Shown here in pieces: positions 1 through 64,000 of a stretch of 64,000 nt of DNA. Numbering within the stretch: the first letter of the stretch is position 1; the number at the start of each line of letters is the position of its first letter. The stretch spans positions 8,841,713 to 8,905,712 of the forward strand of contig NC_092574.1 in assembly GCF_037975245.1 (NCBI RefSeq). The letters run 5' to 3'. The notes under the pieces are model-generated. The model saw only the letters and a list, made by a program, of their open reading frames with translations. It had not been told where the DNA came from and searched no databases. Source of the DNA: Apostichopus japonicus. Taxonomy: Eukaryota; Echinodermata; Holothuroidea; Aspidochirotida; Stichopodidae. The position numbers and the translations under genes are program-made.

Positions 1-330
1 TTATGATGACGTAATAACAATGTTATTAAATATTATGTTGCTTTATATCTGTAGTTGTAATGTCATCTATCGTGTCTAGTTAAAAGTTCAGTGTTATGAG
101 TTTAGTATCCTCTTATTCCTAAAATGTATTTGTTTTCAAATCTCTCTCTCTCAAAAAAAAAATTTATATGGTCATTTTAAGATGATATTGCATATCACAT
201 ATTAAGATTGGATTCTTATTATATCATTCAGTATATACATGTGACAATTTTCTGATAATCATCTCAATTTAGACATTTTTGTCATAAATTTGCTCAAATA
301 ATGCATTTTTGAGATTGCCCTTCATTGCAG

Positions 331-429
331 CAAATACCTGGTGTCTCTCCTACTGGACGCTGGACCACGCTTTTACCATTGCTTTTCATCTTATTCGTCT
401 CTGCTGTGAAAGAGATCATTGAGGACTTT
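331..429 (+). CDS. ATP8A: ATP8A alternative exon 'a' (M1-M2 loop and M2)
   Basis: A 99-nt phase-0 exon between a ttgcag acceptor and a gtgagt donor, encoding 33 residues that begin [19 protein letters not shown] and end in an acidic IIEDF. In P4-ATPases this is the exoplasmic turn after M1 followed by M2. It is the upstream member of a pair; the second exon of equal length and phase lies at 2470-2568. A TCTG microsatellite follows the donor. Because both exons are 99 nt, using either one keeps the frame, while using both would insert an extra 33-residue M2-like segment. Confidence 0.88.
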
Positions 430-3400
430 GTGAGTCATGGTCGTTGTCAGGCATTTTGTCTATCTGTCTGTCTGTCTGTCTGTCTCTCTGTCAGTGTTGT
501 AACTTGGCAATTTAAATGTGTGTCCGTGTCATGGCAGTTTTATATAGGGTTTTTGTTTGTTTTTCATTGTTTGCCCATTCCAAACATCCACCAAACCTCC
601 ATGTATGTTTTAAGAGGCGGTGAGCTCTCAGGAATTCAGTCATTTATCTTGTGGTGTAACTTTTGAATGTTTTCTCTTTTTTTAAAGTGCCAGCTCGGTG
701 TGTTGTTGTATATATAGTCAAGACACACATATAACACCACACACACTCTGAGTACACAGAGTTTATTGCAATTGAAGAAAGAATGAAATAACATAGTAAA
801 TAACTGGATCTAACTAGGTGGACAACTACCTTTGCTTGGAGGGGGCGCAGGGGGGGAGGGGGTTACTGTAGGAAGCTTCCAAAAAGTGGGGGCACAACAT
901 CAGAGGGGCACTCTCTCAATCCACAACCACCACTCGTTATGCTATAAACCGATGCACACCGGCCATATCACTTAAATATATATGATGTGTTAGTATGCCT
1001 ATCAATACTATTTATTGAGACTGTTTATTGTTAATCGTGCTACAAAAAGATATGGGATGCCATTTTAGAAGTAGCATGTACTACATGACTAAAAATAAAT
1101 AATTAAAATAAAATATTAAAATTAATAAAGGCTTAAGATATCCAAAAGACAGTTCCTCATCAAAGGGGCACATTTTATTTGAAAGTAGGGCCCATTTGCT
1201 ATTTTGGAAAAAGTAGGGGGCACATGCCCCAGTGCCACCCCCGGCTCCTACCCCCCTGGGGAGGGGCAAGGGGTGATGCATAGAATCATACACAAGATAG
1301 GTAAATATACACACTGAACACTAAGAAGAGCTTAGTGGACATAAAAATACTGGAGAGTAAAGCAAGAAATAAAATTAAAACTTTCAGTTACATCTTCTTT
1401 GGACCATTGCGCTGCTTGTAAAGCATTTATATTTAAAAAAAATATCCATCATAAAGGACATTGACAGGAACAAGTTTAGCAAAGGAATGCTATTGAGAGG
1501 TTTTAAAAAAGGACTCATGCTACAAATACCAACATATTAATATTCAATAACACATAAGTATTATCGTCAAGTACTCAAGTTGTTGTCATGTACTGTAGAG
1601 GTGGGTAATAACATGCGTGGATACATGTGATCCTCATATTGTTTTTCCCTGTGCACAAAGACGTTGTTTCATTCTGATCGTCCTGTCAAGGCGACACCCT
1701 TAATAATAATAGGCATTTAGCTACGCTATTCATGGTAAACCATATCACAGCGCTTACAATACGTTATATTACCCCTGGTCAATGATAACCTGTCCCAAAG
1801 ACAATCCCTCCAGTCGGCAGCAGTTATATACTGCGCCCAATAACAAGTTACCTCACAGGTAACCCATTCAACCCCTGGGTGGAGAGAGGCAAGTGATATA
1901 AAGCGTCTAAAGGACAATGAACTAGGCAGGAATCGAACCAGCAATCCTTGGATCACGAGTCCGATGCCTTAGCCAATTGGCCACCATGCTCTCAATACAC
2001 CCTTCTGACCATTCTGATGTTTGTGTCTATATACAGTACATTATCATCCTGTATTGTCTTACAGTGGTTGCGTGATTCTGTTTCATTTTATAAACATAGA
2101 TATGTATATATATCTATATCATCCATATATATAAAACTACTAGTCCCACACACTCAGCATTGTACATTTAATTACGCTTTGCACATTTAATGTCAATGTG
2201 GGCTACACACATTTACAAAGAGGTTTCAAAGAGGTGTACTATAAACATTTACATTCCTATGCACTCACGCACTCACTGTCCTCATACCATAAAGTTACAC
2301 CACAACGATAGTCCCTGGATTTCTCAGGGCAAACGCTTTCCAGAGAGGGTTTTTCTTGCAGCCACTGCATCCATACCATTTCAATAAATCAGAGCGCTAA
2401 AAGTCGGCCCATATTATATATACATCAAATCCAAAAGTATTTGAAATGACTGCATGTTTCTCTGGTCAGCAAATTCCGGGTGTTTCCCCAACTGGCGAGT
2501 GGACCACAATTACCCCGCTGCTATTTATACTCATTGTAGCAGCTCTTAAGGATATTTTGGAAGACAGAGTAAGTCACATTGTCTCTCTCATTTTCCAAGT
2601 CCTTTTGCGAGACATATCCTCGACTTGATATAAATATTGCTGTCGGTTGTACTATGCAGTGAAATTGCAAAAAACGTAAATCGTATAAAGTCGAGGGTAC
2701 ACTATGTAAACGTAGCTTTATTATATTAAAAACATTAAGGGTATCAAATGAAATGGGGAGTCAAGCACCTGAAGTTGCCAATTAAACTTTTTTTGTTAAA
2801 TATAAAATTTGAACAATTTTTTTATTCTATTTTAGAAATTATCGAATATCGTTACGCAGTGGGTAATGATTTCTGAATAATTCAAAATGGTGCACATTGG
2901 ACAATAATTGAAGTTATTACCTCAATTAAAGTTATAATTTACTGCGTTGCTTCTGTTGGTTACTCTGTTATAACTGGATTTTAATTGGTCGACTCTGTCA
3001 AAACCTGCTAGTTGCAGCTAATGGGGGAGGTATCAATTGTTTTACAAATACTGTACATATATAATGAAGGTGTCAAATGTGAATTCGGTATCAATGTTTT
3101 GTTGTTTTTAGTTATTATACAGTGACTTCACATTTCAATTCTTTTCTCTATGTGTATGCATTTTGGTGAACATTTGTGACATGTTGTGGTTTCATTTGCA
3201 TTAGTCTTCTAGTAGATATTATGTCTGTTGATCTCTATGTATATGTATCATCATTGTTCCTAAATAATAATTCTTCATTTTCGAAAATTGATTAGAGATA
3301 TGTGAACATTTACAGAGAGTTGGAAACAGGTGGGTGGGGGGGGGAAGAGATCCTGGATATGTACTCACTCAGGAATGGGGGAGGTAAAGGGGGGGGGGGA

Positions 3401-6400
3401 TGGCAGTTCCAATATATGCTTTAGTTAAGAACACTAAAGGAAATAAAACTACTTGTTCTAAGGAGACTTTTGGGAAAAAATGGTTGTCTATACATTTTCT
3501 AATTTTTTGTAATCTAAAATCTAACTGTGGCTCTTTTGGCTGTAGGCAATTGGTTTGGCCTGCTTTAATCCACGGCATATTTTTTTTTTTTGGAGGGGGG
3601 GGGGTTTAGTTCACCCGCAAGTATGTTGTAATTTAATATGAGAGAGCTATCTTTCCAATCAACAATGGTTATTTTTAATAAAAAAAAAACTTTCCTTTCA
3701 ATTCCACTTTTAAGGGAAAACATTTTTTTATGATGTAATTTTCTTTCCTGCGTTAAGTTTAACTTATCAAGAAACCAAGTCACCCGATTGCAAAACAAAT
3801 ACTCCGGTCGATGACAAAGTTCATTATTGTGTTCAATTGTTTATTTACGGTCAGAAGTGTGTGTAGCAACTCAGGCCAGTGGATACAAAATTAGATAATG
3901 CGTTGAAATTTAATGCCCTCTGCTCTACTTGATAGTAATAGAAACTGCTAATATTTGCTTTAATTAAGAATGTCGCTCAGTTTTTCAGAGGGTTAATTTG
4001 ATTCTCTCTGCTGCGATTTTCTTTTTCGCTTTATTTTCTTCTAGCCTTCTGTTGTTTTTTTTGTCTTTTAGAAACGTCATCAAGCAGATAACGAAGTCAA
4101 CAAGCGTAAAGTTTTAGGTGGGTAAACATAGAACTGAAGTTTGTTTTTATTTCCTGTAAAACTTTAAAATATTGTAATTATTTTCTCTGATGGTATTTGC
4201 TACATGCAGAGATAATCAGGTCACCGCATTTCTGATTTCAGAGATGTGGGTTTAATTGCAAATGTCAACTTTAATTTCATCTTTAGAGGGCAACTTTCTG
4301 TCATGTCCAGTATTTCAGAATGAATTAAACAGAGGGACTTGAAAATCAAAAGGTATATGGATGTGTTAGTGCATGTCCCACCTCCCCCTCCACCCCCCTC
4401 CCCCCATACGGCACACATACACCCACACATCCAACCCTGCTGTTTGTGTTTTACAATACATTTTCAAGTGAAAGCTTTGTATTTAGTTCATGTGTGAAGT
4501 TTTTCTCACAATTATCTCAAATTTTGGAGCTACCATGATCATGATCATCATGATGATCAAATAATCGCGTAGCCCCGTTTCACCACGTCCAGTACCCAAG
4601 GCTCCTGGGTCGATCTCGTCCCAGCGAGCCCCAAAAGCTCTTAGTCTCCCCCCACATTGGCGTTGGGCGCTACGGTGGGGTGGGCATCCCTAGGGCCATT
4701 TACCGCGCCCGCGGCTCCTGCGGTATTGTGAGCGGTACGGTTTGTAGCAGAGTACTGCTGCGCTCGCGAATTACCCCGATTCTGACTGTAGCCGGACCTC
4801 GGCTACTTGAAGTTACTACTTTGCTGCGAGTCATATCGCGGATGCGAGGACGAGGCTGAGCAGGACATGTGCTCGTCTGCCTCCCTCAAGAACTTCATTC
4901 TCTCCGCCTCTTCCCGAAGTTTTTCGTCAAACTTGCCTTCTAAGAGGTCACTTCCCAGAATTGGCAGGTTGCGGAAACCGTCCGCCGTGGATCGGGATGA
5001 CCAATTCAGAGAGTCCAATACCAGGTCTCGGCGTGTGATGGTGGCCTTAACAGAGACGCAGGCAAACTGATCCAGCACCATCCTGGAGAAGGGTCCCAGG
5101 AGAGCAACGATGGCAGCGGTATCCTTACGGAAGATATCCGATGCCTGTGCTTGCTGGAAAGACCTGTTCAGCAGCTCTGCAAAATGCAACAAGGCCGACG
5201 AGTATTTCATCCGCGCCCGGGAGGCCCTATCCACATCAAGCAGGGAAGACTCTTAAGGTCTTTGCATCCTTCCCCTGAATTTGCCTTTGCTATCCAAAGC
5301 ACCCGCCGACCGAAGCCTCTCCTTCACCTGAGGCGGAATGTGAGGCGGCGCGAAAAGACTCTCCCAGTCTTCATCGCCTACATGGAAGGTGCGTTGGGCC
5401 GTTCGCTGGAAAGCTGTCCAGCGTTTCGCCTGCGCTACTGCCTCGAACCGTTCTCGACATTCAACATCAACCAGGATGGAGGCTCAAGGTTTTGGGGCGG
5501 CCGCGTTCAACGTGAACTTGGGTGCCGGCCCCTCCTGGGCAACCACCTTTACCTCGAAGCCGAGGACCCTGCGGAGGACCGCCGTTGCCTTCTCAACGGC
5601 CTCTGCCGAGATTTCCATGCCCCGTAGGGTCTCCTCGTCGTCTGCTTTAGAATCTCCGCTGAGAAGGCAGGCACTAGCCACGATCGACAGTGCGTCGTCG
5701 GCTCTTGAGGAGGGGTCGTCCCAGTGATCCCCCTGGGCCTCCTCAGGTTCGTGACTGTCCATTACCGGCGCCGGCAGCGGTTGCTGTGGGATGGACGGTG
5801 TAACCTGCTGTTCCGGGTCCGGTTGTCCCGGCTTTTGTAGCAGCTGCCCCAGAAGGTCCTTGACCTGGGAGAGGAGGGCCTGTCCTGCGTCCAGGGACTG
5901 TCTCCTCCTACGTTTCTTGGCTCTGCGACGCCCCGAAGAATGTCCACTTGAGGACGAGGGCGACGAGCCAGACCTCGACCTGTGTCGAAGCCGTCAGTGT
6001 CTTTCTCGGAATTTTACCACGACTATGGCTGTGGGTACAGCTTCTACTCCGGCTGCGGCGCCGGTCCGTACCCTCCTGGGAGAAACCCGCGAAATCCTTC
6101 CGGTGGTGGTCCAACAACCCCGGGGTGGATGTAAAAAGGTCCGCCACCGCCTGCCTGCGGGGGCTTGTGGACTCCACATGACCCGATGTGGATGGCCCCT
6201 CCTGGGGCCGCGGCTGTGCCGATGCTGCACAGGAATTTGTTCGATCTCACATGGGTACCCGTTCTGGGGGTGGGCTTAAGCCATCTTGTATGGCGGCCTC
6301 TGACCCCCCACGTTGAGGACTTATGCCATCTCGAATGGCAGCCTGGGGGTCCTTCGTCGGCGGTTTCTTCCCCTGCTTTGAGGAAGCCGCCTTCTTTCTC

Positions 6401-9400
6401 TTATCCACAGCTTTTTCCGCCAGCCAGACACTGATCGTATCCCAGCGCTCCTGGTTCCAGTCCTGGCAAATTGAGCAAGTTTGCTTGCTCCCACACAGGC
6501 GGCACTTCGGGCTCTGATCGTGCTTGTCCCATGCCTTCAAAGGACGGAACTGCTTACAGGAGCGGCAGTTATCCATCCTTCAAACTTATCCCGAAGAATT
6601 TCCCGAAACGTCAGGAAACGTCAGAGTATCTCAAAGCTGTGAAGACAAAAAATAGATAAACAGCACGGAATAGAGAAACTCTAACTGGATAACCTAATGA
6701 AAACTTGTATCTAGTAACAGTACATAAAACCTACTAACGAACGCTACCACACGACTTGCGGGAGAAACGAACTAAACAAAGGCAGTTACCTGACTGCAAA
6801 AAGTGTGTTAAAGTACTCGACTGCTGTACGTGAAATTAAACAACACGCTAGGACGACGCTACACTAACGTGCGGGCCTAGCCACGCTTCGTGAACAACGT
6901 TCACGAGGCAACCAAACGGTTTGAAAATCACAAAAGTTGAAACGTATATTCGACAAAAAGCAGTTCAAATGTGCAGGACATTGAACAGATGAACAAAATT
7001 ACAAAAACAACGATAACAGTATACGATGTTATAGAAATATTAAGCTTTATTAAGAGCGATACTTACACCGAAGGCTGGCAATTACGGAAGGGAGATGGCC
7101 ATACACACATACAAACAATTGCCAGATGCTAGAGCGAAGTAAATACAGTAATGCATAGGTTATATGAGGTGAGGGAGTACGTGCTGTGAATTCAAATAAT
7201 TTATCATAAAACCTTTTGATAAACTATTTACAAGTGAATCAATGTCAATACTATGAATTAATTTGTATTAGCACTTTGCAAGTAAAAAGCACACAATTTG
7301 TTATGATTTTGCATAAATTGTGTTAATTTCTCTGGATTGTTCACAAAATGGGAGTTTTTCTCTTTGAGATAGCTTCATTTACCATAACAACTGTATTGAA
7401 TAGTACTCAATCAATGTCAATAGGATGATCGTATTGACTTTATTCGTTTCAAAAAGTTAACCTATAATAAGGGTACGTCGACAGATTAAAAAACCGTTGA
7501 AAGTGAAATTAGTTTGTGAAGTAGGGTACTAAAAAATCTACCCTTTCACTTTGAAAAAGAATCTCCAAAAGTGAAAGTCATCTTCTGAAGTAGTTTCACC
7601 GTTTCTCGTGACCTTGATTGCAAGCGAATGGGAACCATCCAAACAGCCAAAATATTTGACAGGTGTTTCAAAGGAAGTCCCATTGACATATTCCAAGAGG
7701 TTTTTAATAATTCTTGAATGTGTAATGTGACTCTTGAAATTTATATGGTACTTTATTCAAGCCCTTGAAAACCTTTAATGTTGATAGCTAAACCCCCTCC
7801 CCCCACCCCCCTGCAATATTCTACTTACAATATGCAAAATTTGTGCCATGAAATGTTTACAGTGATTTGCAAGGTGGTTTCTTTTCTTTATCACATCAGT
7901 ATCCACTGGTGATATGGTGCATATTAGTGTCTATCTAGAAGATCACTCATGACTTTATTCATAGCCTATTATTGCCCGCTTTTTAGCCTTGAAAAAGTCC
8001 ATCTTTATTGGCTTCAAATTTTAGCTCCAAATTGCCTTGAAGTTCTTATCATCATCAATTGCTGTAAGACATTTAAGAATGTTGTACAACTGTCGACAAT
8101 TAAATATCGTAACATTGGAAAGTGCATTACTGGTGACAGCCAAGTAATTGTTGATGTTGGAGCAGATGTGAATAGCATTTCACTTTCTAGCATATTGAAT
8201 GCCTATAATTATAACCTCGACAGTGAATCTGTCGCCATAGTAACAGCTGTGACTATTAAATGAGATATTTGGTACAAGAATCATCATCTGCTTCTCTAGC
8301 CTACAAACAATATAACCATACAACAAAATTAGGCTCAAATTTAAACCTGCATATGAAGTATTATTTATAACATTAAAATTTGTGGGACACCAAATGTTGT
8401 GTCGTGTGTAAGGGATGAAGTGGATAGTATATTGCTACTTAGAAAACAGCTAGATGGTTGTTCCACATAGATAATTAGTACATGACTTGGTAAAGAATGA
8501 GAAAAGAAAGTCACAAAATTATCTGGAGTTGTCTCCTTTTTCCACAGTGCTACGAGAAGGTGAATGGCAACCTGTAAAATGGATCGAGGTAAGTGTTTTT
8601 CCAGTCAGAGAGATATTTGCGGCCTACTTGGAGACTGATTTTTTTTTTAATACAAGCCAATTACTAAGTAATTCATTGCTGTGTTAGCTGAATGCTTCTA
8701 GCCCTAGCTCTAACGTCAAGTTTTACCATCTTTAATTTTCTGGAAGAGACATGAGCAAAGTATCTCTTGAAAGTATATGTTCAAGTCGGGTGATATTGAC
8801 GGGTATGAAAAGCTCTGTTGCTGCCACGGTGATAGTTACCATGCAGTCTGAAAAATGGGAAAAGTTTGGAAAATTAGGAAAAAAGGGAAAAGCTATTTTG
8901 GGGATTGAAAGTCCCTGAATTTTGAAGTTTAGTCTGGAAAAAGTGAGGGAAAATTCTCATTTCAGCAATTTCTTCCTATTGATAATGTTTCATAACTACT
9001 TAGAATTAGGAACAAATTTGTTGTGTAAAAGTCAGTATTGTATGTATAGGCCTACTCTCCTGTGTTTGTTGTTATGCTTCATTTTAGCTGTCGTGCAATT
9101 TAGCAAACATCATGTCTATCCTTACAATTAGGATCATGTACTGATTATTAGCAACACATGTTAAAATACAAGAGTTACAATTTTTAGGTCTAAGATAGGT
9201 AGCCTAACATGAGATTGTACCCAGTGTTTATAACACTAGGCTTTGTAGTAAACACTCCATGTTTGGTCTTGCAAAAAAAGGGCTGGAATTTTGTTGCTTA
9301 GAAAGCATAGGAACCATTTATGTGATGTTAATTTAGAGATTCTAACATACCACACAAAGACTTTCTTCTGAGAGATCATCAGGGATGGTGCCATTGATTG

Positions 9401-12400
9401 GTCCCTCGTTTGGAGAGGATAGACTCTTTTGGAGAGTAAAGAGATGCCAGTCTTAAAATACTCCATGTGCCTTTCTTTGTCGCCAGGTCGAAGTTGGAGA
9501 TATCGTGAAGGTACACCGAGGAGAATTCTTTCCTGCAGACTTGGTGTTGTTATCCTCAAGGTAGGTGTTAACATTTAGTCTTACTTTATTTCATTTTAAC
9601 GAACTCTCTCCCGGCATTTTTTCACAAACTCTCAATCTTTTGTTCTCTTGTCTTCTTTTATGACGCAGAGAATTCATATCCTCTCTCCTTTTGCCGTATC
9701 CAACCGTAAAAATTGAACATTTCCAGTCAACACTCGACAGTGCGACAGCAATCCTATTAAGAAATCATTCTGTGTCCACAAGTCTTCAATCTGAAAGCAA
9801 TAGTAATAGTGTTTCACTTTTACATTCTATGCAAACCCTATTTTTACTTTTCAATTTTTTTCACAAAATAGTTTTATCTGGTATTTTGTAGCAAAGTAAG
9901 ATGCAAAGTGAGCAAATTGCTACATAATGGAAATATGTATACCAGTTATATCTAGAGCATAGTATTTTCATTAATTTACAGGACACAAAATTTGTTTTAC
10001 TCTATTAAAACTGCTTCTCAAAATGTAATACTAAAAAATACTTGCAGTGCTCCCCAGGCCATGTGTTACATCGAGACAGCACAGCTCGACGGTGAAACCA
10101 ACCTCAAAATAAGACAGGGAGTTCCACAGACTGCTCATCTACTCTCCGAGACAGATCTGGGTAAACTGAACGGACATCTGGAGTGCGAAGCCCCAAACAG
10201 GCGGCTTTACGAGTTTACCGGGAATATCAAACTCATGGAGAGTAGCACAACGTGAGTAAAAATAGTACTACTAACAGCGACAATAACTATGACCCTAACA
10301 ATTGAATAATGTTCATACAGGCCTGACCAAAGTTTCTTTTCTTGTTTCATTTTATTGTGTCGTATCAGCATCCAGCTTCCTTATGGTAATTGTTACCCGA
10401 CTTGATGCATTTATTAAAGCCAATAAATATTCATAGAAGTTTATGGTGATATAATGATGTCATCTTAAATAACAGAAATTTAATTCAGATGAAAAATGGA
10501 GTCTCTTTTTCACTTTGAGAATTAAAAATATTCAACTGACATTAGGGGTCAAGAAAAGACTCATTTTCATTGGTGGGAAGTCATTTAGAATAGGACAGTC
10601 CCTAACTATAAAACACAGAACACTTGTAATTTATTCACATCACCCATCGTGATGCCCAGAGAGAAGTTTGTTTTGCTATATAAAGACTAACATTTATCCA
10701 TGTTTTTGTACACATAGGGCTAGAGAGATGCCCAGAGAGGAGTTTGTTTTGCTATATAAAGACTAACATTTATCCATGTGTTTGTACACATAGGGCTTTA
10801 CCTCTACGTCCAGAGCAGATTCTACTCCGGGGTGCAGTCTTGAGGAATATTCAATATATTCATGGGGTCGTGATCTATACAGGCCATGAGAGCAAACTTC
10901 TTATGGTAAGTTCAGAAAAAAATTAAAAGAAAATACACTAATAGAAATTGTTCAGTGTATGGAGAATACAGAGAATAGTCAATTGCATTTTCATATTTTA
11001 TCGCAAGTTGTAACCAGAAACATGCAAAACAACACCTCTCCAAAGCATGTACACATAAAGTACAGGTTGATAGAAAATGGCTGTTGAAAATAACCTGAAA
11101 CCTCCCTCCCTCCCCCTCCCCCTCCCCCCAATAAAAGTTAAAAGGTTTGTTAGGATTATGTTTTGATATAAGTTGACCTTTTCAAATATGCTCCTCAACT
11201 TTTCCTTAAACCCAGATTAATAGATGAAATTTTGAACATAAAAACTCTTGGATTGAAGTGTATCCAATTACTTGTGAATATTTTGTGACCTTGTCAGAGT
11301 ATCGTAAAGTATTAACTTAACATCAAATGCAGATGTAATTAGAATACTGTTTTTCTCTCAACGTCAAGGACAAGTTAAAAGCTGTCCTGCTAAGATCTAC
11401 CGTAAACGATCAAAAAATGATCAAATTACAGTCTGGTATCTGATAGAATTTTGCAACACTTTCAGGTAGAGAGTAGATTTTTGGGCACATTTTTGCCTTG
11501 TAATTTACCAGTACATGTTCTGTTTTTATGACCTCATCCTCTACATTGCTTGTTTCAAACACAATGATATCCGTGTTTGGTCTGTGAATTGCTTAAAGTC
11601 CTTCAACACTCTGTGATTTGATTGGATTCTTACGTTTTCTCCTTATTTTTAATTCCTCCATCAGAACTCTAAGGCAGCGCCATTAAAGAGGTCCACGGTA
11701 GATCGAACGACCAACGTCCAGGTAAAAACATCTTTATTAAATAATCTACCCTTGGATATTTCCTCTCGTTTCTAACGAACTTTATACCATCAGTCGAATT
11801 GATCCGTTCTTTCTTCAAGGGTAATTGTCTTTATTTACGTTGCTAATCCACTTCTTCTTACAAACCTTCCCCCTATTAAATGACTTAAAACAATAACGCT
11901 GAATTTTGTTTATGTTGGATTAAAGGGGTCGGTAATTGTTCATGGCCTTGTACGCTGCATTTTATGATCGGAAGGTGGAAGGCTTCTTGTCCTTCAGTTT
12001 GAATTGAACAAACGATTAAGTTTATAGCAGAATAATTATGGAAAAAGAAAAAAATGCTTTTAGGCTGACTTTTAAATTCTTTGTTGAGTGTGTGACCATT
12101 AAGCAGAGCAGAAGGATATGAAAGTAATTAAGCACTTCAGGTAAAAAAATTGGTATTTTCTCTCGTTCTTTTCCTAATAATCTGTTGATTTATTATTTTA
12201 ACCATTGACTGTTTTTTTGCTCATTTAATAAAGATCCTCTTCCTGTTCACTATACTGGTGGTGTTATCCCTCATCAGTGCCATCGCCTCCGAGGTCTGGA
12301 ACACCAAACATTACTACAAAGATTGGTATCTAGGCTTCTCTGGTAAAGACATTTTTATTCCTTCCACAGCCTTGAACTGATCTCTAAAACCCTGTAATTA

Positions 12401-15400
12401 AAACGTAATCAAGTTGGCATCGTCTCAATGTCTTCCCTTTTTGAAAAAAGAACACTATTTCATATTAAGGCACTTTAGAACGTAAGAAAAAACACTATTT
12501 CATAGGCAGTCACTTCAGAACTCAGTCTGATCAAATTCCAAATTGGGATAATGAACCCGCAATCAATTATAGACATCCTTTGCTCGCAAATATCCTCAGG
12601 AAATGTTCTTGCTTGTGAAGGATACATGCTCAGGATATGCACGTTATCTGTTCATGGAAACGCATGTTCTTTTCAGATAGTTGCAGTGCCTTGATACCTA
12701 ACTCTTGTTAATAAGGTGTAGACTGCCTGCATGTTATGAACACTTACTCTTTCTTACTTCTTTTGAGGATGGTAAAAATTGACAATATCATTGACATTTG
12801 AAATTTTAATTACTTGGATAAACAAAGAAAAGATTTCTGTTTAAATCGTTAATGGTTAAAGCTCTGTTGCTGAGAGAGGAAGACCTTCAGGATTTGTAAG
12901 CATATTTGTATTACAAATGCTTGGTTGGTATAACCAAAGACTTGGTATTTATTATGATCAAACTTAAATTCAAAGGACATTCTCTTGAACTTTAATAGTT
13001 GCATCCAAAATACTCATGTGGTGGAATGGCAGTCTATGTATAGCATATGTAGGTATGTCTATAGAGCATTGTAGATGTCTGGTGATGTAAAAGTGTGAAA
13101 AGGTGAAAGGTGCACAGGCTTGCCTCGATTGTGAAATATCTACATCACATTCCACTGCAATATCTCTTTGATCTTAATTGGAAGCCACCATTTTATTCCT
13201 TTTTATTCCAACCGGGGTGGGGGGGGGTGGGGCGAGGTTAGGAGCCAGCTCTGACCCCAGGGATGATTATCTCAGTCTGCCTCCTTTTTGGAATCCTCAC
13301 TTTTGCCTAGGACCCCTATTTGACCCAGGGCCTTGGAACCGTAGTCCCCTCACTCCCCCCCTCTCTCTTTAGGACTGCTCGTCACACTTTATTGCGGCAA
13401 TGGGTGATGACTATTTAGAACAGTCAAATTAATGCGAACTGTAAACATGGGTATATTAGCAAGCAAACATTTAATGTAACTAGTAAACGAACTATGCTTT
13501 TATAAAATACATGTTTATCAGTTTAACAGTTAAGAAATGGATTAATTTTCAATGCATAGCTTGTAAAACTCTCTAATATTTACAACAATGTTGTGTTTGT
13601 TTAAGTGTGAAACATAATAATTTACCACAGAATACATCAAGTACAACCATACATATATTTATATATGTTTGATGAAATCTATTTTCTCTTTCTCTCTTCA
13701 GCTAAGGCGCCAAACAATTTCTTCTACAATTTCCTGACTTTTATCATTCTCTATAACAACCTCATTCCAATTAGTCTACCAGTCACTCTAGAGCTGGTCA
13801 AGTTTGGTCAGGCTCTCTTTATTAACTTTGTAAGTATCTCAGTCTTTAAGTACAGTCTGTCAATCAAATAGGACTGTCAATAGGACTATCAAATAGCCAG
13901 TCATATAGGACTGACAGGCTCACTCACCTGTACTTCAAAGTTATCTAATTATTTAGTAATAGTTATTAAGTTATTTAAATACTTCAGAAGGGGAAGTCTA
14001 CAAATCCTCACTGGATCCACCCAGAGTTAGTATTAATGCCTCACATATTCACCTTTATGCAACGTTAATCCATTGCAGTAAGGATTGTTAAAGGGGAGTA
14101 CCTCTCTTTTTATTTATCTGCACCGCCCTCTTCTAGGACATAGACATGTATCATAAAGAGAGCGACACCCCGGCCGCAGCAAGAACATCAAACCTCAACG
14201 ACGAGCTCGGTCAAGTCAAGTACGTCTTCTCCGACAAGACCGGCACACTCACAGAGAACGTCATGTTATTCAAAAAATGCACCATAGGAGGAATCATTTA
14301 TGGGTAAGTCGATCTGAACTGGGTCAAACCAAAAATGGTAGCAAAAAACTTATCCATCTTTTTAAGAAGAGATTTTTCCTCTTTCCTTCTTGTCTTTTAT
14401 TTCTTTGGTGGGAAAAAAAGAGCAAATTTGGGTCAGTTCTTCTTGGATGATGATCTGTGAAAAAGTGCTACTATTACACCGATTGGCGTGAAAATCCTGT
14501 GATGTTAGGGGGAAAAAAAATATATCACCAGCTGTATTAAATATTCTTTCAATATCATTGCTCTATATTATGTAAAAATGATAGATTGATAATTGTCCAG
14601 GACTAGTATTTCTTGATTGCATTACAGACTCTGCTGAGATAACATTTCTAAATAAAGGAACAATTATTGTGTTGCATATCTATGGTGGTTTTGATTTTTT
14701 TTTTTTTTTTTTTTTGCAGTGCCAATGAGAACTATGACATCTATGAAGAGAGACTTATTTCAGATAATTTAGAAACACATGTGAGTGACTTTATATTGAA
14801 TGTTGCTGGATATGTATAGCTCTTTTTAATGAATCAATGGAAATTACACAATGATAGTTTGTGACATGTACAGTATCATCTGCATTATTTAAAAAGTGTC
14901 TTAAGAAATGTTTATTTTTTGTCTGCTTTTGAGAAACTCAATTTTTCTAGCATTTTGTCAATGTTTCTAACATTTTGTTTTGTCATTAAAAATTCTGATT
15001 GCATCAAATTGAAAATCTTCTTACCCGCTGGTTATTGTAAATATTAAATGCATGATGTCAGAAATATATAAATGATATGAATGAAATGAAAAGATTTCTC
15101 AGAAATGTTAGTAGTGTAGTCTATTTCTGATTGTTATCTTCTCTGTGATTTAACCAGTCCACTGCACCTCATATCAGAATGTTCCTGAACATGTTAGCTG
15201 TCTGCCATACATGAAATTAAATGATTGCTCAGATATGTTAGTAGTGTAGTATATATCTGATTGTTATCTTCTCTGTGATTTACCCAGTCCACCGCACCTC
15301 CTATCAGAATGTTCCTGACCATGTTAGCTGTCTGCCATGCATGAAATGATTTCTCAGAAATGTTAGTAGTGTAGTCTATTTCTGATTGTTATCTTCTCTG

Positions 15401-18400
15401 TGATTTACACAGTCCACCGCACCTCATATCAGAATGTTCCTGACCATGTTAGCTGTCTGCCATACAGTAGTTCCAGAGAAAGATGAAGACAGTGATGAAA
15501 TCAAGTACCAAGCATCTTCTCCCGGTGAGTCCCCGCATCTCATCCAAGTCTCAGAACAAGTACAGTCTGTCTAATTCAAGAATAAATTGCCCTTAGAGTG
15601 TCTTTAAGTTAACCATTGTCGCCCTAAATTCATAAGATAGATGCATTTAGCCAAGTCATGCAAAGTGTCTCACGTCTATAACCCGAAAGTTGACGGGAAA
15701 AGAAAGAGTAGGAAAAGAACAGCAAAGCAAAAGAACTGAAAAGGGAGAAATCACTTTGCTATTAGATTCCAAACAGAAAATGAAAGCTAACGAAAATGAA
15801 AGATAAAGAGAATGAAAGCTAAAGAAAAGGAAAGCTAAAGAAAGCGAAAGAAGAAGAAGGGGAAAAATTGCTTTGCTATTAGAATCCAAAAAGAAAATGA
15901 AAGCTAAACAAAAATGAAAGATAAGAAGATTGAAAGCTAAAAAGAAAAATTAAAGCTAAAGAAAAATTAAAGCTAAACAAAAACGAATACTAAAGACAAT
16001 GAAAGCTAAAGAAGAGGTATGGGGAGAAATCGGCTGCTATAAGATCCTTAAAGCTCCCTTAACAAAGTCTAATGTACTTAGCAAGTTACGACAAGATCCA
16101 CAGTTGTGGGGACATCTTAGCAGTGATCTAATGATCAAATTTAAATTTCTCTGACACAATTTTTTTTTCTTTTTTTTGAATGCAGATGAAGGTGCTCTGG
16201 TGGATGCAGCTGCACGGTTAGGTTTCAAATTTATCGCCAGAACACCGAACTACGTCGAGCTGGATTTGGTAAGCACCCTTCCATTGACAGAACGGACTGT
16301 GGGAAAGTCTGCATTAGGTTTGAGATTTTTTTGCGAGAACATCGCGAGCTATGCAGAGCGGAACTTGGTTAGCACTCATGCGTTGACTTAACAGGACACT
16401 GACCTACATAGATATGGACTTGGTTAGTACTGGATGCGTGGACTTAATGGACTATTGCAGGTCTGCATAGCTTTCAGATTTAAGAACAGTCAAATGCTTA
16501 GAGCTGGACTTGGTTATTACCCTTTCATTAATCTTACACACTGTTGAAGGTTTCAGATTTATGACAAGAAGACTGAAATACAGAGAGCTGGACTTGGTTA
16601 GTACTCATGGGTTGACTTAACAGGACACTGGACTACATAGAGATGGACTCTTCTATTTACATAATAGAAGAGTCAAAGGTCTGCTTAGGTTTTAGATTTA
16701 TTACAAGAATGCTTAACAGTGTAGAACACGACTGGCTTAGTAGTGCTGCATTGACTTAACAGACTGTGTTAGGTTTGCTAAGATTTCTGATTTTACTACG
16801 AGAACACTGATCAACATAGAGTACTCATTCAGTGTCTAGCATCACTATTTCAGGTCTGTCTCAAACTTGATAACAGAGGATTCAGTTTATAGCATCCAGG
16901 CTTTACATCAATCTTGTAATCTGTGTGTCTACAGATTTCCAAGTTACATCGACTTTCCTATTCTATATTAATAATAATAATATTTAATATTTGATTTTTA
17001 TATAGCGCTTTACTCCAGCGATAGGTCTCAAAGCACTTTACAGACGTTATATTACCCCTGGTCAATGATAACCTGTCCCAGAGACAATCCCTCCAGTCCG
17101 CAGCAGTTATATACTGCGCCCAATGACAAGTTACCTCACAGGTACCCATTTAACCCCTGGGTGGAGAGAAGCAAGTGAGATAAAGCATCTTGCCCAAGGA
17201 CACAACTTAATTAACTAGGCATGAATCGAACCAGCAATCCTTGGATCATGAGTCCGACGCCTTAGCCAATTGGCCACCACGCTCTCATTAATTACTTGCA
17301 GATTTAATTTGTTTTTTCTTTTTCTGTCACTTTAGAATGGAAATAGAGAACGCTATGAGATACTTAATGTGCTGGACTTCACAAGGCAAGTCTGATACGA
17401 CTGAGGTGTTTGTGGATATTGAGAAGCTTCAGGCTATTTAACTCAGGTTAAATGTATAATTTTATGAACAGACTTCTACCAATGGCAACTTTTGAGTGAC
17501 TAGAAGTAATCCTTACCACAGAGTAGAGTAGTCCGTGTGCACTGCAGAAACTTCAAGGTTACTCTAAAAACTTCATTCTGATATAAGAAAACATGATCTT
17601 TCATTCCCGAAAGGAGTTTATTCAATGTTCAAAGATGTATTTGATCTCAAGTGGCTTTAACCTGAAAGTAACATGTCTTGGATACTTCATTGCAAGAAGA
17701 ACTCTTTCTCCCAACTAATTACAATAAAACCCAAAGTGTACCAGTAGTGCTATAGATCACTGGCTCAGAAAATTGGTACCCGTTTGTGCGTTTTTTTCCC
17801 GATTCGGGTACCCGAATGTTCGTTCCAGTACCCGACTCAGGCCTAGTAGAGTCAGGCCACACTGAGGCCGGCAGTGTGCCAGCCCCTGTAGACGGTCTTT
17901 TGGCTGACCTTCCACTTTAAGGAAGCTTTGTACTTGCTCGTCTTTTATTGTTTGTCTTTATCTATTCCAGTGACCGGAAGAGGATGTCTGTGATTGTTCG
18001 CACCAGTAAAGGATCCATCTTATTGTTATGTAAAGGAGCAGTAAGTAGAAAGATTCATTAAATCTTGTATTGACATCTGTAACATGGAATACAGTTTGAA
18101 TACTTGGATACTGTGTGAACTGTTGTCGAAATAGAGAAGCCATCACAGATTTAATAAGTGCCCTGTTTGGAAAATGAATAAGTTAATATTATTTGGTTGG
18201 TCATACAAATGATATCTTGTTATGATCAAAATAAAATAAAACTGTTAGCAAGCTGCTTATCCACTAGAGAGCCTGTGTAGGAGAATGTGTAAAAGTAACT
18301 TTGCCTGACGTTTTGATCCTAGCAGGATCTTCTTCAGAGGGCTGCCTGACGTTTCGATCCTTAGCAGGATCTTCTTCAAAGGCTAAAATGATAATTATAT

Positions 18401-21400
18401 GATTCATTTTAGCCTTTGAAGAAGATCCTGCTAGGATCAAAATGTCAGGCCAACTTACTTTTACACATCTTGTTATGATGGTATTGTAAAGTGACTGAAG
18501 ATTGATATCAGAGGGTTCATGGAACAACTTGAATATTAGTTTTGGTTATATATACTTGGTGTAGAGTACAAGATATTGATACTAGTACTGCATTCAACAG
18601 GATTCATTGATACATAAGAGGCTACATACATTTAGTGTATGCAACATTGATACTACTGCATGGTACAGGATATATGAAAGACTATGTCTATTTAGTGTAT
18701 ACAACATTAATATTACTGCATTCTACAGGATTCAGTGATATATGAGAGACTACTCACATTTAGTGTATGCAACATGGATACTACTGCATGGTACAGGATA
18801 TATGAAAGACTGTCTATTTAGTGTATACAACATTGATATTACTGCATTCTACAGGATTCAGTTAGAGACTACATACAATTAGCGTATGCAACATTGATAC
18901 TACTGCAAGGTACAGGATATAAGAAAGACTATGTCTATTTAGTATATACAACATGGATATCACTGTATTCTACAGGATTCAGTGATATATAAGAGACTAC
19001 ATACATTTAGTGTATGCAACATTGATACTACTGCAAGGTACAGGATATATGAAAGACTGTCTATTTAGTGTATACAACATTAATATTACTGCATTCTACA
19101 GGATTCATTTATATATATATGAGAGACTACTCACATTTAGTGTATGCAACATGGATACTACTGCATGGTACAGGATATATGAAAGACTGTCTATTTAGTG
19201 TATACAACATTGATACTACTGCATTCTACAGGATTCAGTTAGAGACTACATACATTTAGTGTATGCAACATTGATACTACTGCAAGGTACAGGATATATG
19301 AAAGACTGTCTATATAGAACATTGATATAACTGTATTCTACAGGATTCAGTGATATATAAGAGACTACATACATTTAGCGTATGCAACATTGATACTACT
19401 GCATGGTACAGGATATAAGAAAGACGATGTCTATTTAGTGTATACAACATTGATATTACTGCATTCTACAGGATTAAGTTAGAGACTACATACATTTAGC
19501 GTATGCAATATTGATACTACTGCATGGTACAGGATATAAGAAAGACGATGTCTATTTAGTGTATACAACATTGATATTACTGCATTCTACAGGATTCAGT
19601 GATATATAAGAGACTACATACAATTAGCATATGCAACATTGATACTACTGCATGGTACAGGATATAAGAAAGACGATGTCTATTTAGTGTATACAACATT
19701 GATATTACTGTATTCTACAGGATTCAGTGATATATGAAAGACTACATACAATTAGCGTATGCAACATTGATACTACTGCATGGTACAGGATATAAGAAAG
19801 ACGATGTCTATTTAGTGTATACAACATTGATATTACTGTATTCTACAGGATTCAGTGATATATGAAAGACTAGCAGCCAGCCAAGAGTACACAGAAGATA
19901 CTATACAACATCTAGAGAGCTTCGCAGCTGAAGGTAAAAGCAATAAATCGTGGTTGAAAGTAAATGCATAAAAGTAACGTGGCATTGTGTAGGTAAGGTC
20001 TTCCTTATCCATCCTGATGGTAAGGTCTTCATTATCCATCCTGATGGTAAGGTCTTCCTTATCCATCCTGATGGTAAGGTCTTCATTATCCATCCTGATG
20101 GTAAGGTCTTCATTATCCATCCTGATGGTAAGGTCTTCATTATCCATCCTGATGGTAAGGTCTTCCTTATCCATCCTGATGGTAAGGTCTTCATTATCCA
20201 TCCTGATGGTAAGGTCTTCATTATCCATCCTGATGGTAAGGTCTTCATTATCCATCCTGATGGTAAGGTCTTCCTTATCCATCCTGATGGTAAGGTCTTC
20301 ATTATCCATCCTGATGGTAAGGTCTTCATTATCCATCCTGATGGTAAGGTCTTCCTTATCTATCCTCATGGTTCATAAGAGTGGGATGGTTGGAAAAGAA
20401 TTCACCCATCACTCATTACTCGGTCCAGTTTTACAAAGGGTAGATCGTGATCAGATGCTTATTGTATCAAATTATTTACAAGGCTGATGGACAGATATTA
20501 TTTTGATGATTACTGAATTTATTTTACATAGATTCAATGAGTACTCAATGTCTGGTATTATATTTGTGGACAATGATCTTCTGCATGAATATTTTCAAAT
20601 TTCCTACTTGTTGTCTGGTAGCCCTTTTCTTTTTTCTTTTTCTGGTGTCAATGCTACCTGTCCCATTTACACATGTATACTCTCAAGAATTGCTTAATAT
20701 GTGGCATTGTTCTTCAACATCCCTTTCCTTTCTTATGCACAATTTCTGACACTTTCAAGTTTTTGTTTGTATTTCAGGATTGAGAACCCTTTGCCTGTCT
20801 TTTAGAGAAATTTCCAACGAAGATTATGAGGTGAGGCTTTGTCATATCGATAATTAATGATCCTGGTTAATACTATGTTATAACTGATGTTGTCCCACAG
20901 AGATGTCTTCTGACACCTCATTATCTTCCATAAGGTGTAGTCTTTGTCCGATGTAAGGGTAAACAGCGTCTGTTGCACAACCATTAGGCTCCTGGTTCAA
21001 GAATGTCCACCAGGAACCAGATTTCTCGAGATTGATATATTACAAATTGCTCCTTAGAATGTCATTGAGCAGAGTCTTCCCTGGATTGTTATTTCTGGTT
21101 TTTCGAATCGGGAAAAATGGGGTTTGCTTGTTCCTTCAATGGTTTAATAACAACTTTGTTTGCATGGCTGCTTGGCAGTGACAAAGAATGTGGCGGCCTT
21201 AGGGTACCATTACTATCTGATAAAGTAATTAGATGCCAAGGCAGACACTTGTGCATCTGACGAGGGACGTGAATAACAATCCGGTCAGTAAAAATGGTTA
21301 TGACATCTATACACCTGTATCGTAAATTTTTCTGAACACTCATAAAGAGGGGGTAGCCCTGATGTAAACCAGGGTTCATTTATGATCATCTCATGGATAT

Positions 21401-24400
21401 GGTTTAAACTGAGCCTATGTTTGGTAATACTAAAACCAATACCACTATATTGTTTAGGTTGAAGCATAAGCCTTTGTTCGGCATACTAAAACCAACACCA
21501 CTATGTCGTTTAGGTTGAAGCATATAGCCTTTGTTTGGCAATACTTAAACCAATTCCACTCTGTTGTTTTACAGGAATGGTCTGCTACTTACTACAAGGC
21601 CAGTACAGCCTTACAGAACAGGGAAAAGAAACTGGAGGAAGCCGCTGAACTCATAGAGATGAACTTTACTCTGATCGGTGCGTCCGCGATTGAAGACAAG
21701 CTACAAGATGTAAGAAGAAACCCTTGCTATCACTTACCTATCTCCTCAGAACAACTGCACCCCCACCTACCCAAATCTAACCCTTATAACCTCATATTAA
21801 AACTTTCAATTTCCCCCGTTTCGTATCATTGGAAAGATTCTCTCAACTTGTAAAGTATTCTGACGTTTGGAAAATTGTGTTTTTATTTACATTGACAGAA
21901 GAAAACAAAAACTGACTGAGAATTGTAAACAAAGTTTAGATAGAGCAAAAACATTGGTATTTGGTTTGATTTTTCTGTAATGTTTTTATTCAGTTCTCTC
22001 CTCAGGGTGGATAAGTGGGAGGTTGCAGATATCAAATATCAATTATGCATATCATTTCAATGATCTGGCAGTAATAACCTGTCATAATTACTGGATCACC
22101 GATATTTAATTTCATGACTACCAGAAACAACAAGTTAATGACCAGTTTTTGCCACAATACATCCATCTTGTCTACTTAAAAACTATTTGTGTGTCCAATC
22201 TCTTGCCATCATCCAAATACAGTAACATCTTTCCTCCACTTCCAGATCTCTACTCTGAGGGGGGTAAGGGAGGGGGGGGGGAGGGGAGGTGTTTTCCAGT
22301 TCTTGATATAAATTCCAAGCTGGTTGGATGATGCAATAATTCAGTCTTGTCTCTCGCTTTTCCTTATTTCTACCCAGGGTGTCCCAGAGACAATAGATAC
22401 ACTATTGAAAGCAGATATTAAACTCTGGGTCTTGACTGGTGACAAGCAGGAGACTGCTATCAATGTTGGTAAGTCAATCATCAATCATCATTAATCATCA
22501 TCACAATCATCATCAATCATCAAACTCCGCCTCAGTCACCAACTGTGACAGAGATTACTAACAGGTTGTCATAGTTACAAACAGTTACCTACAGTGCATG
22601 CATACAAAATGGCAGGAAAACCAGCGCAAGCAATTCGCAGAACTGCTACCCATGCTAAGGACTATACAAATTGTCACAGGCATTGGTTGCTCCCCAATAA
22701 ATAGAAATTCTTGAATCGTAAGGTACCGTTGCTAACGAAATCTGTTGGAAAAAGTCCAAGCGAAAAAACGCATGATGTTGGCAGTTTGCATGGTAGAATG
22801 AGAAGGAAGGGCATTGACCGGATGGGCCAGTTATAGAGGGCGCTAACAGGTTACCAGTTCATTCTAGGCACGATAGAACAAGAGTGCGAAGGTTGTAAGG
22901 AGACACGTAAGTGAGGAGTGCAGTACGTATTAGAAATTAAACTTACATTAAATATAACCATGCTAAACTACAACTAAACATAATTATACCAACCTCAACT
23001 CAACTAAACTAATAAAACTAGACTAAAACTAACTAAACTGAATTAACGAACAGTGCTTTACAGCACAGGACAAGAAATTGTTTTCTTGACATGTTTCCTC
23101 CTGCAAAATAATGTTAGTTATTGCACACTATTTATGTTTGATATTGTTCTCGTTGCCATGGACACAGATATTTTCAGTATAGTTGATACTGGCTAATAAT
23201 GGTTTTAACGTAATCCTTTCCAGGCTATTCATGTAAATTACTGTCGCCTGACAATATGGTCGATACCGGCTAATAACGGTTGGTGTTGGTTTTTAACCTA
23301 ATCCTTTCCAGGCTATTCATGTAAATTACTGTCGCCTGACAATGCGGTGGATACCGGCTAATAACGATTGGTGTCAGTTTAAACCTAATCCTTTCCAGGC
23401 TATTCATGTAAATTACTGTTGCCTGCATGACAATATGGTCGATACCAGCTACTAATGGTTGGTGTCGGTTTTAACCTAATCCTTTCCAGGCTATTCATGT
23501 AAATTACTGTCACCTGACAATATGGTTGATACCGGCTAATAACGGTTGGTGTTGGTTTTTAACCTAATCCTTTCCAGGCTATTCATGTAAATTACTGTCG
23601 CCTGACAATGCGGTGGATACCGGCTAATAACGGTTGGTGTCGGTTTTAACCTAATCCTTTCCAGGCTATTCATGTAAATAACTGTCGCCTGACAATATGG
23701 TCGATACCGGCTAATAACTGTTGGTGTTGGTTTTTAACCTAATCCTTTCCAGGCTATTCATGTAAATTACTGTCGCCTGACAATGCGGTGGATACCGGCT
23801 AATAACGATTGGTGTCAGTTTTAACCTAATCCTTTCCAGGCTATTCATGTAAATTACTGTCGCCTGACAATATGGTAGATACCGGCTAATAACGGTTAGT
23901 GTTGGTTTTAACGTAATCCTTTCCAGGCTATTCATGTAAATTACTGTCGCCTGACATGCCCCTCGTGATCTTAAACGAAGACAACATGAAGGACACTGTA
24001 GAGAATCTCCAGAGACAAATCGACGAGTTTGGAGATGACATCAATAACGAAAATTATGTCGGCTTAGTGATTGATGGAAAGGTAAGTACAAGTTTAGGAA
24101 CCGATTGATGGGTGAGTCATTCAGTTATATTGAGAATGTGTCTTATAAACAATTTCAATTTGTATTATAAACTCGCTGCAAATTTAAAAACAAAAGAATG
24201 TCATCATTAATAACTTCTTTGTCAATTTACGACATTATTATTTTGCAAATTTTCAATGACCCAAGCTGCTTGCAAGTTTGGAAAACTCTTCAAAAACTTT
24301 TCTATGCTGATTATTTTGCAGTGTTGGCAAACACTCTTTAATAAAGCTCATATCTGCCTTCTTTGCTAAAAGTACCATGTAAAAATTCTGCTAGTAATTC

Positions 24401-27400
24401 ATATTTCTTAGGAAAACCCTAGTAACTCGACATATTATGAGGAAAAGTGTGTTATAAGGAAAAGAAAGGAATTATTAGCCAATAATCTTCATTGAATATT
24501 ATCAAATTTGGTTGCTCTTATTAGTTGACTGTTGTGTTTGGGTTGTGAGGTTGGCATGGTAACATCTATTACAGATTAAAGGAAACAGAAAGAAAAAAAT
24601 GGCCTTATTTTGGAAGACTACATGAACCCCTAGCACTTTATTTTCTTGAAGTTCTCTTCAGTTCTCGACCCAAACAAATCATAATTCTTCTTTTATACCA
24701 CGATGATTCTTCTTCAATTATTTTCTCTTGCTGTAGCCTTGTTGGGGACTATATTACATTAATAAATTTAATTAATGGATATTGGGGAAATTACTGGATA
24801 TTGGATTAAATTTCATTCATCATACCTGCACCTTGCTTTGCTCTCTGTATAGATATAGAGTGGGTCGTAGAAATAGAGTGTGTGTGTATCTGTAATAATT
24901 CTAACCCAGATTTTTCAGAATGTTTTTTTTTCAGAAAACAGATGTTTATCTCAAAATACTTCAGAGCAGCTTACCCTATTAACCTCTACAGTATATATAG
25001 AATGAATTAAAGAAGGGTTTTATTGTTCAAACTGAGAAACACTAGATGTTGACACATCATTGTTAAAGTTAGGACGTAACTAACGCAAATACTATCAATT
25101 TTAAAAGTGTTGTTCCTCAGACGCCTAATCTCATGCAAAAGCAAATGGGAAATATTCAAAATGATTGACGACATTTCTTCATTACTGGTAATTAAAAGAA
25201 TTGTACCTAGTCAAGATATATTGAAATACATTGGTATGTGATTTTTGTATCACATTTCATCGGAAATTTACCCAACAGAGATAAGGAAGAACTGTTAATT
25301 AGCCAGGATATTTCGTTTATGAAATTTTTATCGCTTTGCTAACTTATTTTTCTCACATGGAAAACCATTCAATATCGTCATGACATGCCTTGATTGCATG
25401 AATAAAAATTAAAAAGGTTTTTCTTTTCCAAGTATGAACAATAGAATGTGATATTAATTAAATAAATATATATATGTATGTGTCTATATATATAGTGTAA
25501 CCAAACTACTGATCAGAGCCCCAAAAAATGAAAGCAGTTTTAATTGGGGGGGGGATCTTCAGCATTTCACAGAGGGCGGTGTCACATTAATCCTAACAGT
25601 GACGTAGATCTGGGTGAATAAGCTCGTGACCTATACTGTTTACGGATCTCCTAAGACTTGTTTAAAAGCGCTGTAACGTTTCTCAATCTACATATATGCT
25701 AGTTGTGAAAATATGTTTCAAAAGATCCCGTCTTCAATAATTACGAGAAGGATCGCAGGTACATTCCACATTGGAAACTTCATACAATTTAATCTATTGA
25801 AAATACCTCAAAGAAGCTTTCTGATTGGTTCACGACCAGGCGTGTGTAATGTTGCCAAACGTACGTTGGAGCGACATTTAGTTGCTAAAATAGGGTAATT
25901 ACGAATGGTGATAACCGTATGTTAGTTCGATCATGTCACACGATGTGTGAATCAGGTTAAAGTGCAGGTAGTTTGATCGGAAGGGTCCGTCAGAGATTCC
26001 GCAAAGGAATTCTCAGTGATATCAGAGACTGCAACTGTCAAGTTTCGTAGAGCTAGAAGGGAGGGATAAGACAGCGCCCTCTGTTTATTTATGGCGTGAA
26101 TGGCGATCCCCATTAACACATTTATATTTACAATCATAACCTGAGATAAAATCTTTCATACATTTAATCTCACTAAATATCAAAAGCTGTTCACCTTGAC
26201 CTTGAGTGTTATCGTAGAAAGTAATTATGTATACACCATTTATATTTCTAGCTTATTAATGGTATATTTAAGGCAACTTTATATTTTGTTATCACAGTAT
26301 CTAACTGTTATATCTGCATGACTACATTTTTGCTAATTTAAAACTTTACTGCTTTGATAATCTGACAATTTACCCTTTTTCTCACCTTTTTAGACCTTAC
26401 AGTTTGCACTTGACCCTTCTGTCAAAACTGATTTCCTTACTCTGGCCCGCTCATGCAAATCTGTGATATGCTGCAGGTTGGTGTTAGCTAACTCTATGGT
26501 CTGCAATCTGGTCACTCTGATACTAGTGTGATATGCTGGAGGGAGGGGGATTCTAGCTAATTTCTCTCCTGCAAATCTGGCAACTCTTGACATAATGTGC
26601 TTCATTCTAATTCTGGCTGATTCATGTTCTATAATCTGGCAGTTGTCATACTAGTTTGTTATCTAGCAGATTGATATGAGCTTCTTTATTAATTGATATC
26701 CTGTGATATGGCAACACTTTCATGAACATGGTATGGTGTAGGTCAATGCTAGCTGGTCCATTGTCTATGATCCGGGCACTCTGTTATTTAATGTGCTATG
26801 TTGTAGGTTGCCTTTAGCTCACTTATTCCGCCCACTTCTGATACTAGTGTGATATGCTAAAAAGTTATTCTAGCCAATTTATCACATGATATCTGTTTAC
26901 TCTAATACCATTATGATATTCAGTAGTAAGATGCTAGCTGATCTGTAGCTAGTCATTTGGCCACAGTCAATCGAAATAGATAGTGGAATGAAGAATTGCT
27001 GTGAATCTCAATGGGTTTATGTGATAATAACTATAAAAGAGAGAGACAAAGCGTAATAATGAAATGAGTTGTCATAAAGCTGGACAATATAGCAGAGGGA
27101 GGTTTGTTGCTACGGAGATGCCAGGAGATAACAATCTGTAAATATTTCTGACCATTTCAATGAGATATCTGGCATAATAAGTTAGATGTTTGTTACTATA
27201 TCACAGCTTTGAGATTGTGTCCCATCACACAGCTCCATGTATGCTACACATGTTTCTAATTGTTCTCCAATATCACAAAAATAGAATCAGCGTAAAATTT
27301 TCAAACAAATTTGTTACGCATAAGCAAAATGCAACATTTCTTCAATATTTTACCATTATTGGTTTGATGCCATCTTTATAAAAAAAATTAAAAAATCTTT

Positions 27401-30400
27401 GCAAAGTACACGCCATCTATGTATGTCCTGATAAATTACTATATATTCTTTTAGTCTGAGAATTATCACTTGTGATAATAACATACAGTTTGCAATGGTA
27501 TCTGTGATTTGTTGTTGTAGACTTTAATGTGTTCAATGTATCACAAAAAAACATGTTGGCTTGCTACCCGATTCTGAACTGAAAAGACTTAAAAAAAGTA
27601 TTTTAAAGGGACATACAGCAATATATCTGATCACCAGAATGGACCATTCACTGTTTGGGTTATATCAAATCACTGGCATGGACCATTCACTGTTTGGGTA
27701 ATAAACTGATCACTGGCATGGACCATTCACTGTTTGGGTAATAAACTGATCACTGGAATGGACCATTCACTGTTTAGGTTGTATCAGATCACTGGACTGG
27801 AATGGACCATTCACTGTTTGGGTAATAAACTGATCACTGGAATGGACCATTCACTATTTAGGTTGTATCAGATTACTGGACTGGAATGGACCATTCACTG
27901 TTTGGATATTATTAACTGATCACTGGAATTGACCATTTACTGTTTGGGTAATAAACTGATCACTGGAATTTACCATTTACTGTCTGGGTAATAAACTGAT
28001 CACTGGAATGGACCATTCACTTTGTCGCCATGGCGGGGGGATTGTACTGTAGTGTACCAGCATCAAGTGCTTTAACGGTGTATTGTCGAACATCCTCCTT
28101 GATTGAGCTATTAACTCTTTAAACTGCTTTAATACGCATGTGTGCTCTGCATTGATGTAACAGCACTCTAGTAGTAAAGGAGGTTGGGGGAGCAACTAAA
28201 TTGTTTTTGTATCGTTTTTAGTTCTCCTGATGCCCATTTTCTTCAGATATCTTGGTGTTTACATCGTTATTTAAATATAAATATTCTCTACAGGGTGACA
28301 CCTTTACAGAAGGCAGAGTTGGTTGAACTGGTGAAGCAGTATGTTAAAGTAGTAACTCTGGCTATTGGTGATGGGGCTAACGATGTCGGTATGATACAAG
28401 TGAGTCCATACCATTCAAGCTTTGAATATTGTTTATTAATATCTCACCACTTTCGTTCATCCTTAGCAAGGGTTTCATTTACGAATTTAGACCTTAAACA
28501 TCGCTTATCAGTAATACAAAGAGTTACGGTGTGTATCGGCACACCTGAATATAAATAATTAGGTTACTGTTAGAAGGTACAGGTTAGCCACGTTATGTAA
28601 TAATGAATTACTGCTACAATATTTAACCAGAGATTGTGTAATAACACTTGCACTAGTGTCATATGTTGGGTGGAATATGTCAGTAAAATATATAATAATA
28701 TTTAATATATGCTTTTTATATAGTGCTTTATACCAGCGATAGGTCTCAAAGCACTTTACAGACGTTATATTACCCCTGGTCAATGATAACCTGTCCCAGA
28801 GACAATCCCTCCAGTCGGCAGCAGTTATATACTGCGCCCAATGACAAGTTACCTCACAGGTACCCATTTAATCCCTGGGTGGAGAGAGGCAAGTGAGATA
28901 AAGCATCTTGCCCAAGGACACAACGTAATGCACTTGGCAAGAATCGAACCAGCAATCCTTGGATCACGAGTCCGACGCCTTAGCCAATTGGCCACCATGC
29001 TCTCTAAAAGAATAAAATAATGATTTATTGTATTATAGTTTGTTATATATGCATCCATGTGATTACTACATTTGATGGTTATTATGTACCGATGCTACGT
29101 AATACTGAAGGTGTACGTAATACTTACTCGTGTAACTCGTAATTCTGTGATCCCTTTACAGGCTGCAGATGTTGGTATTGGTATCAGTGGCAACGAAGGG
29201 CTTCAAGCAGCCAACTCATCTGATTACTCCATCGCTCAGTTCCGCTTCCTCCACAAATTAATTCTGGTCCACGGCGTCTGGAGTTATAACAGGATCTCCA
29301 AAGTCATCCTCTACTCCTTCTATAAAAACATCTGTCTCTACATCATGGAGGTGAGCTTTGATACTGAAATACAGGGGAAGGGTATCATCCTTCACAGGGA
29401 AAGAGCTCAGTGGTGGTCATGGGTGTGGTATGTCATGAAGGTGATCCTTCAATTAAGCAGACTGGTATCCTCAAGTGATATAGAAATAGCTTATTATTGT
29501 TTACAAATATATGTAGAATACCCCTATTTGCTTATTGCAAGGCCTTCTACATAGTTATGAAAGCTGAATAACCATAGCCGTAAGATTACTCTAGTGACTG
29601 TTAAATGTAGTAAAAACATCTCTTTCCATCACTCGACTCTTTACAAGGACTTGTTAATAGTACTGTAAGCTGAATAACCATAGCCGTAAGACTACTCTAG
29701 TGACTGTTAAATGTAGTAAACACATCTCTTTCCATCACCGGACTCTTTATTACATCTTTGATTTCTCTTTCTGTTTAGTTTTGGTTCGCTATAATAAATG
29801 GTTGGTCTGGACAGATCCTGTTTAACAAGTGGGCCATTGCATGGTACAACGTGGTAAGTCGGCCAGCGACTTTATACAAACTATGTAATATCTACGTAGT
29901 AAAATATGATCAGTCAATTCTCTGCTCAATCAGTGGGTGTGTCATGAAATGCCAGCTCACATCAGCCTTAGGAAATATCACCAGCAGTGACCATCTAGTT
30001 TCAGGTCAAATGTCTCTGGTTTTACCAGAGTTTGCTTATACTCTTAGTTGCACTTAATAACAAATATCGCACAGGGTAATATATCGTGTTCAAATTTTGT
30101 AGAATAGAATTATATTAAATATGCTGATATTTCTAAATGAGCTTGGCTTTGTAAAATGTCAGAAATCGAAAAATATTTCAATTTTAACGTCATATCGTGT
30201 ATGTAGTGGCAGGGAGGAATTTAATGATTAAATTATTTTGTGATAGTTTGGAAGGCTTTTAGTTCCATTTTTGTATTTGTAAAATACTATCGTTCTTTGC
30301 GTGCAAAACCTGCCAGATATCTTTGCACTTGTGTAACAATTTTTTTTTTTTTTTGCATAGCATTTTTGCTATGTGATATGTAGTGCCCTTAGTATTAATA

Positions 30401-33400
30401 AATGTGTAACTTATACATATTTATAATTTTGTGTTTCATCCTCCCCCCCCCCCATTCAAGCAGGATTCATAGCTTTCAGAGGATGAGTTATGTTTAGTAG
30501 TCATTAATAGCTGTTAATCTTCACCTTGTTCCAGGTATTCACCCTTCTTCCACCGTTCGCCATCGGCCTCTTTGACAGGAACATCAGCGTTGAGAGTATG
30601 CAGAAGTTTCCACAACTCTACAAGTCATCACAGAATGCTGAATATTTCAACACCAAGGTATTTATATATATCGGCATATTAACACTTTCACCAAATAACA
30701 CTATCTGATCTATTTCAGTACATTAGTAAGTAAATAAATATCAATTTCTCAATACAAGGTTTTCCTCGGAGAGAGATTTTTGATAGTGGAATAGAATCAA
30801 GACATTTTCTTCAGCTGTACCGTTATTGAAGTTCTATTTTTTTGCGCTCCAGGTTTTCTGGATGTGGACGACCAACGCAGTCTATCATTCATTGATCATC
30901 TTCTTCTTTGTGGTGGGGGCGCTCTCTGGAGATGCTGCCTATGGAAATGGACAAAGTGGAGACTACCTCTTTGTGGGTAACATGGCCTACACGGTAAGTT
31001 AGGTAACATGGCCTACACGGTAAGTTACCCTTTATAGGTAACATGGCCTACACGGTAAATTACCCTTTATAGGTAACATGGCCTACACGATAAGTTACCC
31101 TTTATAGGTAACATAGCCTACACTCTAAAGTTACCCTGGTGTTCAGCAACATAGTTTTAAGTGTGTTATATGACTTTGTAGCTCAGTTCAGTGTATTCTG
31201 AGTGTGAATTTCAATCAAGGAACTGAAAAATTAAAGGTCCTAGCTACTAAACTTCAAGTGTATGAGAGAGTAGGAAGATAATAACAAAGGATCTTGTGTA
31301 CCAAATGGAATAAAAACATAACAGCTCTGTAACATGTGTTATAGTATTACTTAAGTATTTCTGTTGACTTCCAATATGTTACCTAAGTGTGTTATGGTAT
31401 TACTCATTGTTTCTGTTTACTTCCAATATGTTACCTAAGTGTGTTATAGTATAACTTAAGTGTTTCTGTTTACTTCTAGTATGTAGTGATAGTGGTCACC
31501 CTTAAAGCTGGTCTTGAGATGGACGCCTGGAGTTGGGTAACTATTCATTCACTATAAAATCAACTCACTTTAATCTAATATGTTTGATAGGATACCCTTT
31601 AATTGATCTGTCTGTCATGTGACTCCCAAGAATAGTAGTGCATACTCCAAGCCTGCAGTACAGTCAGCTGTAAATTGTCAATTGTTGTATCACAACAATG
31701 TAGACTTCACTTCAATCACTTCCTCTCGTGTGATGGTAGAAATTGACATATATTCACAGTCTACCTTCTTGGTTCAATGAATATTGTTAGCCTTCAAGTG
31801 AGCACTTGACATCAGTTTGTGCTAGGAGTAGTTGTGATCCATTAATTTTGATACCTTCATGGCAAAGCTCATCTTGATATTTATAAAACTACAATCATAG
31901 ATCTTGATATTATTTCATTTTTAAATTGGGTAGTGTCACATAAATGTATTTATTTCTTCTTGCAAACAATGACCAATCCTTAAATAGGACATTACTTTGA
32001 TAGGTATGCACTTTAACACCAGTTTGTGCTAGGATTAGTTGTGATCCATATAGATATACATATATACTCCACTGTTGCAGTGGATGTGACAGGGAGAATG
32101 TTTACTTTCAGAAAGAACATTTTTTTCACTAATCAATGTGATTCGTTTTCCACGACCCGCTGTTTCGGTTGCAACTGATACTTTTTGGGAAGCGTGGTAT
32201 TAAATTTCTCTAGTCATGTTTTCTTCTAAGATATTTTCTGTGAAATTATAAAGTCTACAGATATTTTTTGTCTCTTCTTTAATCTCTATAGCCGGTACAC
32301 GTCTCACTCTGGTGTGGTATCATCTTCTGGCTCTTATTCCTCCTATTGTACTCAGTGGCGTTACCTATCTTACCTATCACAGCTGAGATGTACCATCAGG
32401 TATGTTATAGCAATATCAGGACCATTCAGCTTGTACAGTAGTAATAGTTTGGAAGGTCCTAATCATGGTTCATATAAACAGAAATGAAGGAATACATTGG
32501 AAAAGTACTTGGCTTGTACATTCATATGCATGCATGAGGTTGAAATGTGTTTTCAATGTTGTGTATTAATTTTAATACAATTTTACATTTTCTTTAGTCT
32601 AGGCTTGTTAACAGCATAGTTTTTGTATCATCCTTACTAAGATAGACATATATTTACTTACCCATTTAAGTGGTATTTAAGCTACATGAACATCTGCACT
32701 TTTCTATGTTTAGTTCAAAGTACTTATTCAATAATAACATCAACACCAGCAAAAAACATTCAACAAGACTTTAACTTTTAAAGTCAGGTGTTTCTGCAAA
32801 AATATCTCATTTTCATTTTGTTATCCTTATTTGTTTTCTTTGGAGAGATGAAATGATTGAGTCAACTAGAGAGGTAACAAATATATTCTTAAATAAATAA
32901 TTCCCATTTCTGTGTAAATTCCTCCTACTTGCAAATTACTTCTTGCAGGGTTTCTGTCTTCACCCATTACTTCCTTTACTTCTGTCAATCACAGGAAAAC
33001 TTTATCGAGAAAAGTAAACCATATAATTGTTATCTGAGTTAAATTTAAATATGATGCATACAACTGGTCAGCTTGTAAATATTTGTTCAATTACTTTTGA
33101 TTTGTAAATATAAACTGCTGCAGTTATTGGCAAAAACCTTACAAACTACAGATTACAAAATAATTCCAGGCTGCTGATTTGACACTAGGCCAGTTTGCCT
33201 AAAGTTGAGAACTTTTGGAAACAAACGTGCCCTTTATTGACTTTCAAACACAGAAAACATACATATTAGACACTTATAAAGCACTGCTACATCGAGATCG
33301 TAGCGCTTGACAACTTAGCCTTGGTCATTGGTAACTTGTCACACCTACACACCAAAGTGTGCGCAATTCAATCATCTCTCCTGGGGCACCACAGTGCACC

Positions 33401-36400
33401 ACAACCATGTGTCCCCCGGGGGACTTCCCATAGGGTGCAGCCACAAACTGGTGCACGCAACTATATTTACAAGTTACCTCGCAAGTCCCCATTTATACAC
33501 CTGGGTGAAGAGAGGCAATGGAGATAAAGTGCCTTGCCCAAGGACACAACACAATGATCTGGCCAGGGCTCGAACCTGTAATCCTTAGATCACCAGTCCA
33601 CTGCCTTAACAACAACGCTCCCCCACATAACCAAAATATCCAAAACACTTTTTAATCGAGTAGTAGATATGGAGGGACTTCATACTATAATATGGAGTGG
33701 AGTTTGTAGCCTTACTTCAGGCGGTCAATGTAGATCTCTGGAAAATACTGTTATTCAACTTATTTCAATCTTGTCAGTCCTTTTCCCTAGAGATATTTGC
33801 CCTTGTACCTTTCCCATGGTGGTGGTTTTGGATTTTTTTGTGGACGGTCATTTTTTCATGTTCTAACAACATATGGTGAAATTTACATAATTTCTACATT
33901 TTGTACCAAAATGAATGTTCAAACGACATGAAGTAATGACGTTTTTTTTTTACCAGGATGATTAAATATCTTTTACATTGCAATGTAAATCTGAACTCCT
34001 CTTAAAATTGAACATAAACAGGTTTTTTCTTCTATGAAATCTTTCAAACAGCATGACAACAATGTTCTTATTTAGTTGGTAGTTGTCCAGTATATTCAGG
34101 GATGAGCCTGGGGTAAAAACAAAATCCAGAACTTTGCAAAAATTGTGGTATAGGCTCCAGTTTGCGTATGCTACAGTCTGTTAGGATAATAGTTTTTGTC
34201 CCTGAGGTAGAAAAGAAATCATGGATATTTTGCGAATTCGCGGAAAAAGCTCATGCCTGTACATTACAAGTTTTTCATGCTCTATACATTGTAGATGAAG
34301 TAATTGTCTTTTTTTCCCCTCAGTTTCAAGCTGTGATGAGCTGTGGTATCTTCTGGATGCTTCTCCTGTTGATAACAGTGGCCGCTCTTTTCAGAGATAT
34401 TGTATGGAAAGGGTTAGTAGAAGATAATTTGTGTAATTTCTCAAAATCGACCGATATTTTTGAATTCAGTCTTTGGCGAAAGAAAGCAGTTTTATATTCT
34501 AATAATCTTTCAACACGTATGTGACAGTCTGTTCCTGGGTTTCATAATTAAAAGAAAGATCTGTTTGCATTTTGGATTTGTCTCAAAGCTTTGAGAAATC
34601 TTAAAGAGGAAAATATTGCACGTTTTTAGCCGAAACCCCCATCTTGACTCAAGCGATATGGTTGATTTGATGTAACCTATTTTGACTGGCTGACTGGCAG
34701 GTTTTCTTTGCAAGCTGCACTTTATTGATTAGACTGTTTGTTTAGCTACTGTATCTAGGTTCTATGAATTTTGAATTTCATCAAAATGGAACCTTCTTTG
34801 TAGAAATATTATTTCCTCTGTGAATGAATGAATTTACATATTAAAAAAACAGTGATAAAATCATTCACAAAAAAAACACCAAATTTGCCATATTCATACC
34901 TTTGCAAAACATATATGCTAACATACTGTATCCATAAGAATTTGTATTGATTTAGTAGCATTCAGGTTGCAGTAAATGCAGTGGCTTCCTAAAGATAGGA
35001 ATTTGTGTTGCAAGTTGTAACAAAGTATACAGAATCTTGATAATAATTCATAGATAGGGTTTAGTAGTGATATATTGCAGTGACATTGAGTGGCATCAAG
35101 GAGCATGATAGCTTGTCTTATTATGATCTCAAACTAAAGTATTGATCGATTAATCGATTGACAGACTGAGGCGAACCCTACGCAAGACACTGGCAGAGGA
35201 AGTCCAAGAAGCAGAAGTTCGTCATATTGACCCTACGGAGATTGTAAAGAGATCCGTCAAGAAAAGGTAACGTTGCCAATGTCATTTCTTCAGGAAGGTT
35301 AAAAGTTGTTTTTCGTCCTTGTTTTTGTTGCGATGAGCATTATTATGTGTTTTATGCATTTAAGTGTATGGGTACGACATAGTTAAATAGCAACATATGT
35401 AGGGAGTATTAAATAGAACAGATGGTTTATAATCAAATGTTTGGTATTTGGCCATTACGCAGCCTTCTAAAAATTGGCAGCCGAGCAAGCGAAGTGGTGG
35501 ACAGGTAAGAGTTGGTGGGTTTTCAAGTCATTTAAAACACTAAATAATAGCTAAGAAGCAAGGCACAAAGGTGACACGGGGACAAGGCACCTACTATGCA
35601 CCTCACACACATCTAGAGGCACCGAAGTATTTAAAAGAGCACCACAAACAAAGTAGCACAGTGCAACAAACCGAACCGGACATCAAGCACATGGGTAGTG
35701 GGTGTAGGTAATGGCTGACAGTAGGAATGTCATAATGATGTAAGATACAGGTTAGAAACAGTTTATATCTTCAATGCAATTGCTTTGAAGCATGAAAAGA
35801 GAGGACAGTATTAGCATTGCAAATTAGCTGCTATATCATTCATATTAATGCCTATTCAAGATACACGCCCTTTATGAATATTCAAGAGACATACCACATG
35901 CATCACATGTTGTATGCTCAAGCACCATTCTCTTTGCACACAGACACACATCTTGTTTGGTGCTCACAGAAACATGGTGTGGTGGGTCGGCTTCAACAGT
36001 TCCATCTGTTCAATACTGTGCTAACATATGGTGTGATCAGGGGATGGGTTTGAACATTGGAACTAGAGTCAGCTAAGTTATATGGTTTCGTAGTCAAGTT
36101 CTCTTGAAATGCCTTTCTGCAAGCGGAAAGCCACTTGACATCATACACTGTTGCATGCTTAACCTGCACTTATTTTACTCACTAGCGACTGTTGATTTAC
36201 TGGTAAGCTTATCCTGTATCCCACAGAGATTGTAGTAGTCTACTGCTGCTGAGCCTTCTGAAGTGGACTGTACACTCCAGCATAACCAACTTCTTGCCCC
36301 AAAAAACCTAACACATTGAAAAATTTCTGAACTGATGTAAATTGAGTCCAAGGATAAATCACTTTTCTGCTGCTTTCTACACTAGGCACATTTCATTGTA

Positions 36401-37320
36401 GAAGGGTTGGAGACCATTCACTGTAACAGTACAATGTATTCCACTGCACATTATCCTATATTAATGAGAGAGTCCTGGAAGCAAATTGTTAGCATAGTAA
36501 TGCTGCATATATGTACATTTAAAGATTAACAAACCACATACACACACATTTTGTATTAATACACACATACATTGTCTTAGCGATTGCAGACAGTTGATAC
36601 TGTTGACAGTGCTCACCTAACTATTCATAGAGGCATGTCTTGATTGGTTTCAGTCTAAGATGTCCAAAGCAAGGGAATGTTCAAACTCTTGCGATATTTT
36701 GACTTTCCGTAGATTCAACGAGACATCCCGTCTCCTAACCCGTTTATTCAGACGAAGGGGATCTCGTCCTGCCAGGGATGGTGACTCCATGAGGCGTAAG
36801 ACTACTTTCCTTTCTTACTTATAATGTGAAACATGTCGAAGATAGGACTTAACGTTAAAGAATACTGTCCGTAACCCAGAGTATTGTGATACGTTTCAGG
36901 TAGTATGGATATCTGTAGAAAGGGTCTCCTAAACCTGACCTAATCCTTCCAAATTGTATTTAAACATGAGAATGGCTGAAATCTAGGTAAATTTCCTTCC
37001 AGGCTATAATTCATTAACTGCACTTACACTTTCCATTTTATTTTCAGACGGCTACGCTTTCTCCCAAGAAGAACATGGTGTTATTAGCCAGGTATGTAAC
37101 CATTTAACACTCCTTATGCGGGGGGAGGGGGGTACTGAGGGTGATGTCATGTTCTCTCTATGGTTTTAGTCACCATTTTAATGCCTTAGTTCCGTATCTA
37201 ACTTGGTCACTGATATAAATATATATATATTTCATTTTCTATTTACTTTAGGCTGATGTGATTCGAGTGTTTGATACAACCAAAGGACCCGAGGGCGCTG
37301 TGGTTGTCGAAGAGACTTAG
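331..37320 (+). CDS. ATP8A: ATP8A-class P4-ATPase (aminophospholipid flippase), 5'-partial, 34 exons in the window
   Basis: Catalytic subunit of a P4-ATPase, which flips phosphatidylserine/ethanolamine to the cytosolic leaflet, normally with a CDC50/TMEM30 partner in Golgi, endosome or plasma membranes (family knowledge). Exons: 331-429 or 2470-2568; 4072-4117; 8548-8588; 9487-9560; 10048-10251; 10794-10905; 11665-11721; 12234-12342; 13702-13829; 14137-14303; 14720-14780; 15413-15524; 16186-16268; 17336-17385; 17971-18040; 19849-19933; 20778-20830; 21575-21709; 22378-22468; 23927-24081; 26394-26476; 28294-28399; 29162-29350; 29779-29853; 30535-30657; 30853-30993; 31480-31536; 32292-32399; 34324-34412; 35165-35266; 35463-35504; 36713-36795; 37048-37091; 37252-37320 (TAG). 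All phases join without a stop, giving ~1,080 visible residues. Seen, in visible-residue numbers: DGET (101-104, actuator), PISL (270-273, M4), DKTGT with phosphorylated Asp (~323), KGAD (469-472, nucleotide domain), LTGDKQE (~581-587), GDGANDV (697-703), and the M5 Lys in FYKN (~762). The C-tail has GYAFSQ, the autoinhibitory motif of ATP8A proteins. The linker before STAPH is shorter than in vertebrate ATP8A1. The first ~90 codons lie upstream of the window. ATP8A1 versus ATP8A2 cannot be separated; this is probably pro-orthologous to both. Confidence 0.95.
460..495. repeat. TCTG microsatellite
   Basis: Tandem TCTG tetranucleotides, interrupted once, 30 bases after the donor of ATP8A alternative exon 'a'. 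Confidence 0.8.
1699..1993 (-). mobile_element. tRNA-derived SINE, copy 1 (slightly degraded)
   Basis: On the minus strand it begins with a tRNA-like head (A-box-like TGGCCAATTGG, B-box-like GGTTCGATTC near 1930) and continues with a conserved body shared with the copies at 16968-17286 and 28690-29005. It has a small deletion in the 'gcccaaggacacaac' part. The tail end carries a TTATTATTA-type run. Confidence 0.8.
2470..2568 (+). CDS. ATP8A: ATP8A alternative exon 'b' (M1-M2 loop and M2)
   Basis: A 99-nt phase-0 exon between a ggtcag acceptor and a gtaagt donor, encoding [19 protein letters not shown] followed by an M2 segment ending ILEDR. It matches exon 'a' at about two thirds of residues: the QIPGVSPTG turn is identical, while R/E, LL/IT and the charged end differ. 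Both copies keep open frames and good splice sites, so neither looks like a dead duplicate. Inferred to be mutually exclusive with 331-429. Confidence 0.88.
4560..6580 (-). mobile_element. Decayed DIRS-like retrotransposon fragment (gag region, start of pol)
   Basis: A sharply GC-richer block in an AT-rich ATP8A intron. Reading minus: 6576-6247 starts [10 protein letters not shown] with a Cys-rich zinc-knuckle-like head (CRLCG, CSICQDW) and a Lys-rich stretch, then a stop. The next open piece is Pro/Ser/Arg-rich; after frameshifts, a piece from ~5990 to 5484 contains an Arg/Ser run. Finally 5234-4803 has the helical [13 protein letters not shown] segment. Near 4600 the sequence reads [13 protein letters not shown], which resembles the entry to DIRS-type reverse transcriptase; the element then stops. 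Frames 0 and 2 alternate and there are internal stops, so it is dead. No RT core, RNase H or tyrosine recombinase is present. The DIRS assignment is from remembered family features. Confidence 0.6.
6581..7190 (-). other. Possible leader/terminal-repeat part of the DIRS-like element
   Basis: Non-coding sequence upstream (on the minus strand) of the MDNC start, with composition between that of the element and that of normal intron. No second copy exists in the window to prove it belongs to the element. Confidence 0.3.
7191..8547. other. ATP8A intron sequence
   Basis: AT-rich intron with a C-run near 7797-7812. I see no exon, RNA gene or recognisable mobile element. Confidence 0.6.
10651..10799 (+). 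repeat. 77-bp tandem duplication including the acceptor of ATP8A exon 10794
   Basis: Copies at 10651-10722 and 10728-10799, nearly identical, both ending in tttgtacacatagggct. The true acceptor is in copy 2 (exon starts 10794). Copy 1 carries the same tag at ~10716, followed by different sequence. Confidence 0.9.
15121..15470 (+). repeat. Triplicated acceptor plus 5' half of ATP8A exon 15413
   Basis: Three copies about 115-130 bp apart of an intron end, an acceptor (ccag or acag) and the first ~50 bases of the exon (TCCACCGCACCTCATATCAG...). Only the third copy continues into the full exon and donor. In copies 1 and 2 the frame reads to ...AVCH, one more residue, and then TGA. Confidence 0.92.
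15680..16020 (+). repeat. Purine-rich degenerate repeat (gaaagctaaa units)
   Basis: Irregular tandem units of about 13-20 bases based on gaaagctaaagaaaa in the ATP8A intron 15525-16185. Strong A/G strand bias. Confidence 0.75.
16269..16850 (+). repeat. Old, diverged tandem copies of the 3' end and donor of exon 16186
   Basis: After the real donor at 16269, about five degraded copies of 'ttaggtttcaaattt...gagctggatttggtaagcac' follow, for example near 16316-16375, 16540-16610 and 16690-16745. Each keeps parts of the exon's last ~50 bases and a GT donor-like site (cttggttagca, cttggttagta). Confidence 0.7.
16968..17286 (-). mobile_element. tRNA-derived SINE, copy 2
   Basis: Near-full copy inside an ATP8A intron, inserted minus. 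Order on the minus strand: tRNA-like head with B box (reverse complement gaatcgaacc near 17221), central body, 3' end AAAGCGCTATATAAAAA, then a TTATTATTA tail. It is about 90% identical by eye to copy 3. Confidence 0.85.
17386..17970 (+). other. GC-AG intron of ATP8A
   Basis: The exon ending TTCACAAG at 17385 is followed by gcaagt, not gt. Joining at this point to the exon at 17971 (after ttccag) restores the conserved [10 protein letters not shown] nucleotide-domain sequence. A GT two bases further on would break the frame. GC donors are a minor but genuine class with an otherwise consensus donor, as here. Confidence 0.85.
18285..18466. repeat. Inverted repeat of a Penelope/hammerhead-like hairpin motif
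   Basis: Two minus-oriented units (18285-18341 and 18342-18390) and one plus-oriented unit (18402-18466) of a motif containing aagatcctgctaggatc followed by (g/a)aaa. Together they can fold as a long hairpin. A single plus copy occurs at 60215-60273. Confidence 0.7.
18590..19870 (+). repeat. Minisatellite of ~125-bp dimers carrying acceptor and start of exon 19849
   Basis: About ten upstream copies of 'ttctacaggattcagtgata...' spaced 110-131 bp, plus the genuine acceptor at 19847-19848. Each dimer also holds a half-unit with tacaggatatatgaaagac. Thus about 20 CAG-type acceptors precede the exon encoding DSVIYERL of the nucleotide domain. Confidence 0.95.
19993..20370 (+). repeat. 27-bp minisatellite, ~14 copies, each with a donor-like GGTAAGGT
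   Basis: Near-perfect head-to-tail units based on ggtaaggtcttcattatcc plus atcctgat, with c/a variation at one site. It begins ~60 bases after the donor of exon 19849-19933. Being a multiple of three without stops, it opens all frames; the resulting long ORFs on both strands are artefacts. Confidence 0.95.
21425..21580 (+). repeat. ~58-bp repeat ending at the acceptor of ATP8A exon 21575
   Basis: Three units with 'aaaccaa.accacta...gtttaggttgaagcat...cctttgtt'. In the third, the corresponding place is ttttacag|gaatgg, the true acceptor; the earlier two have gtttag|gttgaag. Confidence 0.8.
22255..22292 (+). repeat. G-rich run, quadruplex-prone
   Basis: Several G runs of 3-10 bases between 22260 and 22290, ~90 bases upstream of ATP8A exon 22378. 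Confidence 0.6.
23215..23955 (+). repeat. ~88-bp minisatellite carrying acceptor and first 29 bases of exon 23927
   Basis: Eight upstream copies of 'cctttccag|GCTATTCATG...CTGAC' (AG near 23222, 23311, 23398, 23489, 23578, 23663, 23752, 23839) precede the real acceptor at 23926. Each decoy continues into aatatggtcgataccggctaa, an in-frame stop. Some copies vary (ggtcgat/ggtggat), so they have aged independently. Confidence 0.95.
24082..26393. other. Long ATP8A intron
   Basis: AT-rich, with a TA run near 25460-25495 and a G-run near 25544-25553. The part 25560-26150 is less AT-rich than its surroundings but has no convincing ORF or repeat. No exon is missing here by homology (DGK joins directly to TLQFAL). 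Confidence 0.6.
26460..26960 (+). repeat. Degraded repeats derived from the 3' end and donor of exon 26394
   Basis: Loose repeats of 'tgcaaatctg..a.tctgatactagtgtgatatgctg' follow the donor at 26477. They recall the exon end (tgcaaatctgtgatatgctgcag). They are old; the alignment is by eye. Confidence 0.5.
27625..28025 (+). repeat. ~40-bp minisatellite in an ATP8A intron
   Basis: About ten units of gatcactggaatggaccatt followed by cactgtttgggtaataaact, some with a 'ttgtatcagatcactggact' variant. It is not at a splice boundary. Confidence 0.9.
28690..29005 (-). mobile_element. tRNA-derived SINE, copy 3
   Basis: Same family, orientation and internal order as copies 1 and 2, inserted in the ATP8A intron between 28399 and 29162. 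The B box is intact (reverse complement gaatcgaacc near 28941). Confidence 0.85.
29562..29752 (+). repeat. 106-bp tandem duplication near the acceptor of exon 29779
   Basis: Two copies of 'gctgaataaccatagccgta...cgactcttta', ending about 25 bases before the acceptor at 29778. Confidence 0.85.
30975..31135 (+). repeat. ~35-bp repeat carrying the 3' end and donor of exon 30853
   Basis: Five units of ggtaacatggcctacacggt followed by aagttaccctttata. The first is the real exon end (VGNMAYT) and donor at 30994. The second keeps a full consensus donor; later ones decay (ggtaaatt, gataagtt, ctctaaag). Reading past the real donor gives TAG three codons later. Confidence 0.93.
31325..31490 (+). repeat. 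~60-bp repeat ending in the acceptor and start of exon 31480
   Basis: Three units of 'taagtgtgttatagtattac...tttctgtttacttc'. In the last, acttctag|TATGTAGTG is the real acceptor; in the earlier two the aligned place reads acttccaatatgttacc. Confidence 0.82.
33255..33625 (-). mobile_element. Diverged SINE relative
   Basis: Shares the 'cctgggtg.agagaggcaa', 'cttgcccaaggacacaac' and 'gctcgaacc...atccttagatca' blocks with the SINE above. The central part differs, so this is a distinct or much older subfamily. It lies in the ATP8A intron 32400-34323. Confidence 0.6.
35463..35504 (+). CDS. ATP8A: ATP8A small C-tail exon, possible cassette
   Basis: A 42-nt exon (acgcag acceptor, gtaaga donor) adding 14 residues ([14 protein letters not shown], after a codon split across the junction) to the cytosolic C-tail between the basic KRSVKKR stretch and the segment before GYAFSQ. 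Its length is a multiple of three and both neighbouring junctions have the same phase, so it can be skipped without a frameshift. This region is poorly conserved in the family, so the exon rests on splice sites and frame. Confidence 0.6.
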
Positions 37321-37424
37321 AACGTCTGCTCTCTATCCTTCTTTCCTTGACAGGGTTGTCCGTTTGGTTGCTATGGTATTATGCATGTTTTTGTTTAGTT
37401 GTATTCACCATTTTATTCTTTTAT

Positions 37425-37430
37425 AATAAA
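37425..37430 (+). terminator. First poly(A) signal after ATP8A
   Basis: AATAAA 105 bases after the stop codon. Further AATAAA hexamers at 38197 and 38996 allow longer 3' UTRs. Confidence 0.5.
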
Positions 37431-37721
37431 TGATCTGTTGTTGGCGACTGGAAAATTTCTAATATGGATTCACAAAATATTTTAATCATAAAAAGCATTT
37501 TAAAGGCATTCACGGAACACTTGTGGACGGGCTATGGGTGAGACTAACAGTATTTGTGGAAAACAACAGTATTTAATGTAAAAGGTCACACAGAATGATG
37601 TTACGTTTAAGCTTGTCATGTGCCCTTTGTTTTCAAAAGCAGGCATTTCTGTTCATTCCAGAAGTGTCGTTTTAACGTTTTGAACGATAATACAAAACTA
37701 ACCAATGATCTTTTAATAGCT

Positions 37722-37762
37722 GATATATATATATATATATATATGTGTATATATATATATTC
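37722..37762. repeat. TA microsatellite
   Basis: (TA)n with one TGTG interruption in the presumed ATP8A 3' UTR. Confidence 0.85.
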
Positions 37763-40221
37763 ATGGTTGTTTAACAGGGTGTGACTTCAGTTGCCATGGC
37801 AATCCGAGCATGCTCAGTCTGGCAAAGTTACAAAGTGCTCCCCTGTAGTCATTCACGATTAATATACAAGTTGTTTCTTGCCAGCCTTTCGCTCCAGCAA
37901 GAAACTTTCCTATCGTACGGTGAAACTTATTGTTTATATGTAACTGACTGCTTATGCCTCACCACATAACAATACAAATGATTTTAACTATGGGTTAATT
38001 AGAAACTTCCCACTTCTAACCTACGAGTCTTACAGTTTTACATGCAATTTTAAACCCATTTCCAATAAGATGCGACTGCTTTAAAGTTTTTGTTTGGCCA
38101 TCAGCGGCCGAGACCTTTTTTCCTTATCAGTATTTTTTATTGTTACATCATCTCTACCACCCATTATAAGGATTGAAGTATTATGAATTAAATCCCAATA
38201 AAAAAGGTGCACGTTTTGTTCTCTTTCCACACTGAGTATTACATTATAAAATTATCGGGTCATTATCTTGTTGTATTGTTTCTAATCATTTCTTTTTGGA
38301 TAATATGTTTATACTGCTACTTTGTGACTTTTCTTCTGTACATACCAATATAATGGTATTGATATTGGTGACCATGCGTCAGGGCAGATATGCAATGTTT
38401 AAGATGAATTATAATTTCTGTAAATATTACTAGCTATTAGAATTAGAACTATCAATGTTCAAAAGTTAGTTCCTTGTGCTTCTCTCTTTCAAAATTGTCA
38501 CATAAATTGTCTGGATTTATTCTTGGATCACTAAAGTAATTTTTGCTACCATTTAATTTTGATCATGTTCCCAATGAGTCTTAGCTATATTAGTCGTAGC
38601 ATTGTATCATTAGGCCACCTACCCTATCACTCTGTTAGATATCAATGCTGCATTTTCTACTACAATGTTAGCATGCATACATATTCTAAGGGTGCTTTTT
38701 AAGACACTCATTGTTTAAAGAACTCGTTACCTGACCTCTAGGGACGAGATTAATATCATTGACAATTTGTGCTAAAATACTCCTAACATGCCACCCACCT
38801 CATACCCTTACGGAACTGAAACTTGGTGGTTTAAGAACGTAATTAATACAATGTGTGAGTCACAAAACTCCTCTAAACTGAAAGCAAAGTGAGCTTTTTC
38901 CTCACTGGGTGTGTACCTGGGCATGGGATGTTTTTGCCTCTAAGGTCGGTCAAACAGCACTGTACCTGTTTTGCACATTGTCTTACTTGTATGTAAATAA
39001 AAATGGGTTTAAGGTCGGGGGTCACCGGGTCAATCATACAAGTCGCATTATCAAGGGGACACTTCTATGAGCTATACAAGTGTACCTCGTTTTCAGGGTT
39101 TACCTAAGCACCAGTGAATACTAGATGCTTTTAATCATGTATGCAATTATTAGATGTGGCGAGCAGATAATCGTTGACTTGATATAAGGCTATCTTGTTG
39201 TATAATGTAGGATGATCAGACTCATTGTAGATCGTTATGTGCAATATCTGTATTAGATGAAATGTATTGCAATGAAACAATTAAATTCATGTTTAATAGT
39301 AAATATCCACCACTGTTTTGTGCTATTTTTCTGAACATTAAATTATCTATATAAATGTTGTTCAAAGAGACGTTTGTGTATCTAAGTCAGTAGCCTACGA
39401 TCGGAACAGATACGAATTGAATAAGTATATTGAAAAAAACAGTTACCAGTATTTACAAGGACTAATCAACTTAGGATATCAGTTTTTCTTGCAACAGGGA
39501 AGCACATATTTCAGGGAAGCACATATGCAACAGGGAAGCACAAATTTTTACAGGGCCGCACTCCTCCCACCCTAATATCACATAGTTATTTATTGAGCAG
39601 TCCTAATCTGGGTACATTTCTCCAAATATTTTGACCAAATCCTTCATCGCTATACAGGTTTGACCTTCGTAATTTGGCCTGTGGTTATGAATAATCACTC
39701 ACAGTATGTGATATACAGTATAAACAATCTGATCTAGATATTCAACACTTGCTGAGAAATGCTAGGGCATAAAAACTCTACTGGCTAAAATAGAAATTCT
39801 CTTTTCATTACTCCTTGAATTAATACCTTTTGCACTTGGCATAAAAACCGTAGTGCCCTTTTTCTCCACTGTAAAGTGTAACATAAACAACCCTTGTCAG
39901 AAATTGTAGCCATTCTGTAGTTTGTATGTACTCCTATCCAAATTTGTCAACTACCAATTTCAGAGATTTACCTGTAATAGACAGTACTATGATGGCTTAA
40001 TATGGACATAGGAACGAATTTTGTTTTTTACTTTTTAAGTCAAAATTTCGAGATAAAATATCAAATTTTGAGATCTGGGACACTTATTTTAGTCCCCTAT
40101 GTCCCTATTAAGTCACCGTACAGTACTGTAGTTGTTCAAAGATTTAAGGCAGTATTGATGATCCTCATATAAGAAGAAGAAGATGAAGGAATAAACTAAT
40201 ATAATTTCTCATAATTCCTTT

Positions 40222-40227
40222 TTTATT
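40222..40227 (-). terminator. Candidate poly(A) signal of cyclin A
   Basis: TTTATT on the plus strand, AATAAA on the minus, about 1.2 kb after the cyclin A stop. It is one of several possible hexamers. Confidence 0.3.
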
Positions 40228-41451
40228 TCCACAAATAAAGTAACACTTATGTACAAATGAAAAGTTAAGATGGTCTTTAAGACAGGATTGAACTTATCTA
40301 CAGAGACTTGAAAAGTGGTGAAAATAATTCCTCTTACTGTTTGTCTATTTGTTGTGAAATAAAAAGAGGATAAATGTTGATATACATAACATAAAAGTCC
40401 TATCGACAAACCAACGACATTGTAAAACCACATGAATACAATAAAAACCTAGCCGAGACGAAAGTAGGCAATTCATGATTGATTTGTCGACACCACAAAT
40501 AATCTCAAGTAGTAGTTTAAATTGTTACCTCATAATTGAAAACTAAAAAGGAGGTAAACCTAGTATTTCTGCATCAAGAAGGTCAAGGAGCCAATCTCAT
40601 GAATATTTATAACTTTGATAACTATCCCTAATTGGCTAATCAAACCGTTTGAGTACAGAACACAGGTGGCAGTGACATCACAACAAAAATCGGACAATGA
40701 ACGTTGATCAATGGTTACACAGATTTACATACTGCATGTTTCACTCATGGTTATTAGTATGCCATGGTTAAAATCATTCTGGCTCTTCGAAATTTAATTT
40801 AAAATACAGAGTGAAAAGCTGTCTTACCTATTCTTTTTGTGGCCTGGGAATTTCACTCTTCATTTAGATTTCTTCTATTTCAACATTTCTTTTTTTAAAC
40901 ATGTTATAAAACATGACTGACATTAAAACGACATTTAAAACTACTACTGTAAAATCTTCAACAGCATTTTAAAAATGTTTTAGAAATTTTAAAAGGACTA
41001 TAAAAACACCAAAGTGGCGTTCCGATTGTCTCAAATTGGCGTATTTAATGCAACGGGCCGTAACTGTCCGGTAAAAACCCGTTCTTGTAATACTGAAGAT
41101 TCATTTTAAAAACGCATTCCTCTGTTGAAGGAACCACCCCCTATAAGTCATCTTGTTTCAGCATCAACGGACTACTTTATTACCTTTGATAAAAATGGTG
41201 GACACCCCCGGTTACAGACACAGGAGGGTCATCTCGTAGCAACCAGATACGTGTTGTGATATGCATTCATTTAACGTTTGGTCATTTCAAGCAGCGTTTG
41301 TAGCACTGGTTTCAACTTTTAAAGCTTGTCAAACAGTTCTTTACGTCACTTAAAAATCAATTTGGCATGGTCAATTGATTTGCTGAGAGTAAATATCATC
41401 ACCTCTGACATGATTGTAAAATGTCTCCCCTTCCTTTAATTTGGAGATGTC

Positions 41452-44400
41452 CTATGAGCAAAGGGTGGGAACATCCTCGCGGACTGTAGTCAGCGATATG
41501 TTGTTGTACCTACGTGGAAAGGACAGATTGAAAACTATCTGCAAATACTGATAAACGTTACTGTAATATGCTGGGGTAATTTCAAAGCACTGAAACCCCC
41601 TCCCTCTCACACACAGCAGTACAATGTTCCATGCAAGGGCTCAAGAAGTACTGTTCTGTATTGATGCCATATTGGGGCAGGCTTGCATACTCCCCAATAG
41701 TTGATAATTTGTAATGGGTGTACCGTTGGCCCCCCCCTCCCCACCTTCTCTCCTGATAGGCAGTTGCTGATGTAGATTTGTAAGTTATTAGAGACGGCTA
41801 CAACAACTGTACTGAACAATTAAAAGACAAATTTCATGAGAATACTCGGTGCATAGCCTAGAGTTGATGTACCGTCCAAGCAGCAGATTCAGCTGGAATG
41901 AATCCAGCCACAGCGTCCAAACATGCATGACCTGTCCTGTATGTTAATTGTCATAGGTGTGCCATGCAAATCATATTGCAGATTGATTTGTGATTTACAT
42001 TCATTAAATGTGGTGCACTTTATCATTAAAATTGAAACCAATCTGTGTAAAGCAAAAAGGAAGAAAGACAACATCTCTGGTAACAAAAGACTTTGTACTT
42101 ACTTTTGTGACTTGTATTTATCTCGTACTGCCTGCTGAGGGAAACTGGGTGCTTCTTTGAAAACATGATGTAACTCCCCGACACAATCCTCGATGTCTTC
42201 AAACTGATAAGTGGTTGCGTGGAATAGTTGGGGCGTCTGTAAAAGCAATTAGAACATTTTACATTACAATTCAAATGAGATGATCTCCTAAAATAAAAAG
42301 TTTTATCCCCCGTTGGCGACCCGTTTTGATGAAGGTTATGTCTACAGTAAATAGTGGCTTTCATAAAGGGAAACGAGTTGCACTCAGCGAAACGAGGAGA
42401 AGCAGGATAAACAACTAAACTGGAGACTATTAAATGTAGCCACAAACAAGAAATAATATTGCTAACCATTAAAGTACACTTTCTTAAAGTTAACTTGCAA
42501 CGGTAAAGTTTCCTTGCATCGGTTAAGTACACACCCAGCTTGTAACACAAAACCATCACAGTGCACACTTTTTTATAGTTTCCTCGCAACCGATCATTTT
42601 AGTACACACCTGCTTGTAACCATTTTATTACACACCATGCTTGCAACACAAAGCCATCACAGTGCACACCCTGCTTGTAACACAAAGCCATTACAGTGCA
42701 CACCCTTCTTGTAACACAAAGCCATTACAGTGCACACCCTGCCTGTAACATAGAACAGTGAAGGGTGACACTATTCTTCAAGCCATCCTGCTAAAAATGC
42801 CTATAACACAAAAAAATATTGTATTGCACACCCCCAACTTGTGTTTACATCATATCCTGTTTGTACATCACATTGTGGTGTGCACCCTCTATGGAACATT
42901 GTTAAATCCATTACCACTCCATCTGTGAGGACATTTTAATTACGCACCTTAATTATAGAACTGACAGTTTTAAGACACCCATCCCATAAGGACAACCTAT
43001 TGGGTGCAGGATGGCGCTAAACTTACCCAAGCATGGAGATGCAATGTGTGTCGAGCCAGACAGGTTGCAGAAGCAGCTACCATAGAAGGAAGGTACTTTA
43101 CAAACTCAAAATGTTGCAAGGAGAGTTCTGCCAAATACTAATAAAGAGAAATGATTATAATAGGTTAAAATTAATGAATTTTGGATGAAGCAGGAAAATA
43201 TTTCTTCACATTCCTTGCAAATTGACCATTGAGGCAGTAAATGAAACGTTCAGACTGCTGTCAAATGTCATGTTTGGTTGTTGAGTTGCTGGATAATTCT
43301 TCTCTGCTCCGAAGAAGAGTCAAAATGACTATATATTCCAGACAAGTTTTTGCAAAACCACCAGTTTCCCCACCAAGTATTTTGACATGATCAATGCGAC
43401 GTCAGATGGCAATGTTTTGTTGTAGATTTGATGGACTATTAATCTCTGTTCCCAAGAAAGAAGTTTTGAATTTTAGAGCTATTTCTTGGTCTAAAAACCT
43501 CTGCCTTCCGGATGAAACCTAGAGGCAGTTGGGATCTAATCCAAATATATTTATTACCCTAGTATATATATACAACTGAGACACTTTACCTTCGTTAAGT
43601 CTCCCAATCTTGCGTCGACTCCTTCGTCGCTGGCCTTGATATACCGGGGTAGGAAAACGTTGATTGTCGGGACAGCCAGATCAAAGGACAGTACTTTCAG
43701 AATCATGTGTTCCATCCGTAAGACCTGCTTGGAATTATATGTATCGTCTGTGATGTAAACAAATTCCTTCAACTCTGGCGGATAAATCTCCTCAAATTTA
43801 CTACAAAAAGAAAATGGTAGAGTAGATTAAAAATCAAAAATGCGAAAATCTCTTCACATAAATGAGAGTGAATATGTAGTAGGGAAAAGTTTAACATCAA
43901 CATAAAATAAGACAAATACATGTTTTTATTTCTAAAAGCTTCAGGTCAGGATTAATATAATTACTGTACTTCACGAGACTATTAAAATTAAATCAAAATT
44001 ATTTCTTGTTTACAAAGGCTACTTGTCCAGTATGAAAGCAACTACAGTACCCCAGATAAACACCCCTCCCACTTCTAAGGACAAAAAAATATGTTTCTCT
44101 TTGTATGAAGGGTTATGTTGCAGGATGAATGCAACGACTTCACAGGAATTTGTAACCTTCTTTGAAAATAAGACAATCTTTGTTTTTTCATGAAGGCTAC
44201 TGATGCAGGAAGGACAACAAAAAATGTCCAAATATTTTTCAACCACTGCAAAGAATGTGTTTTAATGAAGGCTGTTTATACTAGTTGCAAGTTGATTACT
44301 TACGCTGCTATGAATGCACTTGCCGTTCCGACCAGCTGAAGTTTGGCTCTTAATACGCTCATGTGAGAGAGGAACCGATCTATATAAGAGACTGCCAGGT

Positions 44401-47400
44401 AGAGCGTTTCATTGGCTAATTTATACTCTTCGGCAACTTCCACCAACCAATCGACCAAGATACACCTCATACTAGCAGTGATGTCTGGCTGTTTCTTCAT
44501 GTAACCTGCTTTGGGTCTGTTTCGGAGCTGAAATGTTGGAAGAAATATATTTAACAATAAATTTCACTTTCTACAAGAGCAAATATTTAAGATTGTTATT
44601 TAAAATTATTTTTGATCTTTTTTCTAACTCCTATTTAATGCAGTTTCTCTTTTATAAATTATTAGGACAGAAATATAAATTGATGGCTTTGTCTAAGATC
44701 ATCTTTTACACATGATGACGACTGACTACATACCAACATTAACATCGCAACCAAAACAACTGCTGGCTATGTTTTGAATACAGGCATTTGTAACACCTTG
44801 TGAACTAACCGATTGCCACAAAAGTTTCACTACGCATCATGACTTATCGACTTGCAACGCCCATCTGGCAAAAATGGGCCACATAATGACAATTTAAAGA
44901 GAGTGGAAGCTAGAAGCTTACAGAGTGTGAAAAATGCAGGACTTCATTTTTGCAACATGGTTACAAGTAACAGATCATAGAAAATTTCTTTCGATACAGA
45001 ATCAAGTCGGTTACCTCAGCTTCCCGTAAATATTGGAAAATCTCCTCTGCGTATTCCGAGACTTCATAAATACTGTCCTTGCGGTCTGTTTCTCTGTCCG
45101 TCTGTGAATGTAACTGGTTCTCTGTCAGTGATGTATCTAGGACCATAGGAGACGGTTCTGGCGAGAAGAAAATATCACAAGTTCATTTATTACTGCAGAT
45201 CATGGAGTATCCAGCCCTTGAAACCTTTAAAAAATTCTCTTTTATTAGAGACTTCATTAGATAGGAGTCGTAGGATTTACATCCGGTGATCAAAATGTCT
45301 TTAGTGAAGCCATTGATGAGTGTCTGCATTGCACTCATACTACCACAACTGCTCTTTTACAGATCTGCGTTTTCTGGTAGCCTATTTTGATACCCATCTA
45401 GTGGACTTTCTGGTTTGTTCACTGTTCCCAGCAGATTTATTAATTTCCATTTCATTTAAGGGACTTTTTGGGGCGGACTAGTTAGTTCCTTGCTTGCTAG
45501 CTCCCGTTTTAATGGCCTATCAGAGGTCTTCACTGCAGTAGGCCTGGTTGAATTCTTCTAGAATTATCTGGCTTTGTGCTCCTAGTCTTTTGCTTTGTAT
45601 TGCTCTCCTTAGAGTTTAGTTAAAAGAATAGTCAAGGTCAAAATATTTTTGAAAGGTAAAAGAGGAACATAATCTAAGCATTCTGGTGAAATTTGCATTC
45701 AATTTCCCATGTATGGTTTTTGAGATATTGACAGTTGAAGTTGCCTCCTTCCGTACCAAAAGTGAACTTGTGGCAAACAGGTGTGACGTCATTGTTGCAC
45801 AATGATAATGATTATGTTCCTCTTTTACAAATCAAAACAAAATTTTGACCTGGACTATTCTTTTAGTTGCACTATTCATCTGTTACAGATTTATCATATT
45901 CCTTAAACTAGTTTGGAGACAGTTCACCCCGGCCCAGTGACGGAAAACATGTGGTTGGTGGGACAGAGAAGCAACTTGCACGGTCAACTGGTGAAGTTAA
46001 CAGGTCCCACAGCCCCTGCATATGAGGGGGGCTGTCAGCTTTTACGCAGAGTGTGGTAGGAGTTTTACTACACAAAATTTGAATACTTAATTCCAACCTG
46101 AAACTATTTTGTAGGATTCACTGGCAACACTCATGGTTACTTTCGGACGGTAAAAATGATTGATTTTGCTGTACAGTGAGGTCTCATGATACTTTTACAG
46201 TACCTACCTAAATCGATGTCCACATTTTCCAGACATGTTAACGGTGGTCGGGGTAGTGCAGTCACAGCTGGATTTAAAAGGGACGTCTCATTTTCTGTCT
46301 GGGAGTTGACGTTTGTAGAATGACCAAGACGGCTTTCGATTGGATCTACATGGATGGTAAAGCCAAGATCTGTAGATGACCCTGGGAATACAAATCCATT
46401 GGACTTTTGACAACCGTCAAAGCTAGGTGGAACATTCTCAGAATTGCTGTTAAATCTCCCAGAAAAAGTTGCCTGCAGAAATAAAATAAAAAAATGAACA
46501 GTTCGGTTTTGACTTGGAAGCAAACTTCCTTTTCAGCATTCTTTAAGATATCTTTTAATCCTCACATTTACCAAGCTCGCCAAGTACTCACCAAGGAAAA
46601 GGCACCAAACCCAACCATCAGTCATTCTACAGTACATTGTAAGTTGTGATTCAGGGCTCCAACAGGCTCCAACAATTTCAATCTTGCCCCATACTGTATA
46701 TTTTGGTTAAAAATCGTGACTGGGCACTGCAATTGTGTTCAGGGCACAAGTCCAGTATTTAAGCAGTTCTTTGCCACAAATAGGAGAGAAGAACTTTTCA
46801 GCTGGGCAAGGGTTCAAAGGAGGGAGGATTCCTTGATTGAGTGAGCTTGTAAGCAATATGGAAACATGTTTTTCATGCTGAATTTGCCTCCATATCCTCT
46901 GAAAGCATTTCGGCTATTGTACCGTGGAATACTGTAGCATCCGATAATCAAATAAAAGGAGTTAACCCCTGTTCGACCTCGCACCACGCCTATTAAAATA
47001 ACATTAGCATGGGCATCTTATGCCACAAATTTACGGTATACCTTCATACAATACATAACAATGAAATTATGCTAGTGTTTAACATTACGAGGTCAAGCCC
47101 AAACCAAGTTACCGAAGCCCATACTATTTTGGTCTTTGGAAATGGACTGAATTGAAGGAGCACGATTAATCGAATTTTCCGTCTATAGACAGTCAAACAT
47201 TACTGTAGTGTAACTTTAGCCTCCAGAGGCTAGGATTTCGCCTACAAATGGCCGGCTTGCCATGATTTACTGCGATTTAACTAACAGGCTTAGTTTTCCA
47301 ATGGTTTGGTTGCATAAACATGATTTGCCTGCTAGTCTTAAGTTAGGCCTAGCTTTACTACCTTTAGCCTTGTTAAACCTAACTAGGCCTGACTACGGTA

Positions 47401-47772
47401 GCCTATGTTTGGTCTAACGTTTTAGGCCTACCATAGCCCAATGACATAGCCTAGGCTAACGTTAGTCGTATAGGCAAGCGTGTACCTGTAAGTGTAAGAC
47501 CAGGATTGAGTTTAACTTTAAGATTGAATAAGCGAAGTTTATATTAATAAGATTATCCTTAAAGTCTGAGCTACCTGTTTTGCTGCTCTTGCAGGCTGGA
47601 CGCGCCCAACATTATTGGTTATAATGCCAAGAGCGGGACGTTTGCATGCCTGAGGTCCATTTCCCCTTATCGTTGTTTCTTCTCTTTTGGTTTTCCTCGT
47701 TTGTTGAAGTGCAGAGTTATGATTCAGGTTTGTGCTTTCATACATGGGGTATTCCTCGGATACAAAAGACAT
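41452..47772 (-). CDS. CCNA: Cyclin A, complete, 8 exons
   Basis: S/G2/M cyclin that activates CDK1/CDK2. Exons in transcription order: 47772-47575 (ATG at 47772), 46472-46208, 45157-45015, 44527-44304, 43800-43590, 43137-43027, 42236-42103, 41509-41452 (TAG). All phases join, giving about 447 codons, a normal length. Seen: destruction box RPALGIITN at residues 45-53 (RxxLxxxxN); a low-complexity Ser/Asn-rich N-terminal half; then [11 protein letters not shown] and the [18 protein letters not shown] hydrophobic patch from about residue 222; KFEEIYPPE (CDK-contact region of cyclin box 1); FVYITDDTY; a second cyclin fold with YLAELSL...[10 protein letters not shown]; and a final KYNNISL that matches the KYHGVSLL end of vertebrate cyclin A. 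Vertebrate MRAIL is MRCIL here. The last exon codes for only 19 residues and was placed from its acceptor and this match. The start is the first ATG of the first recognised exon. Confidence 0.95.
42480..42770. repeat. ~34-bp minisatellite in a cyclin A intron
   Basis: About seven imperfect units of 'gcttgtaacacaaagccatc' followed by acagtgcacaccct in the intron between exons 43027 and 42236. Confidence 0.8.
45622..45864. mobile_element. MITE with ~60-bp terminal inverted repeats
   Basis: The left end AAAAGAATAGTCAAGGTCAA and the right end (reverse complement AAAAGAATAGTCCAGGTCAA) are inverted copies. Similarity extends inward through gtaaaagaggaacataatc. It is flanked by TTAGTT/AGTT-like sequence, 243 bp long, in cyclin A intron 2. 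It has no coding capacity. The family is not recognised. Confidence 0.85.
47330..47480. repeat. TAGGCCTA/AACGTTA-rich stretch in cyclin A intron 1
   Basis: Dense short words such as ttaggcctagc, actaggcctgac, ttaggcctacc, gcctaggctaacgttag. The words are partly palindromic, not a strict tandem array. Confidence 0.5.
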
Positions 47773-47984
47773 CGCTCTGGTAACACCGCTGGAGGATTGG
47801 CTTACAGAAAAAGATAGACTTTGGCAAACGTTGAAGCAATGGTGGTTAAGCCTTCTCTAGTCTAATGTACTTTACTGTTACTAGTACTTTGGCGTGTATG
47901 TGATAATATAGTATAGAACAAGGTTGGAAGGCTATACTTTTACGTGCTGCAGTTACTCGAACCCGTTAATACTGAACTGAACGT

Positions 47985-48075
47985 TCCATTGGTCTACGTA
48001 CTGTATGTACTTGGCGCCTCAATAGTCCACTTTGGCGCTGAAAGAAAAGTTCATTGTAGCTGACTTCAAAAGATT
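47985..48075 (-). promoter_or_regulatory. Candidate cyclin A promoter: E2F-type, CCAAT and CHR-like sites
   Basis: About 215-300 bases upstream of the cyclin A ATG: TTTGGCGC (48031-48038, exact E2F consensus), TTGGCGCC (48011-48018, E2F-like), an inverted CCAAT (ATTGG on plus at 47988-47992) and TTTGAA on the minus strand (48065-48070, CHR-like). Another CCAAT on the minus strand lies at 47796-47800. E2F plus CCAAT control fits a cell-cycle gene. The transcription start was not located. Confidence 0.55.
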
Positions 48076-50561
48076 CCAACGATACTCAGCTTGCAATATA
48101 TGTGAAAACGAAAGAAATAAAAATTCATGAAATTCCTAGTGCATCCAGATGGGTTCCACAGAAATTACAACGGGCTGACCTCAACGGAATGGGTGTACAA
48201 GCGGTTTAGACTTCGAGCCAAAATATATATATAATACAAACAATGCTCTAGGGTCAGCTGTTGCATTGTATCTTTTCAATGCATGGGTAGTCGACACTAG
48301 ACAACGCATTCTTTCCGTTTAAGTAGGACCGCGTCAGAGATATCAACCAATCAGAGCTTAGTATTGATAGTATGCATATTCAACGAGGGTTTAGAGGCAT
48401 ATTCAACGTCACTTTAGTAAGTTTGGAGCTATAATCTGTTTATAGCTCCATGGTTTAATAGAAAAACGTGAAACAATAACACCGGGAAGAATAAATGGTC
48501 CCCATTAAGGACATTGTGCAAACTATTTCACACTGAGATCGCAATTCCTTCAATTCTCAATTTTTTTTTAGCCATTAGCGGTTTTCCATAGCGCATCACA
48601 CTCTACTCAGGCTAGTATTCATACACTCCCATTCCGCCCTTCCCTTCCTTCTCTCTTGACGTTAGTCCGTAAGGGTGACTGGGCTTGCGCCTGAGGGGAG
48701 TGGACTTATGCGTTGATTTTTTTGTCCACGCGGTAAATAAGGTGATTAATTTACGAAATAACACATTTAGCAACTTGAATGGTCGAGAAATGACCTCTGT
48801 ATAGTGGTCTTAGGCCATGAGAATGAACATTTTTGATTTCCGCCCACCGCGGCCGCATTCTTCAAGTCCTCTCGCCGAAAAATCATTATTGTAAGAAAAA
48901 ATCATGTCCGTAAACAAAGGCTCTCCATCAGAAAAAATCAGTTTTAAATCATGAAATGGCTGTAAAGGGGTATAATTAAGCATTAATTACATAGTACGTG
49001 TATACGGTAGGCAGCTATACCGCCAACAAGCTTCACTAGCAGTTAACTACATATGTATGTACCCGTAGATTGCAATTAATCGTGGAAAGTTCACTAGAAA
49101 TAATGAAAAATTCTCATGCTATTTGAAAAATATCCGGACGCAAATCTAAAACTTTCATTCTCATGGCCTAAACTTAATCGTTGGAAAAGTCGCTAAATGA
49201 CCAGTTGTCACAGTGCTGATCACTGTGACCCATAGTGCTTTCTATATCACATAACCTACTTTGAAAAATACAATTTTCGAAAGCAACTGAACAATAATAT
49301 TGGAAGGGACCAAACTGTGCGTAGTGCATAGTGGCAAGCTCAGGGCCTAATGTTGTTACAAGTAAATGGCTCCTATAAATTCAAGCTATCTGGTGATAGC
49401 CTACAGGGAAAATGCAGTAGGCCACACCCACAGGCAGACAGACCCCACCACTTATACTTTGGTAGATGCGGTTGCTGATACCAAGAGGTCAAAGATTCTA
49501 TACCCTACCAGTCTTTGACTGTATGTAAAATATTCAATTGAAAACAACCCAGTGTGACCATTGTGGTGAGGGCAGCCCCTGCCCCCCCTTCTGCACCCAC
49601 AGGAAATACTTTTGGCCTACGAGTCCACACATGGGGCCCAACCGTCATATACATAGATAAATATAAGACAGCAGATAAACAGTAGACAAAACCAACAGCC
49701 AAATTCCAAAGTAAATACAATAGTTTATTGGATTCATATATATGTATTTCTACCTTTCAACCGAATAATCATTTGTATTGAAAACATGTGACTGGCTAAA
49801 ATTATTGTCTCTTAACACAAATAATCCAATTAAACAAAACAATTCCAACAAACTGAATGAATGCAAGCATTCCTTGCTTCAACTTTATCATACAGCAACT
49901 TTGGTATGAACAAATAGAACAATAGTCATAACTTTTTTGCCTAAAATAAAAGAGGGTGGGATGGATGCTCGGATGTTCCATGTTGATTCACACCATCCAG
50001 TTTGTTACAGGGTCCCTTCAAATCATGAGGAATGTCAATTAACAATCCTTTTAAATTAAGGAATTAACATAAAGAATTGTAACATAAGGTACCAATTAAC
50101 TGAATTATCCCCTTGTTATTGTGGTTACATTAATTGCAAAAACCCTGATTCAAAAAATGATACAATTTGTCAAATTATCAGTTTGAATATTTATACTTTG
50201 ATATATGTATAATAGCTTGAATATGTCCCATATGTCGGCTAATGCATCTAAAATCCAGAGATTATCATCGGTTGGGTAGACGATACACAGGCCACCTGTC
50301 AAAGACCTACATTGGTAAGAGCTAGCTTGATATTTGGTCTTCCATCAGTTATTCAGCTAGCTATATCCCCAATGGTTCAGTACTGGGTGTCTACTGAGTA
50401 AATGACTTCAACATGTAGTGAATATTTCAACACCAGCAGGGACCTAACACAGCATTGAGAAGTGCAGGAGTAAAATTTATGTTAACTGGTATACTGATTA
50501 AAACTGCTGTATGGGGCAACACCACATCCACATGAATATCACTGCTATGAGAATGATTGGG

Positions 50562-50592
50562 AAGGGGGGGTGGGGAGGGGAGGGAGAAGCCA
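50562..50592 (+). repeat. G-rich, quadruplex-prone run
   Basis: Clustered G runs (gggg ggg, gggg, gggg, ggg) within 30 bases between cyclin A and PDE2A. Confidence 0.55.
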
Positions 50593-51424
50593 TTTCACTG
50601 CCACTGCATCAGAGGCACTGACCAGGAACGCCACTGGGGCTATTAAATGCAAAAGTTTTGTGCAAATTGGCTATTGTTTTAAAATCTCTAACTCTCAAGA
50701 ACTGTACATGAAAACTCTCTGTTTCCACAAAAATTTTTCCTTTAACTTTGTCACGGTGGATGCGGTCCTACTTTTAGTCTCCCTTATATTAAAAATGGTA
50801 AAACATAACAGCAGCAAAAACCTGACTGTCGGCCATGGAACTGTTCCTCATTCATTACAATCTTTTGTTCAGTTTGAAGAGAAACCTTGAAGGTTTCATT
50901 TCATCCCACTTTACTCACTACTGTCCAATACTGACCCACATTCCTGACTGACCACATTTAAACTATCCCACATGCTACATACACGATACTCATATTTTCT
51001 GTGTAACTATTATAAATTCTGAAAAAAAACAAAAAAAATTCCTGTAAACTCCAAAACTAGATAATAAAATACAAATTGCAATAAACACACCCCATCATCA
51101 CTGACAATGTAATTCACATTAAAAATTTCCTCCATATACATTCAACCTGTTACAACGTAAATTCTACATTTCACATTTAAAAAAAAAAAGAAAGGAAGGA
51201 GAAAAACTAGAAAGGAAGATACACAATTTCAACCAACCTCTTTACACAGAGTGTGTTTACAAGATGGACGAGCACTGGAAACATGTAGTAGTATGCTCTA
51301 TCCACTTTGCACAAGGTATTACAGTCATATTCAACCAATAAAATGTCAACATTTACAAGTCATTTGCATAAATTATACTTCCTCAGGAATGTTTCAGAAG
51401 ATACCTTTATTTACAAACCAAAAA

Positions 51425-51455
51425 TAATAATAATAATAATAGTAGTAATAATAAA
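51425..51455. repeat. AAT/AGT trinucleotide microsatellite
   Basis: Tandem AAT units with two AGT variants. Confidence 0.8.
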
Positions 51456-52264
51456 ACAGAAATAAACAAGAAAAAGTATTCTGTTCAAAAAGAAATTCCT
51501 ATAAAACCTGGCCTACTTTTCACATTTTATTTCAAATTGCTGGAGAAATGAGTACGAAAATAAACTACACTCTATGTATTTGCACCCTTCAACAGGGTTT
51601 CAATGTGTTTTTTTTTCAGCCTATCAAATTAAGAAGTGAACACATAAGTAGTGCATAAACATGAACAACAGACAAAAACTCTTTGGTTATGAGGACTTGT
51701 GTTTATGGCTGCTACTTTTACTCCAGTCGGAAATATGTTCAAAGCACCTCTGTCTACAGAAACATAAAAAAAAAAAACAAAAAAAAAAACAATGCTCATG
51801 CAACAATAGGCGATTGTTCTTACTATACTATAGACCATTGTCTTTCAAAGACCATAGACTACTGTTTGTCTAAGATGCGCTAGGGTTAAAGAACAAGATA
51901 TGGAATGCAGACAGACCTCAAACCTTCGGTTGTCAGGAATGAGGCTGCAAAAGTACACATTTTAAAGTGCCAAGTTCGGAAGAACAGAAACACCTAGGAT
52001 TTTAGGATACATGCAAATGGTTCTACAGCATAACATGAGTAATTCTTTTTGAGTTAAGATAACTTTTTATTATTTAATGCATTTAATAAATATTTTTTAA
52101 AAAAAGAGGTCAAATAGCATCTACATTTGAAAGGTTACTAACATTCTTGAATACGCACATACTACACATGTTACCGACGCAAATGACTGTTTCATATTTT
52201 TCAAACAGTGACTCTATGACTATTCTCTGCTAATGCTTCCGCTCTTGTTTATATATTCATAAAT

Positions 52265-52312
52265 ATGTGTATATATACACATATATATATATATATATAT
52301 TCTATATATATA
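52265..52312. repeat. TA microsatellite
   Basis: Alternating TA with short interruptions. Confidence 0.8.
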
Positions 52313-54189
52313 TATCTCAATTATATATTGTTTTATCTTTGTGTTCTTGTAAGTACATTCACATTTCAACCTGCATTGCTTTTGTGTGTTAGATAGACAT
52401 CATATCAAATAGCTATAAGTTTGATCAGAATATGAAAATTTGGTTAACTTTGCGTATTATTATTATACAAAAGAAACGACAGCCTTAAAATTATGAGACA
52501 CGTCATAAAAACCGAACATAAATAATTTTTTTCGACCACACACACGTATATAAGATATGTAAATTTTATACATATATATATTTATAATAATACAATAAAT
52601 ATTTCAGCATAAACTTATCTTGTTCATATGTCTATCAAGAGAAAACTTTTGATTCTTACAGCAGACTCACATTATATCCATCTCACCACCAAATAAACTC
52701 GTTCTGACCCACGGCAGGTGAAAAGACAGTCCAGCTTTTATGAAAAAAGTCTACATTTAAGAAAGGTGCATGTGTGTGATAACATTAGAGACTCTCTCTT
52801 CTCAGAGAGCTTACTTTTACTGACGATAGCAGGAACGATGAGTAAAAATAGTGAAACTGCATCAAAGTTCATCCACGAATAAAATTTCAGACCAATGAGA
52901 AACTTTGGTGTAGTATAATTTACAGAGGAATCTTGATACCCTATAAATCAAGATAACACGTACGATTATTATAAGCCTTTTCGGGTTATGATAAATATGT
53001 TGAACATACAGAAAGAGAGCTATCTTCTTGGATAAACATAGACGGCCTACACACTGAACAATAACTCGCGTAGAATGATCGGATTAGTACAGATTGTATC
53101 ATGTAAAGAATTATTTAAAATACCTGACTAAAGTCCATACTGGCATGTCGACTCTTCAAAAAGAGCTTTCAAAGTTCACTGATGAATACAATTTCCTACA
53201 AAATTTTACAACAGATGCTTGGTCTGGATCAGGACTGCTTATCTACGCTAACGTCAAACACTAGCTGAAGAATGCTGATACCGTAATCACCAAACACATC
53301 AGACGATTATATACCTTTGTGAGTTATGATGAATAAACTGAACATACAGAAAGAGAACTAATTCTTGTCTATAAGACTGGTATGGCACTTGAGCTACTGC
53401 ACTTGTGTTTTGAATTTCAAATTAAAATAAACCTATTCATTTGTGTCTTAAAATAAGTATGTCATTAAGTTTCAAAGGGTGAACCTAAAAATGCTGGAAT
53501 TTTCAGGAACCAAACTTGTAAACCCATTATCTCTTTTAATTTAGATATTTCCTTAATGAATACATGGTACAATCCCATAACATGAGAGGATGAATTGGAT
53601 TTATAGAGAAATTACTCTCTTCAAACAATTTCATTAAAGCGGGTACATTTTCACATTTAATATGCAATGTTTAGCTTTGCCCATTTTTCTGACTGTTCAT
53701 GCCTGGAGTATCTTCCATCTTTGTGCCTCGGAGAAAGAAATAAGTCAATGTGTAAAGAAGAACAGCATATGCAGGGAAACAAGTAAATGCATCAAGTTAG
53801 GTATATTGTGCTTAAAGACAAGATGTGATAAGAACCAATGAAAATCAAATTATGCTTGAGAATACACTCATAATAACCTTAAACCCCAGATTGGATTAAA
53901 CTTTAATAACAATAAACTATATCAAAAAGAAGTTGCGTCAACGTGAAATTTAGAAAACAGATGAATACATGAAAAACTGAAGTTGAGGATAAATCCAACA
54001 AAACTATGAACTGAGTGATAATAAACTATATATTAAATTCAAAAGTTAAATACAAGAGAAAAGGTAAACATTTATTTTGTTACAGAACAAGGTATACTTT
54101 ATTATGAATCTCATCTAATAATAACCATGTGGTCAGTTGTCCAACATGACTAAACAGTCATGTTTTATAAATTGAACCTAAACCTAACC

Positions 54190-54720
54190 ATATTGCATGT
54201 TGGTTACATGACTAATCAGGTACATTTATGGACCGAACCTAAACATATGGCTATTGTCCACCTGACTTATCAAGTATATTTATGGACTGAACCAAACAAT
54301 TTGGCCTTTTGTCCACATTGACTAATCAGGTACATTAATGGACTGAACCTAACCATATGGCCTCTTGTCCACATTGACTAATCAGGTACATTTATGGACT
54401 GAACCTAACCATATGGCATCTTGTCCACATTGACTAATCAGGTACATTTATGGACTGAACCTAACCATATGGCCTCTTGTCCACATTGACTAATCAGGTA
54501 CATTCATGGACTGAACCTAACCACATGGCCTCTTGTCCACATTGACTAATCAGGTACATTAATGGACTGAACCTAACCACATGGCCTCTTGTCCACATTG
54601 ACTAATCAGGTAGATTCATGGACTGAACCTAACCATATGACTAATCAGGTACATTTATGGACTGAACCTAACCATATGGCCTCTTGTCCACATTGACTAT
54701 ATAGGTATATCTATGAGCTG
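54190..54720. repeat. ~57-bp minisatellite downstream of PDE2A
   Basis: About ten units of 'tggactgaacctaaccatat' followed by ggcctcttgtccacattgac and taatcaggtacattta. The middle units are nearly identical and the edges are diverged. Confidence 0.93.
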
Positions 54721-55513
54721 CACTTCAGTATTAACATATGTTCTGTAGTCCATGTCATTAATCAGGTATGCTTATGCAATTCAGTTTAGCCTAACCATTA
54801 TGAGCCATGGTATGTCATTATCTGACGGAGGAAATAAACTAAAAAACCTTCTGCAGTCAATGTAACACAGGGGTAAATGGGAGAACACCATCACCTGTAC
54901 TACAAATCCAGTCCATATACCAAAGGTTAGTTCCAACACACACAACAAAACATTTCAATTTGGACAAAAGTTTTCTTTCCAAACATACAAAAACGAAAAT
55001 GAAAAAAATATACAAAATCTTTACAATATAGATAACTAGTATAAATGAAATAGTATTGGATTTGGACATACACTAAAAAAATAATCATAAAAGTAAAAAA
55101 AAACAAAAAACGGTACTGACATTGAAATAAACTCTGAATAATTTCATCTTATACAAACATCTTTTGAAAATGATGCAACCACCAAGCCTAAAACTGCTTG
55201 CATGTTTGTCTTGTGTAAGGGTTTCTACTTCAATGGAAAAAAATACAACAACAAAAAAGACCAAAATATAGCCATGTTCAGCACCAAGGAGTGCGGACCT
55301 ACCAACAACTTATTAAACAAAGTTAGAGAGCACCCTGCAATATGGCACTCGGTTGAGAACATCATCAATATGGCAGTATTAAAACCACTCTGCCTCCACA
55401 TAAAGTGCAACCACCACACAGACAGATCTACTACCGTCGATAATTCCTGCTGCTGTTTGAAACAATTCCACCGTTTCTTCTCTCCTCCATCCGACCGTCT
55501 ACGACCCGGCCAG

Positions 55514-58500
55514 TCAACCGTTTCGGTTCTGATTGCTGTCTGTGTCCGATTCTTCTGAGAGTCTCTCCTGCGACGGCTCGGCCGTAAACCTGACGTGGAA
55601 GAAATCCAAGGAGTTTGTGCTACTCAGTCTTCTTTCCAGGCTTTCACTTTTCAGTTTTGTCCACATGGATTTGTTACACTGGACAGCTTCAACCAGTGGG
55701 CGGGCCTTTGGGAATATATCGTGTAGTATCCTGGGTAAGGAAGAGATCATGAGCAATCAATTGTTGCCTGCTTTGTTTGCTCCGAGAAATAGCATTGTCA
55801 AAGAATCCGAATAAAACGACCTGTATTTCTTGCAGCATTAATCACATAGGTGTATTTACACATAAGCAATTAATCGATATATTGGGCAATACTATACCAT
55901 ACGAAAACGCATCAATTTTCTTGTGGCGCCAACATTTGCCTATAATTTGCAAGTGGTCCACTTCATATCACAAAGAAAAACCCATCCATTTCCAACATAA
56001 CATCCACATTGCTATATGACTGTATGTCTAGGGCACAGCCTTTTACATAAGAAACTTCTCAAGGAATTCATAAGCACCTACGTGATCCAATACCAACAGA
56101 AATCGGGAATAATTGAATGCTAAAATACTCAATTCCAACATAACATATGACCAGTAGCACACCTATCCCTTCCCCTATCTCTATATCAAAACAAAATCAA
56201 CATTGGAATATAACCAATTCTAATATGCACGACAAACAGCTTGTTTCGGAAGTTTATAAAACCTTCCTATAAAAAGAAATTCTTTCAAGTGTTACTCTGG
56301 ATAAAGAATATGTCTATTTTTTACTTACAGGAAGACTGGTTGTGCTATATGCTCAAGGAAATTAATCTGTAATTCAGGAATGAATGCCTTTTCTCTGTCA
56401 AACATCTCAGGAGTTTCCAAACCCATGGCCTTCTCCAGGTCTCCCTGAGTGAAAAATTCACGGTATATCAGCTCCTGAAAATCAAGACAGGGAGAGAAAG
56501 AGACAAGAATACTTAACAAACCATTCGCAATTCAAGATTAAAACATCTCAATTATTCAGCAGCTGATGTTAAGATGAATATAACATCTGAGAGCAGACTT
56601 TACAACCATTGACATATATTCCACAATATATCATATTCAATCTGTATCGATTACTTGATTAATTCCCACCATATGTTTCTCTTGACTTTATTCAAGCTAA
56701 TTGAAAACAGTGATACCTAGATTTACACCCAGACCTCCTATTTCCAAAATCCTGGATACTTTGAAATACGATTCCCGCCTAGTGATTTTTGTAAAACATT
56801 GTGCATGTATTAATGCTAAAAGTATTTAGTTAACATCCACAGCAAAGTACAGTCTAGGAAGCTCGGTTTAACATTCAGACTTTCAGACTTCAATCCAGTC
56901 AACTTTCAATCAATCCTAACTAAATTATCCAAGCTTTTACTGTACTCCTAATTGCCATGCAGCTGTGACTACTCGATATGAAACTGATGACAAACAACGT
57001 TCAATGAAATCTGCCCGCTTACAGCAATCTTTTTAGTCGTCATCCAGTTTTTAGTCTGGTCTGAGAGATCGGAACTCGTCATGAGCAAGCACATGAGCAG
57101 TTGGCGATGCCTGGGGTTGGATTTGACGTAACCATCTGTGGAAATGAAATAAAGAAAGTCCTCAGCAAGTTGAAGGTAAAACACCGAATTTGCTTTGACT
57201 GTCACTGTAACACCGTTATTTCATGTCATGCTGGAGTTTGCAAATAAAAGATAAGTAGAGTATTGCTACAGAGCTGTGCAAAGATTTCACCTATCTGGTG
57301 GCATGAGCATATTAAATTGAGCCACACTTGCATGCTTATCTATCTTCAACCCCCCAGCAGGGATAAAAAATTGCCAGTATCGCATCGCAAACTGCTAGAC
57401 AAAATGCTCAAGTTGCTCTACAAGTGTAGAGATGTATAACAGTTTGTCTTCACAGGAACCATTATTGTATTGAATGAGTGAAAAAATTCACAGCCTTCGA
57501 AAATGTTACACAAAGTTTGAACGCTAAATTATTCCATGACATGTATGCAACCTCACCATGACAGGCTACTATACCCCTTTTTTATTTTTTTTTCTCTTTG
57601 AATTTTTTAATTTTTCTTAGCTAGATAATAGATCAGACTCACCACTGGCCATTTGCTTCAATTCATTGATGATTCTCAGATGATGAGCCAAGTCTGTGGC
57701 TAAGATAATATCTTGCATCAGGTCAAGCACATTCTGGTAATCCTGTGGAATGGAAATCACAAAGGAGAAATATTTAAAAACTACAGAAACTATAGCAAAT
57801 AGCAGACCTAATAGAATCACAGCATGTTGTAGACAGCTTTTGCCTCAATTTTCTCCTTTCCTAACTGAATGAGTCTCTCTGAATACTTCGCTTACCTATG
57901 ATCCAATTTAATAGCTTTATTCTCTGCTAGTCCATTTGCAATGGTTCTCTATAGATGAGTCAGGGACCAAATCCAGCAAGTGAAAGATTTCATGGTCAAA
58001 GAAGAAGAAAAAAAAATCAGCCCACAGATTTGCACTAATCGGGGTATACAGGCCTTTGTGGTCATGTTTATACCGTTGAGCACCCTCCTGGACTAGCCAG
58101 TGCATTGTTCCCTCTAGGATTCATGAGATATAGAGTAGTCTGCCATCTGGCTCCTTACACCAATCAATAACTTTCTCTGACCATTAAAGACAGTTCACTT
58201 GAGCAAGCCCTTGCCCTACTATTCCATAATAACCTACGAACCTTTCTTGAAAGATTCTCAAAGATGTTGCATCCTTCTGTGTTGAGTATACACATCGCCT
58301 GTGCAAAGTGGTGACGCTCCATGACAGAACCCTCAGAGCTGTACAAGGCAGCTAAAACTGATTTCTGTCAAGTACAAGAGAGAAAGAGATGGAAGAAATC
58401 TTAAAAATATGGGAAGTCAGCAAAACGCTATCGTATGAATGGTTGCATCAGGCGCTTAAAGGTATGCTGTATTAGTCCGAAATATGCTAAATATTCAAAT

Positions 58501-61383
58501 ATGGTCACCTTTGGTCAAAATTCTTAAACTGTTTTTATTCTCCCTTCGAGGAGATTTGCCTCACTTAGACATTCAGTCATCTTGTGTGATCCTTAAAAAT
58601 GTCTGAGAACAATTTGGAGAGTAAAGACCTCCAGGGAAGTACTTTTTGAAATATTCTAGCAATTATAGCATGCTATAACTTGGGGCCTATAGTGACTACC
58701 TTTAACCTTTTGATACAGTGTAACTCATTCTCATCGTTACCACGAGGAGAAAAGGTTAATTTTGTGACACTACTCACCGAATGTACTTGGAAGCTGTTGT
58801 TGGTTCCCCTATGGTCCAGATCATGACATAAACAAGCCACAAATAGTGCAAAGACTTCAATTTCCCTGGTTAAATACGAAAAGAAAACAATTAGAAACCA
58901 AATCAAATCAGCCTAATTAGACATATATTAGAATTACATATTTGTATATAATTTATGAAAATTAAAAAAAAAAAATTAAAGAGATGATGCACAGCAATAG
59001 GTGTAGTATCCTGTAAATTTTGTAAAAGTGGGACATTCTTACTCCTACTTACACTGACACTGAGAGATTTGTTCTTTTCCATGTTTGATGATTGTCAGAT
59101 TAAAAAACCGATATTTCAATAAATTGGCAGGCTGAAAGTTGTAGTACAAGAGACTATTTCTTACAAACTTCAGAATAGACACCAACGATCTCTGTTAATG
59201 AAGTAGACCTGCTCATTTATATAATGCAATGGTGAAAGGGATGGGCAAGGGATGGGCAAGGGAGTGCGGGAGGGAGGGAGGGGGGGGAGGGACATCTAGG
59301 CTGGCAGTGTGTATTACCTATTCCAATGGAAGACTATGAACCGCTGTGCATAAATAAATTTGTAGGGGATGAACTCGAGAATAGTCTACACAACCACTCA
59401 ACAGTGAAGTAGGCCATATGGGAACATCAACAAACCCAGAGTGCTATTCCTAGCTTTAAGACAAATAGAGAAATGACACTCATGATGACAATAGATTGCA
59501 TGTAACATCACAGACAGGATAATGGGAGACAAATTAAAGGTATGCTGCATTGGCCCCAAATATGCCAGATATTCAAAAATGGTCAAAATTGCCTGAAATT
59601 GACCTCACTGGGACACTCAGTCATCTTGTGTGTTCATTTAGAATGTCTGAGAACAATTTGGAGAGTATAGACCTCCAAGAAATTACTTTCTGAAAACTTC
59701 TAGCAATTATAGCGAGCTATAATTTGGGGCCTACACAGACTACCTTTAATGAGTAGAGAGAAACTAAGCACATTGCAGTCGCTGTTTTCGAGAGGATGGT
59801 ATTAAACTTACTCAAGGTATTCCAAGTTGTTGAAGTTCTTATAGAGGAGATAGCAGAAATGACCGACTGTGAGAGCGTGGGACCAATTATGATAGGGGGT
59901 ATCCCTGTACCCTCGCTTCACCAGCATGGTGAACCTGGCTAATGTCGGCTTGTCGATGCGCCATCGGTTGATCATACCCATGTCGTCAAACATACTCAGT
60001 ACAGCCTTTGATGGAGAAATGAAGGAAAAAAACAAAGGACAAATAAATCACCAATATGTAATATTTCATTTCTTTTATTTGTTTCTTCACAATATAAATA
60101 CAGAATAAAATAAAACTGTATCCCCTTACATCTATCTCTTTGTGTTCACCATGATCATTAACCTGTCTGTATTCTGTGTGTGTTTTTGTCCCTTCTGTTA
60201 CTGTTACTTGTCATTTAGCCTTTGAAGAAGATCCTGCTAGGATCGAAACGTCAAGCCAACTTACTTTTACACAATATAAATACAGAGCAGTTAACAAAGT
60301 GACAAAACATATCAACAACAGGGATGATCTACTTCAAAATGGAGAAATGCTATCGCAAGATTCTTATGATATTTATATTAATATATAAGAACGATGAAGT
60401 AAATGGCTACTTGTATGGAGTAAAAGATTGTTCTAAATGATGGAAATTAACGAGAAATAAGACAGATATTCTCACCAGAATGGTATCAGCATCTGGGATA
60501 CCTCTGGGTGAGTATGAGAGTTCTGCCACTTGAGGATGGAAGTGAGTTGGTTTTGGAATTTTCTGCTTCTCAAAGGGTATCATGTCATCCTCCAAGATCT
60601 GTAAGATGAGGAAAGCAAAACTCCATTAATAAAAAATTTCAAAAACCATAGTGAAGTTATAAACACAATTCAGGTATATAATCATATATCCACTCCAGTG
60701 AGTAACCTTGTTTTGTATCATTAATATGAGGCTGAAGCAGCAATTGGTGATGACAATAGCCCAGATTGAAATATGCAAATAAGTTTATGTCTAGGTACAT
60801 CTGCTATGAGAGTTTTGAAGACCTAGGATAAATGACATTTCACTCCAGTAACTAGTGCAATGCCTCGTGTCAAAAATAGAACCGGGGGTGTCACAGAGCT
60901 GCTTGCATTTCCCTACTAATTTTGTGCAATCATTTTGGACTCCAAACAAACTAAAAATAAATTAACTTTTTCTACTTCAGTTAGTAATACTATTGTTTGT
61001 ACGTAGTGACGTTTCACAAAATGTTTTCACTTTATTGAGTTAATGCTTTGCTCCAATCTGACATGCATTTAAATGAACTAAAATAAGCCCTCAAAAAAGA
61101 CCTCCTGCTTAATATTCAATGTTGATTTTTTCCTTTCAAGTGAAATTCACCGCTGAGGGAAGCAAAATAGAAATTAAATTTCCATAATCACTTTGGTAAC
61201 CTTTTGAATATCCTGTTACCATACATTTGATAGATTCCAGTAGATTATCTTCAAAATTTGGATTAACATTTAATCTGAATGGAGGACATTGTGTAGAAGA
61301 TTTACCTTCATGTGATACATCATTAGTTCATTAGCCAAAGCACTTCTGTACTGTGCATCGGTCATCTTCTTATATAACAGTCC
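55514..61383 (-). CDS. PDE2A: PDE2A-type cGMP-stimulated phosphodiesterase, catalytic part, 5'-partial
   Basis: Hydrolyses cAMP and cGMP; in the family, GAF domains bind cGMP and stimulate the enzyme. Exons in order: 61383-61306, 60598-60476, 60005-59812, 58865-58778, 58364-58242, 57742-57643, 57135-57023, 56474-56329, 55730-55514 (stop at 55514-55516). All phases fit, giving 393 visible residues. Seen, in visible-residue numbers: GLLYKK...YHMK (end of the GAF-B/linker helix, 1-26); HNWSH (106-110, catalytic His and metal site); [11 protein letters not shown] (145-155); [37 protein letters not shown] (metal/helix region); QGDLEKAMG; and IPELQINF with the invariant substrate Gln (~309). The pattern matches vertebrate PDE2A more closely than PDE5/6/10/11. 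The end is a Ser/Glu/Asp-rich tail ([13 protein letters not shown]). The GAF-A/B exons must lie above 61383, mostly outside the window. Confidence 0.94.
58456..58705. mobile_element. TTAA-flanked MITE, copy 1
   Basis: Starts TTAAAGGTATGCTG and ends GACTACCTTTAA; TTAAAGGTA and TACCTTTAA are exact inverted repeats, 250 bp apart end to end. The interior matches copy 2. Near the right end there is a palindrome (attatagcatgctataa). It lies in a PDE2A intron. Confidence 0.82.
59236..59293 (+). repeat. G-rich, quadruplex-prone run in a PDE2A intron
   Basis: atgggcaagg repeated twice, then gggagggagggaggggggggaggg-type runs. On the PDE2A transcript this is a C-rich strand. Confidence 0.55.
59534..59749. 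mobile_element. TTAA-flanked MITE, copy 2
   Basis: 216 bp with the same ends and orientation as copy 1 and roughly 80% identity, with an internal deletion. Inserted in the neighbouring PDE2A intron. The TTAA could be the target duplication, as with piggyBac-type transposases; the family is not proven. Confidence 0.82.
60211..60275 (+). repeat. Single copy of the Penelope/hammerhead-like motif
   Basis: Contains ttgaagaagatcctgctagg followed by atcgaaacgtca. The same motif is found three times at 18285-18466. The arms GATCCT/AGGATC form a short stem followed by GAAA. Confidence 0.5.
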
Positions 61384-61809
61384 CTGTTAGAAAAAAAAAC
61401 ACAAAATAAAATGGATTATAAATGCTTTATAAATGTACTGCAAATAAATAATGATAAAAAGAAGTAGATAAATGTGAGAGTGTTTGGCGAACACCAACCA
61501 CAATATTTTATTATGTACTCTAATGAAAACGTAAATACCTCAAATTTCTAAAATGATATAATGTTATCTCATTCCTGCATCTTGACATTAAATCAAGCAT
61601 GTTATAAGTATGTCTACTTCTACATCATGAGTGCTGTACATACATTCTAATGTTGACCAAAGGTTGACAGAAATCTTGTACAGAATTTTTAATTTTAATT
61701 TTTAAAATTATTCCCTCGTTTATATATATATTTTTTTATATTAATATTTAAGCTGTGTCAATTTTATTCTTCATATTCATATTTCAAAGTTTTTGTCATT
61801 TTGTTGTCG

Positions 61810-61880
61810 TTGTAAAGCGCTCTTGAACATGCTTAAGCATGAAAAGAGCGCAATATAAATTTGGTAAAATAAAAATAATC
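61810..61880 (+). repeat. Retroposon-type 3' tail
   Basis: gtaaagcgctcttgaacatg ... gaaaagagcgcaatataaat followed by an A/T-rich run; the same style of tail as the SINEs above (AAAGCGCTATATAAA + TTATTA). The body is not recognisable. Confidence 0.4.
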
Positions 61881-62389
61881 ATAAAGAATGTCAATCTATC
61901 GGCCACTGCATCTCGTGCACAGTATTGCTAAAGTCTTTCCCTGGCTGATGTACTCTGTAATCTGAAAGACTGGGGGGCTTCTTAAGGCAGATTTTGATCA
62001 GAGTTTGAACAATGTAGGTCATAAGCTATTCATCCTTCTTGCCAACAATGTCATAAAACTTCAGTTTGTTGACATTTTCCAGATTGCTTTATTATACTTA
62101 TTTTATACTGTAGGTAGAAACATTAGCAACGTTTACACCATATTGCATATAGTTTAATGTTTTTATTACGAGATCATGTTAGGAAAGGTCATCAATTGTG
62201 ATTTAAATAACCAAGAATGTCCACTTATGACCAAACATTCACTCTGGTTTTAATCCATGCCTACTCCTGAACATCTGGTCTCAATATATAGGGCTACTTA
62301 TTGTTTATTATAACCCTACTCAACATCTGGGAAAAGAGCTGTAGATATAGAACCTCAAGAGATATTGAAATTGTAGCATATATGCCATA

Positions 62390-63065
62390 GAACAAGCATG
62401 TTATAGATATGTTCCACACAAGAAGCATGTCATACTTGCATTCCATACAAGAAACATTTGATATAAAGATGCCATACAACAAGTATATGTTATTCGTAAA
62501 TGCCACACAAAGAGCATGTTATACATAAAATTTCACACCACAAGCAAGATGCCATACAGCAGACATGTTATATATAAATGGCATACAAGAAGCCTGTTAC
62601 ACATACATACCACAAAACAGGCATGCTATACATACGTTGGACACACAAAAAGCATGTTATACATACATTTAACACCACAAGCATGATGCCAAGATGCCAT
62701 ACATATAGCAGACAGGTTATATAATGGCATACAAGAAGCCTGTTACACACACATGCCACACAACAAGTATGTTATACATACTTTGGACACACAACAAGCC
62801 TGTTACATATAGACGCCATGCAGCAGGTGTTCTTATAAACAGATACCCACACAACAAGCCTGTTACACACACATGCCACACAACAAGCATATCATACATA
62901 CATGCCACACAACAAGCATACATGACACACAACAAGCATGTTACACATACATGCCACACAAGCATATCATACCTACATGCCACGCAACAAGCATGTTATA
63001 CATACATGGCACACTACAAGCATGTTATACATACATGCCACACAACAAACAACTTATACTAGTAC
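62390..63065. repeat. ~30-bp minisatellite in a PDE2A intron
   Basis: About twenty imperfect units of catgttatacatacatgcca followed by cacaacaag. It gives spurious Cys/His-rich ORFs on both strands. Confidence 0.93.
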
Positions 63066-63671
63066 ATGCTATGAAGGATTCTCACAAAGCTATTGACCTT
63101 CTAGTTCTGCTTTCTCTGTTGGACAGATCAGATTCCTCTTCAAAGTTCCAAGGAGAGGAGGGCCTTAGTTATAATCAAAATTTGCATACTATGCTCATCA
63201 TCAGTGTTATCCCTATCCTGTTGGTATCATTACCTCTCTACACATTACTGTACTAGACTGAGTTAGAGAGAGGATAATGTTACACTACTGTAGCTATATG
63301 CAACATTCATAGGGACAATGTATGCAGTGGTAACACAAGGCACTACAGATATTTGCAATGGCTCTCATGTTACATCTCTCAAATTATGTTGTCTATACTG
63401 GCAAGGTGTAAGATGGGCTGGCAACCCTCCTCATGAAATATTTTACCCAATTACTGAATTGATACAGCAATTTTTTTATAACGCATGCAAGAAATTTCTC
63501 TTGTTCCCTCATTGCACTAACAGTGGGCCTTTGAAGATACTGTTCGATTTGACTCTGGGGTTATTTGATCGAACAAATTTCAGAATTTAAGACAAACTAA
63601 ACCACAAAGCAACTTATCAAAGAGTCCTCCATATTGCTGACATACAAAAGAACTGTATCTACATAAATATG

Positions 63672-63870
63672 CAACACTCTCTCATTAAAGCAAGAGCACA
63701 AATGGCAAAAACAGACAATGGCCACCACATATGGCTGAAGGGAACAAATAGTTGGATTACATTTGCAGGTTACATTCAATCATCATATGATAACATACAT
63801 CTCTAAATGAATATTCAACACTCTCTCATTAAAGCAAGAGCACAAATGGCAAAAACCGACAATGGCCACC
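63672..63870. repeat. Direct duplication of a 62-bp segment
   Basis: aacactctctcattaaagca ... caatggccaccacatatg occurs at 63672-63733 and again at 63809-63870 with one mismatch noted. Confidence 0.85.
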
Positions 63871-64000
63871 ACATATGAAAAAATACGAAAATATGAAATA
63901 TTTTAACACAAGAAAAAAAACAGTAAGAAGTGTCTTTAAATAGTAAAGAACTTTTATCATGCACACAGAAACATGCATTAGCAACACATGGAAGAAAAAA

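Follow-up and report, generated by a model that had tools for sequence, protein, structure and literature searches.

Why should the minisatellites of a single gene so often contain splice sites? The initial annotation of this 64,000-nucleotide stretch of Apostichopus japonicus DNA (the window) described at least eight tandem arrays in an ATP8A-type gene that include a splice site with adjoining exon sequence, and proposed either duplication events that copy exon edges or selection that keeps decoy sites for splicing control. We modelled the gene, located its arrays and compared their placement with chance, both in ATP8A and in 19 control genes.

Arrays at the exon edges of ATP8A

The ATP8A model has 30 exons that read as a single open frame through the exon-contiguous sites. 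The 29 introns comprise 28 of the GT-AG type and a single GC-AG intron, and the predicted protein matches PDB 6k7g (residues 1-963). Exons make up 9.4% of the modelled gene, which bears out the earlier estimate of about 90% intron; two exons recognised later (331-429 and 2470-2568) lie outside the model. The features, all on the plus strand, are as follows.

4072-35504, plus strand: ATP8A-type P4-ATPase (phospholipid flippase), 30 exons modelled, 5' and 3' ends incomplete
10651-10797, plus strand: 76-bp unit, 1.9 copies; exon 5 acceptor 10794 and 4 exon nt; one decoy, AG intact
15081-15466, plus strand: 125-130-bp unit, 3 copies; exon 11 acceptor 15413 and 54 exon nt; AG intact in 2 of 2 decoys
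16213-16821, plus strand: decayed array, 60-72% identity by self-blastn; covers exon 12 donor 16268
18586-19872, plus strand: unit of about 128 bp, 10 copies; exon 15 acceptor 19849 and 24 exon nt; AG kept in 10 of 10 decoys found
19992-20372, plus strand: 27-bp unit, 14 copies; intronic, 59 nt 3' of donor 19933 and off the exon edge; 13 strong donor-like motifs (GGTAAG)
21412-21569, plus strand: 56-bp unit, 2.8 copies; ends 6 nt short of exon 17 acceptor 21575, with no exon bases
23200-23956, plus strand: 87-bp unit, 8.6 copies; exon 19 acceptor 23927 and 30 exon nt; AG kept in 8 of 8 decoys found
26462-26943, plus strand: decayed array, 61-67% identity by self-blastn; covers exon 20 donor 26476
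27627-28021, plus strand: 40-bp unit, 9.6 copies; intronic, off any exon edge
30976-31137, plus strand: 35-bp unit, 3.9 copies; exon 25 donor 30993 and 18 exon nt; GT kept in 2 of 3 decoys found
31335-31484, plus strand: 52-bp unit, 2.8 copies; exon 26 acceptor 31480 and 5 exon nt; AG kept in 0 of 2 copies, which have AA instead

Tandem Repeats Finder (TRF) recovers the ATP8A arrays where the initial annotation had placed them, and six of its arrays enclose a splice site (acceptors 10794, 15413, 19849, 23927 and 31480; donor 30993). The decayed repeats over donors 16268 and 26476 are unreported by TRF and were seen by self-blastn (16213-16302 against 16539-16631, 72% identity, E 1e-11; 26462-26621 against 26792-26942, 67% identity, E 1e-13). 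Eight of the nine edges originally listed thus lie within repeats, six of TRF and two decayed, while the array near 21575 reaches no exon base and two of the eight hold only 4-5 exon bases. The range of repeat ages described earlier is also seen, from 97% matches at 10651 down to 60-72% identity in self-blastn.

Edge-spanning and chance placement

Whether the ATP8A edge count exceeds chance depends on the null chosen. Placing whole arrays uniformly, 4.50 of the 15 arrays are expected on edges and 6 are seen (P 0.25), so that the premise that random minisatellites would seldom include exon edges does not hold. We dropped this null as too generous, because arrays grow by insertion, and used one-unit and within-intron nulls instead. 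With one unit placed randomly in the collapsed gene, 1.47 are expected (P 0.0014), or 2.05 with the best-scoring TRF periods (P 0.007). With the unit placed within its own intron, 6 of the 10 arrays of at least 100 bp are on edges against 2.4 expected (P 0.013), and 6 against 3.4 for all 15 arrays (P 0.10). Given that an array lies within 200 nt of an exon, 6 are on edges against 2.2 (P 0.007). These P values are all post hoc, the gene having been chosen because of its pattern, and nominal, about nine null variants having been run with no correction for that number. The two decayed arrays were kept out of the statistics, so that ATP8A and the control genes were compared on an equal search.

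The control set comprises 19 genes with 219 exons and 400 internal splice sites: nine CCT/HSP60 loci, eight of about 16 myosin loci and two P4-ATPase paralogues. They were picked by position from HMM hits before the DNA was read, with compactness partly a criterion; the CCT/HSP60 loci are multi-exon, two single-frame loci were left out, and so was a further P4-ATPase locus (C3). Exons were predicted by a purpose-made gene finder with HMM anchors, and the resulting gene models may lack some exons. Before counting, 11 doubtful predicted exons were removed and the edges of six were shifted; the position of one shifted CCT1 donor (11864) is approximate and does not fall at a GT, the donor tally being 227 GT and one GC of 229. 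Only arrays wholly between the first and last modelled exon were counted, an array at 26497 in one myosin gene (MYOh) being among those left out.

In a first count, on 15 control genes, 7 of 37 arrays of at least 100 bp were on edges against 6.18 expected (P 0.42). After the set had grown to 19 genes, 11 of 53 such arrays span an edge, against 8.78 (P 0.24), or 10.2 with placement in the own intron (P 0.45). For all arrays of at least 25 bp, the count is 11 of 101 against 10.28, or 15.5 under the own-intron null. Conditional on closeness to an exon, the 11 compare with expectations of 10.1 (zone of 60 nt), 9.3 (200 nt) and 7.8 (300 nt), P being 0.14 at the lowest. Edge-spanning in genes other than ATP8A is therefore near chance under most nulls, although a stricter null, with exon overlap capped at 70 nt, expects only 5.75 (P 0.023). 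Pooling all 20 genes gives 17 of 63 arrays on edges against 10.59 (P 0.021), or 12.6 under the own-intron null (P 0.10), and among single-array introns 15 against 9.6 (P 0.036). Edge-spanning is commoner in ATP8A than in the controls (Fisher P 0.018), and ATP8A is a modest outlier, post hoc. On these 20 genes, then, ATP8A stands out while the controls are near chance under most nulls, and a process aimed at exon edges is not supported. Nor is the pattern confined to one gene, as edge arrays bearing intact decoys occur in 8 of the 19 control genes. The edge arrays of the controls are 10 donors and one acceptor (P 0.012) and those of ATP8A one donor and five acceptors (Fisher P 0.005 for the contrast); chance fits these opposite biases poorly.

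A mutational process biased towards exon-flanking DNA, for example one coupled to transcription or splicing, might seed minisatellites around edges. Of the 53 control arrays, 39 are no more than 200 nt from an exon, against 23.3 under uniform placement (P 4e-6), whereas microsatellites have no such bias (28 of 70 against 27.8), and the ATP8A excess and the overlap-limited control count point the same way. Within the own intron, however, the closeness shrinks to a weak remainder (39 against 33.3, P 0.024), and edge-spanning in the controls is at chance there. Array density is also higher where an intron contains little else, so much of the closeness may come from a preference for short introns. 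We consider such a bias unlikely, if still the most plausible of the alternatives.

Decoy copies and their likely fate

Across the 20 genes there are 17 edge arrays, at 11 donors and six acceptors, which enclose 2-69 exon nt, several with just 2-7. Fifteen have at least one copy with an intact core, the exceptions being CCT1 17567, in which no copy was found, and ATP8A 31480, in which none is intact. Among the controls, 10 of 400 internal splice sites belong to an array that has one intact decoy or more. A CCT1 donor has 35 copies found, 34 of them with GT intact, and a myosin donor has 24, spaced by about 47 nt, of which 22 are intact.

Selection could in principle keep such arrays as decoys that tune splicing, for example through binding of U1 or U2AF or through non-productive transcripts. 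The AG/GT core is kept in 127 of the 135 decoy copies found, with a median score near that of the used site in most arrays, but the search, at a minimum of 70% similarity to the edge, favours well-kept copies. In an uncontrolled test on 8 arrays the splice-motif columns appear better conserved than other columns in 7 (nominal P 0.023); under an anchor control on 8 arrays this extra conservation is lost (P 0.18 at a mean rank of 0.40). Splicing at ATP8A decoys would lead to stops, which would fit non-productive transcripts, yet units are unrelated between genes, both fresh and decayed arrays occur, and the ATP8A array at 31480 has no intact decoy. We regard the selective proposal as improbable.

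Among 34 purely intronic arrays, from 16 genes, strong sense-strand splice motifs are not enriched: one array has donor motifs and none has acceptor motifs. The 27-bp GGTAAG array at 19992 is alone among the 34 in having such motifs in most of its units. Unit sequence is common to more than one locus in a single related pair among 70 arrays (20 genes and the window), both members in the same gene, and an introner-like or other mobile-element origin is unsupported, units in this sample being private to each locus.

Assembly error is very improbable as a source of the arrays: tandem repeats are error-prone and one assembly was examined, but edge arrays with varied units recur in 8 of 19 control genes, decayed arrays do not resemble assembly errors, and an A. 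japonicus assembly described as built on PacBio HiFi reads (PMC10344927) adds to this if it is the one analysed here. Equally hard to credit is that the copies serve as genuine alternative exons or extensions adding repeats to the protein. They do hold exon bases together with splice signals, but splicing at any of the 23 intact ATP8A decoys brings a stop within the extended exon, and each of the 13 edge arrays (of 17) examined for frames has stops in all three. Stop-free frames through the arrays, hinted at by a preliminary open-frame column, are not borne out by the computed ORFs.

Most likely, in our judgement, the edge arrays are ordinary near-neutral intronic minisatellites whose founding unit straddled an exon edge ("mirages"). 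The copying of exon edges by duplication, one of the two causes first proposed, is supported by unit copies that hold the splice site together with exon bases at ages from near-identical to barely recognisable, while selection for decoys loses its nominal support under the anchor control. Replication slippage or unequal exchange is the probable origin of a short tandem duplication that would copy the splice site with a few exon bases. Since the copy contiguous with the remaining exon has to be preserved, the array would then grow on its intron side. The spliceosome would presumably keep to the exon-contiguous site through exon definition, and any transcript spliced by mistake at a decoy would meet a stop codon and probably be degraded, so that the array would be tolerated; it might be homogenised for some time and then decay. 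The copying of splice signals looks like an accident that is tolerated by splicing, and not like a mechanism directed at exon edges.

Amphioxus mirages and wider meaning

Minisatellites on exon boundaries have already been described in amphioxus, in Adh3, the globins BflGb6 and BflGb9, TnC and PGBD5, and are found here in an echinoderm, an affinity that the mitochondrial genetic code also indicates. As in those mirages, an intron-exon boundary is repeated in tandem in the A. japonicus arrays, in the manner of a minisatellite, with each unit spanning the boundary and taking in some exon sequence; donors and acceptors are both affected, and many copies bear AG or GT. The units, of about 35-280 bp, overlap in length with those given for amphioxus (10-72 and 150-160 bp; PMC3087553). 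Amphioxus mirages with many AG/GT copies appear normally spliced in the RT-PCR reported (PMC3087553, PMC3902484). Further traits that mark the cephalochordate kind are haplotype differences in copy number or somatic instability, and concerted evolution of inner copies that leaves out the boundary copies. The A. japonicus arrays, described here from the DNA of one assembly, reach up to 35 copies of one donor. They share their period range and array size with ordinary intronic minisatellites, arrays amounting to 13% of the sampled gene span, and differ in that the unit includes an exon edge. A tandem-duplication model has been offered for mirages (PMC3087553) and, in one account, for intron gain through new splice-site pairs (PMC4974935); splice sites are likewise duplicated here, but ATP8A still reads through the original ones.

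An amphioxus curiosity is thereby extended to an echinoderm, where, at 10 of 400 control splice sites, it is apparently not rare. It is conceivable, though we doubt it, that a mutational process in this echinoderm favours the DNA flanking exons, including the splice sites themselves, when it seeds minisatellites; a few percent of all splice sites in the genome would then bear up to dozens of near-perfect decoys, and splicing would have to ignore them by a rule readable from RNA. Arrays such as those at the CCT1 and myosin donors offer natural competition experiments that bear on spliceosome choice among near-identical sites, and on whether such arrays give rise to new introns.

The ATP8A gene model

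The exons of ATP8A were modelled by reading the sequence and joining pieces bounded by AG and GT, which gave 30 exons from 4072 to 35504 that read as a single frame, open over 982 codons. The GT-AG type accounts for 28 introns; the remaining one is GC-AG, and its GC donor is required by the reading frame. The top PDB match of the model protein is 6k7g, a phospholipid-transporting ATPase (residues 1-963), an entry that we take to be ATP8A. A genome search with the protein, in which 47 of 57 candidates were scored, found more than 60% identity at this locus only, and more distant matches on contigs C13, C10 and C11. Two 99-nt exons, each bordered by AG/GT and sharing the frame of the exon at 4072, are alternative versions of one ATP8A stretch (QIPGVSPTG...), identical at 62 of 99 nt, and judged by sequence they look like a mutually exclusive pair.

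17385/17386, + strand: GC donor of the GC-AG intron, exon 13 end (AG/GCAAGT)
331-429, + strand: 99-nt ATP8A exon
2470-2568, + strand: 99-nt ATP8A exon

The intronic block at 4530-6600 is GC-rich (52% at 4001-6000), differs from its surroundings and is perhaps a transposable element. Two tRNA-like matches on the minus strand (Rfam RF00005; 1923-1986 and 28929-29000), which by eye are resembled by DNA near 16985-17285, seem to lie within dispersed repeats, perhaps tRNA-derived SINEs. At 18302-18470, copies of a short CCTGACGTTTTGATCC...GAAGATCC motif, direct and inverted, make a palindrome by eye, like a small inverted-repeat element.

The assembly that holds the window comprises 671.58 Mb in 35 contigs, and the published Apostichopus japonicus assembly is given as 671.60 Mb in 34 scaffolds, with 23 chromosomes (PMC10344927). 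Contig C35 carries COX1, ND4L and COX2 in this order, open under NCBI code 9. This code and gene order are assigned to echinoderms.

Arrays at splice sites

Tandem Repeats Finder (TRF) called 15 merged arrays with a period of at least 10 within ATP8A, six of which include a splice site (five acceptors and one donor) and are here termed edge arrays.

10794, + strand: acceptor, 4 exon nt in the array
15413, + strand: acceptor, 54 exon nt in the array
19849, + strand: acceptor, 24 exon nt in the array
23927, + strand: acceptor, 30 exon nt in the array
31480, + strand: acceptor, 5 exon nt in the array
30993, + strand: donor, 18 exon nt in the array

The claim of the initial annotation that minisatellites repeatedly sit on the splice boundaries of this gene is largely borne out by these six arrays, together with two decayed repeats over donors 16268 and 26476; it fails at acceptor 21575, where the preceding array ends 6 nt before the site. 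For the six TRF arrays, the reading frame is kept by the exon-joined copy of the site, which is the last one for acceptors and the first for the donor. A separate array at 19992-20372 (+ strand), starting 59 nt downstream of the real donor 19933, consists of 14 copies of a 27-bp unit (GGTAAG...), 13 of which score as strong donors.

Chance placement and closeness to exons

The accompanying argument, that random minisatellites would seldom include exon edges, proved unsound. Exon edges number 60 in 31.4 kb of ATP8A, and arrays placed whole and uniformly are expected to include a splice site in 4.50 of 15 cases, against 6 seen (P 0.25). Limiting exon overlap lowers the expectation to 2.42 (P 0.02) or 1.78 (P 0.005). 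Because arrays grow by insertion, placement of a single unit is the fairer null, and it gives 1.47 of 15 (P 0.0014), or 2.05 with the best-scoring TRF periods (P 0.007). When the unit is kept in its own intron, 2.4 are expected against 6 of the 10 arrays of at least 100 bp (P 0.013), and 3.4 against 6 of all 15 (P 0.10); these P values for ATP8A are optimistic, as the gene was picked for showing the pattern.

Nineteen genes elsewhere in the genome served as controls (9 CCT/HSP60, 8 myosin and 2 P4-ATPase genes; 219 exons). There, 53 arrays reach 100 bp, and 11 of these lie on a splice site, against 8.78 expected (P 0.24), 5.75 if exon overlap is held to at most 70 nt (P 0.023), or 10.2 under the own-intron null (P 0.45); for arrays of at least 25 bp the count is 11 of 101 against 10.28 (P 0.46). 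ATP8A and controls pooled give 17 of 63 arrays of at least 100 bp against 10.59 (P 0.021), or against 12.6 under the own-intron null (P 0.10). The ratio of donors to acceptors among edge arrays is 10:1 in the controls and 1:5 in ATP8A.

Control arrays lie within 200 nt of an exon in 39 of 53 cases, against 23.3 expected under uniform placement (P 4e-6) and 33.3 under the own-intron null (P 0.024); microsatellites in these genes have no such bias (28 of 70 against 27.8). Array density, by intron length without arrays, is 2.20 per kb under 300 nt and 0.13-0.50 above, which together with the own-intron result indicates a preference of arrays for short introns or for DNA close to exons. Edge-spanning in the controls follows from this preference, with 11 cases against 10.1, 9.3 or 7.8 expected given exon closeness, depending on the zone. 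Edge-spanning in ATP8A is not wholly explained in this way, with 6 cases against 3.7 (P 0.10), 2.2 (P 0.007) or 2.0 (P 0.005), again by zone.

Among the control loci, CCT1 (L015-L017, C17:156400-179300) is about half tandem array (12 of 22 kb) and has 35 donor copies following one exon, with GT intact in 34. A myosin intron holds a 394-codon open frame that looks GPCR-like (L027-L029 reversed, 7076-8257).

Decoy copies and mirages

Decoys, the extra copies of a splice site inside an array, were sought as copies at least 70% similar around the site. In this search, which favours good copies, AG or GT is kept in 104 of 109 control copies and 23 of 26 ATP8A copies. The median decoy score is near that of the used, exon-contiguous site in most arrays, and 10 of the 11 control edge arrays contain one or more copies whose core is intact, the exception being the CCT1 array at 17567. 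In 7 of the 8 arrays compared, motif columns are more conserved than the remaining unit (P 0.023, or 0.08 for the core by itself), but controls anchored at other positions scored much the same (decoy motifs, mean rank 0.40, P 0.18).

All 23 intact ATP8A decoys lead to a stop within the extended exon, and stops occur in every frame in 13 of the 13 edge arrays examined. Array-free intron (143.5 kb, 16 genes) contains 34 strong donor-like motifs on the sense strand against 54 on the antisense, a shortage that hints that stray donors are costly. Comparison among the sampled genes found no array units common to different genes.

In amphioxus, minisatellite-like tandem copies of an intron-exon boundary are called mirages; the founding paper, on Adh, is reportedly that of Canestro and others in 2002. 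Mirages are described as tandem repeats across exon-intron boundaries in Adh3 and the globins BflGb6 and BflGb9, the BflGb6 repeat having 6 units in one haplotype and 3 in another; RT-PCR suggests no interference with splicing (PMC3087553). TnC and PGBD5 likewise have mirages (PMC3902484). A search of a single literature library for mirages and for intronic minisatellites of echinoderms or sea cucumbers listed no recognisable echinoderm case, which is a weak sign of absence. The splice-boundary arrays of A. japonicus, which share three features with mirages, are classed as a phenomenon of the mirage kind, already known in kind and found here in a new phylum.
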